Source of the DNA: Actinomycetota bacterium
Lineage (GTDB): Bacteria; Actinomycetota; Coriobacteriia; Anaerosomatales; UBA912
Reading direction: 5' to 3'
DNA: 54,704 nucleotides
Assembly: GCA_023488435.1 (NCBI GenBank)
Contig: JAMDCK010000009.1
Location: forward strand, 1 to 54,704
Shown here: in pieces, positions 1 through 54,704 of the stretch
How positions within the stretch are numbered: position 1 is the first letter of the stretch
Layout of the letters: the number at the start of each line of letters is the position of its first letter
Notes under the pieces: generated by a model
Databases searched by the model: none
The model's input: only the letters and a program-made list of their open reading frames with translations
What the model was told of the DNA's origin: nothing
Position numbers and translations under genes: made by a program

Positions 1-676
1 AGGCGTGCACGATTAGATGCGGCTGTCCGGCGATGGGTCTATGCGGGCGTGGCTGCGGGGGGCACTCTGGAACGACGTTAGGGATCACCATCGGATCGAC
101 CGCCAGCCCTAGCTCGGCGAGCCTGTCGGCCAGCACGCGGCTGACCGCGATCGTCCTTGCGGCTTGCTGCGCCAACGGGCGAAGCACGCGCTCCACGAAC
201 ACCGGGGACTTGACGAGCTTGCGCGGGCTGTCGGCGAAGTACTCCGAGGAGTGTTCCGTCACCACGTACGGGATGCCATGGCGACGCTGGATCGCCGAGG
301 CCACCGCCGAAGCCGGCCACAGACCGTGCACGTGGAGGATGTCCGGCGCCTGCCTGGATTGCCGCAACAGCTCGAAGCCACGAAGCCCGAGCCTGGGGTG
401 AACCCTGAGGTTCAGGTAGAGGTCGACTAGGTACGCTAGGAAGCGCATCGCTCCCTGCCGAGGAATGCAGTGCGCCTTGGTAGTTGCACGGACAACGGTG
501 ATTCCGTCTTCGACAACAAGCGTCGGTGGTGCTTCAGCCGTCGCGGGGGTCACATGCAGCACCGCTACATCGCAATGCTCGCTCAGTGCCTGCACCTGTT
601 GGTGCACGAAGATGCCAGCGATCGGCCGCTCATCGCTGGGGTAGTAGCTTGGGACGATCAGTACGAACCTGCGCAT
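1..676 (-). CDS. Glycosyltransferase family 4, N-terminal part (cut by window edge)
   Basis: The reading frame is open from an ATG at 676 to the left window edge, giving 225 residues of a protein whose C-terminal half lies outside. The N-terminus (RRFVLIVPSYYPSDERPIAG) followed by FVHQQVQAL is the start of a GT4/GT-B glycosyltransferase: a Rossmann-like acceptor domain with the usual 'HVHGLWPAS' and 'VVTEHSSEY' segments around residues 110-135, and 'AVSRVLADRL' leading towards the missing nucleotide-sugar domain. It probably transfers a sugar during assembly of the surface polysaccharide made by the neighbouring genes. The start is fixed by an in-frame TGA two codons upstream. No Shine-Dalgarno is visible, and a -10-like element lies 6 bases before the ATG, so the mRNA may be leaderless. 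Donor and acceptor cannot be deduced. Confidence 0.85.
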   Translation of the reverse strand, partial: MRRFVLIVPSYYPSDERPIAGIFVHQQVQALSEHCDVAVLHVTPATAEAPPTLVVEDGITVVRATTKAHCIPRQGAMRFLAYLVDLYLNLRVHPRLGLRGFELLRQSRQAPDILHVHGLWPASAVASAIQRRHGIPYVVTEHSSEYFADSPRKLVKSPVFVERVLRPLAQQAARTIAVSRVLADRLAELGLAVDPMVIPNVVPECPPQPRPHRPIAGQPHLIVHA

Positions 677-682
677 CGGTCA

Positions 683-692
683 ATGATATCAT
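683..692. promoter_or_regulatory. Palindromic divergent extended -10 element
   Basis: The 10-base palindrome ATGATATCAT reads as an extended -10 (TGATATCAT, TGN plus TATCAT) on both strands. It sits in the 94-base gap between the divergent GT4 gene (minus) and FkbM gene (plus). On the minus strand the predicted start of transcription would fall on or next to the A of the GT4 start codon at 676. On the plus strand it would leave a leader of about 70 bases. No convincing -35 is visible on either side. This is an inference from sequence only. Confidence 0.4.
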
Positions 693-770
693 CACGGGAA
701 CAGATAGATCCCTGGTCGCACGCCGGCGCGGGCGGTGGACGGTTCCGCGGCAGACAAAGGATGGCCCACA

Positions 771-1508
771 GTGAGCCTAAGGCAAAAGTTGAAGGATTCC
801 CTCCCCCATGAGCTAAAGCGTGCGGTTCGGGAGTATCGGCACCGTGACGAAGACGGGATCTACAAAGCCCTGCTATCGCTCGATCAAGACATGCGCACGA
901 TCTTTGATGTGGGCGCCAACGTGGGTAACGTGTCGCTCGCGTTCCTGCGCTGGTTTCCGAAGGCTCAGGTGTACGCGTTCGAGCCCGGAGAGTCGATGTT
1001 CGAGCGCTTGTGCGCCAATGTCGAATCGGCCGGGTTCGCAGACAGATTCCACCCACACAGGCTCGGCTTCTTCGACAAGACCGCCGAGGCGGATCTCCAT
1101 CTGGCCTCGCAAGACGGAGCCAGCTCCATGCTGGGGATCGGCGACGCCTACAGCTCGGCGAATCCGCATATCGAGACGACGGCGACTGAGCGGATATCGC
1201 TTGTCCGGATGGATGATTTCGTGCGCGAAACAGGGATCGAGAAGATCGACCTTGTGAAGATCGACGTCGAGGGCGTCGAGGCCGAGGTGCTGTTGGGCGG
1301 TAGCGAGACCTTCCGCGAGCGGGTGGACACGGTGATTCTCGAGATCTCGTTCGTCCGACACGAGCGCAGTGAAGGTGACTACCTCCGCCTGTTCGAGACT
1401 ATGCACTCACTTGGGTTCGCACCTGCCATGCTCTTCGATATCGAGCAGGGCGGCCCAGATCCAAAGTGGAAGCTCGCCCAGGTGGACTGCATCTTCCGCA
1501 AGTTCTAG
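771..1508 (+). CDS. FkbM family SAM-dependent methyltransferase
   Basis: A 245-residue class I methyltransferase of the FkbM family, which O-methylates sugars or polyketides. The SAM-binding motif I is 'IFDVGANVGNVSLAF' and is followed by 'VYAFEPGESMFERL', where the acidic residue binds the ribose. The conserved 'IDLVKIDVEGVEAEVLLGG' stretch, the family's most diagnostic segment, lies near the C-terminal third. The start chosen is GTG at 771 because AAAGGA ends 9 bases upstream; a longer frame from GTG 735 lacks a ribosome site. Its stop overlaps the convergent GT2 gene through a shared CTAG. In this setting it most likely methylates a sugar of the surface glycan. The substrate is unknown. 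Confidence 0.85.
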   Translation: MSLRQKLKDSLPHELKRAVREYRHRDEDGIYKALLSLDQDMRTIFDVGANVGNVSLAFLRWFPKAQVYAFEPGESMFERLCANVESAGFADRFHPHRLGFFDKTAEADLHLASQDGASSMLGIGDAYSSANPHIETTATERISLVRMDDFVRETGIEKIDLVKIDVEGVEAEVLLGGSETFRERVDTVILEISFVRHERSEGDYLRLFETMHSLGFAPAMLFDIEQGGPDPKWKLAQVDCIFRKF

Positions 1509-2497
1509 CGACCCCTTCGGCGATCCAAAAGTGAGCGCAAACTGTTCTTTGCGCTTTTCGGCAGTCGTCGCCTGATGGCATCCAGGACTCGGTGCAGCAT
1601 CGGCCCGTAAGTCGCATGCTCGATCCTTAGCGCAGCCAGCATGAGCCTTGCGCGCAATCCGCCGAAGCGCTTGATGTGGGCGCGGGTGCTCACGTACGCC
1701 CCGGGCAACGAGTCCCGACTCCTGAGGAACCCCCTACCGGAGCTGTGAATCCACTGCCGTGCGAACACTCTCGCCTGAGCAGCAGGAAGTAGCGGCATGA
1801 TCTGCGGCATCCCTGAGTAAGAGAGTGAGTAGTCTCCGGGTTCCTCGGCATGGGAAGTCGCAACTGTGAGTAATCTCGAGCTTGGAAGGAGTCTGTACCG
1901 CAGCTCTCCGCGCTCGCGCAAAGTCACCAGCATGACCGCAAGATGCGGGAAGCTCGTGTTGTGGTAGAGGAATGCTTTCCTGGCCTCGGGCAGGAACACC
2001 GACGCTTTGTAGATGACGTTGGAGATGAGTCCGGTCTCGTGTAAATCCTCCCAGGCTCGCACCCATCTGTGGGTGAACTCGCCCGGCTCGGTGATCTTGG
2101 TGTAAAAGGTGATGATGTCGTAGTCGACGCCCTGACAATGCTCCGCGATGTAGGACAGCGCGTCGGGTGAGACGGTGTCGTCGTCGCTGAGTATCCAGAG
2201 AAGTCCCTCGGGATCGGCGAAGATGAAGCCGAGCGCGATGTTGGCGTTGGCCCCGATGTTCCCTGGATTGCGCCGGACCTCGATCCCGTACTCCTGGGCA
2301 AGGGCGCTCAGTTGCTCGTCGGTGATGGCCGGAGAGGCGTTGTCGCTCACGAGGATGCGTACTGGTCCCGGGTATGCGTCACGCTGGGCGGTCAAGGCGT
2401 CAAGCTGCAGCCTGAGTGTCGCCAAGCGGTTGTAGGTCGGGATGTAGATGCTTAGCGCTGGCATGCCAGCGGATGTCGAGGTGGCCTCAGCCACGCT
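1505..2497 (-). CDS. Glycosyltransferase family 2
   Basis: A 330-residue GT-A fold transferase. The N-terminal 'LSIYIPTYNRLATLRLQLDAL' region is the nucleotide-binding start of GT2 enzymes, 'ILVSDNASP' follows, and 'WILSDDDTVSPDAL' carries the metal-binding DxD-type motif. The remaining C-terminal 200 residues are poorly conserved and probably bind the acceptor. The start is GTG at 2497, decided by AGGAGG placed 7-8 bases upstream; the ATG at 2464 has no ribosome site. It overlaps the 3' end of the flippase gene by 11 bases, so translation is probably coupled. It is expected to act at the inner membrane face in repeat-unit assembly. Confidence 0.85.
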   Translation of the reverse strand, partial: SVAEATSTSAGMPALSIYIPTYNRLATLRLQLDALTAQRDAYPGPVRILVSDNASPAITDEQLSALAQEYGIEVRRNPGNIGANANIALGFIFADPEGLLWILSDDDTVSPDALSYIAEHCQGVDYDIITFYTKITEPGEFTHRWVRAWEDLHETGLISNVIYKASVFLPEARKAFLYHNTSFPHLAVMLVTLRERGELRYRLLPSSRLLTVATSHAEEPGDYSLSYSGMPQIMPLLPAAQARVFARQWIHSSGRGFLRSRDSLPGAYVSTRAHIKRFGGLRARLMLAALRIEHATYGPMLHRVLDAIRRRLPKSAKNSLRSLLDRRRGR

Positions 2498-3812
2498 TCC
2501 ACCTCCTCGTGATTGTCGAGACGCCCGAAGCAGCAATCGAGCGGTAGAGTTCGAAGTCCGCGCGAGTAGGCACCAGCATCTGCCTGATGGAGACTTTCGC
2601 CGCTCTGGGCAGCAGGAACGCATAGCCCAGGAGAGCAGAGCTGTATGCGATCGACGATGCGATCGCAGCGCCTACTGCGCCCATCCTCGGGATGAGGACG
2701 ATGTAGAGGATGGCGCTGAGTACCATCATCGCAAAGGAAAGTGCCGATGTGACTGCGGGTCTTCCCAACTGCCCTGCGAAGAAGTGGCCGTAGGGCTGGC
2801 ACAGGGCGAACACCACGATCCCCGGGATTAGCAGACCGAGGTAGATGGTCGCCTCGGCGAAGGGCTCACCGTAGATGACCGGCACCAGCACCACCGCAAC
2901 CAGCAGAAGTCCGATGCCGACAACGCCGTTGAGCACCAGCAGAGAGCGGGCTGTCAGCGTTGTGATCCGCAGGGAGTCATCGCGCTCAGAGCTCGTGATG
3001 TTGCGGAACACCGCCGTGGCCACTGGATTGCTGAGCATCCACAGCTTCTCGGCGATGCTGGTAGCGACGCTGTAGATCCCGACCACCGACGGGCCCGCGA
3101 AGTAGTTGAGGAAGAACACGTCGGCCCGCAGGAAGAACATCGAGGTCGCCTGGCCAACGTATGCCTTCAGGGCGTAAGGCAGGGCGCTTCTCGTCACGCC
3201 GTGGATCTTGCCCGGCGACAGCGTCAGACCGCCGCGGTGCACCACAAGCGCAAGGGTGGCATTGAACGCGCTGGCCAGGCTCACGCCGATGATCACCACC
3301 GAAGTGTCACCTGGAGCCGTGACGGAAGCGATGATCACCGCTGCTATGTTTGCCGTAGCAGCCGCTACCTGCAGGAAAGCCACCCTGACCGCGCGGCCTT
3401 CTCCGGCGAGCAGCGCTCCTGTGAAGGCGCCGACGTAGTACGTCGGGAGGGCAATGAGTGCGATGGCCAGGTCGGTGGCGGTCATGCCCTCCAGCACCGA
3501 GCCGAGGAGCGGCTCCCTGAAGGCCCAGGTTGCAGAACCCACCGCAGCTCCGAGCAGCAGCGACCAGACGACTGCTGCGGAAATCAGTTCCCGCGGGCTG
3601 AACCTGTCCTTGCCCGAGAGGTAGGAGAGCGCCGGCCCCAGCCCGAACGACGCGGCGCCTACTCCGAAAGAGGATATCGCCGCCACAAGGGCGAGCACTC
3701 CTTTGCCTTCTGGGCCGAGCAGACGAGCCAGGATCACTGTCGATGCCAGGCCCACGATCAAGATGTAGATCTGACCGCCGATGCCAAGTATCGATTTTCT
3801 CGCTATGCTCAT
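2487..3812 (-). CDS. Wzx-type polysaccharide flippase (MATE/MOP superfamily)
   Basis: A 441-residue, very hydrophobic protein with about 12-14 predicted membrane helices. It opens with 'GIGGQIYILIVGLASTVILA' and 'RLLGPEGKGVLALV', the typical first helix and loop of polysaccharide transporters of the MOP superfamily. Members flip undecaprenyl-linked oligosaccharide units across the membrane. Its place beside glycosyltransferases supports that role, making it the export step for the local glycan. The ATG at 3812 has only a weak GGAA upstream. A TGATATAGT extended -10 lies 33-41 bases before the start. No O-antigen polymerase (Wzy) is visible in the window; it may lie beyond the left edge. Confidence 0.85.
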   Translation of the reverse strand: MSIARKSILGIGGQIYILIVGLASTVILARLLGPEGKGVLALVAAISSFGVGAASFGLGPALSYLSGKDRFSPRELISAAVVWSLLLGAAVGSATWAFREPLLGSVLEGMTATDLAIALIALPTYYVGAFTGALLAGEGRAVRVAFLQVAAATANIAAVIIASVTAPGDTSVVIIGVSLASAFNATLALVVHRGGLTLSPGKIHGVTRSALPYALKAYVGQATSMFFLRADVFFLNYFAGPSVVGIYSVATSIAEKLWMLSNPVATAVFRNITSSERDDSLRITTLTARSLLVLNGVVGIGLLLVAVVLVPVIYGEPFAEATIYLGLLIPGIVVFALCQPYGHFFAGQLGRPAVTSALSFAMMVLSAILYIVLIPRMGAVGAAIASSIAYSSALLGYAFLLPRAAKVSIRQMLVPTRADFELYRSIAASGVSTITRRWKRG

Positions 3813-3844
3813 CTAACATTTCCAAGTGGTCTCATGCTCGTGTC

Positions 3845-3853
3845 ACTATATCA
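3845..3853 (-). promoter_or_regulatory. Candidate extended -10 promoter for the flippase/GT2 pair
   Basis: The minus strand reads TGATATAGT, an extended -10 (TGN plus TATAGT, 4-5 of 6 matches). It lies in the 82-base gap between the divergent flippase and GT10 genes, giving a leader of about 26 bases to the flippase ATG at 3812. No clear -35 is present, as is common for extended -10 promoters. Confidence 0.4.
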
Positions 3854-3894
3854 CCAACTGTCAGGAGCGAATTTGCCAACCGGATCGGAGTCAG

Positions 3895-5028
3895 ATGCCT
3901 GCCCCCAGTAGAGGTCTGTGCGTCTACGACATCGATTTCCCGCAGTTCTGGGAGGGCCGTGCCTTCGACGCCGACCTCATGCGCCAATATCCGGGTGCCG
4001 AGGTGATCCCTGCGCTGGCCGCTCGGCTGGGCGAGCAAAGTGTCGACATGATAACCGCCGATGAGTACCTGTCGAAACCGCCTCCCGGAGTGACCACCGT
4101 AGTCTTCTCCAACGAGTACACTCGCTTCACGCGCGAGCTGTTGTTCGAGCGCCGCCTTCGCGGAGCACTGTGTGTCAGCGGAGAGTCACCTCTGGTAGCG
4201 TGGCGGTTCTATGCGAACCTCCCCCGCACCGGTGTCCACTACGACCACCTGGCGTTCTTCCCCGGGGTCCGATCGATGCTGGATGACCCGAATGGCTTCC
4301 ACGACTTCTTCTGGCCCAATCCGGATCTTGCTGTCCAGAGTCCGAAGCGCTGGAACGAGCGCTCGCTCCTGACGCTGATCAACAGCAACAAGGCCATCCT
4401 GGGTTGGCCTCGGCCAGTGTTCGAGGTCTCCAGACCGAAGGTGTCGCTCGGCAGGTGGTATCGCGCACTCCAGGCCAATCTGGCGCAGCGTCGCTACCCG
4501 TGGATGGCGGCCGACTTCTACCTGGAGCGCCTCGCAGCGATCAGGCACTTCGGGGCTTGCGGTGACTTCGCGCTTTTCGGGCGTGGGTGGGACCAGCCCG
4601 CCTACAACGCCGATGCGCGCACTCAGTCCGCTATCGCGGCTGCGTGGCGCGGCGAGATACCTGCTGATGGCAAGCTGGCCACACTGGGCGAATACAAGTT
4701 CTCGCTGTGCTACGAGAACACGATGTTCCCCGGCTACATCACTGAGAAGATCTTCGACTGCTTGTGCGCGGGGACGATCCCGGTCTATCTGGGAGCTCCC
4801 GATGTCGAGCAGTACATCCCGGCGGGCGTTTTCATCGATCACCGGGGCTTCGAGAGCCTTAGCGAACTGGAGGCGTTCCTTCGGCAGATGACAGAGACCG
4901 AGGCGGACACCTACCTTGCGGCGGCGCGGGCGTTCCTATCGGCCGATGAGGCTTCGAGGTTCACTCAGGAAGCGCAGGTCGAACTGTTCGCAACGCTCGT
5001 GATGGATTCGCTTGAGAGGGTGCGGTGA
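3895..5028 (+). CDS. Glycosyltransferase family 10 (alpha-1,3/1,4-fucosyltransferase-like)
   Basis: A 377-residue protein whose C-terminal half holds the signature of GT10 fucosyltransferases: 'KFSLCYENTMFPGYITEKIF' followed by 'DCLCAGTIPVYLGAPDV' and 'FIDHRGFESLSELEAFL'. This region binds GDP-fucose in characterised members. The N-terminal acceptor domain is divergent. The ATG at 3895 is chosen because GGAG lies 4 bases upstream and the protein then begins with a beta-strand; an earlier in-frame start at 3826 has no site. The gene runs with the following GT2 gene. No GDP-fucose synthesis gene (gmd, fcl) is visible in the window, so the donor is either made elsewhere or is a different 6-deoxysugar nucleotide. 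Confidence 0.85.
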   Translation: MPAPSRGLCVYDIDFPQFWEGRAFDADLMRQYPGAEVIPALAARLGEQSVDMITADEYLSKPPPGVTTVVFSNEYTRFTRELLFERRLRGALCVSGESPLVAWRFYANLPRTGVHYDHLAFFPGVRSMLDDPNGFHDFFWPNPDLAVQSPKRWNERSLLTLINSNKAILGWPRPVFEVSRPKVSLGRWYRALQANLAQRRYPWMAADFYLERLAAIRHFGACGDFALFGRGWDQPAYNADARTQSAIAAAWRGEIPADGKLATLGEYKFSLCYENTMFPGYITEKIFDCLCAGTIPVYLGAPDVEQYIPAGVFIDHRGFESLSELEAFLRQMTETEADTYLAAARAFLSADEASRFTQEAQVELFATLVMDSLERVR

Positions 5029-5029
5029 C

Positions 5030-6004
5030 ATGAGCCGCCTGACGATCGTCATCCCAACGTACAACCGCCCAGGGTTTCTGGGCGAGTGTCTTGAGAGCCT
5101 GATGGCGCAGACGTTTTCGGACTTTAGGCTGGTCATTTTGGACAACGCGAGCGAAACCGACTATGGGCCGGTGCTCGAGCGGTTCAGCTCTGCGGGCATC
5201 GAGTACATCCGCAACGCCGAGAACATCGGATCCACGCGCAACATCGAAAAGGCCTTTGCAATCGGCTCGGCTACAGAGTACTTCACGATCTTCCACGACG
5301 ACGATCTGGCGCACCCATACATGCTCGAACAGCAGGTGCGGACACTCGACGCGAATCCTGGGATGCGCTGGGTCGCCACAGAGTGCGCGCCCTTCGTCTC
5401 GGGCTCGGCCGTGGCCTTCGAGGACGTCGGCATTGGGGCCCTGGACATCTACCAGACACCGCCTGCGCTAGTCCGAAGACTCCTCGAGAACGTGGCGCTC
5501 AACTTCGGCTCCGTGATGTTCCACAGCTCGCAAGGTCCGCCCGCCCGGCTACGTCACGCGGAGTTCGAGATCGTTGCGGACCGGGTGCTGCTGGTCGATC
5601 TGGCGCAAAGTGGCCCTGTCGGCCTGCTCCGAGAGCCGCTGGTCCGCTACCGACATCACGAAGGCCAGGACAGTCACAACCCCATCTTCCGAGAAGCCCA
5701 CGCGCTTGCTCTGATGCGCTACTACCGCGACGCTCTGGGAGCGCCCCTGGCCGCCGAGGACCTCAGGTTGCTGCGCCGACACGCAACCAACTACCTGCTG
5801 CATGCGCGCACGGCGGTCCTGCCAGACGCCCGGATAGCCTTCGGAGAGCTGGTGGATGCGGCGAAGCGCGACGGCGTGTTCTCCTGGGCGGCCATCGACG
5901 GGCAAGGAATAGCGGCGCTTGCGGCGCTGGCCGGTGTGGGTTCGGCTTACTCGGCAGTCAGGCCGCTCCTGGGGAAGATCAAGCGCGCGCTGTCACGCCG
6001 GTAG
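5030..6004 (+). CDS. Glycosyltransferase family 2
   Basis: A 324-residue GT2 enzyme. 'LTIVIPTYNRPGFLGECLES' opens the GT-A fold, 'LVILDNASETDYGPV' follows, and 'FTIFHDDDLAHPYMLEQQV' carries the DDD metal site near residue 95. The ATG at 5030 lies 1 base after the stop of the GT10 gene, with GAGAGG about 11 bases upstream, so the two are an operon and probably act on the same glycan. An in-frame GTG start at 5012 inside the GT10 gene is less likely. The 3' end overlaps the convergent FkbM gene by 12 bases. Confidence 0.85.
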   Translation: MSRLTIVIPTYNRPGFLGECLESLMAQTFSDFRLVILDNASETDYGPVLERFSSAGIEYIRNAENIGSTRNIEKAFAIGSATEYFTIFHDDDLAHPYMLEQQVRTLDANPGMRWVATECAPFVSGSAVAFEDVGIGALDIYQTPPALVRRLLENVALNFGSVMFHSSQGPPARLRHAEFEIVADRVLLVDLAQSGPVGLLREPLVRYRHHEGQDSHNPIFREAHALALMRYYRDALGAPLAAEDLRLLRRHATNYLLHARTAVLPDARIAFGELVDAAKRDGVFSWAAIDGQGIAALAALAGVGSAYSAVRPLLGKIKRALSRR

Positions 6005-6937
6005 GATCTCCATCTTCCTTCCCTCTTCGATGAAGAGGAAGTTGTGTGTGAGCAGGGTGTCCTCGCCGCTCTCAACTATGGCTTCCACCTCGGCAGGAAG
6101 AACCAGACGCATCGACTCATCGGCAGTCCACGCCTCGTAACCGCGCTCCCAGAAGATCTCGAATGTGGGAAGCAGATGCGGATTGATCGTTGTGCCCTTC
6201 GGTTGATGGGCCGTGATCGCTATCTCGACCATCCACACCGGTCTTGGCTCGGCGGACAAGAATGAAGTGGCTCCTTCGAGTGCCAGCTTTTCCGCCCCTT
6301 CGATGTCAACGAGAACAAGGCACTTCCTGCCTTGGAACCTCGATCCTAAGATGTTGTCCAGGGTCGATGTCGGGACGATTTCGACGTATCTCTCGGGAGT
6401 GTCGGCCCAACCCTTCACGAGCGACGCCCCCGTCCGTCCGCCGAATATCTCGATGACCCCCACTCTGTCGGATAGGGCCATCGGGAATATCTCGATCCTG
6501 TCCGTCCAGCCATTGGCCATGATGTTCTTGTAGAGATGCCGAAGATTGCCGCTCATCGGCTCGAAAGCGACAACGTGCTTCCCTCTTCGGAGGGCAAGAC
6601 AGCAGTAGTAGCCGATATTGGCACCGACGTTCACCACGACTTCGACGTTGTCGAGGATACTTCTCACGATCTCTGTCTCGACCGGCTCGAACAACCCCTT
6701 CTCCATCGCAGGGTCACCGATCAGTTTGAAGCCCATTGGGGTGTCCCTGGGTTCATCGACCATCGGCCTGTTGTCTCGCCTGTACTGGCAAGCCACGGCC
6801 AGTGTCGTGTTGCGCACCTTCGCACGGGCTTTCGCCCAGTAGTTATCCCTCATGTATCGATAAACCCTGGCCAAAGCGGGCAAGCGCCCAACGACCACCG
6901 GCCTTACGAACAGTATGAACTTCTTTACGACACTCAC
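5993..6937 (-). CDS. FkbM family SAM-dependent methyltransferase
   Basis: A 314-residue protein with the FkbM methyltransferase core. 'EVVVNVGANIGYYCCLALRR' is SAM motif I, 'HVVAFEPMSGNLRHLYKNI' is motif II, and 'CLVLVDIEGAEKLALEGA' is the conserved family segment. About 90 residues precede the core. The start is GTG at 6937, whose first bases overlap the stop of the upstream thiamine-enzyme gene (GTGA), with GGAGG about 10 bases before it. It is therefore the last gene of the long minus-strand nucleotide-sugar operon and probably methylates the sugar made there. It shares little sequence with the other FkbM protein at 771-1508 outside the core motifs. Confidence 0.85.
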   Translation of the reverse strand: MSVVKKFILFVRPVVVGRLPALARVYRYMRDNYWAKARAKVRNTTLAVACQYRRDNRPMVDEPRDTPMGFKLIGDPAMEKGLFEPVETEIVRSILDNVEVVVNVGANIGYYCCLALRRGKHVVAFEPMSGNLRHLYKNIMANGWTDRIEIFPMALSDRVGVIEIFGGRTGASLVKGWADTPERYVEIVPTSTLDNILGSRFQGRKCLVLVDIEGAEKLALEGATSFLSAEPRPVWMVEIAITAHQPKGTTINPHLLPTFEIFWERGYEAWTADESMRLVLPAEVEAIVESGEDTLLTHNFLFIEEGRKMEILPA

Positions 6938-8640
6938 GCAGGTTCCCCCTCCCCCGGCGGCTCGTCCATCACGAAGACGGGATTGCCGAAGGTGACCTTG
7001 GGTCTCACGCACGTCTTGGTATCCAGGGAGACTTCAAGGAGGCGAGGCTGCTTGGGGTCATCGGCCAGCCAGGCGGCGGCTGAAGACACGTCGGCAGAGT
7101 CAGCGACCCTGTCGGCATCCATGCCGAAGGCGCGGGCCACCGCTACGAAATCCGGCGCGCCATACCCGAGCACGGTCGACTGATAGCGCGATTCGAAAAG
7201 TTCGTCCTGCATCTGGCGCACCATGCCCAGGCAACCGTTGTTCATCACGGCGACCTTCACGGGAAGGCCCAGCCTGACGATAGTCTCGAGCTCCTGAATG
7301 TTGATCTGCATGCCGCCGTCGCCCGAGATCACGAAAACGGGTGCTCCCGGGCTGGCGATCGCCGCGCCGATGGCCGCAGGCAGCGCGAAGCCCATCGCGC
7401 CCATGCCGCCCGAGGTCAGGAAGCGCTGCCCCTCCCGCAGACGCACCGACTGGGCCGCCCACATCTGGTTCTGGCCCACGTCGGCGATGAACGCCGAAGC
7501 CTCCCCGCCAACCCCTGACAGGTGCCGGAGGAAGTTCGCCGGGTTGATCCCGCTCGCGTCGGCGAGCTCGGAGGTGTCGGGCCACCTGTTGCGCCCCGCT
7601 TCGATCTGCACGCGCCATGCCGAGATGTCGGTGCCCGCAAGCCCGTCTGCAAGCCGCAGCGCCTCGCCGAGGAAGGCACCTACGTCCGCCTGGATCGCGA
7701 TGTCGGGTTCGAGGCGCCACCTGAGCTGGCATGCGTCGATATCCACCTGGATGATGCGCTTGTCACGCCGGAAAGCCTCGACATCGGCGCCTGTCTGACG
7801 TACGTCGAAGCGAGCGCCCAGCGCGAGTAGGCAGTCGCACCCGCCCAGCGCGAGGTTCGCCCAGCGGTTCCCGTAAGTCCCGATCATCCCAACGCGCAGG
7901 GGGTGCGAGTGCTCAAGCACATCGAGTCCCATGAGCGTGCTCGCCACGGGGATGCCGGTCTTCTCGGCGAAGCGGCGCAGTGCGGCGGCCGCTCCCGCAA
8001 CGCGGACACCCCCGCCCGCGAGGATCAGCGGCCTCTCGGCAGCGCACAGGGCCTCAAGTGCGGCGGCGACTCCAGCGGGGGCTGCAGGGCGCGACACCTC
8101 GATGCGCGGCGCGCTCTCGGCGAGCGGGAGGCGCTGGATGTCCATCGGGATGTCGATGAGGACGGGGCCTGGGCGGCCTTCGAGCGCGGTCCGGAACGCC
8201 AGGGGCAGGATGCGCACGATGTCATCTGCCGAAGCGACCTGGACCGCCATCTTCGTGATCGGCGCGGCCATCGCCACGATGTCGGTCTCCTGGAATCCGG
8301 CCTGGCGCACGCCTGAATCCCCGCGCAGCTCGTGGGTGTTCACCTGACCGGTGATGAAGACGGCTGGCACGGAGTCGTAGTAGCAACTGCCGATGCCGGT
8401 AAGCAGGTTGGTCGCGCCCGGACCGCTGGTGGCCATCGCGACCCCCGGGACACCGGTCATGCGGGCACTTGCTTCGGCGGCGAATGCTGCGGCCTGTTCG
8501 TGATGCATGCTGATGAGGCGGATGTCGCCTCGGGCTGCCAGTGAATCGAGCAGGAAGGTGATCATCCCGCCCGTCATCTCGTAGACGGTCGTCACGCCGC
8601 TCTCAGCGAGGAACTGCGCGATGTAATCGCTTGCCTTCAC
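6934..8640 (-). CDS. Thiamine-diphosphate enzyme, acetolactate-synthase family (YerE-like)
   Basis: A 568-residue enzyme with the three-domain layout of acetohydroxyacid synthases. The catalytic glutamate is in 'ISMHHEQAAAFAAEASAR' near residue 49, and the ThDP/metal motif is 'GDGGMQINIQELETI' ending at 'NNGCLGMVRQM'. Family members include IlvB and YerE, the flavin/ThDP enzyme that adds a two-carbon unit from pyruvate to CDP-3,6-dideoxy-4-keto-D-glucose in yersiniose synthesis. The gene overlaps ddhC by 4 bases (ATGA) and sits in a complete CDP-deoxyglucose block, and no IlvN regulatory subunit or other ilv gene is adjacent. A YerE-like role is therefore inferred rather than valine or isoleucine synthesis. 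The ATG at 8640 is well supported. Confidence 0.8.
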   Translation of the reverse strand: MKASDYIAQFLAESGVTTVYEMTGGMITFLLDSLAARGDIRLISMHHEQAAAFAAEASARMTGVPGVAMATSGPGATNLLTGIGSCYYDSVPAVFITGQVNTHELRGDSGVRQAGFQETDIVAMAAPITKMAVQVASADDIVRILPLAFRTALEGRPGPVLIDIPMDIQRLPLAESAPRIEVSRPAAPAGVAAALEALCAAERPLILAGGGVRVAGAAAALRRFAEKTGIPVASTLMGLDVLEHSHPLRVGMIGTYGNRWANLALGGCDCLLALGARFDVRQTGADVEAFRRDKRIIQVDIDACQLRWRLEPDIAIQADVGAFLGEALRLADGLAGTDISAWRVQIEAGRNRWPDTSELADASGINPANFLRHLSGVGGEASAFIADVGQNQMWAAQSVRLREGQRFLTSGGMGAMGFALPAAIGAAIASPGAPVFVISGDGGMQINIQELETIVRLGLPVKVAVMNNGCLGMVRQMQDELFESRYQSTVLGYGAPDFVAVARAFGMDADRVADSADVSSAAAWLADDPKQPRLLEVSLDTKTCVRPKVTFGNPVFVMDEPPGEGEPA

Positions 8641-9983
8641 GGTCGCCTACCGCATGCTTTGAGCAGGGTATCAGCCATATGTGCGAGCATCTCGTCGGTC
8701 ATCCCGGGGTACACGCCGATCCAGAAGGCGTCGCGCATGATGCGGTCGGTGTTGAGCAGCTCGCCAACGACCCTGTAGCCGACGGCACGCTCGCGCATGC
8801 GGTCGAAGACCGGCTGGCGCACCATGTTGCCCGCGAAGAGCATGCGGGTCTGGACACCGGCGGCCTCGGCGGCGGCAACGAGCTCGTCGCGCGTGACGGG
8901 CGCCTCGGGCTCGACGGTCATCAGGAACCCGAACCAGCTCGCGTCGGCCCCTTCGGCGGTCTTTGGTAGCAGGATGATGTCCGCAAGGGACTTCAGCGCC
9001 TCGGCGAGGAGCGCATGGTTGCGTCGGCGACTTTCGACGAATCCCGGCAGCTTGTCGAGTTGCGCAACGCCGACGGCCGCCTGACCTTCGGTGGCCTTGA
9101 GGTTGAAACCGAACTCGGTGTAGACGTACTTGTGGTCGTAGCCGGGCGGCAGTAGGCCGAACTGCTGCGAGAAACGTCTGCCACACACGTTGTCCCGGCC
9201 CGAGGGGCAGACGCAATCGCGCCCCCAATCGCGCATCGAGAGCATGATGGCGGCGAGTTCGTCGTTATCGGTGTAGACTGCCCCGCCTTCGCCGGTGGTC
9301 ATATGATGTGGCGGGTAGAAGCTCGATGTCCCGATGTCGCCGAAGGTCCCGGTCTTGCGGCCGTGGTACTCGCTTCCCAGCGAGTCGCAGTTGTCCTCGA
9401 TGAGCCACAGCCCATGCGCGTCGCAGAATCCGCGGACGGCGCCGATGTCGAACGGGTTGCCCAGCGTATGCGCGAGTATGACCGCCTTGGTCTTGGGCGA
9501 TAAGGCCTGCTCCATCTGCTCCACGTCGATGTTGCATGTCCCGAGCTCCACATCGACGAAGACCGGGACCGCGCCAAGCTGCACGATCGGGGCGACCGTC
9601 GTGGGGAATCCGGCGGCCACGGTGATGACCTCGTCGCCGGGGGTAAGGCGGCGTTCGCCGAGCCTCTCACTGGTGAGTGCGGCCACCGCCAGCAGGTTGG
9701 CGCTCGAACCCGAGTTCACGAAGAGCGTGTGCTTGATGCCCAGGTACTGTCCGAGCCTGCGCTCGAACTCCTCGGAATACCGGCCGTAGGTGAGCCAGAA
9801 ATCGAGCGATGAGTCGACCAGGTTGACGATCTCGCGCTCGTCGAAGACCCGACCGGCATAGCTGATGCGCGACTTGCCGGGGATGAACTCCGGCGCTTGC
9901 GCAAAGCGGGCCTCGTGATACTTTCGAGTCAGGGCGAGGATCTCGCTGCGTATCTCCTCGGGGTTGCCGGAACCGCTGCTCAC
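8637..9983 (-). CDS. ddhC: CDP-4-dehydro-6-deoxyglucose 3-dehydrase (E1, RfbH family)
   Basis: A 448-residue PMP and [2Fe-2S] enzyme that removes the C3 hydroxyl of CDP-4-keto-6-deoxyglucose. Two features identify it within the sugar aminotransferase fold. The PLP lysine is replaced by histidine in 'SFYPPHHMTTGEGG' (H226), and the cluster ligands follow C-x57-C-x1-C-x7-C exactly (C199, C257, C259, C267). Catalysis needs a flavin/iron-sulfur reductase (E3, DdhD), which is not in this window. The start is GTG at 9983 with AAAGG 7 bases upstream; a longer frame to 10046 overlaps ddhB. It lies 13 bases after ddhB and overlaps the thiamine-enzyme gene by 4. Confidence 0.93.
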   Translation of the reverse strand: MSSGSGNPEEIRSEILALTRKYHEARFAQAPEFIPGKSRISYAGRVFDEREIVNLVDSSLDFWLTYGRYSEEFERRLGQYLGIKHTLFVNSGSSANLLAVAALTSERLGERRLTPGDEVITVAAGFPTTVAPIVQLGAVPVFVDVELGTCNIDVEQMEQALSPKTKAVILAHTLGNPFDIGAVRGFCDAHGLWLIEDNCDSLGSEYHGRKTGTFGDIGTSSFYPPHHMTTGEGGAVYTDNDELAAIMLSMRDWGRDCVCPSGRDNVCGRRFSQQFGLLPPGYDHKYVYTEFGFNLKATEGQAAVGVAQLDKLPGFVESRRRNHALLAEALKSLADIILLPKTAEGADASWFGFLMTVEPEAPVTRDELVAAAEAAGVQTRMLFAGNMVRQPVFDRMRERAVGYRVVGELLNTDRIMRDAFWIGVYPGMTDEMLAHMADTLLKACGRRP

Positions 9984-9996
9984 AGGTGCACCTTTC

Positions 9997-11124
9997 TCAA
10001 CGTTGATCGATCCACGAAGCGCCAGCCTGGGCGGCCGTGCACACATAGGTTGCGATATCCTCTGCGACGAGATCCTCGGCAGCGGAGCCGTCGGCGAAAG
10101 CGCGGTACCACTGCACGGTCCGCTCGACGCTCTGCTCGAAGCCCCATAGCGGGCGCCAATCGAGCTCGCGGTCGGCCTTGCCGATGGCTAGTCTGAGGTG
10201 GGTCGCCTCATGTGGCTGCCGGTCGGGGGCGTGCGCATGCCAGTCGCCGTGGCCCCACGCCGCGCAGAAGTGCTCGACGACCTCGCCGACGGTGCGGATC
10301 TCCCCGACATCGGGGCCGAAGTTGAATGCGCCCGCGGCCTGCGGTTCGCGAAGCGACATCGCTGCGAGGTGCAGGTACCCGCCGAGCGGCTCAAGGACGT
10401 GCTGCCACGGCCGGGTCGATGCCGGGTTGCGGATCTCGACCGACTCACCGGCTCCAAGGGCTCGCACGCAATCTGGCACCAGGCGGTCCTCGGCCCAATC
10501 CCCGCCGCCGATGACGTTGCCCGCACGCGCAGTCGACACCGCTGACGCACCCGGTCCGCCGAAAAACGACGACCGATACGAAGCCGTCACAATCTCCGCG
10601 GCAGCCTTGCTGGCGCTGTAGGGGTCATGACCGCCCAGCGGGGAATCCTCGGCGAACGGCTCAGCGGTCTCCGGATTCGCATAGACCTTGTCGGTGGTGA
10701 CGTTGAGCACGACCCTGCAATCGCTCGATGCGCGGACCGCCTCGAGCAGGTTGACCACGCCCATGACGTTCGTCTCGAAGGTGTAGGGGGTCTCGGCGTA
10801 ACTCCTGCGCACCAGCGGCTGGGCGGCCAGGTGCAAGACGATCTCGGGCCGGACCTCAGCGATCAGCGCTGCGACCTTCTGCGCATCGCGCACGTCGCCG
10901 AAGCGGCTGTCCAGCGAGCGGGCCAGGTCGAGCTCGGTAAAGAGCGACGGCGTGGTGTCCGGCGGCAACGCAAAGCCGGTCACTTCGGCGCCCAGATCGA
11001 GCAGCCAACGCGAAAGCCACGAGCCCTTGAAGCCCGTGTGCCCTGTCACGAGCACCCTTTTGCCGCGGAATGCATCGCCGAAGAGCCTCGGCGAGTCAGA
11101 GGCTGAGGTTACCAAACCTTCCAC
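9997..11124 (-). CDS. ddhB: CDP-glucose 4,6-dehydratase
   Basis: A 375-residue extended short-chain dehydrogenase. The NAD site is 'VLVTGHTGFKGSWLSRWLLD', where the H-T-G-F-K-G-S-W signature is typical of the CDP-glucose enzyme. The active site has 'LNVTTDKVYANPE' and Y-x3-K in 'DPYSASKAAAE', with 'RAGNVIGGGDWAEDRLVPD' marking the substrate pocket. It converts CDP-glucose to CDP-4-keto-6-deoxyglucose, feeding DdhC. The start is GTG at 11124 with AGGAG about 7 bases upstream, which makes it overlap ddhA by 16 bases. The order ddhA-ddhB-ddhC is the same as in Yersinia and Salmonella 3,6-dideoxyhexose clusters. Confidence 0.93.
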   Translation of the reverse strand: MEGLVTSASDSPRLFGDAFRGKRVLVTGHTGFKGSWLSRWLLDLGAEVTGFALPPDTTPSLFTELDLARSLDSRFGDVRDAQKVAALIAEVRPEIVLHLAAQPLVRRSYAETPYTFETNVMGVVNLLEAVRASSDCRVVLNVTTDKVYANPETAEPFAEDSPLGGHDPYSASKAAAEIVTASYRSSFFGGPGASAVSTARAGNVIGGGDWAEDRLVPDCVRALGAGESVEIRNPASTRPWQHVLEPLGGYLHLAAMSLREPQAAGAFNFGPDVGEIRTVGEVVEHFCAAWGHGDWHAHAPDRQPHEATHLRLAIGKADRELDWRPLWGFEQSVERTVQWYRAFADGSAAEDLVAEDIATYVCTAAQAGASWIDQR

Positions 11125-11879
11125 GGCGCCTCTCCTGAATCCCACAAAGCCTCCAGGTGCATCTTGTCACGCAGGGTGTCCATCGGCTGCCAGAAGCCCG
11201 TGTGCTTGTAGGCGCCCAACTGTCCATCGCGCGCCAGCGATTCGAGCGGCTCGCGCTCCAATATCGTGTGATCGTCGACGAGCCTGCCAAGGACCTCGGG
11301 CTCCAGCACGAAGAAGCCGCCGTTGACCCAATCCCCGTCGCCGAGCAGCTTCTCTCGGAAGTTCGCGACGCTGTCGTTGGAGCCGAGCTCAAGGGCACCG
11401 AAGCGGCCCGATGGCAGCACCGCAGTCAGCGTGCCGAGGCGCCCTGAGGAGCGATGGAAGTCGATGAGTCGCCCGATGTCGATGTCCGCGACGCCGTCGC
11501 CGTAGGTGAGCATGAAGGTCTGATCGCCGATGAATGAGGCGACGCGCTTCAGGCGTCCGCCGGTCATTGAGTCCTGCCCGGTGTCGACGATCGTCACGCG
11601 CCAGGGCTCGTTGCCGTCCTGGTGCACCTCGGTAGAGTGCGTGCAAAGATCGAAGGTCACGTCGCAGTTGTGCAGCCAGTAGTTGTGGAAGTACTCCTTG
11701 ATTTGGTAGCCCTTGTAGCCAGCGCATATGATGAAATCGTTGAAGCCATAGTGGCTGTAGCCCTTCATGATATGCCAGAGGATCGGCTTGTCACCGACCT
11801 CGGCCATAGGCTTGGGTCGCGTGCCCGTCTCCTCCGAAAGGCGTGTCCCCATTCCGCCTGCCAGGATCACAACCTTCAT
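11109..11879 (-). CDS. ddhA: Glucose-1-phosphate cytidylyltransferase
   Basis: A 256-residue nucleotidyltransferase, matching the 257 residues usual for RfbF/DdhA. It begins 'MKVVILAGGMGTRLSEETG', continues with the 'RPKPMAEVGDKPILWHIMK' activation segment, and has 'FMLTYGDGVADIDI' with the catalytic aspartate pair. It makes CDP-glucose from CTP and glucose-1-phosphate, the first step of the CDP-deoxysugar route. The ATG at 11879 has AAAGGAG 8 bases upstream, which decides against the longer frame to 11945. It follows the RmlD-like gene by 13 bases and overlaps ddhB. Confidence 0.95.
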   Translation of the reverse strand: MKVVILAGGMGTRLSEETGTRPKPMAEVGDKPILWHIMKGYSHYGFNDFIICAGYKGYQIKEYFHNYWLHNCDVTFDLCTHSTEVHQDGNEPWRVTIVDTGQDSMTGGRLKRVASFIGDQTFMLTYGDGVADIDIGRLIDFHRSSGRLGTLTAVLPSGRFGALELGSNDSVANFREKLLGDGDWVNGGFFVLEPEVLGRLVDDHTILEREPLESLARDGQLGAYKHTGFWQPMDTLRDKMHLEALWDSGEAPWKVW

Positions 11880-11892
11880 CCGCGGGCTCCTT

Positions 11893-12783
11893 TCACGAAC
11901 CGTCGTATAAGCCTTCCGCCGTCTGCCACTCCTGTGCCAGCTCACTCAGCATCTCATCCCAGCTCGGGGGCGTCCAGCCGGTGCGCTCACGGAATCGCGT
12001 GCTGTCGAGCGAGCGGTCGATCACGGGCTCGTCGACCGAGGTGACCTCGACCTCCCACCCCAGATACCCCGCAAGTTTGGTGAGCAACGTGTGCTTGTCG
12101 ATCGGCTCGGCAGAGAGCTGCCACAGGCCGCTAAGCGTGGGGTCCGGCATCACGACGTCGCGCACCACCTCGACCAGCGCCCGAGTCGAAAGTCCGCTGA
12201 ACACGGCGTGCGTGTAGCCCTTGAGCGACTCGTGGCGATTCGCCGCGAACCAGCCGAGAAGCCCTGTCGGCTCGCCAAGCTGCCAGCCGATGATCGAAGT
12301 GCGCAGCGTCACTACGTGGGGGCTGTCGCCCACCTCGCCCAGCAGTTTCGATCGTCCGTACAGGTCGAAGGCGTCGGGCACGTCGGTCTCGGCGTATCCG
12401 CCGCGCGAGCCGGAGAACACGCAGTCGGTACTCACGTGCGCCAGGCGCGCGCCCACACGGGCGCAGGCGTCTGCAAGCGTGTGGGGCCACAGGCTGTTGA
12501 TGGTGATCGACGGGATCGCGTCCTTCGCTTCAGCCCGCTGCTTGATCACGCCGACCGCATTGATTACGAAGTCCGGGCGGACCCGCTCGAGCAAGTCATA
12601 GGCGGATTCGGGCCTCATCGCCTCCAGGCCGTCGACCACCGGCACCGCTTCGAGTCCCAGCGACGCAAGGTCCCGGGCGTCTCGGCAGGCAGCTACCACC
12701 TCGAAGTCGGGGGCCAGCACGCGCACCGCCTGATGCCCGAGCATCCCGCTGGCGCCGACCACAAGGATTCGCGGCCCGCTCAT
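11893..12783 (-). CDS. RmlD/WbvR-like nucleotide-sugar 4-reductase (SDR)
   Basis: A 296-residue extended SDR. 'ILVVGASGMLGHQAVRVL' is the NAD(P) motif, 'HVSTDCVFSGSRGGYAE' holds the catalytic Thr-Asp region and 'FDLYGRSKLLGE' the Y-x3-K. It resembles dTDP-4-dehydrorhamnose reductase and the UDP-sugar reductase WbvR. It lacks the C-terminal cupin domain of CapF, so if it works with the neighbouring CapE-like and WecB-like enzymes, the likely product series is UDP-L-rhamnosamine/quinovosamine rather than UDP-L-fucosamine. That product call is inference. The ATG overlaps the WecB-like stop by 4 bases. No rmlA, rmlB or rmlC is nearby, arguing against dTDP-rhamnose. Confidence 0.82.
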   Translation of the reverse strand: MSGPRILVVGASGMLGHQAVRVLAPDFEVVAACRDARDLASLGLEAVPVVDGLEAMRPESAYDLLERVRPDFVINAVGVIKQRAEAKDAIPSITINSLWPHTLADACARVGARLAHVSTDCVFSGSRGGYAETDVPDAFDLYGRSKLLGEVGDSPHVVTLRTSIIGWQLGEPTGLLGWFAANRHESLKGYTHAVFSGLSTRALVEVVRDVVMPDPTLSGLWQLSAEPIDKHTLLTKLAGYLGWEVEVTSVDEPVIDRSLDSTRFRERTGWTPPSWDEMLSELAQEWQTAEGLYDGS

Positions 12784-13853
12784 GCGATGCCCAGAACGAT
12801 GCGCGCCACGATGTCCGAGACGTTGTCAGCCATGTACTCGGCGGGTGGCGTCCAGGTGCCGCCCGAGTGCAGCGAAAGCTCGATCGCTGGCAGTATGCGG
12901 CTGGCCTCGACGCCCGCCAAGATGTTGCTGCCGCACTCGATGGTCTCCGGGCGCTCGGTGACATCGCGAAGCGTCACGGTCGGCACGCCGAAGATACAGC
13001 ACTCCTCCTGCACCGTGCCGCTGTCCGAAAGCACGCAGAAGGCGTCCTTCTCCAGGCGCACGAAGTCGAAGAGGCCCAATGGCGAGATGAAGGTCACGTT
13101 GCCTGCATCGATCCCGAACTCGCGCATCTTATCGGCGGTTCGGGGGTGCAGCGACGCCAGCGCGGGGATTCCGTATTTGTCGACGGCTGCATTGAGCGCA
13201 GCCACGAGCGATGCGAGTCGCTCGGGTACGTCGACGGTCTCGGCCCTGTGGGCCGTGACCAGGAAGTATCGGCCGGGCTCGACTCCGTGCTCCGTGAACG
13301 GGTCCGCAGCCTCGATCCGCCCATCGTAATGGTCGAGTACCTCTTTGATCGGGTTGCCGGTGACGTAGATGCGCTGCCGCTCGACGCCCTCGCGGACAAG
13401 GTTGGCGGCACTGCGATGCGTGTATGGCAGCAGCACCGAGCTGGAGTGGTCGATAACCCGGCGATTGATCTCCTCGGGCACCGAATCGTCGTAGCAGCGG
13501 TTGCCGGCCTCCATGTGGCACACCCGGATGCCCATCCGTTTGGCGATGATCGCGGCCAGGCCGGTGTTGGTATCGCCGAGCACCAGCACGGTGTCGGGCT
13601 TGTGCTCCGCGAGCACCGCCTCGGTCTTGGCGAGTATCTGCCCGATTTGATCGCCGAAGCCGTTGCCGCGCACCCCCATGTACACGTCAGGCTCGCGCAC
13701 GCCGAGTTCTCGGAAGAACACTCCGCTCAGACGGTCATCGTAGTTCTGGCCGGTGTGGACCAGGACGTGGTCGCAGTTGGCGTCCAGGGCCTCAATGACG
13801 CGCGAAAGCCTGATGATCTCCGGGCGCGTTCCCAGAAGAGTGAGCACCTTCAT
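12780..13853 (-). CDS. UDP-N-acetylglucosamine 2-epimerase family (WecB/CapG/WbvD-like)
   Basis: A 357-residue GT-B fold epimerase. 'VLTLLGTRPEIIRLSRVI' opens the protein, followed by 'VHTGQNYDDRLSGVFF', 'LVLGDTNTGLAAIIAKR' and 'CHMEAGNRCYDDSVPEEINR', all hallmarks of the 2-epimerase family. The C-terminal 'LSDSGTVQEECCIFGVPTV' binds UDP. The gene lies between a CapE-like dehydratase and a 4-reductase, so it probably epimerises the C2 of the 6-deoxy intermediate. The ATG at 13853 is chosen over ATG 13862 because GGAGG is 10 bases before the first and only 1 before the second. A longer frame reaching 14147 is antiparallel-like sequence within the capE-like gene and has no family match. Confidence 0.88.
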   Translation of the reverse strand: MKVLTLLGTRPEIIRLSRVIEALDANCDHVLVHTGQNYDDRLSGVFFRELGVREPDVYMGVRGNGFGDQIGQILAKTEAVLAEHKPDTVLVLGDTNTGLAAIIAKRMGIRVCHMEAGNRCYDDSVPEEINRRVIDHSSSVLLPYTHRSAANLVREGVERQRIYVTGNPIKEVLDHYDGRIEAADPFTEHGVEPGRYFLVTAHRAETVDVPERLASLVAALNAAVDKYGIPALASLHPRTADKMREFGIDAGNVTFISPLGLFDFVRLEKDAFCVLSDSGTVQEECCIFGVPTVTLRDVTERPETIECGSNILAGVEASRILPAIELSLHSGGTWTPPAEYMADNVSDIVARIVLGIA

Positions 13854-13858
13854 CCGTC

Positions 13859-14902
13859 TCATGCCTCCAGGTAGCGGTTGTCCATCGCCGAAGGGACCTT
13901 CTGCCTGAGGAACTCGCCCAGCTCGGACAGGTCCATCAGCGAGCCCTCGCTGCTGTACTCGCCGACGAGCGCTGGCGCATCGACGTGGTCCGCCAGCTCC
14001 GGCAGCATCGCGCGCAGGGCATAGTAGCCTTCTTCTCCCCAGACCGTCCGGGTCGCCTCTTCCTCGGAGAGCAGCGACTCGTGGATCTTCTCTCCCGGGC
14101 GGATGCCGGTAATCCCGGTCTCGATCGGGCGGTCGCCGATTAGACACGCTGCAAGCTCGGTCATCTTCGCACTGGGACAGCGCGGGATGTAGGTTTCACC
14201 GGGCTCGGCGGAACGCACCGCGGCCAGGATCGTATCGACTGCGTCATCGAGCGTGAGCAGGAATCGCGTCATCTCCGCAGTCGTGATTGTCACGGGTCCG
14301 CCAGCGGCAATCTGCTCGAGGAAGAGCGGGACCACCGAGCCGCGGGACGCAAGCACGTTACCGTAGCGCGCTGCGATGAATCGCGTCTGCGGGGCCCTGA
14401 GGTTGCCCTCGATGTAGATCCGCTCCTGGATTGCCTTGGTCATCCCCATGACGTTGACGGGCTTGCACGCCTTGTCGGTGGAGATCCCGACCACTGTTTC
14501 GACCGGCAGGTCGTTCTGCGCGATGACGCGCACGAGGTTCTCGGCACCTTCAATGTTGGTGCGGCAAGCCTCCCAAGGGAAGTACTCGCAGCTAGGCACC
14601 TGCTTGAGGGCGGCTGCGGCAAAGACGATGTCGGCGCCTTTGACTGCCCGAAGCAAGCTGGCCTCATCACGCACATCGCCAATCATGAACCTGAGTGCGT
14701 GCTTGGAGTTCTCAAAAATGATCTCATCAGTTGCTGTCGTACGCCGCATGAAGTCGAGGCGCATGAAGTGCTGCTTGGCCTCGTCACGCGAGAAGACGGT
14801 CACGCTCGCGGGAAGGCCCTCGGCACCGCAGAGCAGCCGCTTAGCGAGCGCTTGACCCAGTGAGCCGGTGCCTCCGGTGATCAGGATGTTCTTACCCTCC
14901 AT
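13859..14902 (-). CDS. UDP-GlcNAc 4,6-dehydratase (CapE/WbjB-like)
   Basis: A 347-residue SDR of the CapD/CapE group. The nucleotide motif is 'ILITGGTGSLGQALAKRLL', followed by 'VFSRDEAKQHFMRLDF'. The active region 'GISTDKACKPVNVMGMTKA' shows the methionine-x3-lysine (M-G-M-T-K) that replaces Y-x3-K in this subfamily. It removes water from UDP-GlcNAc, with or without C5 inversion, giving the 4-keto-6-deoxy sugar used by the next two genes. The start is uncertain: ATG 14902 fits the family's N-terminus, while TTG 14914 has AAGGAGG 4 bases upstream. The gene begins about 20 bases after galU. Confidence 0.87.
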   Translation of the reverse strand: MEGKNILITGGTGSLGQALAKRLLCGAEGLPASVTVFSRDEAKQHFMRLDFMRRTTATDEIIFENSKHALRFMIGDVRDEASLLRAVKGADIVFAAAALKQVPSCEYFPWEACRTNIEGAENLVRVIAQNDLPVETVVGISTDKACKPVNVMGMTKAIQERIYIEGNLRAPQTRFIAARYGNVLASRGSVVPLFLEQIAAGGPVTITTAEMTRFLLTLDDAVDTILAAVRSAEPGETYIPRCPSAKMTELAACLIGDRPIETGITGIRPGEKIHESLLSEEEATRTVWGEEGYYALRAMLPELADHVDAPALVGEYSSEGSLMDLSELGEFLRQKVPSAMDNRYLEA

Positions 14903-14924
14903 GGCTGCCGTCAAGATGCCTCCT

Positions 14925-15788
14925 TCAGTCACTGTCGAGCGAAGTCAACCTGCGGATACTCTCCCGCATCTGATCGCCGAACTTCTCGTCCTGGAGCGCA
15001 AGAGAGACGTTGGCCTCCAGCCATGAAATCATGTCCCCGGTATCATAACTGAGGCAGTCGATGGTGACGGCGAACAGCTCCTCTTTGCGTAACAACTGCC
15101 GAAGGGCGTCCGTGAGCTGGATCTCCCCGCCACGACCGGCGTCGACCTTGGGTAGGATCTCCATGATCGTCGGCGTCAACAGATATCTGCCGAAGATCGC
15201 AAGGTTACTAGGTGCTTCGTTGGCCGGGGGCTTCTCTACGAGATCGTTTATCTCCCACACTCCGGGCTCTACCTCTCTGCCCGAAATGATTCCGTACCGA
15301 GATACCTTGTTCGACTCGACCGGCACCACCCAAACGACCGACCCCCCGTACTTCTCGTGGACTTCCTTCATCCGGGGCAGGCAATCGTTATGCGGCACTA
15401 GGACGTCGCCAAGCATCACGAAGAACGGATCGGGCCCAACGAAGGGCGCACCGCACAAGACGGCGTCACCCAGTCCGCGCGGTGTCTTCTGCCGAACGTA
15501 GAAGATCTGGGCGAGCTCGGAAATCCTACGGATCTCGCGCACCTTCTGCGTGTTGCCTGAGCGCTCCAGCATATCCTCGAGCTCTAGGGACCGGTCGAAG
15601 TGGTCCTCGATGGCGCGCTTGCCTCGGCCGGTGATGAGCAGGATGTCTTCGGCGCCTCCAGCCACCGCCTCCTCGACCACATACTGAATTACGGGCTTCT
15701 CGACCACAGGCAGCATCTCTTTGGGCTGCGACTTGGTCACCGGCAAGAACCTGGTGCCCAATCCAGCAGCGGGAATGATGACCTTCAT
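14925..15788 (-). CDS. galU: UTP--glucose-1-phosphate uridylyltransferase
   Basis: A 287-residue nucleotidyltransferase with 'MKVIIPAAGLGTRFLPVTKS' and 'QPKEMLPVVEKPVIQYVVEE' at the N-terminus, 'FFVMLGDVLVPHNDCL' in the centre and 'YGIISGREVEPGVWEINDLV' further on, all standard for GalU. It makes UDP-glucose for glycan synthesis. AGGAGGAG lies about 10 bases before the ATG. Only 15 bases separate it from hemL, so it may be transcribed from the heme operon as well as from a local promoter. I see no terminator in that gap. Confidence 0.95.
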   Translation of the reverse strand: MKVIIPAAGLGTRFLPVTKSQPKEMLPVVEKPVIQYVVEEAVAGGAEDILLITGRGKRAIEDHFDRSLELEDMLERSGNTQKVREIRRISELAQIFYVRQKTPRGLGDAVLCGAPFVGPDPFFVMLGDVLVPHNDCLPRMKEVHEKYGGSVVWVVPVESNKVSRYGIISGREVEPGVWEINDLVEKPPANEAPSNLAIFGRYLLTPTIMEILPKVDAGRGGEIQLTDALRQLLRKEELFAVTIDCLSYDTGDMISWLEANVSLALQDEKFGDQMRESIRRLTSLDSD

Positions 15789-15803
15789 CGGATCGGGCTC
15801 CTC

Positions 15804-17087
15804 CTATACCGTCTTGAGCACGCGGGCGGCCGCGGCTATGAACCGCTCGATGTCCTCATCGCTGTGAGCGAGCGACACGAACGTCGCCTCGAACTGACTG
15901 GGCGCCAGAGCGAAGCCCTCGTCGAGCATTCCTCGGAAGAATGCGGCGTACCTCTCGGTGTTCGAAGTCGACGCGGTCGACCAATTCGAGACCTCAAGGT
16001 GCGTGAAGAACATGCACGACATCGAGCCTACGCGAGTGCAGAAGGTGTGTACTGCGGCGTCACCGGCTGCCCGGCACAATCCGTCGGCGAGCTTCTTGCC
16101 CTTGCGCTCCAACTCCTCGTAGACGCCTGGCGCGCTCAAGGCTTCGATGGTCGCCAGCCCGGCCACCATCGCCACCGGATTGCCCGAAAGCGTGCCGGCC
16201 TGATAGACAGGACCCACCGGCGCCAGGTGCTCCATGATCTCGCGCTTCCCGCCGAAAGCCCCCACCGGGAAACCTCCGCCGATGATCTTGCCCATCGTGG
16301 TCAGGTCCGGGGTCACGCCGTAGTGCTCCTGCGCCCCGCCGAGAGCCACGCGGAATCCCGTGATCACCTCGTCGAAGATCAGCACGACTCCGTGTGCGTC
16401 GCACAGCGCGCGCAATCCCGCCAGGTATCCGGGTGCGGGCGGCACCACTCCCATGTTGCCCGCGATGGGCTCGAGGATGATCGCCGCCACCTGTCCTGTC
16501 CAGGCTTCGAGCGCTTCCTCGACCGCGGACAGGTCGTTGTACGGCAGCACGATCGTGTCGGCCGCGGCTCCTGCGGTGACTCCGGGTGTACCCGGAATCC
16601 CAAGCGTCAACAGCCCAGATCCGGCCGCCACCAACAGCGCGTCGGAGTGACCGTGGTAGTTACCGTCGAACTTGATGAACTTCTCGCGGCCGGTGTACCC
16701 GCGCGCCAGCCGAAGCGCGCTCATCGTCGCCTCTGTGCCGCTTGAGACGAAGCGCACCATCTCGACGCTTGGAACTGCCGAGATGACCGCCTCGGCGAGT
16801 CGGGTCTCGGCACACGTCGGCGCGCCGTAGCTGGTACCCTTGTCGAGCTGCTCGCGCACTCTGTCGAGGACCACATCGGGGGCGTGGCCGAGGATCATCG
16901 GCCCCCAAGAGGCCACGAAGTCGACGTACTCGCGCCCGTCGATGTCCCAGACGCGTGATCCCTTGGCCCTATCAACGAACCTGGGCTCCATCCCGACACT
17001 GCGAAAAGCCCTGACGGGCGAGTTGACGCCTCCAGGGATGACATCGCAGGCGGCCTTGAACGAATCGCTCGAATTACCGTGGGTCAT
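15804..17087 (-). CDS. hemL: Glutamate-1-semialdehyde 2,1-aminomutase
   Basis: A 427-residue class III aminotransferase that converts glutamate-1-semialdehyde to 5-aminolevulinate, the second step of the C5 route. The PLP lysine is K267 in 'TTMGKIIGGGFPVGAFGG', 'VVLIFDEVITGFRVALGGAQ' carries the cofactor-binding aspartate and 'VIPGGVNSPVRAF' is the family's N-terminal signature. The ATG has AAAGGGGA about 9 bases upstream. It is the last heme gene of the run, 28 bases after the AhbD-like gene. With hemA in the same run, it shows that aminolevulinate is made from glutamyl-tRNA. Confidence 0.96.
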   Translation of the reverse strand: MTHGNSSDSFKAACDVIPGGVNSPVRAFRSVGMEPRFVDRAKGSRVWDIDGREYVDFVASWGPMILGHAPDVVLDRVREQLDKGTSYGAPTCAETRLAEAVISAVPSVEMVRFVSSGTEATMSALRLARGYTGREKFIKFDGNYHGHSDALLVAAGSGLLTLGIPGTPGVTAGAAADTIVLPYNDLSAVEEALEAWTGQVAAIILEPIAGNMGVVPPAPGYLAGLRALCDAHGVVLIFDEVITGFRVALGGAQEHYGVTPDLTTMGKIIGGGFPVGAFGGKREIMEHLAPVGPVYQAGTLSGNPVAMVAGLATIEALSAPGVYEELERKGKKLADGLCRAAGDAAVHTFCTRVGSMSCMFFTHLEVSNWSTASTSNTERYAAFFRGMLDEGFALAPSQFEATFVSLAHSDEDIERFIAAAARVLKTV

Positions 17088-17115
17088 GGCAGCAGATTCC
17101 CCTTTCTCATCGGGC

Positions 17116-18465
17116 TTAGGAAGTAGGCTTCCACCCGGTCGGTTCGTAGATGCAGTATGGCTCCGCCTCTAGGTAGTCGCCTGTGATCTCAAGCGATCTT
17201 GCGCGACATCCTCCACAGACCGCCTTGTACTCGCACGCCCCACACTTGCCTTTGAGCAGCGAATAGTCCCGCAGGTCGTTGAAGACCTTGCTCTCGGTCC
17301 AGATTTCAGAGAACGGCTGTTCCTTTACATTCCCCAACTGCATGTCGAAATACCCGCAAGGTTGGATGTCTCCGGTGTGGCTGATGAAGCAGAAGGTTAT
17401 CCCGCCAAGACACCCGCGCGTCATCGCGTCCAGCCCATACTCCTCGCGGGTGACCTTGCGGCCCTCCTTTTTGGCGAGCTGGCGGATGATCCGGTAGTAG
17501 TGAGGCGCATCCGTCGGCTTGAAGTGCAGCGGGCTCGTCTTCTGGCGCTCGTACGCCCACTCCAGCACGCGCTCGTACTCCTGCGGAGGGAGCTCCTCGG
17601 CGAGTATCTCGGCGCCTCGACCGGTCGGGACCAGCATGAAGATGTGGAACGCATCGACGCCGAGGGACTCAGCGAGCGTATGGATCTCCTCGAGGTATTC
17701 GGCGTTGCGAGTGGTGACCGTGGTGTTGATCTGCACGCCGACACCGTGGCGCTTGGCGATCTTGATGCCTTCGATCGTCTGCTCGAAGCAGCCGGGCTGG
17801 CCTCGGAAGGTATCGTGGCCCTCGGCGGTCGGGAAGTCTATCGAGACCGATATCCGAGGGATTCCGTGAGAGGCCATCTTGCCGGCTATCTCGTCGGTGA
17901 TCATGGTCGCGTTGGTGCCGATGACGGGCATACCGCCCTTTTCGTGCACGTAGTCGACGATCTCCCAGATGTCAGGGCGCATGAGCGGCTCGCCGCCGGT
18001 GAGGATGAAGATCGGGTTGGAGATCGTCACGATGTCGTCGATGACAGTCTTGATCTGGTCGAGAGTGAGCTCGCCCTCGTAGTGTCCGAACTCGGCTGCG
18101 GCGCGACAGTGGACGCACGACAGGTTGCAGCTGCGAGTGATCTCCCAGGCGATGATACGCGGGGCCTTGATGCCAGTGCGCTCCTCGTACGCAAGTGCCT
18201 GCGGGCCGCCTCCGGGCCGAAAGCCCGTCGAGCGCGCGCCGCCATGGCGCTGGCGGGTCATCGGGACTCCGGCGGGATGTCCGCCCGGAGCGCCGCCTGG
18301 GTGGACGGCTACGGCGACCCCTACTGTGCCGCAGGGTGCGCCCGCCTCGGCGAGCTCCTGTTCGTCGGGAGTGAACCTGCGCCCGTGATGGCGTGCCTGG
18401 GCCTCATCGCTGCAGCCTGCACAGCCTTCATCGGGTCGACCTGAGTGCTCGTCAGTGTGGCTCAT
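17116..18465 (-). CDS. ahbD: AhbD-like radical SAM/SPASM protein (heme synthase of siroheme route)
   Basis: A 449-residue radical SAM protein. The SAM cluster motif C-x3-C-x2-C is C113, C117, C120 in 'EITRSCNLSCVHCRAAAEFG', followed by 'IFILTGGEPLMRPD'. The C-terminal SPASM-type cysteines are in 'GCLGGITFCF', 'GDIQPCGYFDM' and 'KCGACEYKAVCGGCRA'. AhbD decarboxylates the two propionates of Fe-coproporphyrin to give heme; the position among hemB, hemL, hemA, hemC and hemD fits this. The related NirJ and AhbC cannot be excluded by eye. The first 100 residues are an unusual Cys/His/Gly-rich extension (C15, C18, C45). ATG 18465 lies 10 bases after hemB; ATG 18258 near residue 70 is the main alternative. 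Confidence 0.78.
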   Translation of the reverse strand: MSHTDEHSGRPDEGCAGCSDEAQARHHGRRFTPDEQELAEAGAPCGTVGVAVAVHPGGAPGGHPAGVPMTRQRHGGARSTGFRPGGGPQALAYEERTGIKAPRIIAWEITRSCNLSCVHCRAAAEFGHYEGELTLDQIKTVIDDIVTISNPIFILTGGEPLMRPDIWEIVDYVHEKGGMPVIGTNATMITDEIAGKMASHGIPRISVSIDFPTAEGHDTFRGQPGCFEQTIEGIKIAKRHGVGVQINTTVTTRNAEYLEEIHTLAESLGVDAFHIFMLVPTGRGAEILAEELPPQEYERVLEWAYERQKTSPLHFKPTDAPHYYRIIRQLAKKEGRKVTREEYGLDAMTRGCLGGITFCFISHTGDIQPCGYFDMQLGNVKEQPFSEIWTESKVFNDLRDYSLLKGKCGACEYKAVCGGCRARSLEITGDYLEAEPYCIYEPTGWKPTS

Positions 18466-18475
18466 GCGGTCGGAA

Positions 18476-19456
18476 TCATCCCTTCGCGAGCCAGCGTGCG
18501 GCATCTTTGGCGTGGTATGTGAGGATCATGTCGGCACCGGCACGCTTGAGGCTGGTAAGCGTCTCGAGCACGACTCGCCGCTCGTCGATCCAGCCATTGA
18601 GAGCAGCAGCCTTGACCATCGCGTATTCGCCGCTCACGTTGTATGCCGCGGTCGGGTAACCGAACTCGTCTTTGACCCTGCGGATGATATCCATGTATGC
18701 GAGCGCAGGCTTGACCATCACGATATCAGCCCCTTCGGCGATATCGAGCGCGGTCTCGCGCAACGCCTCCTCGCTGTTAGCGGGATCCATCTGGTAGCCC
18801 TCTCGGTCGCCGAAGGTGGGCGCGCTGTCCGCCGCATCCCGAAACGGCCCGTAGTAAGCACTCGCGTACTTCGCCGAGTAGGCCATGATCGGAACTGCCG
18901 AGAACCCCTCGGCGTCCAGCGCGGTGCGGATCGCTCCGACCCGTCCGTCCATCATGTCGCTGGGGGCCACCATGTCTGCGCCCGCCTCGGCATGGCTGAC
19001 GGCGGTGGCGGCAAGCAGCTCAAGGGTGACGTCGTTGATGACGCTGCCCTTCTCGTCGAGAAGTCCGCAGTGCCCATGGGCTGTGTACTCGCAGAGGCAA
19101 ACGTCGGTGATGACGAAGAAGTCGGGTGCGTGTTGCTTGATTGCCGAAACTGCCTGTTGGACTATGCCATCGGTGGCGTAAGCGCCGGTACCAGCCTCAT
19201 CCTTGGATTCGGGCAGGCCGAAGAGGATGACCGCGGGGATGCCAAGCGAGCGAAGCTCGTCGATCTCGCCGGGCAACTGGTCAAGTGAGAGCTGATAGAC
19301 CCCCGGCATCGACGCCACCCCGTCTCGATGGCCCGTCCCGGGCTTCACGAAGAGCGGGTATATCAGGTCATTTGTGTCCAGAACGGTTTCGCGCACCATC
19401 GATCGCAGTGTCTTGCTGGAGCGAAGCCGCCTGGGGCGATACTCTGGGAACTTCAT
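18476..19456 (-). CDS. hemB: Porphobilinogen synthase (5-aminolevulinate dehydratase), zinc type
   Basis: A 326-residue TIM-barrel enzyme that joins two aminolevulinates into porphobilinogen. The three zinc cysteines of the metal-dependent class are present (C120, C122, C130 in '[14 protein letters not shown]'), and the two active-site lysines are K196 ('AYSAKYAS') and K249 ('[10 protein letters not shown]'). Length and order match the family. The ATG at 19456 follows the small membrane protein gene by 14 bases, and the AhbD-like gene follows closely, so all are probably one transcript. Confidence 0.96.
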
Positions 19457-19470
19457 GATCGATCGACCGC

Positions 19471-19800
19471 CTAATCAACGAACTTGTCGGTCTTGATCGG
19501 CCGCTTGCCCGCTGGCTCTTCCGCATCGTCTTCGGCGTCGTCTTCATCGTATCTCCAGCCATCATCGCCATCACTCGGCTGTGTTGTGCCATGAGAGGCC
19601 GCATGAACGGCACCATGGTGAACTGCATGCTTGCTGCAGCACTTTCCGGTGTGATGGTTCACGGCACGCCTGAGTATCAGAATGGCCCAGATTGCGATGA
19701 TCGGGATGACGATCCAGTAGAGAACCTGAGCAATCGAACCGAAGTAGAACATGAACTCCTGGAACTGAGCCTGAAAACCGGTAGGACCTGTAGCGCCCAT
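19471..19800 (-). CDS. Small single-pass membrane protein with His/Cys-rich and acidic tail
   Basis: A 109-residue protein of unknown function. The N-terminal 20 residues are polar-aromatic, followed by one membrane helix of about 23 residues ('[20 protein letters not shown]'). After it comes a short basic stretch and the segment '[20 protein letters not shown]', which packs six histidines and two cysteines and could bind a metal or heme. The last 40 residues are mostly Asp and Glu, ending in a short basic motif. The ATG at 19800 has AAGGAG 6 bases upstream; a longer frame running to 19953 crosses the tRNA gene and is not real. It lies between the tRNA and hemB in the heme run. A role in heme or metal handling is only a guess from position and composition. 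Confidence 0.7.
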
Positions 19801-19875
19801 TCTGTGCTCCTTACTGTCGGGTGTACAAAACCGCTGGCCAAGACAACCATACTGAGTTGCCCTGGGGACTAAACA

Positions 19876-19951
19876 TGGTGGAGACGAGCGGATTCGAACC
19901 GCCGACCTCTGCCGTGCGAAGGCAGCGCTCTCCCAGCTGAGCCACGTCCCC
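19876..19951 (-). tRNA. tRNA-Ala (CGC anticodon)
   Basis: The 76-base sequence folds as a full cloverleaf. The acceptor stem GGGGACG pairs with CGTCTCC and contains the G3:U70 wobble that identifies alanine tRNAs. The D stem is GCTC/GAGC, the anticodon stem CTGCC/GGCAG encloses TTCGCAC with anticodon CGC, and the T loop is GGTTCGAATCC. The CCA end is encoded. It reads the alanine codon GCG, frequent in this GC-rich genome. It lies inside the heme gene run, between hemD and the small membrane protein gene. Confidence 0.95.
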
Positions 19952-19988
19952 ATTCGAACGTTCCGTCCTAGCTGGACGGCAAGGCAAC

Positions 19989-20017
19989 AGTGTGCCTAGC
20001 ATCGTGCTTATTGTCAA
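19989..20017 (-). promoter_or_regulatory. Candidate promoter of tRNA-Ala
   Basis: On the minus strand a perfect -35 TTGACA (20012-20017) is separated by 17 bases from CACACT (19989-19994), a 3-of-6 match to the -10 consensus. Transcription would start about 30 bases before the tRNA. It could also drive the small protein, hemB, ahbD and hemL downstream. Confidence 0.4.
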
Positions 20018-20025
20018 CGCAGCAC

Positions 20026-20826
20026 TCACGTTTTTCGCCCCGCAGAAACCCACTCCGCTATGGCCTCAACGAGCCCACCAACAGTGTGAGGATTCGCCTC
20101 TGCGGCCACGGTGTACCCAGCTGAGACGATCGCATCGGAAGTCACCGGACCAATCGAGGCCAGTGCGACACGGGTCAACGCGTCCTCAGCCTCGGTGTTG
20201 GCCGCAAGTCGCAAGAAACCGCTGACTGTGGATGGCGAGGTGAACGTAACCGCATCAACGCCTCCCTCGGCAAGGCGCGCCAGGGTCTGCGCGTCTCCGT
20301 CACCCACCACAGTGCGGTAGACCGGAGCCACATCCACCGATGCGCCCATCGCACGCAGTGTCTCGGGCAACACCTCGCGCGCCCTGAGCGCACGCGGCAG
20401 CAGAATCCGGCATCCCTCGCCGACTCCCGCCCGCTCGAATGCGTCAATGAGCCCTTCGGCGACGAAGTCATCGGGCACTAGGTCCGCCGTCAGGTCGTGT
20501 TGAGCAAGCAACGCTGCCGTCGAAGTGCCCACGGTCGCGATGCGTGCGCTTCGAAGGCTCTGGGGCTCTCGACCCAGGGCTTGCATCCGCGCAAGGAAGC
20601 ATCTGACCGCATTCGCCGAAGTGAACACGACCCAGTCATAGACCGCCAGACTCCCAATAGCTGTGTCAGCCGCGGCCCAGTCCGGCGGGTCAACGGTCTT
20701 TATCACCGGGAACTCAAGCACGCTGGCACCCGCCGATTCGAGTGCGGTGACAAGCTCTGCCGCCTGATGCCTTGCGCGGGTCACGACGATCGTGAGTCCT
20801 GTGAGCGGCTTGTCGGCGGAGTGCAA
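20026..20826 (-). CDS. hemD: Uroporphyrinogen-III synthase
   Basis: A 266-residue protein with the two-lobed HemD fold. 'LTIVVTRARHQAAELVTALE' is the typical start, 'YDWVVFTSANAVRCFLARM' and 'VDAVTFTSPSTVSGFLRLA' are the paired lobe motifs, and 'ALASIGPVTSDAIVSAGYTV' is the C-terminal family signature. It closes and inverts ring D of hydroxymethylbilane. Unlike many actinobacteria and clostridia, it is not fused to a uroporphyrinogen methyltransferase. The start is uncertain: TTG 20826 has GAGG 8 bases upstream, while ATG 20856 would overlap hemC by 20 bases without a ribosome site. Confidence 0.9.
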   Translation of the reverse strand: MHSADKPLTGLTIVVTRARHQAAELVTALESAGASVLEFPVIKTVDPPDWAAADTAIGSLAVYDWVVFTSANAVRCFLARMQALGREPQSLRSARIATVGTSTAALLAQHDLTADLVPDDFVAEGLIDAFERAGVGEGCRILLPRALRAREVLPETLRAMGASVDVAPVYRTVVGDGDAQTLARLAEGGVDAVTFTSPSTVSGFLRLAANTEAEDALTRVALASIGPVTSDAIVSAGYTVAAEANPHTVGGLVEAIAEWVSAGRKT

Positions 20827-20836
20827 GGAGCGAGCC

Positions 20837-21799
20837 TCAGCTTCCCAGCAAGCCATCGACGCTGTCGGCGCAACGGATCTCGGCGAGTATCTCTGTCGCA
20901 CCGAGTTCGCGCAGGCGAGCGACCATCGCATCGCCCAGTCCGACGGGATCGACGACGGGACCGCTCAGCGTGTCCCTGACGATGCGCTTCCCGTCGATCG
21001 AACCAACGAGCGCATCCATCACCAGCAGGTCGCCCTCGATGCGGGCGTTGGCGCCGATGGGTACCTGGCAGCCGCCCTCGAGCGAGCGCATGACGACCCG
21101 CTCGGCAGTGATGCAGGTGAAAGTCTCCGGATCATTGAGCTTCTCGCAGACGTCGAGCATGAAGGCGTCGTCCTCGCGGATCTCGACCGCGATCGCGCCC
21201 TGCCCCACCGCCGAGACCATCTGACCTGGATCGATGTAATGCGAGATGCGATCCGCCCAGCCGAGGCGAGCGATCCCGGCCGCAGCCAAGATGACGGCGT
21301 CGACCTCGCCTTCTTCGGCCTTGCGCATGCGTGTGTCAAGGTTCCCCCGTACGTCGACGATCTCGAGGTCCTCGCGGAGCGCAAGCACCTGAGCGCGGCG
21401 TCGCAGACTGCTCGTCCCGAGCTTGGCGCCCACCGGCAAGCTAGCCAGATCGAAGCTGCCGGGACCCGACACGAGCACATCGCGCGCATCGACCCTAGGC
21501 GGCGTAGCCGCTATGACGCAGCCTTCCGGGAGCTCGGTAGGGACGTCCTTCATCGAGTGGACACACAGGTCCACCATGCCTGCCAGAAGCTCCACTTCCA
21601 GCTCCTTGGTGAACAGCCCTTTGCCCCCCACCTTGGCCAGCGGGACGTCGAGTATCTTGTCGCCCGTGGTCTTGATGGTCTTGAGCTCGACCGGAAGTCC
21701 CGTAATCGACTCGAGCATCTGCTTTATGTAGTTCGACTGCCAGAGAGCCAGTTGGCTGCCTCTGGTGCCGATGACAAGTTTATCCCGGTCCACTGCCAA
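20837..21799 (-). CDS. hemC: Hydroxymethylbilane synthase (porphobilinogen deaminase)
   Basis: A 320-residue enzyme that polymerises four porphobilinogens. 'LVIGTRGSQLALWQSNYIK' opens the protein, 'GDKILDVPLAKVGGKGLFTK' and 'DLCVHSMKDVPTELPEG' build the active site, and the dipyrromethane cofactor is attached to C244 in 'LEGGCQVPIGANA'. TTG 21799 is taken as start because GGAG lies 6 bases upstream; GTG 21793 would shorten it by two residues. It sits between hemA and hemD in the usual hemACD order. Confidence 0.95.
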   Translation of the reverse strand: MAVDRDKLVIGTRGSQLALWQSNYIKQMLESITGLPVELKTIKTTGDKILDVPLAKVGGKGLFTKELEVELLAGMVDLCVHSMKDVPTELPEGCVIAATPPRVDARDVLVSGPGSFDLASLPVGAKLGTSSLRRRAQVLALREDLEIVDVRGNLDTRMRKAEEGEVDAVILAAAGIARLGWADRISHYIDPGQMVSAVGQGAIAVEIREDDAFMLDVCEKLNDPETFTCITAERVVMRSLEGGCQVPIGANARIEGDLLVMDALVGSIDGKRIVRDTLSGPVVDPVGLGDAMVARLRELGATEILAEIRCADSVDGLLGS

Positions 21800-21848
21800 G
21801 AATCTCTCCCATCTCTATCCCTCCAGGTCCGATGCCCGGAAGTAGGTG

Positions 21849-23180
21849 CTACTTTCGGTCTATCTTTCCAAGAAGGCTTCGCAAGAGTCCCAGGTGTGGA
21901 TTCTTCCCATCCGGGTTCGAGTCGAGGCCGTAGAGATACCTAGCGGCTTCCACATAGGCGACTCCGTACCTGTCGCCTGCTGCGGTCTTGAGTCGATTCG
22001 TGGGACCATGGAGCATCTTGTTGACGATCGATGCGGTCAGTGCCTCGACTGTCTGGATCTCCTTCTCCGAAAGGCCGCCAAGTCGCTTGAGGGCCTTCTC
22101 CATCTCGGTCTGTCGAATGCGCTCGGCCTTGGCTCGCATGGCGGCGACCGTTGGAACGACCTCCATCGAGTCAAGCCAAGTCTCGAAGGCGGTGATCTCC
22201 TCGGCGATTATCGCCTCGACACGCTTCGCCTCTTGCATGCGGTCGGATAGGTTCGACTGAACGACGCCGTTGAGACTGTCGATATCGTAGAGGAAGACGT
22301 CGTCCACGTTGTTGACCTCAGGGTCGATGTCACGAGGCACTGCGATGTCGATGAAGAACAGTGGACGGCCGCGACGGCCGCGCATGACCTGGGCGACTTC
22401 CTCGGCGGTGACCACGTACTCCGTAGCGGCTGTCGAGGAGATCACGATGTCCGCGTCACCCATACGCTCGAAGAGTCGATCGTAGCTAACGGGCTCCCCG
22501 CTACAGCGCTCGGCCAACTCACACGCGCGCTCGTAGGTACGGTTCGTGACGAACACCTTCGCCACGCCGTTGCATACGAGATGACGTGCAGTAAGCTCAC
22601 TCATCTTCCCGGCGCCGAGAAGTAGCACGACTCGACCGGACAGGTCGTCGAAGACTTTCTTGGCGAGTTCGACAGCCGCATAACTTACCGAGACGGCCGA
22701 TTCCCCAATGGCTGTCTCGCTCCTTACCCTTTTGCCGACCTCGAAGCTCTGTCGGAAAAGCTTGTTGAACACGCGCCCAGTCCCGTTGTGTTCGAAGCTG
22801 AGCTCATAAGCTTCCTTGAGCTGGCCGAGGATCTGCGCCTCGCCGATCACCATCGAATCAAGCGACGACACCACGCGAAACAGATGGCGGACGACGTCTT
22901 CTCCTCGGCGGGAGTACAGGTACTTCTCGAGCACGTCACGCGGGAGGGAGTGGTAGTCGACAAGGAAGCTGACGATCGCGTCGAGGCCGTCGTCCTCGGT
23001 TGCGGTAACGGCGTAGATCTCAGTGCGATTGCAAGTCGAGACGATGACCGCTTCGATCACGTCGGAGCCGTCCGTCAGTAGCCCTATGGCCTCTTCCTGT
23101 ACGTTGGCAGGAAAAGTCAGTTTCTCACGTATGTCTACGGGTGCCGTTTTGTGGCTCAGCCCGACCAGCGTCAGGTGCAT
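21849..23180 (-). CDS. hemA: Glutamyl-tRNA reductase
   Basis: A 443-residue enzyme reducing glutamyl-tRNA(Glu) to glutamate-1-semialdehyde. The catalytic cysteine is C50 in 'VIVSTCNRTEIY', 'GLSHKTAPVDIREKLTF' is the N-terminal signature, and 'VVLLLGAGKMSELTARHL' binds NADPH. The helical C-terminal dimerisation domain is complete. The ATG at 23180 matches family starts; the longer frame to 23252 has no support. The ribosome site is weak (GAGG 13 bases away). The 222-base gap upstream is the longest in the window and contains a perfect 15-base palindrome, so hemA probably begins its own transcript. Confidence 0.96.
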   Translation of the reverse strand: MHLTLVGLSHKTAPVDIREKLTFPANVQEEAIGLLTDGSDVIEAVIVSTCNRTEIYAVTATEDDGLDAIVSFLVDYHSLPRDVLEKYLYSRRGEDVVRHLFRVVSSLDSMVIGEAQILGQLKEAYELSFEHNGTGRVFNKLFRQSFEVGKRVRSETAIGESAVSVSYAAVELAKKVFDDLSGRVVLLLGAGKMSELTARHLVCNGVAKVFVTNRTYERACELAERCSGEPVSYDRLFERMGDADIVISSTAATEYVVTAEEVAQVMRGRRGRPLFFIDIAVPRDIDPEVNNVDDVFLYDIDSLNGVVQSNLSDRMQEAKRVEAIIAEEITAFETWLDSMEVVPTVAAMRAKAERIRQTEMEKALKRLGGLSEKEIQTVEALTASIVNKMLHGPTNRLKTAAGDRYGVAYVEAARYLYGLDSNPDGKNPHLGLLRSLLGKIDRK

Positions 23181-23402
23181 TCGATTTCTGTCGCCTCGCA
23201 GTTCGCTGGAAAAAGGTCGCCCCCGCCGGATTGGTGCGTGTTGTTCAGGCAAGCAGGTCCGGCGGGAGCGAAATCAAGTACACATTATGTGTAACTGTCG
23301 CACAACCCTGCACTTCACCTGAACGCTCCTGATTCTATCGCTTCAGTCCAGTACAGGCAACCTAAACCGCCGAAACAAACACGCGGATCCGGGTTCCTCA
23401 GG
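23181..23402. other. 222-base gap upstream of hemA
   Basis: The gap separates the SDR gene from hemA, both on the minus strand. It carries the palindrome at 23279-23293 and a CATAAT within it that could be a -10. I see no convincing reading frame, no T-rich terminator after the SDR gene and no known riboswitch fold. Confidence 0.5.
23279..23293. promoter_or_regulatory. 15-base palindrome upstream of hemA (candidate operator)
   Basis: TACACAT and ATGTGTA form a perfect 7-base inverted repeat around one central base, about 100 bases before the hemA ATG. On the minus strand it contains CATAAT, a 5-of-6 match to the -10 consensus, so a bound protein would block polymerase. The -35 (TGCAGG, 17 bases up) is weak. 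The regulator is unknown. Rex, DtxR/IdeR and FNR consensus sites do not match well. Confidence 0.4.
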
Positions 23403-24209
23403 CTACGGTTTCCCAACCTTACGGACCTCAGAATCGACTATGGAGTAGAAGACCTCGGGCAGTAGCCCCTTGAGCCTGAAGTAGAAGCTGCTTGTTGCGT
23501 CCGGGATGATGTGGAAGTGCCCCTTGGTCACTCCTTGGAGGATGGCGTCAGCCACCCTTGCAGGAGGTATGGCCTTGATCGACCCTGCGATCGCCTCGGT
23601 CTCGGGCGGGCGCATCGTGCGCTCGGTGGCAAGTGCCGGGGTGTCGGTATCGGGAGGACAGACCACATGCACGCTTATGCCCTTGGGCTTGAGTTCGCAA
23701 CGAAGGGCCTCGCTCAAGCCCATGACCGCATACTTTGCCGCCGAGTACCCGCTGTAGCCGTAGATTCCCAGGAACCCTGCAACACTGGAAACGTTGACTA
23801 TATGCCCGAATCCTCGCTCTATCATGTACGGGGCCGCTGCGCGGCATGGCCACATCACGCTGAAAAATCCGCTCTCGATGTTCCGGGTCAGGTTCTCAAT
23901 CGGCATCGTCACGAATTCGCCTGGTAAGATGACGCCGGCGCTGTTGACAAGGATATCAGGGACCATGTCGTCGTTCGCGAACCGATCGATAACAGCTTTG
24001 GCCTGCGAAAAACTCGACAGATCAGCCGCTGCCGTCATCACCCGCTGAGACGAATCGCGCCTGACGCCGTCGATCTCTTTAGCTGCCGAGGCAAGTCTGT
24101 CGGGATTGCGTGCGACAATAGCGACATCTGCCCCCGCCGAGAAGTAGGCCTTCGCGACCTCGAGCCCGATTCCGCTCGATCCGCCAGTCACGATAACCTT
24201 CTGGGACAC
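23403..24209 (-). CDS. SDR family NAD(P)-dependent oxidoreductase (KDSR-like)
   Basis: A 268-residue classical short-chain dehydrogenase. 'KVIVTGGSSGIGLEVAKAYF' is the cofactor motif, 'DILVNSAGVILPGEF' the N-x-A-G motif, 'IVNVSSVAGFLGIYGYSGYS' the catalytic serine and tyrosine region, with the lysine in 'AAKYAVMG'. The C-terminal 50 residues, ending in a hydrophobic stretch, resemble 3-ketodihydrosphingosine reductases and related membrane-associated SDRs, but the substrate cannot be fixed from sequence. GTG 24209 overlaps the stop of the precorrin-2 dehydrogenase gene by one base (TAGTG), with AAGGA 6 bases upstream, so it is co-translated within the heme operon. Whether it has a porphyrin or lipid role is open. 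Confidence 0.8.
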   Translation of the reverse strand: MSQKVIVTGGSSGIGLEVAKAYFSAGADVAIVARNPDRLASAAKEIDGVRRDSSQRVMTAAADLSSFSQAKAVIDRFANDDMVPDILVNSAGVILPGEFVTMPIENLTRNIESGFFSVMWPCRAAAPYMIERGFGHIVNVSSVAGFLGIYGYSGYSAAKYAVMGLSEALRCELKPKGISVHVVCPPDTDTPALATERTMRPPETEAIAGSIKAIPPARVADAILQGVTKGHFHIIPDATSSFYFRLKGLLPEVFYSIVDSEVRKVGKP

Positions 24210-24628
24210 TAGGATTCCTTCAGGTGATCGAGGTCGATGGCGGCCATCAATTCCGAATGCCGCTCGTGGACCGGTGTGATGAAATTGCCCAGACATGGCT
24301 CCTCGGCAATGCTGACCAAGCATCCCATGCCCTCGGCCTCTTGGTAGACGGCGCGGTCGGTCTCGACGCAGTCCGTGGCACTGAAGACTATGAACGCCCC
24401 CGCAAGATCCCCTCGAATGTAGCCACGTTGTTCGTGCTCTATCCTACCTTCGGCCACTAACAGGTCGATTCCAGGGGTGATCTGCGGGGCAATGACGAGA
24501 ACGTCGGCACCGAAATCAAGCATAGTGCCAACGGTCTCCTCGGCGACGGTTCCACCACCGATGATTACGACCAGTCGGCCTCGAATGTCCAGAAAGGCCG
24601 GGTAGTACCTTTCACCTGGCAAGAACAA
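24209..24628 (-). CDS. Short precorrin-2 dehydrogenase (SirC/Met8 N-terminal domain)
   Basis: A 139-residue Rossmann protein matching the first domain of CysG and Met8. 'FLDIRGRLVVIIGGGTVAEE' is the NAD site, 'GADVLVIAPQITPGIDLL' follows, and 'AFIVFSATDCVETDRAVYQE' contains the aspartate used for catalysis in the family. It oxidises precorrin-2 to sirohydrochlorin. The protein ends soon after 'LGNFITPVHER', so the helical dimerisation domain of 200-residue relatives is missing. The TTG start has GGAGG 5 bases upstream. It links uroporphyrinogen III to siroheme, fitting the AhbD-like gene in the same run. The uroporphyrinogen methyltransferase needed before it is not in the window. Confidence 0.8.
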   Translation of the reverse strand: MFLPGERYYPAFLDIRGRLVVIIGGGTVAEETVGTMLDFGADVLVIAPQITPGIDLLVAEGRIEHEQRGYIRGDLAGAFIVFSATDCVETDRAVYQEAEGMGCLVSIAEEPCLGNFITPVHERHSELMAAIDLDHLKES

Positions 24629-24646
24629 GTGCGCCTCCGATCAGGG

Positions 24647-25483
24647 CTAGAGAGCAAACAGATGGAATCCGACCGGCAGAGTTCTTGCGAATATAGACAC
24701 CAGAACGACCGCAAGAATCCCGGCCACAACCATCCAGGAAGCTGCTCGCGCCGATATCCCATGCCTGTACACCTTGACGAGATAGGTGCCAAAGATCGCC
24801 CATGCTACTCCCGACATCATCACACGGGGGTCAGCGAACCAGCCTTCGACGTCTGTCTCCACAGCCCGGATTATTCCGAGCAGTATGCCGGCGGTGTAGA
24901 TGGGGAAAGCAAGAGCGATGGCCTTTCGGGCCAGCGTCTGAGCCTGACTCAGGGATGGAAGTCGCTTGAACCAGCCGGTGGTCTGGTGGAGCTTCAGCTG
25001 GCGATCTTGGATAAGGTGGAACGCCGAAGCCAAAGCCCCAACTGCGAATCCTGCGTTCGCAAAGAGTATCAACCCGACATGAATGCCCACACGCCACGAG
25101 TCGACCAGGTCGAACTGCTGTGCGGTCAGGCCCTCATGTGCGGCACCCGACCGGGCCTGTGCGAACAAGAGCAAGGTCACCGCCGCCGGCACAAGTACCG
25201 TCCCGTAGAGGCCGATCTTCAGAAAATGATCGACAACAAGGTAAAGAAGCAGCATAGCCCACGCTAACAGCACCAGAGTGCTGTGTGATCCCGTCAGTTG
25301 TGTGGGATCCACCGGACGGACGCCAATGGCCAAAGTGAGCATGGCGAACGCAAAAATGGTGATAAGGCGGGCTCGGGTGCCTAGGACAGCACGCTCAGCA
25401 GTGATTCTGTAGATGAACAGAACGGTTGCAGCAATCAGCAGACCTAGGGCCAACCACCGAAAGATGACTGAAAGTTGCTCCAA
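24647..25483 (-). CDS. CcsA/HemX-family cytochrome c assembly membrane protein
   Basis: A 278-residue protein with about eight membrane helices. The layout and the conserved histidines near 'SHSTLVLLAWAMLLLYLVV', 'SWRVGIHVGLILFANAGFAV' and 'GWFADPRVMMSGVAWAIFG' (a loose tryptophan-rich motif) place it in the CcsA/ResC/CcmC/HemX group that handles heme at the membrane. HemX members typically stand next to hemA, as here. It lies between ccmD and the precorrin-2 dehydrogenase gene and so joins the cytochrome and heme parts of the run. The start is TTG with AAGGAGG 7 bases upstream. Whether it moves heme or controls HemA level cannot be told from sequence. Confidence 0.85.
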   Translation of the reverse strand: MEQLSVIFRWLALGLLIAATVLFIYRITAERAVLGTRARLITIFAFAMLTLAIGVRPVDPTQLTGSHSTLVLLAWAMLLLYLVVDHFLKIGLYGTVLVPAAVTLLLFAQARSGAAHEGLTAQQFDLVDSWRVGIHVGLILFANAGFAVGALASAFHLIQDRQLKLHQTTGWFKRLPSLSQAQTLARKAIALAFPIYTAGILLGIIRAVETDVEGWFADPRVMMSGVAWAIFGTYLVKVYRHGISARAASWMVVAGILAVVLVSIFARTLPVGFHLFAL

Positions 25484-25576
25484 AACGAACCTCCTTGGTG
25501 ATGCTCATATCTTATACGAACACACCGGAAAGTTCATTCGGCCGTTCTGAAGATCGGTTAGGCAGCGAGACCAGAG

Positions 25577-25765
25577 TTACTGGGAAGCCGAGCGACGCTC
25601 GATCGACTCCTCAAGCACGGTTATCTCCTTCTCGATCCTCATGAGTCTACGCAGCACCATGCTGATGTAAACCATGAGTGCAGCCCAGAGGATCGCATAC
25701 GCTGCGATGACGAACGGCGCATCGTGAAGCACCAGTGTGTATAGCTCTAGGTTACTCGCTTCCAT
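25577..25765 (-). CDS. ccmD: CcmD-like small membrane protein
   Basis: A 62-residue protein with one membrane helix ('FVIAAYAILWAALMVYISMV') followed by a charged amphipathic tail ('LRRLMRIEKEITVLEE'). Size, topology and position directly after ccmC match CcmD, which helps release holo-CcmE from the CcmABC complex. The ATG at 25765 has GGAG 6 bases upstream. Sequence conservation in CcmD is low, so the call rests mainly on context. Confidence 0.75.
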   Translation of the reverse strand: MEASNLELYTLVLHDAPFVIAAYAILWAALMVYISMVLRRLMRIEKEITVLEESIERRSASQ

Positions 25766-25795
25766 CAAGAACTCCTCTCGCTAGCTGACCAGCGT

Positions 25796-26557
25796 CTATA
25801 ATCCTGACTCGAACTTCTCCTTCAGTGCGGCTAGTCGCTCGCCCAGTCTTTCCTCTGTCATCCTGGCGACATAAATGGCGAACCCGACCATGAGCATTCC
25901 GGCCATCGCCACCAGGAAGGGAATTAGGTTGGATACAGCCATTGCCCCCTCATCGACGACCGGGTGACTGGCCGACGGTATCAACCGGGTCACTGCGAAG
26001 GAAATCGGTGCATTGATGACTGCAATGCACGAGTAGGCCGCAGCATATACCGCCCTCCGCTCCTCATCCTCGATCGAGTTTCGAAGAACGAAGTAGGCAA
26101 TGATCATCAATGTCATAATGAAATACGTGGTGAGCCTAGGCTCCCACTGCCACCAGACACCCCAAGCAGCGCGGGTCCAAATAACCCCTGTGATCATAGT
26201 CAGAACAACGAATACTAGCGTCGTCTCCATGGCTATCCGGCTCTTCGTGTCGTACTCCCTACGCCGCGTCATGAGGAATCGTATCGAAAAGAACGCGGCC
26301 ACACCGAAGACCAGGAACGATGCAAGCCCTACAGGCACGTGGAAGTAGAATATCTTCTGACTGAACCACGGCCGAGGGTAGACGAAGCCTTCTTCCGTGT
26401 GATCGATCGCCATAAAGACCGTGTCCGGTTTTTCGGGCAAGGTGATGGTGCTGGTATGCCTCTGGACCTCGGCGGTGGTGAACGCCATCACGAACGCTAC
26501 CGTGGTCAGCAATCCGCCGATTACGAGAAGCACTACTGCAATCTTGACCAGTTTCAA
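25796..26557 (-). CDS. ccmC: Heme exporter protein CcmC
   Basis: A 253-residue protein with six membrane helices. The heme-handling WWD motif is 'WGVWWQWEPRLTTYFIM', flanked by the conserved histidines in 'IFYFHVPVGLASF' and 'SASHPVV'. CcmC loads heme onto CcmE on the outer face of the membrane. The protein starts at TTG 26557 with GGAGG 7 bases upstream. It lies 35 bases after ccmB and 30 before ccmD. Confidence 0.93.
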   Translation of the reverse strand: MKLVKIAVVLLVIGGLLTTVAFVMAFTTAEVQRHTSTITLPEKPDTVFMAIDHTEEGFVYPRPWFSQKIFYFHVPVGLASFLVFGVAAFFSIRFLMTRRREYDTKSRIAMETTLVFVVLTMITGVIWTRAAWGVWWQWEPRLTTYFIMTLMIIAYFVLRNSIEDEERRAVYAAAYSCIAVINAPISFAVTRLIPSASHPVVDEGAMAVSNLIPFLVAMAGMLMVGFAIYVARMTEERLGERLAALKEKFESGL

Positions 26558-26592
26558 GTCACTGCCTCCTCAACTATACATCCAATGCCGGA

Positions 26593-27327
26593 TCAGGCTC
26601 CGATGACGAATTCGTACAGCGCATAGGCAGCCGCAATCATGACGACATCGTAAATCGCTATCATAGCCATTGCGGACCAGAACTGCTGCCCGGAATCAAC
26701 GCCTCCCAGCACTGCAACCGTGGTCGCCGACACACAGGCCATCAGCAACGGATACATGAGTGGAACGAACAGGACCGCGAGCACGAAATCCTTTCCCTTC
26801 GTGTTCACGGACATGGTAGCGAGGAGCGTGCCGACTCCCGCGATGCCAAGGGATCCGCCAAACAAAACCAAGGGAATCATCCACCACTCTCCGGCGTAAG
26901 ATCCTCCCTGGAGGAATAGGAACCCGAACACAGGGATGGTCAGAATCTGCACGATCAGCAAGAAGATGAGGTTCCCCACCATCTTGGCGAAGAAGATGAC
27001 CGGTCGATCGATGGGACTAAGCAGGAGCGCTTCTAGGCAGCCTTGATCCTTCTCATGCACCAGAGAGCGGTTCAGGCCCAGCATGCTAGTGAAGACGAAG
27101 GCCAGCCAAAGCAGGCCCGCTGCGATGTTGCGAGGATCGAAACCGGTTCCGGCCTGAGAAAGCGCCACCTGATAGATGACCATAGTAAGCAACGAATAGA
27201 TGCTCATCGTGGTGATCATCTCTTTGGTTCGCAACTCCATGACGATATCCTTGCGAAGGATCGCCTTGAACTGTCGCCAAGAAAGCGACCTCTGAGAGAC
27301 CGTGGCGACTTGAGTGGGCGCGCTCAT
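26593..27327 (-). CDS. ccmB: Heme exporter protein CcmB (ABC permease)
   Basis: A 244-residue protein with six membrane helices. The N-terminal 'FKAILRKDIVMELRTKEMI' and 'LNRSLVHEKDQGCLEALLLS' segments are typical of CcmB and face the ATPase. Together with CcmA and CcmC it forms the complex that frees holo-CcmE. The ATG overlaps the stop of ccmA by 4 bases, showing translational coupling. Confidence 0.93.
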   Translation of the reverse strand: MSAPTQVATVSQRSLSWRQFKAILRKDIVMELRTKEMITTMSIYSLLTMVIYQVALSQAGTGFDPRNIAAGLLWLAFVFTSMLGLNRSLVHEKDQGCLEALLLSPIDRPVIFFAKMVGNLIFLLIVQILTIPVFGFLFLQGGSYAGEWWMIPLVLFGGSLGIAGVGTLLATMSVNTKGKDFVLAVLFVPLMYPLLMACVSATTVAVLGGVDSGQQFWSAMAMIAIYDVVMIAAAYALYEFVIGA

Positions 27328-28052
27328 GCGACGCCCGTTCCTACGGTCGCCCTGAAGGTCGCGGCGAACTCGTTCTCATCGATCTGATCCTTGGGGAGGG
27401 AGAGAACAATCTTCCCTCGAGACAAGATAAGGGCGTGCGAGCACAGCTCCAAGCCCTTTGCCAGATCGTGGCTGATCATTATAAAAGTGTGATCCTGTCG
27501 GATCTGTCTGATGAGCGAGTCAAAGATCTCAACCGCATGAGGATCGAGGCCCGAGTATGGCTCGTCCAAGAACAAGACATCCGGACGATGCAAAAGCGAG
27601 CGTGCGATCGAAAGCCGTTGGAGCATCCCGCGGGAAAAGGTACGCACGAGGTCCATTCGGCGATGATCGAGTTCAACGGCCGCAAGTAACTCTCGCACCC
27701 TCTCTGTCGGCTGCGAGATGCAGTACATCTCCGCGAAGAACGTCAGGTTCTCCTCGGCGGATAAATCGGGGTAAAGTAGCGGATTGTGGCTGATGAGTCC
27801 AATGCGCTCCCGCAGCTTGACTGCGTCCTCGACAACGTCCAGGCCACAGACACTGGCCTTGCCCTTGGAGGGCGTCATCAGAGTGGTGAGGACCTTGACC
27901 AGCGTCGTCTTACCGGCACCGTTGGGCCCGAAGATTGACAGGAATGAGCCCGCCTCCAGAGAGAAGCTCACATCATCCAGTGCCTTGCGGGCGCCGAATG
28001 TCCGGGTCAGACCCTGGACATTGACGGCGCTTCCACAAGTGTTGTCAGCCAT
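27324..28052 (-). CDS. ccmA: Heme exporter ATP-binding protein CcmA
   Basis: A 242-residue ABC ATPase. Walker A is 'FGPNGAGKTTLVKVL', the signature region is 'TFSRGMLQRLSIARSLL' and Walker B is 'DVLFLDEPYSGLDPHA'. The switch histidine is in 'MISHDLAKG'. It powers release of holo-CcmE from CcmC. It starts 7 bases after ccmF and overlaps ccmB. The signature SRGM in place of LSGGQ is usual in this family. Confidence 0.93.
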   Translation of the reverse strand: MADNTCGSAVNVQGLTRTFGARKALDDVSFSLEAGSFLSIFGPNGAGKTTLVKVLTTLMTPSKGKASVCGLDVVEDAVKLRERIGLISHNPLLYPDLSAEENLTFFAEMYCISQPTERVRELLAAVELDHRRMDLVRTFSRGMLQRLSIARSLLHRPDVLFLDEPYSGLDPHAVEIFDSLIRQIRQDHTFIMISHDLAKGLELCSHALILSRGKIVLSLPKDQIDENEFAATFRATVGTGVA

Positions 28053-28059
28053 CTACTGG

Positions 28060-30174
28060 CTACCTTTTCTTTGCGGGCATAGCCTTGCGTGCGGCTAACT
28101 TGACAGGGTCATCCTCTCGCCTGGGCCACATCGCCCATGCTGCTCCAACGGTGAGCACTCCGAACCCGAACCACACCCACGAAATCAGAGGGTTGATCTT
28201 GACCTGAAGTACGACACGGCCGTCCTGAACGCCCTCGAAGACCATGAAGACATCTCGGAAGAACTCGACAACGACATCAGCATGAAGCTGGGTCTGCTGC
28301 TGCCTGAAGAACTCGACCTTGCCCGGGTCCGCAACACCCAGATGCTCTCCTTCGAAGTAGACATCGAAGATGGCGAATGTTCGAATGTCGCCGTTGTCCT
28401 TCTGATACTGATCGACTTCCCTGAGTATGAGGTCGTAGCCTCCGACGTTGATCTGGGCCCCTGGGACGTTCTCAACGGATGGCCTGGTTTGATCGACGTA
28501 CATCGAGGAGCCAATCAATCCAATCAGGATGATACCCATTCCAAGGTGAGCAATGTAACCGCCTGACTGCCTGCGAGCCTTCACCAAAATGTTGCCGAAA
28601 GCCTTCAGGTACGACTCGCTCTTAGCCTTGGCACGTTGCTTGGTCGCAGACACGAACAGGTAGATCGCTGAGGTGATCGCAAGTGCTCCGATTATGTTCC
28701 CGACGATCGAGTAGAAGATGATTAGCGGGACGGGCTCAAGAACTGAAGCGGAACCGGTCCTCATCAGGATTGGAAGTAGCTTGTAATACCAGATAGCTAG
28801 GAACGGAACGCTCAGCACTGCAGCGCTGATGATAGGCCACTTTATCCGTCGCCAGAAGTTCGCCTTGTCGGTTTTGAGCCACGACAACATCGGACAGATC
28901 GCCATGAGTAGCACGAATATCAGACCGAACGGATGGGCAAGCGCATCAAAGGTGTCCCGCCCATACACTTTCCCGCCGAAAGCCGGTGAGAGCGTCAATC
29001 CGACGATGACGATGGAGGACAGGGCCATGATTACGTTGGTGAAGTAGAAGGATGACTCCTTGGAAGTGAGTGACTCGAACTGATACTCGTTGCGGAACTC
29101 CGCACCCCGGTACCACAAGCCGTAGATAGCCAGCAGAAGCGGGATTATCATCATCGCGCCGAACATCCAAAGAGACAGCGGATCATCGGTCCAAGCATGA
29201 ACCGACTGGATGACTCCGGAGCGCACAATGAAGGTTCCCAGGATACAGGCAGAGAAGGTACCGGCCGCCATCATGATCGACCACCACTTGAAGCCCTCAC
29301 GTCGGCGATAGACTACGAAGCTGTGCATCAACGCCAGACCGGTCAGCTGAGGGATGAACGATGCGTTTTCGACCGGATCCCACGCCCAGTATCCACCCCA
29401 GCCAAGCACGACGTACGCCCAAACGGCTCCGATGCCGTTACCCAGTGCGAGAAACACCCATGCAAAGACGGTTATTCTGTCCGAACGAATGACCCAGTTC
29501 TTCGACCCGTCGTTGACGATCAGGGCTGCCATCGCGAATGCAAATGGCACCGTGAATCCTGCGTAGCCGATGAACAACGTAGGTGGATGTACGATCATCG
29601 CCCAGTGCTGCAGCATTGGATTCATCGCGGTCGTCGTTAGTAGCTCTCCCGTAGGACCGAACCACTCCGGCGGGGATACCTTGAACGGGAAGTGTCCATC
29701 GGTGAACAGCTTGGCAAGGAAGATGCCTTGTACGATGTTGATAACTGCGATGGCTATGTTAGATAGCCTGTCCATCTCCTGCATCCGCTTCCAGGCAACA
29801 TAGGATCCGAAGAGGGTAATCAGCCACATCCAGAACATGAACGAGCCCTCACGCCCTGCCCAGATAGCCGAGAACTGATACAGCCACCTGAGATTAGAGA
29901 CATCCGTTGGATGCTGTTGTGCGACGTACATGAAGGTGAAATCCTCGCGGAAGAACGCCAGCACGATGACGGCACAGGAGATCGTAGCGGCACCCATCGC
30001 TGCAAACGTCGCATAGTAACCTAGAGTGGTAGCCCCTTCCCCCTCCTTGGGTCCAAGTCTATGGCCCCAGAAAAGCGCGACTACCGAAACGACCGTGGAG
30101 ATCAGCGCTAGCGCCAAGAAAACGATTCCGAGTGTAATCATTGAGGTATGAACGCTCCCTTCGATCTGTTGCAT
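28060..30174 (-). CDS. ccmF: Cytochrome c heme lyase subunit CcmF
   Basis: A 704-residue membrane protein with many helices. The WWD motif is 'WGGYWAWDPVENASFIPQL', with conserved histidines in 'MLQHWAMIVHPPTLFIGYA' and 'GLALMHSFVVYRRR'. Residues about 560-660 form the extra-membrane domain before the last helix. CcmF takes heme from CcmE and attaches it to apocytochrome c. The ATG at 30174 lacks a clear ribosome site; ATG 30141, with GGGAG 14 bases upstream, is a shorter alternative. No ccmG or ccmH is present in this window. Confidence 0.93.
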   Translation of the reverse strand: MQQIEGSVHTSMITLGIVFLALALISTVVSVVALFWGHRLGPKEGEGATTLGYYATFAAMGAATISCAVIVLAFFREDFTFMYVAQQHPTDVSNLRWLYQFSAIWAGREGSFMFWMWLITLFGSYVAWKRMQEMDRLSNIAIAVINIVQGIFLAKLFTDGHFPFKVSPPEWFGPTGELLTTTAMNPMLQHWAMIVHPPTLFIGYAGFTVPFAFAMAALIVNDGSKNWVIRSDRITVFAWVFLALGNGIGAVWAYVVLGWGGYWAWDPVENASFIPQLTGLALMHSFVVYRRREGFKWWSIMMAAGTFSACILGTFIVRSGVIQSVHAWTDDPLSLWMFGAMMIIPLLLAIYGLWYRGAEFRNEYQFESLTSKESSFYFTNVIMALSSIVIVGLTLSPAFGGKVYGRDTFDALAHPFGLIFVLLMAICPMLSWLKTDKANFWRRIKWPIISAAVLSVPFLAIWYYKLLPILMRTGSASVLEPVPLIIFYSIVGNIIGALAITSAIYLFVSATKQRAKAKSESYLKAFGNILVKARRQSGGYIAHLGMGIILIGLIGSSMYVDQTRPSVENVPGAQINVGGYDLILREVDQYQKDNGDIRTFAIFDVYFEGEHLGVADPGKVEFFRQQQTQLHADVVVEFFRDVFMVFEGVQDGRVVLQVKINPLISWVWFGFGVLTVGAAWAMWPRREDDPVKLAARKAMPAKKR

Positions 30175-30241
30175 TGAGATGACATTGCACGCTCACGCAT
30201 CAGTTTGATGACCTGACTGTCCTCAAAGATGCGATGTATCA

Positions 30242-30913
30242 CTACTGCTCGGCCTTTGACAGCGCCACTGAAACTGCCACGAATGTCCCTTTGTCATCAA
30301 GCTCTCCGCCGAGAACCACCTGCGATCCGGAGTCCATGCCCTCAGGCAGTGCGCCCTCGTAGAACACGGGCACCACGCTGCCGCCGTCGGCAGAATTCTG
30401 GACACTGAAGCGGAACTCTTCGGTAATCGGAGCGATGCTACCGGCCACTACGAACCCGGTGACAACGCGATATCCTGGGGCGGTGTCGCCGAGGAGGTCG
30501 TCTACGCTAAGCGCCCCTTCGATTGATTCGTAGCGTGAGGGACACTGTGTGACCATGTCTTGGGATGTTATCTTGGCGCTCGCTTCATCCAGCGTACCGG
30601 TGATTATCGCCACAACTCCATCGCCGAATGTCGCAGGTACGGTTCCCTCATACTCGACGGTCAGCTGCGGCCCGTCGGTGGCGCCCTCGTTACGGATTGC
30701 GAAAATCATCGGGGTCGTCTTGCGATTCCACGAGCCATCAATGACGGTTCCGGTGACTCGTACCCTATCCCCAGCGTATTGCTCGTTTCCGGAGACTTCA
30801 CTGACGGTCTTCGAGTATGCCCCATCGGCGCCGGACCCAACGAGAATCGCTGCTACAGCGAACACGACAATGGCCGAGATGCCGATCAATCGATTCCGAG
30901 CACGCTTGTTCAC
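30242..30913 (-). CDS. ccmE: CcmE-like heme chaperone, Cys-type, with second OB-like domain
   Basis: A 223-residue protein with one N-terminal membrane anchor (residues 10-26) and an extracytoplasmic part. The first OB-fold domain runs to about residue 130 and ends in 'MVTQCPSRYE', the C-x3-Y heme-binding motif (C124, Y128) that replaces the H-x3-Y of proteobacterial CcmE in archaeal and some anaerobe proteins. A second stretch of about 90 residues (135-223) looks like another OB-type barrel ('GYRVVTGFVVAG' echoing 'GDRVRVTGTVIDG') without the Cys or His. Usual CcmE is about 150 residues. The start is GTG with AAAGGAG 9 bases upstream. It is the first gene of the ccm-hem run, downstream of a good promoter. 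Confidence 0.82.
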   Translation of the reverse strand: MNKRARNRLIGISAIVVFAVAAILVGSGADGAYSKTVSEVSGNEQYAGDRVRVTGTVIDGSWNRKTTPMIFAIRNEGATDGPQLTVEYEGTVPATFGDGVVAIITGTLDEASAKITSQDMVTQCPSRYESIEGALSVDDLLGDTAPGYRVVTGFVVAGSIAPITEEFRFSVQNSADGGSVVPVFYEGALPEGMDSGSQVVLGGELDDKGTFVAVSVALSKAEQ

Positions 30914-31034
30914 GGTATTCGACTCCTTTCATTGGACACACTTCGCCGCAGCGTAAGCGAACATCAGGGAGCCTTGACCGGGAGTGCTAGCCTGAGGAAC
31001 GCACCAATCTCTAAACTGCTGCCTGAACGGTCTG

Positions 31035-31063
31035 ATGATATCACCTATCGAGGCCTGCAACAA
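31035..31063 (-). promoter_or_regulatory. Promoter of the ccm-hem gene run
   Basis: The minus strand reads TTGTTG (31058-31063), 17 bases, then TATCAT (31035-31040), which is preceded by TGA to give an extended -10. The -10 matches 5 of 6 bases. The start of transcription would be about 115 bases before the ccmE GTG. It lies in the 180-base gap between the 'quinate dehydrogenase' gene and ccmE. Confidence 0.5.
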
Positions 31064-31075
31064 TCAGGAATCATT

Positions 31076-31109
31076 GCGATTCGTGACAGCAATTCATATG
31101 CCGAATCGC
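31076..31109 (-). other. Hairpin overlapping the 3' end of the quinate-dehydrogenase-like gene
   Basis: GCGATTCG and CGAATCGC form a perfect 8-base inverted repeat with an 18-base loop that spans the stop codon at 31094. No T-run follows, so it is not a standard intrinsic terminator. It may slow polymerase or protect the 3' end of the message. Confidence 0.35.
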
Positions 31110-32014
31110 TGGATATCCGGCCGAAAGCCCACGCTGGCTAGCAACTCAAGGTATCTTTGCTCCGAAAGCTCACCTTGGCGACCATCGAGGGCAACCAGAG
31201 CGGCCTCTATCACATTGGTGCCGAAAGACCTTCCCTCGAGTCTCGGAGTGCTGGTAACCAGCAGCTCTACACCTCGACTCCTGCACAGCTCGACATCGTC
31301 GGCTGTCGTGGTGTTGGTGATGATCCACTTCCCTGTCATGTCCTCAGGCATATGTCGTTTGATGTAGTGCCAGTCCCCAGCGATGACGTCGGCCCAACGG
31401 TATAGGCGTGAAATGGAGGGCTTAGGTTCGGGAGCTGGCACACTCCCGTTCGTCGATTGATAAAGCCATGCGAACGGCAGCTGGACCGCCACAGGAGTCA
31501 CTACCTTCACACAAGCCACCAGTGTCGACCATCTTCTGATTGGGAACGGAAGGCCAAGGGCGAACATCAGGTCCCCGAAGGCCATCTCGCATCCAGCATC
31601 GCGCAGAGCCTGCGCCATCCCCCATCTGTCCACCGCCGAAGTGACCAGGGCCTTCTTGCCCTTGAACTCCAGACCACATTCGTCGATCAAGTGACGCACG
31701 ACACCCGCCTCGACCGCCCCCTTCAGGCCGCTACCATCAACGATCGGGGTATTCCCTGCGGCGGCCTTGAGCTTCTTGGCGTCTCGGAAGTAATAGCGAC
31801 GCCCTGCCGCCTTGAGGTACATGTCGATTCCGCCCATGCCGAAGGCATCGACCTTGCCGTCCAACTCTCCGAGGATCTGTGCAGCGCGCTCGATTGAGCC
31901 GTCTGTACCGACTCGGCTGATGGTGAACATCTCTCCGCCAAGCTCGATCTCTAGGGTATGGTCCCTGGAGGAAGGCCCGATGGAGACTCCTACGACCTTC
32001 TTGATGCGGACCAC
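31094..32014 (-). CDS. 'Quinate 5-dehydrogenase'-family conserved protein
   Basis: A 306-residue protein of a family common in anaerobic Firmicutes and named quinate 5-dehydrogenase in databases, though I know of no direct evidence for that activity. The conserved N-terminal segment 'VVGVSIGPSSRDHTLEIELG' is followed by 'DAFGMGGIDMYLKAAGRRYY', 'NTPIVDGSGLKG' and a Rossmann-like 'KKALVTSAVDRWGMAQALRD'. Near the C-terminus are 'KWIITNTTTADDVELCRSRG' and 'TPRLEGRSFGTNVIEAALVA'. It overlaps the upstream HTH gene by 25 bases, starting at GTG 32014, so the two are coupled. No shikimate or quinate genes are near. Confidence is good for the family and low for the function. Confidence 0.65.
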   Translation of the reverse strand: MVRIKKVVGVSIGPSSRDHTLEIELGGEMFTISRVGTDGSIERAAQILGELDGKVDAFGMGGIDMYLKAAGRRYYFRDAKKLKAAAGNTPIVDGSGLKGAVEAGVVRHLIDECGLEFKGKKALVTSAVDRWGMAQALRDAGCEMAFGDLMFALGLPFPIRRWSTLVACVKVVTPVAVQLPFAWLYQSTNGSVPAPEPKPSISRLYRWADVIAGDWHYIKRHMPEDMTGKWIITNTTTADDVELCRSRGVELLVTSTPRLEGRSFGTNVIEAALVALDGRQGELSEQRYLELLASVGFRPDIQRFGI

Positions 32015-32604
32015 CTCTCCGCCTTGTCGGCTGCCTCACGCAGCACCGCGCTCACACGACCGCTGCGCCCCTGACCCGAGCGAGCGGACAGAACGTCGTC
32101 GAGGAGTGTTTCGAGTGCGACAAGATCCACCTCGACGTCCTCACGCAAAGGTGAGGTCCCGAGCGGAATGCCGATGACTTCAGCACCGAGGATGCGTTCG
32201 ACGAGGTCGATGCGCCAGTCGCTGGCCATCAGGACCACCAGGTCGAAGTCGCGTAGGGCCGCAAGTGTCTCCAGAAGCCGATTGAAGACGTCGTACCCCG
32301 ACGCCGACTCGACGTCTTCACGCTCCTTTTGCGAGAAGACGAGCACGAAATCCAAGCCTTTGCTCTCCGCAAGGGAGATGACAGGGTCGGCATTGGATAC
32401 CGGGAAGCCGACCAGGGCCACCTTGGGACCTCGGCGGACTTCGCCAAGCGACTCGAGGAAGGACACGAACGTGCGCTGCACCTTGTGGGAGCTAGCCACC
32501 TCTTCTTGCGTGGAGCCGTTCTCGCGGTCGGTGAGTATCTCGTCGATTACTGCGAAAAGCTTGTCTCGGCTGATGACTTTGTTGCCGATCCGGTAGAACC
32601 TCAT
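31990..32604 (-). CDS. HTH-containing conserved protein, partner of the quinate-dehydrogenase-like protein
   Basis: A 204-residue protein. The first 65 residues include a probable helix-turn-helix ('GSTQEEVASSHKVQRTFVSF'), and residues 65-170 look like an alpha/beta domain ('KVALVGFPVSNAD', 'LDFVLVFSQKEREDVE', 'DLVVLMASDWRIDLVERILG'). This suggests a transcription factor with a nucleotide- or ligand-binding domain. Its gene is overlapped by the next one and itself overlaps coaX by 4 bases (ATGA at 32601-32604), which fixes the start at 32604 rather than 32688. I do not recognise a characterised homologue. Its target is unknown, and autoregulation of this operon is possible. Confidence 0.6.
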   Translation of the reverse strand: MRFYRIGNKVISRDKLFAVIDEILTDRENGSTQEEVASSHKVQRTFVSFLESLGEVRRGPKVALVGFPVSNADPVISLAESKGLDFVLVFSQKEREDVESASGYDVFNRLLETLAALRDFDLVVLMASDWRIDLVERILGAEVIGIPLGTSPLREDVEVDLVALETLLDDVLSARSGQGRSGRVSAVLREAADKAERWSASRRS

Positions 32605-33386
32605 GAATCGATACCCTTGCTGCGCGCGTAGATGAGGAGCAGTCCCTTGAGCGTGAGGTCGACGTCGGAGTGCGTGATGGTGGCGCACAGAGGCCTCATA
32701 CGCTCAGCCAGACCACCGGTAGCGATGACCGGGGTCTCGGCGCCCAGCTCTTCCCATATGCGCCTGACCAACCCGTCGACCATCACCGCCTCGCCGAAGA
32801 CGAGTCCTGCCTGGATGCTCGATCGGGTGCTCGTCCCGATGACAGTCTCGGGCGCTTCGAGGTCAACGACGGATAGGCGCGCGGCCTTCTTGAAGAGCGC
32901 TTCGGCGCTGGTCTCCACACCAGGGGCGATAGCGCCACCGATGTACGCGCCCTCTGCATCTACTACGTCGAGCGTGGTCGCAGTCCCGAAGTCGACCACA
33001 ATCACCGGAGCCCCGAAGTCTTCGACTGCGGCAACGCTGTTGGCGATGCGATCGGCTCCAACCTCATGCGGGTTGTCATAGCGTATCGGCATGCCGGTCT
33101 TGACTCCGGGGCCGACAACAACGGGTGGCTGGCCAGTCGCATCGATCGCAAGTTCCTCGTAGGCGCCGGTCAGTCTGGGCACGACGCTAGCGATCACGAT
33201 CGCATCGATATCCCCCCAGGACCTCCCGTTCGCCGAGAGAAGAGCGGCGAGCTTTACCTTGAGCTCGTCTGTGGTCTGCATGGCGTCTGTCGATATCCGC
33301 CAGTGGGAGTGCAGCGTCGCCGAATCCGTGGTGCCAAAAAGCCCCAGCACGGTCTGTGTGTTGCCTATGTCAATCGTCAGGATCAT
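32601..33386 (-). CDS. coaX: Type III pantothenate kinase
   Basis: A 261-residue ASKHA-fold kinase that phosphorylates pantothenate, the first step of CoA synthesis. 'MILTIDIGNTQTVLGLF' is the P-loop-like start, 'NPHEVGADRIANSVAAVEDF' and 'VIVVDFGTATTLDVVDAEG' hold the catalytic aspartate and the phosphate-binding threonines, and 'YIGGAIAPGVETSAEALFKK' binds pantothenate. The ATG has GAGGA about 10 bases upstream. It heads a three-gene operon. The pantothenate genes panB and panC lie 15 kb away in the window. Confidence 0.94.
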   Translation of the reverse strand: MILTIDIGNTQTVLGLFGTTDSATLHSHWRISTDAMQTTDELKVKLAALLSANGRSWGDIDAIVIASVVPRLTGAYEELAIDATGQPPVVVGPGVKTGMPIRYDNPHEVGADRIANSVAAVEDFGAPVIVVDFGTATTLDVVDAEGAYIGGAIAPGVETSAEALFKKAARLSVVDLEAPETVIGTSTRSSIQAGLVFGEAVMVDGLVRRIWEELGAETPVIATGGLAERMRPLCATITHSDVDLTLKGLLLIYARSKGIDS

Positions 33387-33445
33387 GAGCTGGTCATCCT
33401 CAAATCAACAGTCAGTCCTCAGAAATAAGAGGCGTCCAACGTGCA

Positions 33446-33454
33446 TGTTATCAT
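33446..33454 (+). promoter_or_regulatory. Candidate extended -10 promoter of the two-component operon
   Basis: The plus strand reads TGTTATCAT, a TGN plus TATCAT extended -10, placed 37 bases before the response-regulator ATG at 33492. The predicted leader is about 30 bases. A -35 is not clear. Confidence 0.4.
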
Positions 33455-33491
33455 CGAACCTGCGCCGGTGAAGCCTAGAAACGGAGATCGT

Positions 33492-34199
33492 ATGGTGGGA
33501 GGAACCGCACCCCCGAAGGTCCTCGTCGTCGACGACGAGCAATCCATCCTCGAGTTCATATCGTACAACCTGAAGAAGGAAGGCTACGAGGTCATCACTG
33601 CTGCCGACGGCGACACCGCAGTGTCACTTGCCGAGCGCACAATGTTCGACCTCGTGATACTCGACATCATGCTGCCGGGGATTGACGGGTATGAGGTGTG
33701 CAAGCGAATCCGAGAGCACTCAAACGTGCCCCTTCTCTTTTTGTCGGCGAGGGACACCGAGATAGACAAGGTCGTTGGATTGGAGCTTGGCGGTGACGAC
33801 TATCTCGCCAAGCCCTTCGGCATCCATGAGTTGCTGGCCCGCGTGCGTGCGCTGTTGCGTCGATCCACTCACAAGGCGCAGGAGTCAGACGCGGGCGGCC
33901 AGCGCCTCGAGGTTTCCGGGATCGTTCTGGACAAAGGAACCCACTCGGCGACCTTCGGCGATGGGGTCATCGACCTGACACCCCGAGAGTTCGAATTGTT
34001 GGCAACGCTGATGGCTCAGCCTGGGATGGTTCTCAGTCGCGAGCACCTACTTCGGCAGGCCTGGCAGTGGGAGCACCTGGTCGAGACGAAGACCGTCGAC
34101 ACCCACATCAAGCGGCTGCGCGACAAGCTCGAACTCGCCAAAGTCGACCCGGGCGTGATCGAGACCGTCCGAGGCTACGGCTACCGGATCGCGCCTTGA
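33492..34199 (+). CDS. OmpR/PhoB-family response regulator
   Basis: A 235-residue regulator. The receiver domain has the acidic pair in 'VLVVDDEQSILEF', the phosphorylated aspartate D58 in 'LVILDIMLPGIDGYEV', and the lysine in 'DDYLAKPFGIHELLARVRAL'. The C-terminal winged helix (about 135-235) carries 'LTPREFELLATLMAQPG' and 'VDTHIKRLRDKLE'. It most resembles PhoB/PhoP-type proteins, but the signal is unknown. The ATG at 33492 has GGAG 5 bases upstream, deciding against the longer frame from 33441. The histidine kinase follows 39 bases later. Confidence 0.93.
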   Translation: MVGGTAPPKVLVVDDEQSILEFISYNLKKEGYEVITAADGDTAVSLAERTMFDLVILDIMLPGIDGYEVCKRIREHSNVPLLFLSARDTEIDKVVGLELGGDDYLAKPFGIHELLARVRALLRRSTHKAQESDAGGQRLEVSGIVLDKGTHSATFGDGVIDLTPREFELLATLMAQPGMVLSREHLLRQAWQWEHLVETKTVDTHIKRLRDKLELAKVDPGVIETVRGYGYRIAP

Positions 34200-34238
34200 T
34201 GGCGTGATCGTGCCCCTCCCCTTCGCCGAGGAAGTACC

Positions 34239-35654
34239 GTGCGAACTTCGATACGAACACAACTGCTGATATCCTTGCTGGTCATAGCTATCGCAGCTGC
34301 TGGGCCGCTTTCGTGGTACTTCCTGGAGGAAGTCCAAGCGTACGGCATCCGCAAACTTGAGGAACGCCTAACCGCCGAGGCCCGGCTACTGACCGCCATC
34401 GCCGCCGAAACGGGGCTCGAGGACAGAGAGACCCTGAGTGCTGCGCTGCGGGAATCGGCTCTGGAGGTCAACTCGAACCTTGCGATACTCAAACCCGACG
34501 GTGTCCCTGTCGCCGTTTCGGGGAATCTTGCAGCTAGTGGCAGTGGACTCGGGGATCTTCCCGAGGTTCGTTCAGCCATGGAAGGCTCGGTCGGGGTGGA
34601 GAGCCGACCTGGGACTGACGGTAGAATCAGGCTCACTGTTGCTTTGCCGATGCTGGACAATGGTGATGTCATCGGAATCGCAGTGGCTTCAGCAGAGACT
34701 TTCTCGCGCCTGACCCTACTGCGCGATCATGCTGCCACGCTGATGCTACTGGCGGTGATCTTCACACTGGCAACGTTCATGCTTGCAGAAATCCTGTCTC
34801 GCTGGCTCGCACGACCACTTCGCAACATTGCATCCAGCGCACAGATGTTCGCGGCCGGTGACCTGGGAGTACGAGTGCTTCCACAAGGACCGCAGGAAAC
34901 ACGCACCGCTGCTGAGGCCTTCAACACGATGGCCGATCAAGTCAGCGAGATGGTCGACGAGCTTCGGCGGGAGGAAAGGCGCAAGTCCCGGTTCGTCTCC
35001 GATGTTAGCCACGAGATCCGGAGTCCTCTCACCGCGATACGGGGCACGGCGGAGACACTTGCGCAGGGCGACGTTGAGCCAGAAGACACGAAGCGATTCT
35101 TAGCCACGATCGTCAAGGAGTCGGAGCGCCTTTCCCGACTCGCCGAGGACCTGCTCGCGCTACAGCGCATCGAAGGAGCCACCGGAGAGCTGCCGATGAG
35201 GAGAGCGAGGCTTCGATCGATCGTCTTGGGCGCAGTCGACTCGCTGGAACACACCACATCGGAGCGCGGTATCGATGTCAGGGTCAGCGGCGATGCACCA
35301 GATGTTCTCGGCGATCCGGATCGGCTACAGCAGGTGATTGCAAACCTGCTCGACAACGCCTCAAGGCATACTCCTCGGGGCGGAGCTGTGACCCTGGAGA
35401 TGCGACACGAGGGTGCGTTCTCCGTGGTAACCGTGAGTGACGAAGGTCCAGGCATCGACGAGGAGTCGCTCCCCCATATCTTCGATCGCTTCTATCGCAC
35501 GTCGGCCAGCCGAGACCGAACGACCGGAGGCGCTGGTCTCGGGCTGGCGATAGTGCAGTCGATCGTTAGCAGACACGCTGGCGAGATCGACGTCGAGAAC
35601 CTGACCCCGAACGGCACCTGCTTCACGGTCAGGCTGCCGGCCCTGAAAGACTGA
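34239..35654 (+). CDS. PhoR-like sensor histidine kinase
   Basis: A 471-residue membrane kinase. Helix 1 is residues 8-28 and helix 2 about 168-187, enclosing a 140-residue extracytoplasmic sensor region. A HAMP domain follows (188-245), with the phosphorylated histidine H258 in 'VSDVSHEIRSPLTAIRGTAE', the N box 'QVIANLLDNASRHTP' and the G boxes 'VSDEGPGIDEESLPHIF' and 'GGAGLGLAIVQSIVSRH'. It should phosphorylate the response regulator encoded before it. GTG 34239 has GAGGAA about 6 bases upstream. No pst or phoU genes are adjacent, so phosphate sensing is not established. Its end overlaps the convergent ATPase gene by 26 bases. Confidence 0.93.
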   Translation: MRTSIRTQLLISLLVIAIAAAGPLSWYFLEEVQAYGIRKLEERLTAEARLLTAIAAETGLEDRETLSAALRESALEVNSNLAILKPDGVPVAVSGNLAASGSGLGDLPEVRSAMEGSVGVESRPGTDGRIRLTVALPMLDNGDVIGIAVASAETFSRLTLLRDHAATLMLLAVIFTLATFMLAEILSRWLARPLRNIASSAQMFAAGDLGVRVLPQGPQETRTAAEAFNTMADQVSEMVDELRREERRKSRFVSDVSHEIRSPLTAIRGTAETLAQGDVEPEDTKRFLATIVKESERLSRLAEDLLALQRIEGATGELPMRRARLRSIVLGAVDSLEHTTSERGIDVRVSGDAPDVLGDPDRLQQVIANLLDNASRHTPRGGAVTLEMRHEGAFSVVTVSDEGPGIDEESLPHIFDRFYRTSASRDRTTGGAGLGLAIVQSIVSRHAGEIDVENLTPNGTCFTVRLPALKD

Positions 35655-38169
35655 TCCGCTTCACGCCGGGCATGCCGTTCTTTGGGTCTGCCACGCCGCT
35701 GAGTAGCTCCGCAGTCTCAGGATGACACGTGAAGAAAATGACCTGGCGATGTCCGGACAGCTCGACGATCGCCCTTGCCAGCCCTTCCCTCCTGGTGGGG
35801 TCGGCATTGACCAGGACGTCATCCATTATCACGGGCAGTCCAACCCCCACTGCATCTAGGGTCTCGATCAGGGCGAAGCGCAGCGCGAGATAGAGTTGCT
35901 GCACCGTGCCCGTCGACAACTCCGACGAGGGTATCGCATCCGAATTCCCATTGAGGACGATGAAACGACCGTCACCCGGCACGACGACTCCCGTGTAACG
36001 CCCCTCCGTGATGTCGGCGAAAATCTGACCGGCACGTTGAATCACGGCTGGCTGACGGTTCTTCTCATGCTCCTTTTGGGTGCGCTCGACGAGCCGGGCC
36101 GCTATCGCGAGGACGGCATACTCCTCTAGCTTCTGCTGGACCAACTCTTCGAGGCCCGTCATCTCGAGCCTTGCCGCAGCCATCGAGGAATCCCGCTCCT
36201 CTTCACCCAGCTTTTGCTTGAGTTCCGTATGATTTCGCAACACATCGTCATACTTCTCGCCCAGGACTTTTGCCTCCAAATCGGCTTCCTGGCTTAGGGC
36301 GCTTAGCTGAGCCACATCGGCACCCGGAGACAGGCCGACCTTCTCCAGCACCTCCTCAATCTTGCTCCGAGTCGCTTCCAGCTCGTTTTGCCACTTGGCC
36401 AAATCATCCGCGAGTCGCTCGATCGTGCGCCTGACTGTCTCGCGTTGATGCATGGCAGCCGTGTTCTGATCTTTCATGTGTTTGATGCTAGCCGCAGCAC
36501 TTGCGACATCCACGAGCGAGGATGCCGAGGGAAGGCCCCTCAATCCTTCAACGGCTTTGTTCAGACGCTCAAGATAGTCCTCGCACCATGCCTCGTTTTT
36601 GGATCGCAGCGCACGAACCTTGTCTAGGTCCGCAACCACAGATCTCCACTCTTTTATGGCAGCCACGGTCGTTGCTACCGCCGTGGGATTCTCGCCCGCA
36701 CAATCCAGACTTTTGCTGGTCAGCCACTGGCTCCAACCTTGCAGATCAGATTCGAACTCGGCCCGGCGAAGCTCGGCGTCCCGCTTCGCAGATTTCATTT
36801 GCACTGCGATCTCGGCCGGCGCAGACTCTGGCTGCTTGGATGGTCCCGCCCCACGACTGCGCCAGAGGAAGAATGCGCCGGCTCCCAACACAGCCAACCC
36901 AAGCACCAGCGAGACTATCTCACCCAGCGCAGCCCCCGATGCAACCAGTAGAAGTCCGGTGGCCGCCATGATGATTCCCGGCGAACGGTATCCAGACGAT
37001 GCAGGTTGCGCAGTGGCCTCTGTGACTTGTTCGGACTCCTCGCATCTAGCCGCAAGGTCCTGCGCTTTGCGTGTGGCCTCATCGGAAGCATGCTCCTTCT
37101 TGACGAGCTGGGCGCGCCACTTCTCGATGCCCGCGATGCTGTCTGGTGTGATGTCAGCATCCTGAGCCTGCGTAGCGGTTATCCCGACATCCCCAAGGAT
37201 CGTCTTCGTTCTAGCTTCCAGTTCGATGATGCTCGAATCGTGATTAGCGATAGCACTCATTTGCTGTTCGAAACCGGATAAATCACTCAACACCGCCTCG
37301 ATGGCGGGGGTTGCAGCGAACAGGTCGTCATCGACCTTGATGCTACCCAGAGCCTGATTCGCTCGCTCCAGATCCGGCCCGGCCGAAGCTATCTGCTTGC
37401 GCATCTCTTCCCGAGTGCCCTCGAGTGTCCGTAGCTCTTGTTCGTAAACGGCTAGCGCCTTGGCCGCTCTCTGCGCCTGCTCTCTCGCTGTTCGAGCCTC
37501 TTCCAGCTCGTCGGAGAGATTTCTGTACCTCTCCTGGTCAGCGGCGTATCCGCTCGCCTTGGCCTCCAGCTGCGTTATCTCGGACTTGATTGCCTTGATC
37601 TGAGCCTTGAGTTGATTGAGGATCGGCTTGGACTTGCTCGGTGCCCAAAGCTCGCCCGCTTCCTTCTCGAGGTCGGCCTTCACGTCGGCGGGATTGACCG
37701 CCAGACCTGCCTGCGCAGCGAACAGTCGCGACAAAACTCCATCGTTTGAAGCACTCCCCTTCTCGATCTCGGCCAACTCGGACAATCCGAAGCCCAAGAC
37801 GACCCTGAAGGCCTCCCTGCTGATACCCGATGTGACGTTGTTGAGGATGTCCGGCTGATCTGCACCACTCAGGGCAGTGACACTGACAGGTCCACCGTGG
37901 GCTCCGTCCACTCGCTTGACGCTCCACTCACCGCTGCCGTCTGTTAAGACCAGCAGCCCCTGACGCTTGCCGTCATCTACGACGTATGCGGCTTCACCGC
38001 CGCGCTTACCAGCGAATCCGTAGAAGAGCTGCCTTACCAGATTGGCAAAGCTGGTCTTTCCGACCTCGTTGGGGCCAAGAACCACATTCAAGCCCTTATC
38101 AAGATCACCGAGTTGTGCGCCTTTGAGCCTGCCGAAATGTTCGGCCACCACTCTCTTTAGTCTCATCAT
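35629..38169 (-). CDS. AAA/SMC-like ATPase, YhaN family (SbcC-like)
   Basis: An 846-residue protein with an N-terminal half-ATPase ('GLNVVLGPNEVGKTSFANLV', Walker A near residue 35) and a C-terminal half with signature 'SSELSTGTVQQLYLALRFAL' and Walker B 'LPVIMDDVLVNADP'. Between them are about 550 residues of coiled coil, interrupted at about 410-445 by two adjacent membrane-type helices ('IIMAATGLLLVASGAALG' and 'IVSLVLGLAVLGAGAFFLW'). That interruption is typical of YhaN and not of SbcC or Rad50. The ATG overlaps the sbcD-like stop by 4 bases. The pair probably acts on DNA ends, perhaps at the membrane. The function of YhaN is not well established. Confidence 0.85.
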   Translation of the reverse strand: MMRLKRVVAEHFGRLKGAQLGDLDKGLNVVLGPNEVGKTSFANLVRQLFYGFAGKRGGEAAYVVDDGKRQGLLVLTDGSGEWSVKRVDGAHGGPVSVTALSGADQPDILNNVTSGISREAFRVVLGFGLSELAEIEKGSASNDGVLSRLFAAQAGLAVNPADVKADLEKEAGELWAPSKSKPILNQLKAQIKAIKSEITQLEAKASGYAADQERYRNLSDELEEARTAREQAQRAAKALAVYEQELRTLEGTREEMRKQIASAGPDLERANQALGSIKVDDDLFAATPAIEAVLSDLSGFEQQMSAIANHDSSIIELEARTKTILGDVGITATQAQDADITPDSIAGIEKWRAQLVKKEHASDEATRKAQDLAARCEESEQVTEATAQPASSGYRSPGIIMAATGLLLVASGAALGEIVSLVLGLAVLGAGAFFLWRSRGAGPSKQPESAPAEIAVQMKSAKRDAELRRAEFESDLQGWSQWLTSKSLDCAGENPTAVATTVAAIKEWRSVVADLDKVRALRSKNEAWCEDYLERLNKAVEGLRGLPSASSLVDVASAAASIKHMKDQNTAAMHQRETVRRTIERLADDLAKWQNELEATRSKIEEVLEKVGLSPGADVAQLSALSQEADLEAKVLGEKYDDVLRNHTELKQKLGEEERDSSMAAARLEMTGLEELVQQKLEEYAVLAIAARLVERTQKEHEKNRQPAVIQRAGQIFADITEGRYTGVVVPGDGRFIVLNGNSDAIPSSELSTGTVQQLYLALRFALIETLDAVGVGLPVIMDDVLVNADPTRREGLARAIVELSGHRQVIFFTCHPETAELLSGVADPKNGMPGVKRISLSGPAA

Positions 38170-39413
38170 CGGTCCTCCTCCAAAAGGCGGCTCAAGCTCA
38201 GGTCGCGAGCTCTTCTGATCAACTCCGCCTCGTCTCGTTCGAACTCGCCGAAGGCTGTGTCGACGCCTCCCAGCACTTCACCCAAAAACGCTTTGGCCGC
38301 CGTGTGGCCCTCTAGCGTGTCGGTGAACCGGATCAGGTCACCCGTGAAGTCCTCTACCTCACGCAAGAACTCGATATCGAACGCAGGGTGAGTGCGATTG
38401 CGTACGCGCTCGACCAAAAGCCACGGGGTCGCTTCGAGTTGTTCGCGGCGTAGCTCCTCGACCACTTCGTCGAAGGTGCTTCCCCTTGAGATCGAAGCAT
38501 TCACCTCGGTGCGGCCGACAAGATCGATCCTGACGATGGCGGGGCGGCCGCCCGACTCCACGCGGCAACGGGTGCACTCATCCCTCAGCGCGTCGACAAG
38601 GTCATCGACCTTGTTCATCTGTCCTACATCGATGGTTGTTTGATGCCAGCGCACCGAGTCGGTCTCGACGAACTCCTCTTCGGTCACCTCACCGCGGTTC
38701 ATCGTCACCACCCAGCAGCCGTGAGCACCATCCTCCTTGGGGTTGAGGCCCTGTGGGCTGCCGCAATAGCGAATCTTGGGAGAATCCCCAAGATCCTGCT
38801 TCTTATGGATGTGGCCCAGTGCCCAGTAATCCATCTTGGCGTCTCGCAGGTCCTGCAGAGTGCAAGGAGCGTAGTTCTCGTATCCCTGCTGGCCGCCGAC
38901 GTTGGCGTGCAACACCCCGATCGCGGTCTCGTCTCCGGCCTGCCGAGAGAAACGACGGGCTAGGTTGTCGGTCACAACGGCTGTCCCGAAACCCTGCCCG
39001 TACAGTGCGCAAAGGGTCTGACCGGAGGCGTCCTTGACCTCGATGCGTTCGACCTTGGTCGTGGAGAAGTAGTGCACGTTGTCGGGCATGTCGAGTCCAG
39101 CCGAGTACCCGTTGGCGGGATCGTGGTTGCCGTGGACGAGGTAGACGCCAATGTTTGCCTCGGCAAGTCGCTGCATCACGGAGCGGAAGCGAAGCTGGGC
39201 TCGCGTGCTCTTGTCCTTGGTGTTGTATATATCACCTGCGACAACCACGAAATCGACTTGGCGCTCCACGGCGATGGTGGCGACGCGGTCGAGCGCCGCA
39301 TAGGTCGCCCTGATGAGCTCCTCTTGAACCCTGACGTCCTTGGCGCTGACTCCAACGAACGGTGCGTCTAGGTGGATGTCAGCTGTGTGGACGAACTTGA
39401 ACGACCTGCTCAT
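38166..39413 (-). CDS. SbcD/YhaO-like metallophosphoesterase (DNA repair exonuclease)
   Basis: A 415-residue protein with all calcineurin-like metal motifs: 'VHTADIHLDAPFVG' (D-x-H), 'FVVVAGDIYNTKDKS' (G-D), 'VYLVHGNHDPANG' (G-N-H-D), 'AIGVLHANVGG' and 'YWALGHIHKKQDLG' (G-H-x-H). The C-terminal 150 residues form the capping domain found in SbcD and YhaO. It is expected to be the nuclease partner of the YhaN-like ATPase that overlaps it. The ATG at 39413 has GGGGAAAG just upstream. Confidence 0.9.
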   Translation of the reverse strand: MSRSFKFVHTADIHLDAPFVGVSAKDVRVQEELIRATYAALDRVATIAVERQVDFVVVAGDIYNTKDKSTRAQLRFRSVMQRLAEANIGVYLVHGNHDPANGYSAGLDMPDNVHYFSTTKVERIEVKDASGQTLCALYGQGFGTAVVTDNLARRFSRQAGDETAIGVLHANVGGQQGYENYAPCTLQDLRDAKMDYWALGHIHKKQDLGDSPKIRYCGSPQGLNPKEDGAHGCWVVTMNRGEVTEEEFVETDSVRWHQTTIDVGQMNKVDDLVDALRDECTRCRVESGGRPAIVRIDLVGRTEVNASISRGSTFDEVVEELRREQLEATPWLLVERVRNRTHPAFDIEFLREVEDFTGDLIRFTDTLEGHTAAKAFLGEVLGGVDTAFGEFERDEAELIRRARDLSLSRLLEEDR

Positions 39414-39490
39414 CTTTCCCCTATCGATCGCGGAACAAAGTTACACGACCTATATTACTCAGGGGTCTGACATCGAGGAAGGTCGGGTCT

Positions 39491-40075
39491 TCAGGCCGCC
39501 GTTCTGACGCTCACGAGCCCGGTTCGGCGGATCGATGCGGCCACTCCGACCGCGACCGCGGCCTTTGCGATATCGAGCACGATGAATGGTGCGACGCCCC
39601 CGATGAATGCCTCGGCGGGTGAAAGACCGGTTACAAGCATGAGCTGGGCCCAGCCGAGCACGTAGATCACCGCGACTCCGACTGCGCAGGCGATGCCTTC
39701 GGCGATGATGGGGGTGACCCTGCCGGAGAACGCTTTGACCAGCAGTGCGACCGCCAGCGCTGCCGCTGCGAACCCGAAGAGATAGCCGCCGGTGGGGCCG
39801 ATGAGCACGCCGATGCCGGATGCGAAGCCCGCGAACACGGGCACGCCGGCAGCGCCGAGGAGCAGGTACACGCCCACGGCCGCGAACGCCGCCAGCGGGC
39901 GCAGGAGCAGGCCGGCGAGCAGGACCGCGAAGACCTGCAGGGTGATTGGCACCGCGCCGATCGGGATGGAAATCACGGCAGACGCCGAGATGACCGCTGC
40001 GAACAGGGCGATGGTCGTGACGTCTCGGACGCTGAAAAGTCTGTCTCTGGTTGCGGGGGCCGGGCTTGATGTCAT
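39491..40075 (-). CDS. bioY: BioY biotin transporter (ECF S-component)
   Basis: A 194-residue protein with six membrane helices. 'VPITLQVFAVLLAGLLLRPL' and 'LIGPTGGYLFGFAAAALAVA' are the BioY signatures that bind biotin. It captures biotin outside the cell and needs the shared EcfA/EcfT energy module, which is not in this window. Of two close ATG codons (40081 and 40075) the second has GGAG at 6 bases and is preferred. A perfect BirA-type operator lies 13 bases upstream, so expression should fall when biotin is plentiful. Confidence 0.93.
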   Translation of the reverse strand: MTSSPAPATRDRLFSVRDVTTIALFAAVISASAVISIPIGAVPITLQVFAVLLAGLLLRPLAAFAAVGVYLLLGAAGVPVFAGFASGIGVLIGPTGGYLFGFAAAALAVALLVKAFSGRVTPIIAEGIACAVGVAVIYVLGWAQLMLVTGLSPAEAFIGGVAPFIVLDIAKAAVAVGVAASIRRTGLVSVRTAA

Positions 40076-40087
40076 TGTCATCTCCAC

Positions 40088-40118
40088 TTGTAAACCTTCG
40101 TTTGTAGTCGGTTTACAA
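40088..40118. promoter_or_regulatory. BirA operator upstream of bioY
   Basis: TTGTAAACC and GGTTTACAA form a perfect 9-base inverted repeat with a 13-base spacer. This is the known BirA/biotin operator consensus. It lies between birA (stop at 40154) and bioY (start at 40075), and the adjacent BirA has the DNA-binding domain needed to bind it. This indicates direct biotin control of bioY and possibly an internal promoter there. Confidence 0.9.
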
Positions 40119-40153
40119 TACGCACGCCGAGGCCCGCCGTCAAGCACCGCGCC

Positions 40154-41131
40154 CTACTCGGCGCTCCCCCGAAGCGTCACGTCACCTGCCGAGACAACCG
40201 CGACCGCCCCACCTTCGGCGTGCAGCACGAGCCGCCCGAGCCCGTCGATCCCCTGCACGATCCCGGCGGCGCGTACAGCTCCGGTCACGTCGCGCACCAC
40301 CACATCGGCACCGGCGAACATCGACCGGCGCTCATACTCCTCGCGCAGGGCCTCGAATCCCCGTGTGCTCCACTCGGCGAATGCCGAGGCGATCCCGTCG
40401 AGCACGACCGCAGCGACGTTCGCCAGCCGAAGATCGGCCTGTGGGCTCGCCACATCCGCGAGATAGCCGGCGCCTTCAATCCGAGTGGCCGACGGCCGGA
40501 CGTTGATGCCGACGCCTGCGACCATCCACTCGGCGCGGTCCGCCTCGGCAGACATCTCGATGAGCACGCCCGCGAGCTTCCCGGGGCCCAGCAGCAGGTC
40601 GTTGGGCCACTTCAAGCTCGGATCGACGCCGAGACCGGCAAGCCCGCGCGCCACGCCGAGGGAGATCACGAGCGCCATCGGCGCTAGGTCGGCGAGGCCC
40701 ACTTGGGGCCTGAGGATCGCCGAGAGGTAGAGGCCACCTTCGGGCGACTCCCACGTTCGACCCAGGCGTCCGCGCCCAGCGGTCTGCCTGGCGGCGAGCA
40801 CGACGGTCCCGTGCGGAGCGCCTTCGCGGGCGAGCGTGCGCGCGTCGTCGTTGGTCGAGCCGGTCTCGACCCCGCCTTCCAGCCGGACCCACATCGGGTC
40901 GCGCACAAAGGCGCGGACGGCTCCGGGCACGGGAAGGTCAGGAGCGGCTACCAGCGAGTATCCGACTCCGGTCACCGCCTCGACCTGGTAGCCTAGGGCA
41001 CCCAGGGCGGCGATGTGCTTCGCGATGGCAGCGCGGCTGACACCGAGGCGGGCGGCGAGTTCTTCGCCCGAGACCGCGGCGCCATCGGCCTCGATCAGCG
41101 CGGCGAGCACGTCGGATCGTCGGGTGCTCAT
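40154..41131 (-). CDS. birA: Bifunctional biotin--protein ligase / biotin repressor
   Basis: A 325-residue group II BirA. Residues 1-62 are a winged helix ('SGEELAARLGVSRAAIAKHI'), followed by the ligase domain with 'AARQTAGRGRLGRTWESPEG' (biotinoyl-AMP loop), 'DPSLKWPNDLLLGPGKLAGV' (active-site lysine) and 'AGVGINVRP'. The SH3-like C-terminal domain is present. It attaches biotin to carboxylase carrier proteins and represses bioY through the operator that follows. The ATG overlaps the dedA stop by 4 bases. Confidence 0.95.
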   Translation of the reverse strand: MSTRRSDVLAALIEADGAAVSGEELAARLGVSRAAIAKHIAALGALGYQVEAVTGVGYSLVAAPDLPVPGAVRAFVRDPMWVRLEGGVETGSTNDDARTLAREGAPHGTVVLAARQTAGRGRLGRTWESPEGGLYLSAILRPQVGLADLAPMALVISLGVARGLAGLGVDPSLKWPNDLLLGPGKLAGVLIEMSAEADRAEWMVAGVGINVRPSATRIEGAGYLADVASPQADLRLANVAAVVLDGIASAFAEWSTRGFEALREEYERRSMFAGADVVVRDVTGAVRAAGIVQGIDGLGRLVLHAEGGAVAVVSAGDVTLRGSAE

Positions 41132-41892
41132 CGGTCGCTGGCGGGTGGCTCGCTGGCTGACGCGCTCTCGGCGGTGGGCGCACTCTCGGCGAGCACATCC
41201 TCGGCGGCAGACCCCTCGATCTCATGGAGGTGCATGGCCTCCTCGAGAACCTTCTCGCGACGCTTCCTGTAGAAGCGCCTTCTGGCGAGGATGGCCAGCG
41301 TAATCACCGTGGTGAACAGCAGCAACCCGAATATCCCGAAGCCACGTGCGATATCGAGGGCCTTGTCGAAGTTCTCCCCGACCAGCACGCCTATGGCGCA
41401 CATGAGCGAAGTCTGTGCGATGGCGCCCAAAAGCGTCCACCCCTGGAAGTGGAGAATGCGCATCCGGGTCACGCCGGCGATGACCGGCACGAAGTTCTTC
41501 AGGCCGGTGGCGAAGCGCGCGAAGAAGACCGCCTTGGGGCCATGCACCTCGAAGTATGCCTCGGCCTCGGCGACGCGCTCCTCGGTGATGTGGAAGCGAT
41601 GGCCGTACTTGAGCAGGGTGTTGCGCCCGCCCTTGAGTCCGAAGAAGTACGAGATGTTCGACCCGACCACCGTGCCCACCACCGAGCTGATCCAGACCGC
41701 CGGAAGCCACAAAGTGCCCGTCTCAGGCGAGGTCAGGAACGCCGAGGCGATCACGATCGTCTCGCCAGGCGTGAACGACCCGATGATGAACAGGTTCTCG
41801 AAAGTCGTGAAGAACACCACGAGCGCGTACCCGTGGTAATCCAATAGGCCCAAGGCCCAATCGATGATGGGGATTCCTGTGATGGCATTCAT
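41128..41892 (-). CDS. DedA family membrane protein
   Basis: A 254-residue protein of the DedA/SNARE-associated family, which includes undecaprenyl-phosphate and phospholipid transporters. The conserved segments are 'FFTTFENLFIIGSFTPGETI' and 'AVFFARFATGLKNFVPVIAG', where the arginine and proline-glycine residues are essential in studied members. About four to five membrane helices are seen, and a 50-residue charged, Ala/Ser/Glu-rich cytoplasmic tail ends the protein. ATG 41892 matches family N-termini, but no clear ribosome site is visible; an in-frame ATG at 41973 would add 27 residues. A TATCAT element at 41952-41957 on the minus strand favours the shorter start. Confidence 0.85.
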   Translation of the reverse strand: MNAITGIPIIDWALGLLDYHGYALVVFFTTFENLFIIGSFTPGETIVIASAFLTSPETGTLWLPAVWISSVVGTVVGSNISYFFGLKGGRNTLLKYGHRFHITEERVAEAEAYFEVHGPKAVFFARFATGLKNFVPVIAGVTRMRILHFQGWTLLGAIAQTSLMCAIGVLVGENFDKALDIARGFGIFGLLLFTTVITLAILARRRFYRKRREKVLEEAMHLHEIEGSAAEDVLAESAPTAESASASEPPASDR

Positions 41893-42007
41893 GGTAACGT
41901 GCCCGTCCGTAACCTTTTCGATCGCCGAGGAGATCCCAGCGGATGCTCTCGATGATATTGCATGCGCAACCATCCGAGAATCCCCTAATCAAAGAGTGTG
42001 CCGTTGG

Positions 42008-42036
42008 TTGTATACACCGACCGAAAACCGTATGGT
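42008..42036 (+). promoter_or_regulatory. Candidate promoter of the thiolase operon
   Basis: TTGTAT (42008-42013) is separated by 17 bases from TATGGT (42031-42036). The matches are moderate (3 and 4 of 6). The -10 overlaps the palindrome at 42032-42048. Confidence 0.35.
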
Positions 42037-42048
42037 TGCATCAACCAT
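42032..42048. promoter_or_regulatory. 17-base palindrome before the thiolase gene (candidate operator)
   Basis: ATGGTTG and CAACCAT form a perfect 7-base inverted repeat around CAT, 31 bases before the thiolase start codon. A third half-site CAACCAT occurs at 41967-41973. The size and symmetry resemble TetR/FadR-type operators of fatty-acid genes, but the regulator is not identified. Confidence 0.45.
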
Positions 42049-42079
42049 GATGGCCGACTGACTCGAAAGGGCGAATCGA

Positions 42080-43222
42080 TTGAGCTGCTATGTTATCGGC
42101 GCTGGAAAAACCCGCTTCGGCCCTTCCACTCATGCGATGCCCCGTCTCGCACAAGAGGCCATTCTCGGCGCCCTGGATGATGCGGGGATGTCGATAGAGG
42201 ATATCGAGGCGTTCATTGTCGCCAATTTCCTCGGCGGGCCTAACGAGTCCCAACTACACCTCAACTCTGTGATTGCTGGCCTGTTTCCAGGTGTGCGGCG
42301 ACCGGGCTGGCGAGTGGAAGCAGCGTGCGCTTCCGGAGGAGCGGCGGTGCATCAAGCGGTCCACATGCTGGCTGCTTACGATCCCATCCTGGTCATCGGG
42401 GTTGAGCGGCTATCCGGCCGTCCGACCGGTGAACTCACCCGCAACATCGGCATGGCCGGAGATGTGATCCTCGATCAGCTGCAGGGACTGAACTTTCCCG
42501 CATCCTACGCCCTGGTAGCTCAGCGTCACATGCAGCGATACGGCACACGCACCGACGACTTCGAGATCCTCAGCCTCAAGAACCACGCCAATGCACAGCT
42601 CAATCCGCTGGCCCACTTCTATCACAAGCAGGTGAGCCAGGCCGATATAGATTGCGGGGCGACCGTTGCTACTCCACTGCGACTGTTCGATTGCTGCCCT
42701 GTGTCTGACGGTGCTTCGGCAGTGATTCTGTCGGCGGAGGCGAAGGATGCACGCAGCGTGCCTTTGATCGGCACCGGATTGAGCACGGATGTCATCTCAC
42801 TGGCACAGCGCGACGAGCACGACACGTTCGCCAGCGCGCGCGAGGCGGCACGGATGGCCTACGCCCAGGCCGGGATATCCCCGTCGGACATCGATCTCGC
42901 CGAGGTTCACGATTGCTTCACCATCGCCGAGATCGTGGCAATGGAGGATCTTGGGCTGGCCGCTCCCGGAGAAGCCGTCGATCTCATCCGAGCCGGGCAA
43001 ACGAGTACCGGCGGCGAGCTGCCGATCAATCCGAGCGGCGGCCTGAAGGCTGGCGGACACGCTATCAGCGCCACCGGCGTCGGTCAGGTGTACGAAGCCT
43101 GCCAACAACTCAGAGGCGAGGCCGGGGATCGCCAAGTGCGTGATGCACGCGTGGCCGTGACCCACAATGTCGGTGGCGTCGGCGGAACCTGCGCAGTGCA
43201 GGTCCTAGGGAGGCCCTCATGA
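42080..43222 (+). CDS. Thiolase family protein (SCP-x/acetyl-CoA acetyltransferase type)
   Basis: A 380-residue thiolase-fold protein. The nucleophilic cysteine is C83 in 'WRVEAACASGGAAVHQAV'. The other catalytic residues are in 'DLAEVHDCFTIAEIVAMEDL', 'GGLKAGGHAISATGVGQVY' and 'THNVGGVGGTCAVQVLG'. It is closest to the SCP-x-like branch, whose members often need a zinc-ribbon/OB-fold (DUF35) partner; here that domain is at the start of the next protein. It should condense or cleave acyl-CoA units. The start is TTG 42080 with AAAGG 9 bases upstream. The next gene overlaps by 4 bases. Confidence 0.87.
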   Translation: MSCYVIGAGKTRFGPSTHAMPRLAQEAILGALDDAGMSIEDIEAFIVANFLGGPNESQLHLNSVIAGLFPGVRRPGWRVEAACASGGAAVHQAVHMLAAYDPILVIGVERLSGRPTGELTRNIGMAGDVILDQLQGLNFPASYALVAQRHMQRYGTRTDDFEILSLKNHANAQLNPLAHFYHKQVSQADIDCGATVATPLRLFDCCPVSDGASAVILSAEAKDARSVPLIGTGLSTDVISLAQRDEHDTFASAREAARMAYAQAGISPSDIDLAEVHDCFTIAEIVAMEDLGLAAPGEAVDLIRAGQTSTGGELPINPSGGLKAGGHAISATGVGQVYEACQQLRGEAGDRQVRDARVAVTHNVGGVGGTCAVQVLGRPS

Positions 43223-44328
43223 GTGTGCGGTCATGCCAGGGTTGCGGACGCAGGTACGGCTATCCATTCGATGAGTGCACCGTCTGTCGTTCCCCTCTCG
43301 CCGAGACCGGAGAGCGAAGCGGGAAGGTCATCGCAGTCACCGAAGTCGCCGCGCCATCGCTGGGGCACGAGGACGTGCCTTACTGGTGTGCGCTTGTGAT
43401 GCTCGATGACGGCGGCCACGCAATCTCGAAACACGACGCGCCTGTTGCGATCGGCGATAAGCTGAGCCTCGGTGCCGGACAGACAGCGGCAGAATATCGC
43501 ATCGGTATAGTGGGGTCGGGCGTGATGGCGCGTGGCTTGGTGGAACTCTTCTTGGCAAGAGGTCTCGAGGTGGTCTGGGTGGCTCGCTCACTGGAGCGCC
43601 TGGAGATCGCCAAAGCCAAGGTCGAGTCACGACTAGTGCGCGTCATGGACGACGAACAACTCGCCGTCGCACTCTCAAGCTTGGCCCTCTCAGACGATCT
43701 TGCGAGCTTAGCCGAGTGCGATCTGGTGATTGAAGCAGTCGTAGAAGAGGTCGAACCGAAGCTTGCGGTATTGCGCAGCATAGAGCAGGCCGTTTCTTCC
43801 GAGTGTCTCATCGCCACGAACACCTCCTCGCTCCCTCTCGATGTTCTCGCCAGCGCACTCGAGCACCCGATGCGCTTCGGGGGAATGCACTTCTTCAACC
43901 CGCCGATCAGGATGCGGCTCGTGGAAGTCGTGCGGGCGCCCCAGACCGATGATGATACTGACGAGCGGCTGTTCGAGCTGAGCCTAGCGCTTGGTAAGAT
44001 CCCAGTCCGAGTAGCCAACAGCCCCGGGTTCGTCGTCAACAGAGTTCTGATGCCGCTGCTCAACGAGGCTGTTCGCGCACTCGAGGATGGCGTCGCGCCC
44101 GCCGAGGACATCGATGAGGCCATTCGCCTTGGACTGAACCACCCGATGGGCCCGTTGGCCCTTGCCGATTTGATCGGACTGGATGTCGTCGTCAACATCA
44201 TGGACGACCTACATGATCGGCTTGGGGATACTGCCTACGCGCCTAGACCGATGCTTCGGCAATTGGTCGAGGAAGGTAAATCCGGCCGCAAAGCCGGCGA
44301 AGGATTCTACGACTACTCGGTGCAATAG
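43219..44328 (+). CDS. Zinc-ribbon/OB-fold domain fused to 3-hydroxyacyl-CoA dehydrogenase
   Basis: A 369-residue two-part protein. Residues 1-25 are a zinc ribbon (C6, C9, C20, C23 in 'SCQGCGRRYGYPFDECTVC'), and about 30-85 look like the OB-fold of DUF35 proteins. From about 94 a 3-hydroxyacyl-CoA dehydrogenase begins ('YRIGIVGSGVMARGLVELFL'), with the catalytic histidine-containing 'RFGGMHFFNPPIRMRLVEVV', 'NSPGFVVNRVLMPLLNEAVR' and 'GKSGRKAGEGFYDYS'. It oxidises 3-hydroxyacyl-CoA with NAD. The fusion replaces the separate DUF35 partner of SCP-x-like thiolases, suggesting that the two proteins form one complex that passes the ketoacyl product along. The ATG overlaps the thiolase stop (ATGA). 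An intrinsic terminator follows. Confidence 0.85.
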   Translation: MSVRSCQGCGRRYGYPFDECTVCRSPLAETGERSGKVIAVTEVAAPSLGHEDVPYWCALVMLDDGGHAISKHDAPVAIGDKLSLGAGQTAAEYRIGIVGSGVMARGLVELFLARGLEVVWVARSLERLEIAKAKVESRLVRVMDDEQLAVALSSLALSDDLASLAECDLVIEAVVEEVEPKLAVLRSIEQAVSSECLIATNTSSLPLDVLASALEHPMRFGGMHFFNPPIRMRLVEVVRAPQTDDDTDERLFELSLALGKIPVRVANSPGFVVNRVLMPLLNEAVRALEDGVAPAEDIDEAIRLGLNHPMGPLALADLIGLDVVVNIMDDLHDRLGDTAYAPRPMLRQLVEEGKSGRKAGEGFYDYSVQ

Positions 44329-44331
44329 CTG

Positions 44332-44397
44332 TTGACAGGGCACAGGCCGAAGAGCAGTATGGTTGTCAGATTACCCCTGTGCTGAGGTGCAGGGCGC
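44332..44397 (+). other. Short structured intergenic stretch before the terminator
   Basis: Just after the dehydrogenase stop is a perfect TTGACA (44332-44337), but the best -10 candidates (CAGTAT at 17 bases, TATGGT at 20) are poor. CACAGG (44341-44346) can pair with CCTGTG (44376-44381). This could be a small RNA ending at the terminator at 44430, or simply a 3' UTR. No known family was recognised. Confidence 0.2.
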
Positions 44398-44430
44398 GAA
44401 ACCGTCCACCAGGGCGGTTTCTGCTTTTCT
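44398..44430 (+). terminator. Intrinsic terminator after the thiolase operon
   Basis: GAAACCG (44398-44404) pairs with CGGTTTC (44415-44421), enclosing a 10-base loop, and TGCTTTTCTG follows. It lies in the 119-base gap between the convergent dehydrogenase and nadC genes and would stop plus-strand transcription. Confidence 0.65.
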
Positions 44431-44447
44431 GCGATCCACTCTCCGCC

Positions 44448-45380
44448 TCAGCCCTCGTCCAGCCCGTAATCCAGCGGCGGCGCGAGGGTGAGCGCACTCG
44501 TCGAGACCCTGTCGACCCCGACCTCGCGAAGCGCCGCGAGCCGTTCGAAAGCCACCGATCCGCTCGCCTCGATGAGCACCTGAGCCCCACGCCGAGCGGC
44601 AACCTCGCGCACGACCCCGATCGCATGCTTGAGTGCAGCGTCATCCATGTTGTCGAGCAACAGCATGTCCGCGCCTGCGGCGACGGCCTCGATGGCCTGC
44701 TCGGCGGCATCGGCCTCGACCTGCACCCGAAGGCCCGGTGCGTGCGTGCGCGCCGTGACGACGGCTTCGGCGATCGACCCGGCGAAGCGGATGTGGTTGT
44801 CCTTGACGAGCACCATGTCGTACAGCCCCACGCGGTGGTTATGCGCGCCGCCGATGCGCACGGCGTACTTCGAGAGGCCACGCAGCCCGGGCAGCGTCTT
44901 GCGGGTGTCGACGACCGCGAGCCCGTCGCCCGCCTCGGCCTGCCAGCGCGCAGCCGTCGTGGCGACGCCTGAGAGCACCATGAGCGCATTGAGCGCACTC
45001 CGCTCGCCAGCGAGGACCGCTCGCGCAGGACCGCTCACGCGCGCGACCGCGATACCCGCCGAGACACCCGTGCCCTCCAGCAGCAGCGGCTCGACCTCGA
45101 CTCCGCGAGCAAGCCCGACTGCCGAGGAGAGCATCTCCCACACCCGCGCAGCAATCGGCAGGCCGCACAGCACGCCTTCGGAGCGCAGGACGATGCGGCC
45201 CTCGAAGACTGCGTCCGCCGGGACGAGCGCTGCCGAGGTGACGTCGCGGTCGAGCAGATCGGGCGCGCCGCCGGGGATGCGCAGCAGTGAGGCGTCGACG
45301 CCGAGGTCTTCGGCGAGTGCGAGCGCGATGATGTCGTCGGCGGGCGGGACCTCGACGAGCGGTCGCTGGTGGCCGGTCAT
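44448..45380 (-). CDS. nadC: Nicotinate-nucleotide pyrophosphorylase (quinolinate phosphoribosyltransferase)
   Basis: A 310-residue type II phosphoribosyltransferase. 'VVDTRKTLPGLRGLSKYAVR' and 'GGAHNHRVGLYDMVLVKDNH' are the quinolinate-binding hallmarks, and 'VEADAAEQAIEAVAAGADML' with 'IEASGSVAFERLAAL' complete the barrel. It makes nicotinate mononucleotide from quinolinate and PRPP. The first 15 residues are slightly longer than usual. The ATG overlaps the nadB stop by 4 bases. It is the last gene of the panB-panC-nadA-nadB-nadC operon. Confidence 0.95.
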   Translation of the reverse strand: MTGHQRPLVEVPPADDIIALALAEDLGVDASLLRIPGGAPDLLDRDVTSAALVPADAVFEGRIVLRSEGVLCGLPIAARVWEMLSSAVGLARGVEVEPLLLEGTGVSAGIAVARVSGPARAVLAGERSALNALMVLSGVATTAARWQAEAGDGLAVVDTRKTLPGLRGLSKYAVRIGGAHNHRVGLYDMVLVKDNHIRFAGSIAEAVVTARTHAPGLRVQVEADAAEQAIEAVAAGADMLLLDNMDDAALKHAIGVVREVAARRGAQVLIEASGSVAFERLAALREVGVDRVSTSALTLAPPLDYGLDEG

Positions 45381-46999
45381 CCGGCGTCACCGCCCTTCGT
45401 CGGCTCGAACCTGGCGGACTCGCCGCGGCGCCAGACCAGGTGGCCGCGCCAGCGGTCGTCTCGGCGGTCGGGGAAGTCGTCGCGATGGTGGGTCCCGCGG
45501 GTCTCCTCGCGCGCAGCAGCGGCCTGCGTGATGAGCCCGGCGACTGTGAGCAGGTTCGCGAGTTCGGGGTCGGCCGCGGCCTCGGGCGCACTGGCGAGCG
45601 CAGCAATCTCGCGAGTCGCGTGTGCGAGCGACTCCGCCGAGCGCGTGACGCCGACGAAGCTCGACATCACCTCCTGCAGCTGCTCGCGGATCGCAGCGCC
45701 TGCGAGGGCGCCGGGTGTGGCGGCCGCGACCTGCGGGGCCTCCGAGCGCGGGGCCGCTGCGGGCTCCGAGTCCGCCGCGGGCTCCGCGTGCGCCGAGGGC
45801 TCCTCGGCAAGTAACGCTCGCGCGATCCGCCGAGAGAACACCAGCCCCTCCAAAAGCGAGTTGGATGCGAGTCGGTTCGCTCCGTGCAGCCCGCTCGCCG
45901 CGACCTCGCCGGTGGCGAAGAGGCCCGCAAGCGAGGAGCGTCCGTCGATGTCGACCCGTACGCCGCCGATCATGTAGTGGGCGGCAGGTGCCACGGGGAT
46001 GAGGTCGGTCGCCAGGTTGTATCCGGCTTCGACGCACATCTCCCAGATGGTCGGGAAGCGCTGCTTGAGATAGTCGCCGCCCAGATGGCGCGCGTCGAGC
46101 CACACGTTCGGGCGCCCGCAGCGCGCCATGACGCTCTCGATTTCGCGGCTGACCACGTCGCGCGGGGCGAGTTCGGCGAGCGGATGGAGGCCAAGCATGA
46201 AGCGCTGCTCGGCGCAGTCCAGCAGGTAGGCACCTTCGCCGCGCAGGGCTTCGGTGATGAGGAACTTGGGGCTCGACTCGTGGTCCAGAGCCGTCGGGTG
46301 GAACTGCACGAACTCGAGGTCAGCGATCTCGGCCCCGGCGCGCCACGCGGCCGCTACCCCGTCGCCGGTTGCTATCGCAGGGTTGGTGGTCACGCGATAG
46401 ACCTGCCCGCAGCCGCCGGTCGCGAGCACGACGGCGTCGGCGCGGCACACTTCGGCGATCCCGGTGGTCATGTCGCGGACGATCGCACCCGTGCAGCGGC
46501 CCTCTTCGACCAGCAGGTCGACAAGGAAACGCTCCTCGAGAATCTCGACCCCGGCGGCCTGCCGAACGCATCTCGACAGCGCGTCTTGCACCGCCGCGCC
46601 GGTCGCGTCGCCCGAGTGCAGGACCCTCGGCAGCGAATGGCCGCCCTCGCGGGCCAGGCTCACCTTCCCAGGTGCCGAGTGATCGAAGCCGACCCCGAAC
46701 GCCTGCAGCTCGCGCAGGGCCTCGGCGGCCTCGCCCACGACCGCCTCCACGACCTCGGAGGCGTTGATCCCCGCGCCGGCCGCCAGCGTGTCGGCCAGGT
46801 GCAGCTCGACCGAGTCGGTCTCCCCGACCGCCCCGGCGATGCCTCCCTGCGCGTGCCACGTGCTGGTGTCCTCGACCCGCGACTTCGTGACGAGCGTGAC
46901 CGAGCGCTTGCCCGCGAGACACAGCGCCGCGGTCAGTCCCGCGATCCCGCTGCCCACCACGAGAACGTCGCAGCGCCTCTGTCCGCCGAGGTCAGCCAA
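45377..46999 (-). CDS. nadB: L-aspartate oxidase
   Basis: A 540-residue flavoprotein of the succinate dehydrogenase family. The FAD site is 'DVLVVGSGIAGLTAALCLAG', substrate residues lie in 'FVQFHPTALDHESSPKFLIT' and 'LRGEGAYLL', and 'IGGVRVDIDGRSSLAGLFAT' with 'GLHGANRLASNSLLEGLVFS' is the family signature. It oxidises aspartate to iminoaspartate for NadA. About 35 residues between the flavin domain and the helical C-terminal domain (about 390-430) are Ala/Glu/Pro-rich, probably a flexible linker. TTG 46999 is the only reasonable start and overlaps nadA by 8 bases without a clear ribosome site. Confidence 0.94.
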   Translation of the reverse strand: MADLGGQRRCDVLVVGSGIAGLTAALCLAGKRSVTLVTKSRVEDTSTWHAQGGIAGAVGETDSVELHLADTLAAGAGINASEVVEAVVGEAAEALRELQAFGVGFDHSAPGKVSLAREGGHSLPRVLHSGDATGAAVQDALSRCVRQAAGVEILEERFLVDLLVEEGRCTGAIVRDMTTGIAEVCRADAVVLATGGCGQVYRVTTNPAIATGDGVAAAWRAGAEIADLEFVQFHPTALDHESSPKFLITEALRGEGAYLLDCAEQRFMLGLHPLAELAPRDVVSREIESVMARCGRPNVWLDARHLGGDYLKQRFPTIWEMCVEAGYNLATDLIPVAPAAHYMIGGVRVDIDGRSSLAGLFATGEVAASGLHGANRLASNSLLEGLVFSRRIARALLAEEPSAHAEPAADSEPAAAPRSEAPQVAAATPGALAGAAIREQLQEVMSSFVGVTRSAESLAHATREIAALASAPEAAADPELANLLTVAGLITQAAAAREETRGTHHRDDFPDRRDDRWRGHLVWRRGESARFEPTKGGDAG

Positions 47000-47906
47000 T
47001 GGCTATCATGCGCTCGACGGCGGCCCGCGCCCGGGCGGCCACATCTTCATCGACGTCGATCGCGTGCTGCGCAAACAGCAGCGAGTCGCGGACCTTCTCG
47101 ATCGTCGTGACCTTCATGTTGGGGCAAAGCATCCTCGGCTCGATGTTGAAAAACCGCTTGCCCGGCGCGGCCTTCGATAGCGCGTGCAGCAGGCCCTCCT
47201 CGGTCACCACGATGAACTCGTCGGCCGGACTGGCGGCCGCATGAGCGAGCATCTGGCTCGTCGAGAGCACCGCATGTGCGAGATCGACGACCTCGGGGCG
47301 GCATTCTGGGTGCACCAGCACCTCGGCATCGGGGTGCGTCTCCATCGCCGAGGAGACCTGGGCAATCGTGACCTCCTCGTGGATCGGGCAGTATCCGGGC
47401 CACGGGACGATCTCGACCTCGGGAAGCGCCCGCGCGACCCAGGCCGCCAGATTGCGGTCGGGGCCGAAAAGCACCTTGGGCGCGTCCAGGGAGCGGACCA
47501 CGGCGACAGCGTTGGCGCTCGTGACGCAGATGTCGGTGAGCGATTTGACCGCCGCGGTCGAGTTCACGTATGTGACCACGGGGATCCCGGGGTTCTCGGC
47601 GCGCCACGTCGCCAGGGCATCGGCGGACATCATGTCGGCCATCGGGCATCCGGCAGCCGGTTCGGGCATCAGCACCGTCTTGGTGGGCGAGAGGATCTTC
47701 GCGGTCTCGGCCATGAAGTGCACTCCCGCAAAGACGATCACATCTGCCGAAGTCGCCGCAGCCTGCCGGGAAAGCCCCAGCGAATCGCCGACGAAATCCG
47801 CGACGTCCTGGACTTCCGCGCGCTGATAGTTGTGAGCGAGTATGACCGCACCGCGCTCGGCGGCAAGGCCTCGGACCTGCTCCGCGATGGCGTTGTGGGT
47901 GCTCAT
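46992..47906 (-). CDS. nadA: Quinolinate synthase
   Basis: A 304-residue [4Fe-4S] enzyme that condenses iminoaspartate with dihydroxyacetone phosphate. 'AVILAHNYQRAEVQDVADFV' and 'GDSLGLSRQAA' are the N-terminal repeat motifs, 'FAGVHFMAETAKILSPTK' follows, and the cluster cysteines fall in 'PAAGCPMADMM', 'YCPIHEEVT' or 'HPECRPEV', and 'EPRMLCPNMK'. It works directly with NadB. The ATG overlaps panC by 4 bases. Confidence 0.95.
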   Translation of the reverse strand: MSTHNAIAEQVRGLAAERGAVILAHNYQRAEVQDVADFVGDSLGLSRQAAATSADVIVFAGVHFMAETAKILSPTKTVLMPEPAAGCPMADMMSADALATWRAENPGIPVVTYVNSTAAVKSLTDICVTSANAVAVVRSLDAPKVLFGPDRNLAAWVARALPEVEIVPWPGYCPIHEEVTIAQVSSAMETHPDAEVLVHPECRPEVVDLAHAVLSTSQMLAHAAASPADEFIVVTEEGLLHALSKAAPGKRFFNIEPRMLCPNMKVTTIEKVRDSLLFAQHAIDVDEDVAARARAAVERMIAIG

Positions 47907-48781
47907 GGGCGGTCCAAGGGCGGCGTGAGCGGTGCGTTGTCGATCAGGCGCACCGACCCGACGCGGCCGGCCACGAGCGCACGCGCCGGGCGGTCGACCA
48001 CCGGCATCGGCGCGAGCGTAAGCGGATCGACGACGACCGCGTAGTCGAGATCGGCGCCGGGTCTGGCGGCGAACTCGGCGGCCATGAGGGCCTCGAGCGC
48101 GTCGGCAGACGCCTCGCCTCGAGCCAGCGCGCCTTCGGCCGCCTGCAGCGCAGCGTAGAGCGCGAGCGCGTCGGTGCGATTGCCGGGGCCGAGCAGCGCG
48201 TTTCTCGATGAGAGCGCGAGTCCGTCCCGGTCACGCACGACGGGGCACGCGACGAGCGTGGTCGCGATATCCAAGTCCCGCACGACCTTCTCGACGATGC
48301 GGAGCTGCTGATAATCCTTCTCGCCGAAGAACGCGAGCTGCGGTCTCAATATGCCGAAGAGTTTGGCGACGACCGTGGCGACGCCCACGAAGTGCCCGGG
48401 GCGCGAGCTACCTTCCCAGAGATCGCCGAGCGGGCCCGGGTCGACTGTGGCCGCGCCGGGTGCCAGTCCGCCGCCGGGACCGTACATCACCTCGGCGGTC
48501 GGGGCGAAGAGCAGATCGACGTCCTCGGCAGCGAGCAGCGACGCGTCCCTGGCCAGGTCACGCGGGTACGACTCGAAATCCGTCGACTCGCCGAACTGCG
48601 AGGGGTTCACGAAGACCGAGGCCACGACGTACGCGGCCCGCTTGCGCTTGGCGGCGCGCACCAGCGACAGGTGGCCTTCGTGCAGGGCGCCCATCGTCGG
48701 CACGAAGGCGATCGTCCTGCCTTCACGCACCGCATCGGCGATCGCCTGCCGCGCCTCCTCTTTCGATACGACCTTCTCCAC
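47903..48781 (-). CDS. panC: Pantothenate synthetase
   Basis: A 292-residue ligase of the nucleotidyltransferase superfamily. 'FVPTMGALHEGHLSLVRAAK' holds the HxGH ATP motif, 'ASVFVNPSQFGESTDFESYP' binds pantoate, 'FFGEKDYQQLRIVEKVVRDL' and 'GLALSSRNALL' (KMSKS-like) complete the active site. It joins pantoate and beta-alanine. GTG 48781 begins 3 bases after panB. No panD is in the window. Confidence 0.95.
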   Translation of the reverse strand: MEKVVSKEEARQAIADAVREGRTIAFVPTMGALHEGHLSLVRAAKRKRAAYVVASVFVNPSQFGESTDFESYPRDLARDASLLAAEDVDLLFAPTAEVMYGPGGGLAPGAATVDPGPLGDLWEGSSRPGHFVGVATVVAKLFGILRPQLAFFGEKDYQQLRIVEKVVRDLDIATTLVACPVVRDRDGLALSSRNALLGPGNRTDALALYAALQAAEGALARGEASADALEALMAAEFAARPGADLDYAVVVDPLTLAPMPVVDRPARALVAGRVGSVRLIDNAPLTPPLDRP

Positions 48782-48784
48782 CGG

Positions 48785-49660
48785 CTAGCCTTCTTCCAGC
48801 GATCGAAGGACTTCGGCGTGCACGGCGGGATCGAGCCGGGTCGACTGCTCATCGCCGGGGAACTCGCGCCCCCGCACCTGCGCGACATAATCGCCGAGCG
48901 CCTGGGTCATCGCCGAGCCGATCTCGGCGTAACGCTTCGCATGCCTGGGCGACTTCGAACCACCAAGGCCGAGGATGTCGTGGAAGACCTGCACCTGCCC
49001 GTCGCATCCGACGCCCGCGCCGATGCCGATCGTCGGGATCGTAAGCTGCGAGCTGACGACCTCGGCGAGTTCGGCGGGGATGCACTCGAGGACGACCGCG
49101 AACGCGCCCGCATCCTGCAGCGCGAGGCAGTCGTCGCGGAGTCGCCTGGCCGCCTGCGCGTCTTTGGCTTGCACTCGGAATCCGCCGAGCTGGTGCACGG
49201 ATTGCGGCGTCAGGCCGACGTGGCCCATCACCGGGATGCCGGCTTCGGTGAGCCTGCGTACTGTCGGCGCGATGGTCGCTCCGCCCTCGACCTTGACGGC
49301 GTGTGCGCCTGTCTCGGCGAGTATGCTCCCGGCGTTGCGTAGCGCATCGGCGGCAGTGACCTGGAATGTCATGAATGGCATGTCGACCACGACGAGCGCG
49401 CGCTGCACGCCTCGCACCACAGCGCGACCGTGGTGGAGCATGTCGTCGAGTGTGACCGGAAGCGTCGAGTCGTAGCCGAGCACCACCATGCCGAGCGAGT
49501 CGCCGACCAGCACGACATCGGCACCGGCCTCATCGGCGAGTCGGCCCGAAGGCGCGTCGTATGCGGTGAGCATCGCGATAGGTAGAGCTGCGCGTTTCAT
49601 CTCAAGCAAAGTCAGAATCGAGACCCGTGGTGGTCTCTGTGAGGAAGCTGTGTCGCCCAT
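48785..49660 (-). CDS. panB: 3-methyl-2-oxobutanoate hydroxymethyltransferase
   Basis: A 291-residue TIM-barrel enzyme that adds a one-carbon unit from methylenetetrahydrofolate to ketoisovalerate. 'IAMLTAYDAPSGRLADEAGA', 'VVLVGDSLGMVVLGYDSTLP' (metal aspartate) and 'AHAVKVEGGATIAPTVRRLT' are family motifs, with 'PVMGHVGLTPQSVHQLGGFR' further on. AAAGGAG precedes the ATG. It heads the pan-nad operon. Its folate need fits the fol genes nearby, though these are a separate transcription unit. Confidence 0.95.
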   Translation of the reverse strand: MGDTASSQRPPRVSILTLLEMKRAALPIAMLTAYDAPSGRLADEAGADVVLVGDSLGMVVLGYDSTLPVTLDDMLHHGRAVVRGVQRALVVVDMPFMTFQVTAADALRNAGSILAETGAHAVKVEGGATIAPTVRRLTEAGIPVMGHVGLTPQSVHQLGGFRVQAKDAQAARRLRDDCLALQDAGAFAVVLECIPAELAEVVSSQLTIPTIGIGAGVGCDGQVQVFHDILGLGGSKSPRHAKRYAEIGSAMTQALGDYVAQVRGREFPGDEQSTRLDPAVHAEVLRSLEEG

Positions 49661-49739
49661 GGGCGCTCCTTTCCCGGTTCTACCGTCTCAGTCTCCTCCT
49701 TGCGGGAGATCCAAGCGGTCCCGTACGGGGTGAGAACGC

Positions 49740-49748
49740 AGTATATCA
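49740..49748 (-). promoter_or_regulatory. Candidate extended -10 promoter of the pan-nad operon
   Basis: The minus strand reads TGATATACT, an extended -10 with TATACT matching 5 of 6 bases. It is 80-88 bases before the panB ATG, in the 129-base gap after hepT. No clear -35 is visible. Confidence 0.45.
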
Positions 49749-49789
49749 TCAGGCGGGGTCAGGGGCATCCTCGATGTCCACGACGAGTA

Positions 49790-50143
49790 TCAGTCGGCCG
49801 CGTGGAGCTCATCGAGCAGAGTCGAACACTCTCCTCTGAGCACCGAGGCTTCGTGGGTGGCGATTCCCCAAACGATTACGTCGTCGATCGACGGATAATC
49901 GTGGGTAAGCTGATTTCTAAAGCCGACGATCATCGAAGCGTGCGATATCCTCAGCGCCAAGCTAGGATCCAGCCGCGACAACGTGTTCACGGCCTCTCCT
50001 ATCGTGATGAACTGACGCTCCACAGCTGCGCGGATGATCGGATCGCTCTGGTAACCAGCGAGGTCGATATCTTTGAGCGCAAGATCGATCGTGTCGCAAG
50101 CGTCGATGATGTCCGCCAGATATGCCAGGACGCTACGCGGCAT
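49790..50143 (-). CDS. HepT-like HEPN RNase toxin
   Basis: A 117-residue all-helical HEPN protein. The R-x4-H-x-Y active motif is complete (R76, H81, Y83 in 'MIVGFRNQLTHDYPSIDD'), which gives RNase activity in HepT toxins. In characterised pairs the partner MntA adds AMP to this tyrosine and silences the toxin. The ATG at 50143 overlaps the mntA-like gene by 11 bases; longer frames upstream overlap it out of phase and are not real. Confidence 0.9.
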   Translation of the reverse strand: MPRSVLAYLADIIDACDTIDLALKDIDLAGYQSDPIIRAAVERQFITIGEAVNTLSRLDPSLALRISHASMIVGFRNQLTHDYPSIDDVIVWGIATHEASVLRGECSTLLDELHAAD

Positions 50144-50441
50144 ACAACACCTGCTTGGTGAGCTCGATATCAGCCGCGATGAAGCGGTTCTTGACCGCAC
50201 CGGCGGACACGAGATCGACATCTGAACCAAGCAGCTCTTTGAGGTCATCGAGTAAGGCGAAGTAGGACTTGGCCTTCTCGTAGGGCTCCATAGGCGCGAA
50301 TTCAACGAGCAGGTCGATGTCACTTCCACCGGGACGAAAGTCGTCGCGAATTGCTGACCCGAACACGTACATGCGGGATACATGGTGTCGCTCACACAGG
50401 GAGACGATCGCATCATGCTTGTCCTTGAGTATGGGAATCAC
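50133..50441 (-). CDS. MntA-like minimal nucleotidyltransferase antitoxin
   Basis: A 102-residue minimal nucleotidyltransferase. 'MYVFGSAIRDDFRPGGSDID' followed by LLVEF contains the G-S and D-x-D active motif (G28, S29, D41, D43), with a spacing one residue longer than the common GSx10DxD. It is expected to AMPylate and neutralise the HepT-like toxin encoded next. GTG 50441 is chosen because GGAGG lies 8 bases upstream; GTG 50456 has none. Confidence 0.88.
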   Translation of the reverse strand: MIPILKDKHDAIVSLCERHHVSRMYVFGSAIRDDFRPGGSDIDLLVEFAPMEPYEKAKSYFALLDDLKELLGSDVDLVSAGAVKNRFIAADIELTKQVLYAA

Positions 50442-50481
50442 GCCATCGACCTCCACCGGTATCTACAGCCCCGCAAGAATC

Positions 50482-50510
50482 ATTATCGTGGCATCACTCG
50501 GAACATTCAA
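50482..50510 (-). promoter_or_regulatory. Promoter of the mntA-hepT pair
   Basis: TTGAAT (50505-50510), a 17-base spacer, and GATAAT (50482-50487, 5 of 6) on the minus strand form a good sigma-70-type promoter. It lies in the 87-base gap after folK, about 35 bases before the start at 50441, so the module is separate from the fol operon. Confidence 0.6.
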
Positions 50511-50528
50511 CTTTCAGCGACTACCCGA

Positions 50529-51377
50529 TCACTCCTCCCCCGCATCGCTCCAGTCGATCGGTGCCGCGGCGATCGACGCAAGCAGCTCGCGCGCCCGTAC
50601 GGCATCTGGCGCAGGCACCTTGAGCGTGTACCGCCGAGTGAACCCGTAGGGATCGCTGGCGAGCTTGGGGTCGAACGGGTCCCACATCCATGCGATGCGC
50701 TCCTGCGTCAGGACCATCTCGGCCAAGGAGCCCTCGACCTGCCCGGCCATACCGACCTGCCCCGGAAATCCGCCGAGCACGAACGCGGGCCCCCGCGAGA
50801 ATGGCGCCGGATCCTCGCCGAACTCCAGCACGGTCTCCCACTCGTGGCCGACGGCCGCCACCGATGGCGGGCGGGAGAAGCCCGGCACCGGACCCAAGTC
50901 GCGGACCACGCGCCCGACGCGCACGCTATCCCGCGTGACCGGCGACCCGTCGGGCCACCTCGCGTCGGCGTCGACTTCGAGCAGCGGCGTGATCACGAAG
51001 TCCCGCTCGGCCATCCGAAGGTGCGGGATGATCGCCGCGCCGCTCGTGCGCTCCTCGCCTTGCGCGAGCAGGATGTCGATGTCGATGACCCGCGGTGCGT
51101 TGCGCTCGGCCCCGGGATCGCGCCCCAACCCGACCTCGATGTCCTTGACGGCCGCAAGCAGGTTCTCCACCTGCAGCGAAGTCTCGATGATCGCCACCGC
51201 GTTCACGAAGACGGGGCTGCTCGCATTCGGCCAGGGTTCGCTCTCAACCGCCGAGGAGACCGCCATCACCGAGGTCCCTTCGAGCGCCTCGACATGCGCG
51301 AGCGCCTTGGCGATCGCGGCTAGCTTGTCGCCGCCCGGCAGGTCCAGATTGCTTCCCAGCCCGATGTGGACGCGCAT
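50529..51377 (-). CDS. folK: HPPK (6-hydroxymethyl-7,8-dihydropterin pyrophosphokinase) with C-terminal extension
   Basis: A 282-residue protein. Residues 1-165 are HPPK, with 'VHIGLGSNLDLPGGDKLAAI' at the start, 'AVESEPWPN' and 'FVNAVAIIET' in the core, and the signature 'RNAPRVIDIDILLAQG'. Residues 170-282 form an extra domain I do not recognise ('WETVLEFGEDP', 'ERIAWMWDPFDPKLASDPYG'). HPPK alone is usually 150-180 residues. It activates the pterin for FolP. ATG 51377 has GAGG 9 bases upstream and lies 5 bases after folP. FolB, which supplies the substrate, is not encoded next to it. Confidence 0.9.
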   Translation of the reverse strand: MRVHIGLGSNLDLPGGDKLAAIAKALAHVEALEGTSVMAVSSAVESEPWPNASSPVFVNAVAIIETSLQVENLLAAVKDIEVGLGRDPGAERNAPRVIDIDILLAQGEERTSGAAIIPHLRMAERDFVITPLLEVDADARWPDGSPVTRDSVRVGRVVRDLGPVPGFSRPPSVAAVGHEWETVLEFGEDPAPFSRGPAFVLGGFPGQVGMAGQVEGSLAEMVLTQERIAWMWDPFDPKLASDPYGFTRRYTLKVPAPDAVRARELLASIAAAPIDWSDAGEE

Positions 51378-51382
51378 GGCTC

Positions 51383-52222
51383 TCACCCTCTAGATAGTGC
51401 CCTGGCAACACACAGGGCCTGGACGGTCTCGGCGACATCGTGCGTCCGGATCACGGCGGCACCCCTTGCGGCACCCATCACCGCTGCGGCGATGCTGCCG
51501 CCCAGGCGATTCTTAGGTCCGCCGGCCGATGCGCCACACAGGTCCGCGATGAAGCGCTTGCGCGACGCCCCCAGCATGACCGGATAGCCTGCCGAAGCGA
51601 ACTCGTGCAGCGAGCGCATCAGCGCCAGGTTGTGCTCGATCGTCTTACCAAAACCTATCCCCGGATCCAAACAGATGCGCTCGCGTGCGACTCCTTCGGC
51701 GAGTAGCGCGTCCGCTCGGGAAAGTAGATGCTGCTTCACCTCGGCGACCACGTCGTCGTAGACGGGCCGCTCCTGCATCGTCGTCGGCTCGCCGAGCATG
51801 TGCATGACCACCAGTCCCGCATCCGAAGCGGCGGCCACCTGGCGCATCTTGGGGTCAGCGAATCCGGTGACGTCGTTGATCACGCTCGCGCCCATCTCGA
51901 TGGCGGCTGCGGCCACCGACGCGTGGCGCGTGTCGACGGATACCGGGAAGCCCCCTTCGGCAGCTAAAGCAGCCACCACGGGCAGCACGCGGGCCGCTTC
52001 CTCATCGGGATCGACCGCGTCCGCGCCCGGACGGGTGGACTCCCCGCCCACGTCGATCATGTGAGCGCCGGCGTCGAGGAGGTCTTGTGCGTGTCGGACG
52101 GCGCTCTCGATGCAGCCGTAGCGGCCGCCGTCGTAGAAGGAGTCCGGCGTCACGTTCACGATGCCCATCACCAGCGGACGGTCGCAAGTCAGTTCGATGG
52201 TGCCGCATCTCCAGATGCCCAT
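51383..52222 (-). CDS. folP: Dihydropteroate synthase
   Basis: A 279-residue TIM-barrel enzyme that joins the pterin to p-aminobenzoate. 'LVMGIVNVTPDSFYDGGRYG' and 'AGAHMIDVGGESTRPGADAV' are the two signature loops, 'ASVINDVTGFADPKM' and 'LDPGIGFGKTIEHNLALM' complete the site, and 'PVMLGASRKRFI' is the phosphate-binding loop. The ATG is 29 bases after folE with AAGGA upstream. Confidence 0.96.
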   Translation of the reverse strand: MGIWRCGTIELTCDRPLVMGIVNVTPDSFYDGGRYGCIESAVRHAQDLLDAGAHMIDVGGESTRPGADAVDPDEEAARVLPVVAALAAEGGFPVSVDTRHASVAAAAIEMGASVINDVTGFADPKMRQVAAASDAGLVVMHMLGEPTTMQERPVYDDVVAEVKQHLLSRADALLAEGVARERICLDPGIGFGKTIEHNLALMRSLHEFASAGYPVMLGASRKRFIADLCGASAGGPKNRLGGSIAAAVMGAARGAAVIRTHDVAETVQALCVARALSRG

Positions 52223-52251
52223 GATCGCCCGATCCTTCGCGTCAAGCGCGC

Positions 52252-52814
52252 CTATCTGCCGATGGTGATGAGTGACATGGCCTCGGCACGGGTGGCCGGG
52301 TTACTCTCGAAAAGTCCCCGAACGGCGCTGGTCGTCGTTATCGATCCGGGCTTCTGCACGCCACGCATCGACATGCACAGATGCTCGGCCTCGATCACGA
52401 CCATGACTCCGGCCGGCTCGAGACATCGCACCAGCGTATCGGCGATCTGCGAGGTGAGTCGCTCCTGGACCTGTGGGCGTCGCGCGTACGCGTCGACCAC
52501 GCGAGCGAGTTTCGACAAGCCGCATATCCGGCCGTCCTCGCCCGGGATGTAGGCCACATGCGCCCGCCCCATGAACGGCGTCAGGTGATGCTCGCACATC
52601 GAGTACAGCGCAATGTCTCGCAGAAGCACCATCTCCTGGTGCGCCTCGTTGAAGGTCACCCGGAAGTGCTCGGCGGGGTCGACGGTCATCCCGGCGAAGA
52701 CCTCCGAGTACATGTCGGCTACTCGCCGAGGCGTTTCGAGCAGCCCCTCGCGGTCGGGATCCTCCCCGACGCCCTCGAGGATGAGCCTCACGCCCGCCTC
52801 TATCTTCTCGCGGT

Positions 52815-52818
<4 letters not shown>
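52252..52818 (-). CDS. folE: GTP cyclohydrolase I (FolE type 1)
   Basis: A 188-residue enzyme making dihydroneopterin triphosphate from GTP. The zinc ligands are in '[20 protein letters not shown]' and '[17 protein letters not shown]', with '[20 protein letters not shown]' between. The size is standard. GTG 52818 overlaps the ftsH stop (GTGA), so it is translated with ftsH. Confidence 0.96.

Positions 52819-54704
<1,886 letters not shown>

Follow-up and report, generated by a model that had tools for sequence, protein, structure and literature searches.

The window, by which we mean the entire analysed stretch of 54,704 nucleotides (contig JAMDCK010000009.1 of an Actinomycetota bacterium), carries on its forward strand a gene for an SCP-x-type thiolase of the acetoacetyl-CoA type (42080 to 43222, 380 aa, TTG start; family profile and Pfam Thiolase_C_1, E 6.8e-46), directly followed by an open reading frame of 369 codons (43219 to 44328, +). 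The two genes overlap by four nucleotides, the ATGA at 43219 to 43222 (+) comprising both the start codon of the second gene and the stop codon of the thiolase, and a probable ribosome-binding site of the second gene (AGGGAGG, 43207 to 43213, +) lies within the 3' end of the thiolase gene. The four-nucleotide overlap is kept in most relatives as well, and the translation of both genes is likely coupled. The second gene encodes a fusion of a DUF35 zinc-ribbon/OB unit (approximately residues 1-84), a linker of about nine residues and a complete 3-hydroxyacyl-CoA dehydrogenase (3HCDH, residues 94-367). A previous sequence-only reading of this DNA had proposed such a fusion overlapping a thiolase gene, and its coordinates, the overlap and the four zinc-ribbon cysteines C6, C9, C20 and C23 were all recovered at the positions given there. 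An AlphaFold2 model of the whole fusion showed a mean pLDDT of 85.7, with low values only in a loop at residues 46-52 and in the linker at residues 85-91.

The N-terminal domain comprises a zinc ribbon (residues 1-30, 43219 to 43308, +), in which the cysteines are arranged as C6-x2-C9 and C20-x2-C23, followed by an OB-fold domain with a conserved GHEDVPYW loop (residues 33-84, 43315 to 43470, +). The four cysteines and their spacing are invariant in 16 species, and the same holds true for the loop residues H50, P54 and Y55 among the fusions. The domain search that the sequence-only reading had called for fully bore out the dehydrogenase part, but the N-terminal part to a limited extent. PF01796 matched residues 34-82 of the window fusion with an E value of 8e-4 and 19.7 bits, the family members scoring 19.7-22.7 bits compared to a curated cut-off of 27.1 bits, and was matched in 10 of 16 relatives with a best E value of 3.8e-6. 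PF12172, the zinc-ribbon family, showed no match in the window fusion and weak matches in 3 of 16 relatives, so that the two Pfam families together did not reach their curated cut-offs. Such a cut-off is a detection threshold and not a structural feature. The expectation that residues 30-90 adopt an OB fold was supported by two further approaches: a search of the PDB with the family profile ranked the DUF35 chain 6ESQ_E first (E 1e-3) and PhlB second, and in a fold search with the predicted domain the top 18 matches were all DUF35 chains, with a probability of 1.00 and E values of about 1e-3 at TM scores of about 0.5, the latter two being moderate. The OB strands are present in the predicted models, and the gene adjoins a partner of the thiolase superfamily in all 16 species. 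Based on the structure predictions and the profiles, the N-terminal domain is therefore classified as a short, divergent DUF35 domain.

The linker (residues 85-93, 43471 to 43497, +) is marked by the low pLDDT values and by its near-constant length, the distance from G79 to G99 being 19-21 residues in all 14 aligned full-length fusions. It leads into the NAD-binding domain of the dehydrogenase (residues 95-267, 43501 to 44019, +; PF02737, E 1.5e-48) with the catalytic residues S203, H224 and E236, and further to the C-terminal substrate and dimerisation domain (residues 270-366, 44026 to 44316, +; PF00725, E 1e-36) with N274. Both the GxGxxG-type motif and the Ser/His-Glu/Asn catalytic set are present, and G99, G101, S203, H224, E236 and N274 are invariant among the fusions. 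The nearest families among NCBIfam models, PDB sequences and PDB folds are 3-hydroxybutyryl-CoA dehydrogenases; the top match of the fold search was the (S)-3-hydroxybutyryl-CoA dehydrogenase 6aa8 with 42% identity. The best NCBIfam match, the 3-hydroxybutyryl-CoA dehydrogenase subfamily PRK05808, reached 293 bits and thus remained under its cut-off of 408 bits, so that the substrate is presumed from these relationships. Dehydrogenases of the 3HCDH family yield the S isomer.

For the partner enzyme, a PDB search with the family profile ranked the archaeal acetoacetyl-CoA thiolase 6ESQ_A first (E 2e-89); with the single sequence, the acetyl-CoA acetyltransferase 7YVY outranked 6ESQ_A. In addition to the Thiolase_C_1 match, the protein shows the nucleophilic cysteine C83 and the histidines H277 (HDCF) and H327 (GGH) of SCP-x-type and archaeal acetoacetyl-CoA thiolases. 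Ltp2 is an aldolase lacking this cysteine; since C83, H277 and H327 are invariant, the partner is a thiolase and not an Ltp2-like aldolase. The thiolase and DUF35 profiles independently ranked first two subunits of one and the same solved complex, 6ESQ_A and 6ESQ_E. The domain content and the link to an SCP-x-type thiolase are thus well supported by homology.

Among 298 genomes of the class Coriobacteriia, the fusion was found in 16 species, all within the order of the window, and it lies directly downstream of an orthologous thiolase gene in 16 of 16; these holders include one with a frameshifted copy (G093) and one in which the gene is cut by a contig end (G129). The dehydrogenase domains of the fusions form one clade (support 100/100), and the fusion arose once. 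The occurrence in 16 species, the conserved cysteines and spacing, and the single clade exclude chance, an assembly artefact or an isolated event. In the frameshifted case (L057 7225-9194; L014), the fusion loses its reading frame after approximately residue 196, and the thiolase coding sequence is divided between frames, which reflects either a decaying copy or sequencing errors. A scan of genome contigs showed full-length fusions solely in Coriobacteriia and related Actinobacteria MAGs, namely UBA912, UBA2272, UBA6100, HGW-Actinobacteria-7 and an uncultured Coriobacteriia MAG; the order in question may be the Anaerosomatales (OPB41). Across 396 genomes of the phylum, DUF35 was found as a stand-alone protein, mostly beside a thiolase and never beside a 3HCDH dehydrogenase. 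In a second phylum (195 genomes, 31 of them with DUF35), none of the 47 stretches examined in a search run with a positive control contained a 3HCDH close to DUF35, and thiolase-DUF35 fusions were present. Since other phyla were covered by the contig scan and this one second phylum, further fusions may exist elsewhere. One candidate, L033, which matched from residue 25 onwards, was rejected, as it represents an ordinary hydratase-dehydrogenase. As a separate observation, a MAG of the Deltaproteobacteria/Myxococcota encodes a thiolase-like protein fused to two tandem DUF35 units (L098 1441-3177).

While the thiolase and the fusion are the only element conserved across all loci, genes for the synthesis or N-acylation of amino sugars flank the pair in most relatives. 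The clearest case is G079 (L056 4775-11886), in which RmlB, RmlA, the thiolase, the fusion, a VioB-family protein, a DesI-like protein and a GT2 glycosyltransferase are encoded in this order on one strand. Here, the dTDP-glucose 4,6-dehydratase (TIGR01181), RmlA (TIGR01207) and the NeuD/PglB/VioB-family acyltransferase (TIGR03570) scored over their cut-offs, and the DesI-like 4-aminotransferase is a best match under the cut-off. Judged from its gene content, this array is a candidate pathway for N-(3-hydroxybutyryl)-viosamine in an actinobacterium. In G077 (L062) the pair is accompanied by a LegB-like dehydratase, an epimerase, a PglD-like protein, a DesI-like aminotransferase and a GT2 glycosyltransferase, and in G040 (L063) by a flippase, an aminotransferase, a methyltransferase and a VioB-family gene. 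A PIG-L protein and an LpxD-like hexapeptide protein are encoded near the pair in four further genomes (G013, G057, G115, G129), and an HGSNAT-like membrane acyltransferase adjoins the fusion in six (G141, G065, G147, G085, G025, G075), in some of them together with PIG-L. A strict partnership with HGSNAT was rejected, since the local subtype is present in 7 of 16 holders and lacking in the window genome; Fisher values, which presuppose an assumed size of the order and disregard phylogeny, were left aside. Since surface-polysaccharide genes are common, some of these neighbourhoods could have arisen by chance, and the argument from the sugar context appears strongest for the three operon-like cases G079, G077 and G040.

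In the window itself, the fusion gene has no adjoining sugar genes, and nadC starts 120 bp downstream (44328-44448). In a member of the same genus, the fusion and nadC are separated by HGSNAT-like and PIG-L genes (L018 7119-9222), and the same two genes lie beside the fusion in a sister genus (L051), while no HGSNAT-like gene was found in the window genome. Apparently, about 2 kb with both genes were recently lost from the window locus. That the pair persists without these neighbours means either that another acyltransferase uses the product or that the link to sugars is not general. A surface-polysaccharide cluster is located at 735-15788 of the window, comprising glycosyltransferases, a flippase, a TPP enzyme, a DegT aminotransferase, NDP-sugar dehydratases and epimerases, and FkbM methyltransferases; no VioB-like gene was found among the open reading frames scanned there (0.7-15.8 kb). 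Further along, the window contains a tetrapyrrole run (17116-23252; ALAD, HemD, GlutR), close to which a radical SAM/SPASM protein and a class-III aminotransferase are encoded.

Based on these findings, the two genes probably encode a compact two-protein 3-hydroxybutyryl-CoA synthase. The thiolase would condense two molecules of acetyl-CoA to acetoacetyl-CoA, while the DUF35 domain of the fusion would dock on the dimeric thiolase, in the manner seen in the solved thiolase-DUF35 complexes of archaea and bacteria, and thereby keep the dehydrogenase beside the thiolase, near its exit. There, the dehydrogenase would at once use NAD(P)H to reduce acetoacetyl-CoA to (S)-3-hydroxybutyryl-CoA, which would pull the unfavourable condensation forward. 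The formation of the complex is taken by analogy from these solved structures, and the direction of the reaction, the substrate length and the cofactor are likewise presumed ones. That two proteins form one unit for both catalytic steps, an idea already part of the sequence-only reading, is well supported by the homology to these complexes. The direct passing of the intermediate, also suggested there, is possible since the linker comprises only about nine residues of near-constant length, although we consider channelling of acetoacetyl-CoA by the pair rather doubtful. In several relatives, the product would most likely serve as the donor in the N-acylation of a surface-glycan amino sugar. For the family as a whole we slightly favour such a role as acyl donor for surface amino sugars, and for the window genome this destination is less probable than for the family. 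The most far-reaching version, in which DUF35 positions a tethered thiolase and reductase for direct transfer of acetoacetyl-CoA and the system evolved in Coriobacteriia to supply 3-hydroxybutyryl groups, on a CoA basis and free of ACP, for the N-acylation of surface glycans, is speculative and, taken in all its parts, unlikely.

The metabolic setting limits the possible fates of the product, on which the sequence-only reading had not commented. The fusion is the sole full-length 3HCDH in the genomes searched and carries the only DUF35 of the window genome, and the thiolase paired with it is the sole PF22691 member there, as is also the case in 7 of 8 holders; a second, short and partial Thiolase_N match in the window genome is probably KAS III-like. 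Crotonase (PF00378) was found neither in the window genome nor in 7 holders, and neither acyl-CoA dehydrogenase (PF00441) nor PHA synthase (PhaC) in 14 genomes, these tests spanning 10-14 genomes, some of them incomplete. Since these enzymes are absent from the genomes tested, beta-oxidation, crotonase-based butyrate formation and PHB are unlikely fates: a role in butyrate formation or beta-oxidation was rejected for want of crotonase and acyl-CoA dehydrogenase, and PHB synthesis for want of PhaC and in view of the S isomer.

The same absences bear on a catabolic use of the pair, in which the dehydrogenase would oxidise 3-hydroxybutyryl-CoA derived from imported 3-hydroxybutyrate or another source to acetoacetyl-CoA and the thiolase would cleave the latter to two acetyl-CoA, with DUF35 acting as a tether only. 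Both enzymes are reversible, these two activities also occur together in beta-oxidation complexes, and the dehydrogenase matches FadB. However, no crotonase or acyl-CoA dehydrogenase that could feed such a unit was found in the genomes tested, and the neighbours in the relatives are glycan genes instead of CoA-transferases, ligases or transporters, which renders this direction improbable. A synthesis of another, branched or longer 3-hydroxyacyl-CoA for a lipid or a secondary metabolite would agree with the varying substrates of SCP-x thiolases, e.g. benzoylsuccinyl-CoA in 7PXP, and neither chain length nor product can be read from the sequence; nevertheless, the nearest solved relatives are an acetoacetyl-CoA thiolase (6ESQ) and a 3-hydroxybutyryl-CoA dehydrogenase, and we assign little probability to this explanation. 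Finally, the short and divergent DUF35 domain with its weak Pfam scores could be a relic that no longer binds the thiolase and leaves the dehydrogenase to act alone, which is very improbable given the invariant cysteines and H50/P54/Y55 loop, the fixed spacing and a thiolase gene that is always there and always adjacent.

The preferred function, synthesis of 3-hydroxybutyryl-CoA, can be compared with several known systems. DUF35 domains connect dimers of thiolase-fold proteins with their partner enzymes (PMC12329534, PMC11321319, PMC6996347), and the archaeal complex of thiolase, DUF35 and HMG-CoA synthase (6ESQ) channels acetoacetyl-CoA according to the account given in PMC12329534. As in that complex, DUF35 would here link a thiolase to an enzyme using acetoacetyl-CoA; in contrast to it, the second enzyme is a dehydrogenase instead of HMG-CoA synthase and is fused to DUF35. 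Shy-Sal, the bile-acid hydratase-aldolase of Comamonas and a relative of Ltp2-ChsH2, likewise carries DUF35 at the N-terminus of a catalytic protein and docks on a thiolase-fold partner encoded adjacently (PMC11321319), but differs in its MaoC hydratase cargo, its aldolase partner and its linker of 26 residues compared to about nine. Although tethered, Shy-Sal does not channel and releases approximately 93% of the intermediate, and whether DUF35 complexes channel or merely tether was raised as an open question in the same work (PMC12329534). With its linker of about nine residues, a cheap assay using NADH and acetyl-CoA, and 16 divergent orthologues, the present natural fusion represents a good test case for this question. 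If the proposed function is true, the two genes would also provide a supply of 3-hydroxybutyryl-CoA useful for metabolic engineering, and an acylated amino-sugar pathway would be predicted for uncultured actinobacteria.

With regard to the sugar link, VioS, VioR and ACP of the Pseudomonas viosamine island (vioA, vioB, vioM, vioS, vioR, acp) were proposed as suppliers of the 3-hydroxybutyryl group (PMC3927599). The arrays of G079 and G040 resemble this island in a putative two-step 3-hydroxybutyryl supply to an amino sugar beside an aminotransferase and a VioB acyltransferase, while the island employs KAS III, a FabG-like reductase and ACP where the arrays encode a thiolase of the CoA-based type and a dehydrogenase fused to DUF35. 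Complexes of the FadB/FadA type also hold a hydroxyacyl-CoA dehydrogenase with a thiolase, but comprise another thiolase family, a crotonase domain and another scaffold, and no beta-oxidation genes were found in the tested genomes with the present pair.

The sequence-only reading had regarded the layout as undescribed. This holds for the exact combination, since a literature search for DUF35 joined to 3HCDH yielded no description, but not for the general design: enzyme-DUF35 fusions that bind to thiolase-like partners have been described, namely Shy and ChsH2 (PMC11321319), and a work of 2010 mentions DUF35 joined to short-chain (Rossmann) dehydrogenases, thiolases, SCP2 and hot-dog domains (PMC2954200). 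The short-chain dehydrogenase fusions share with the present one the joining of DUF35 to an oxidoreductase related to acyl-CoA, whereas 3HCDH is a separate dehydrogenase family. Altogether, the fusion, whose exact layout is undescribed as far as searched, extends the known scaffold principle of DUF35 to the 3HCDH family.
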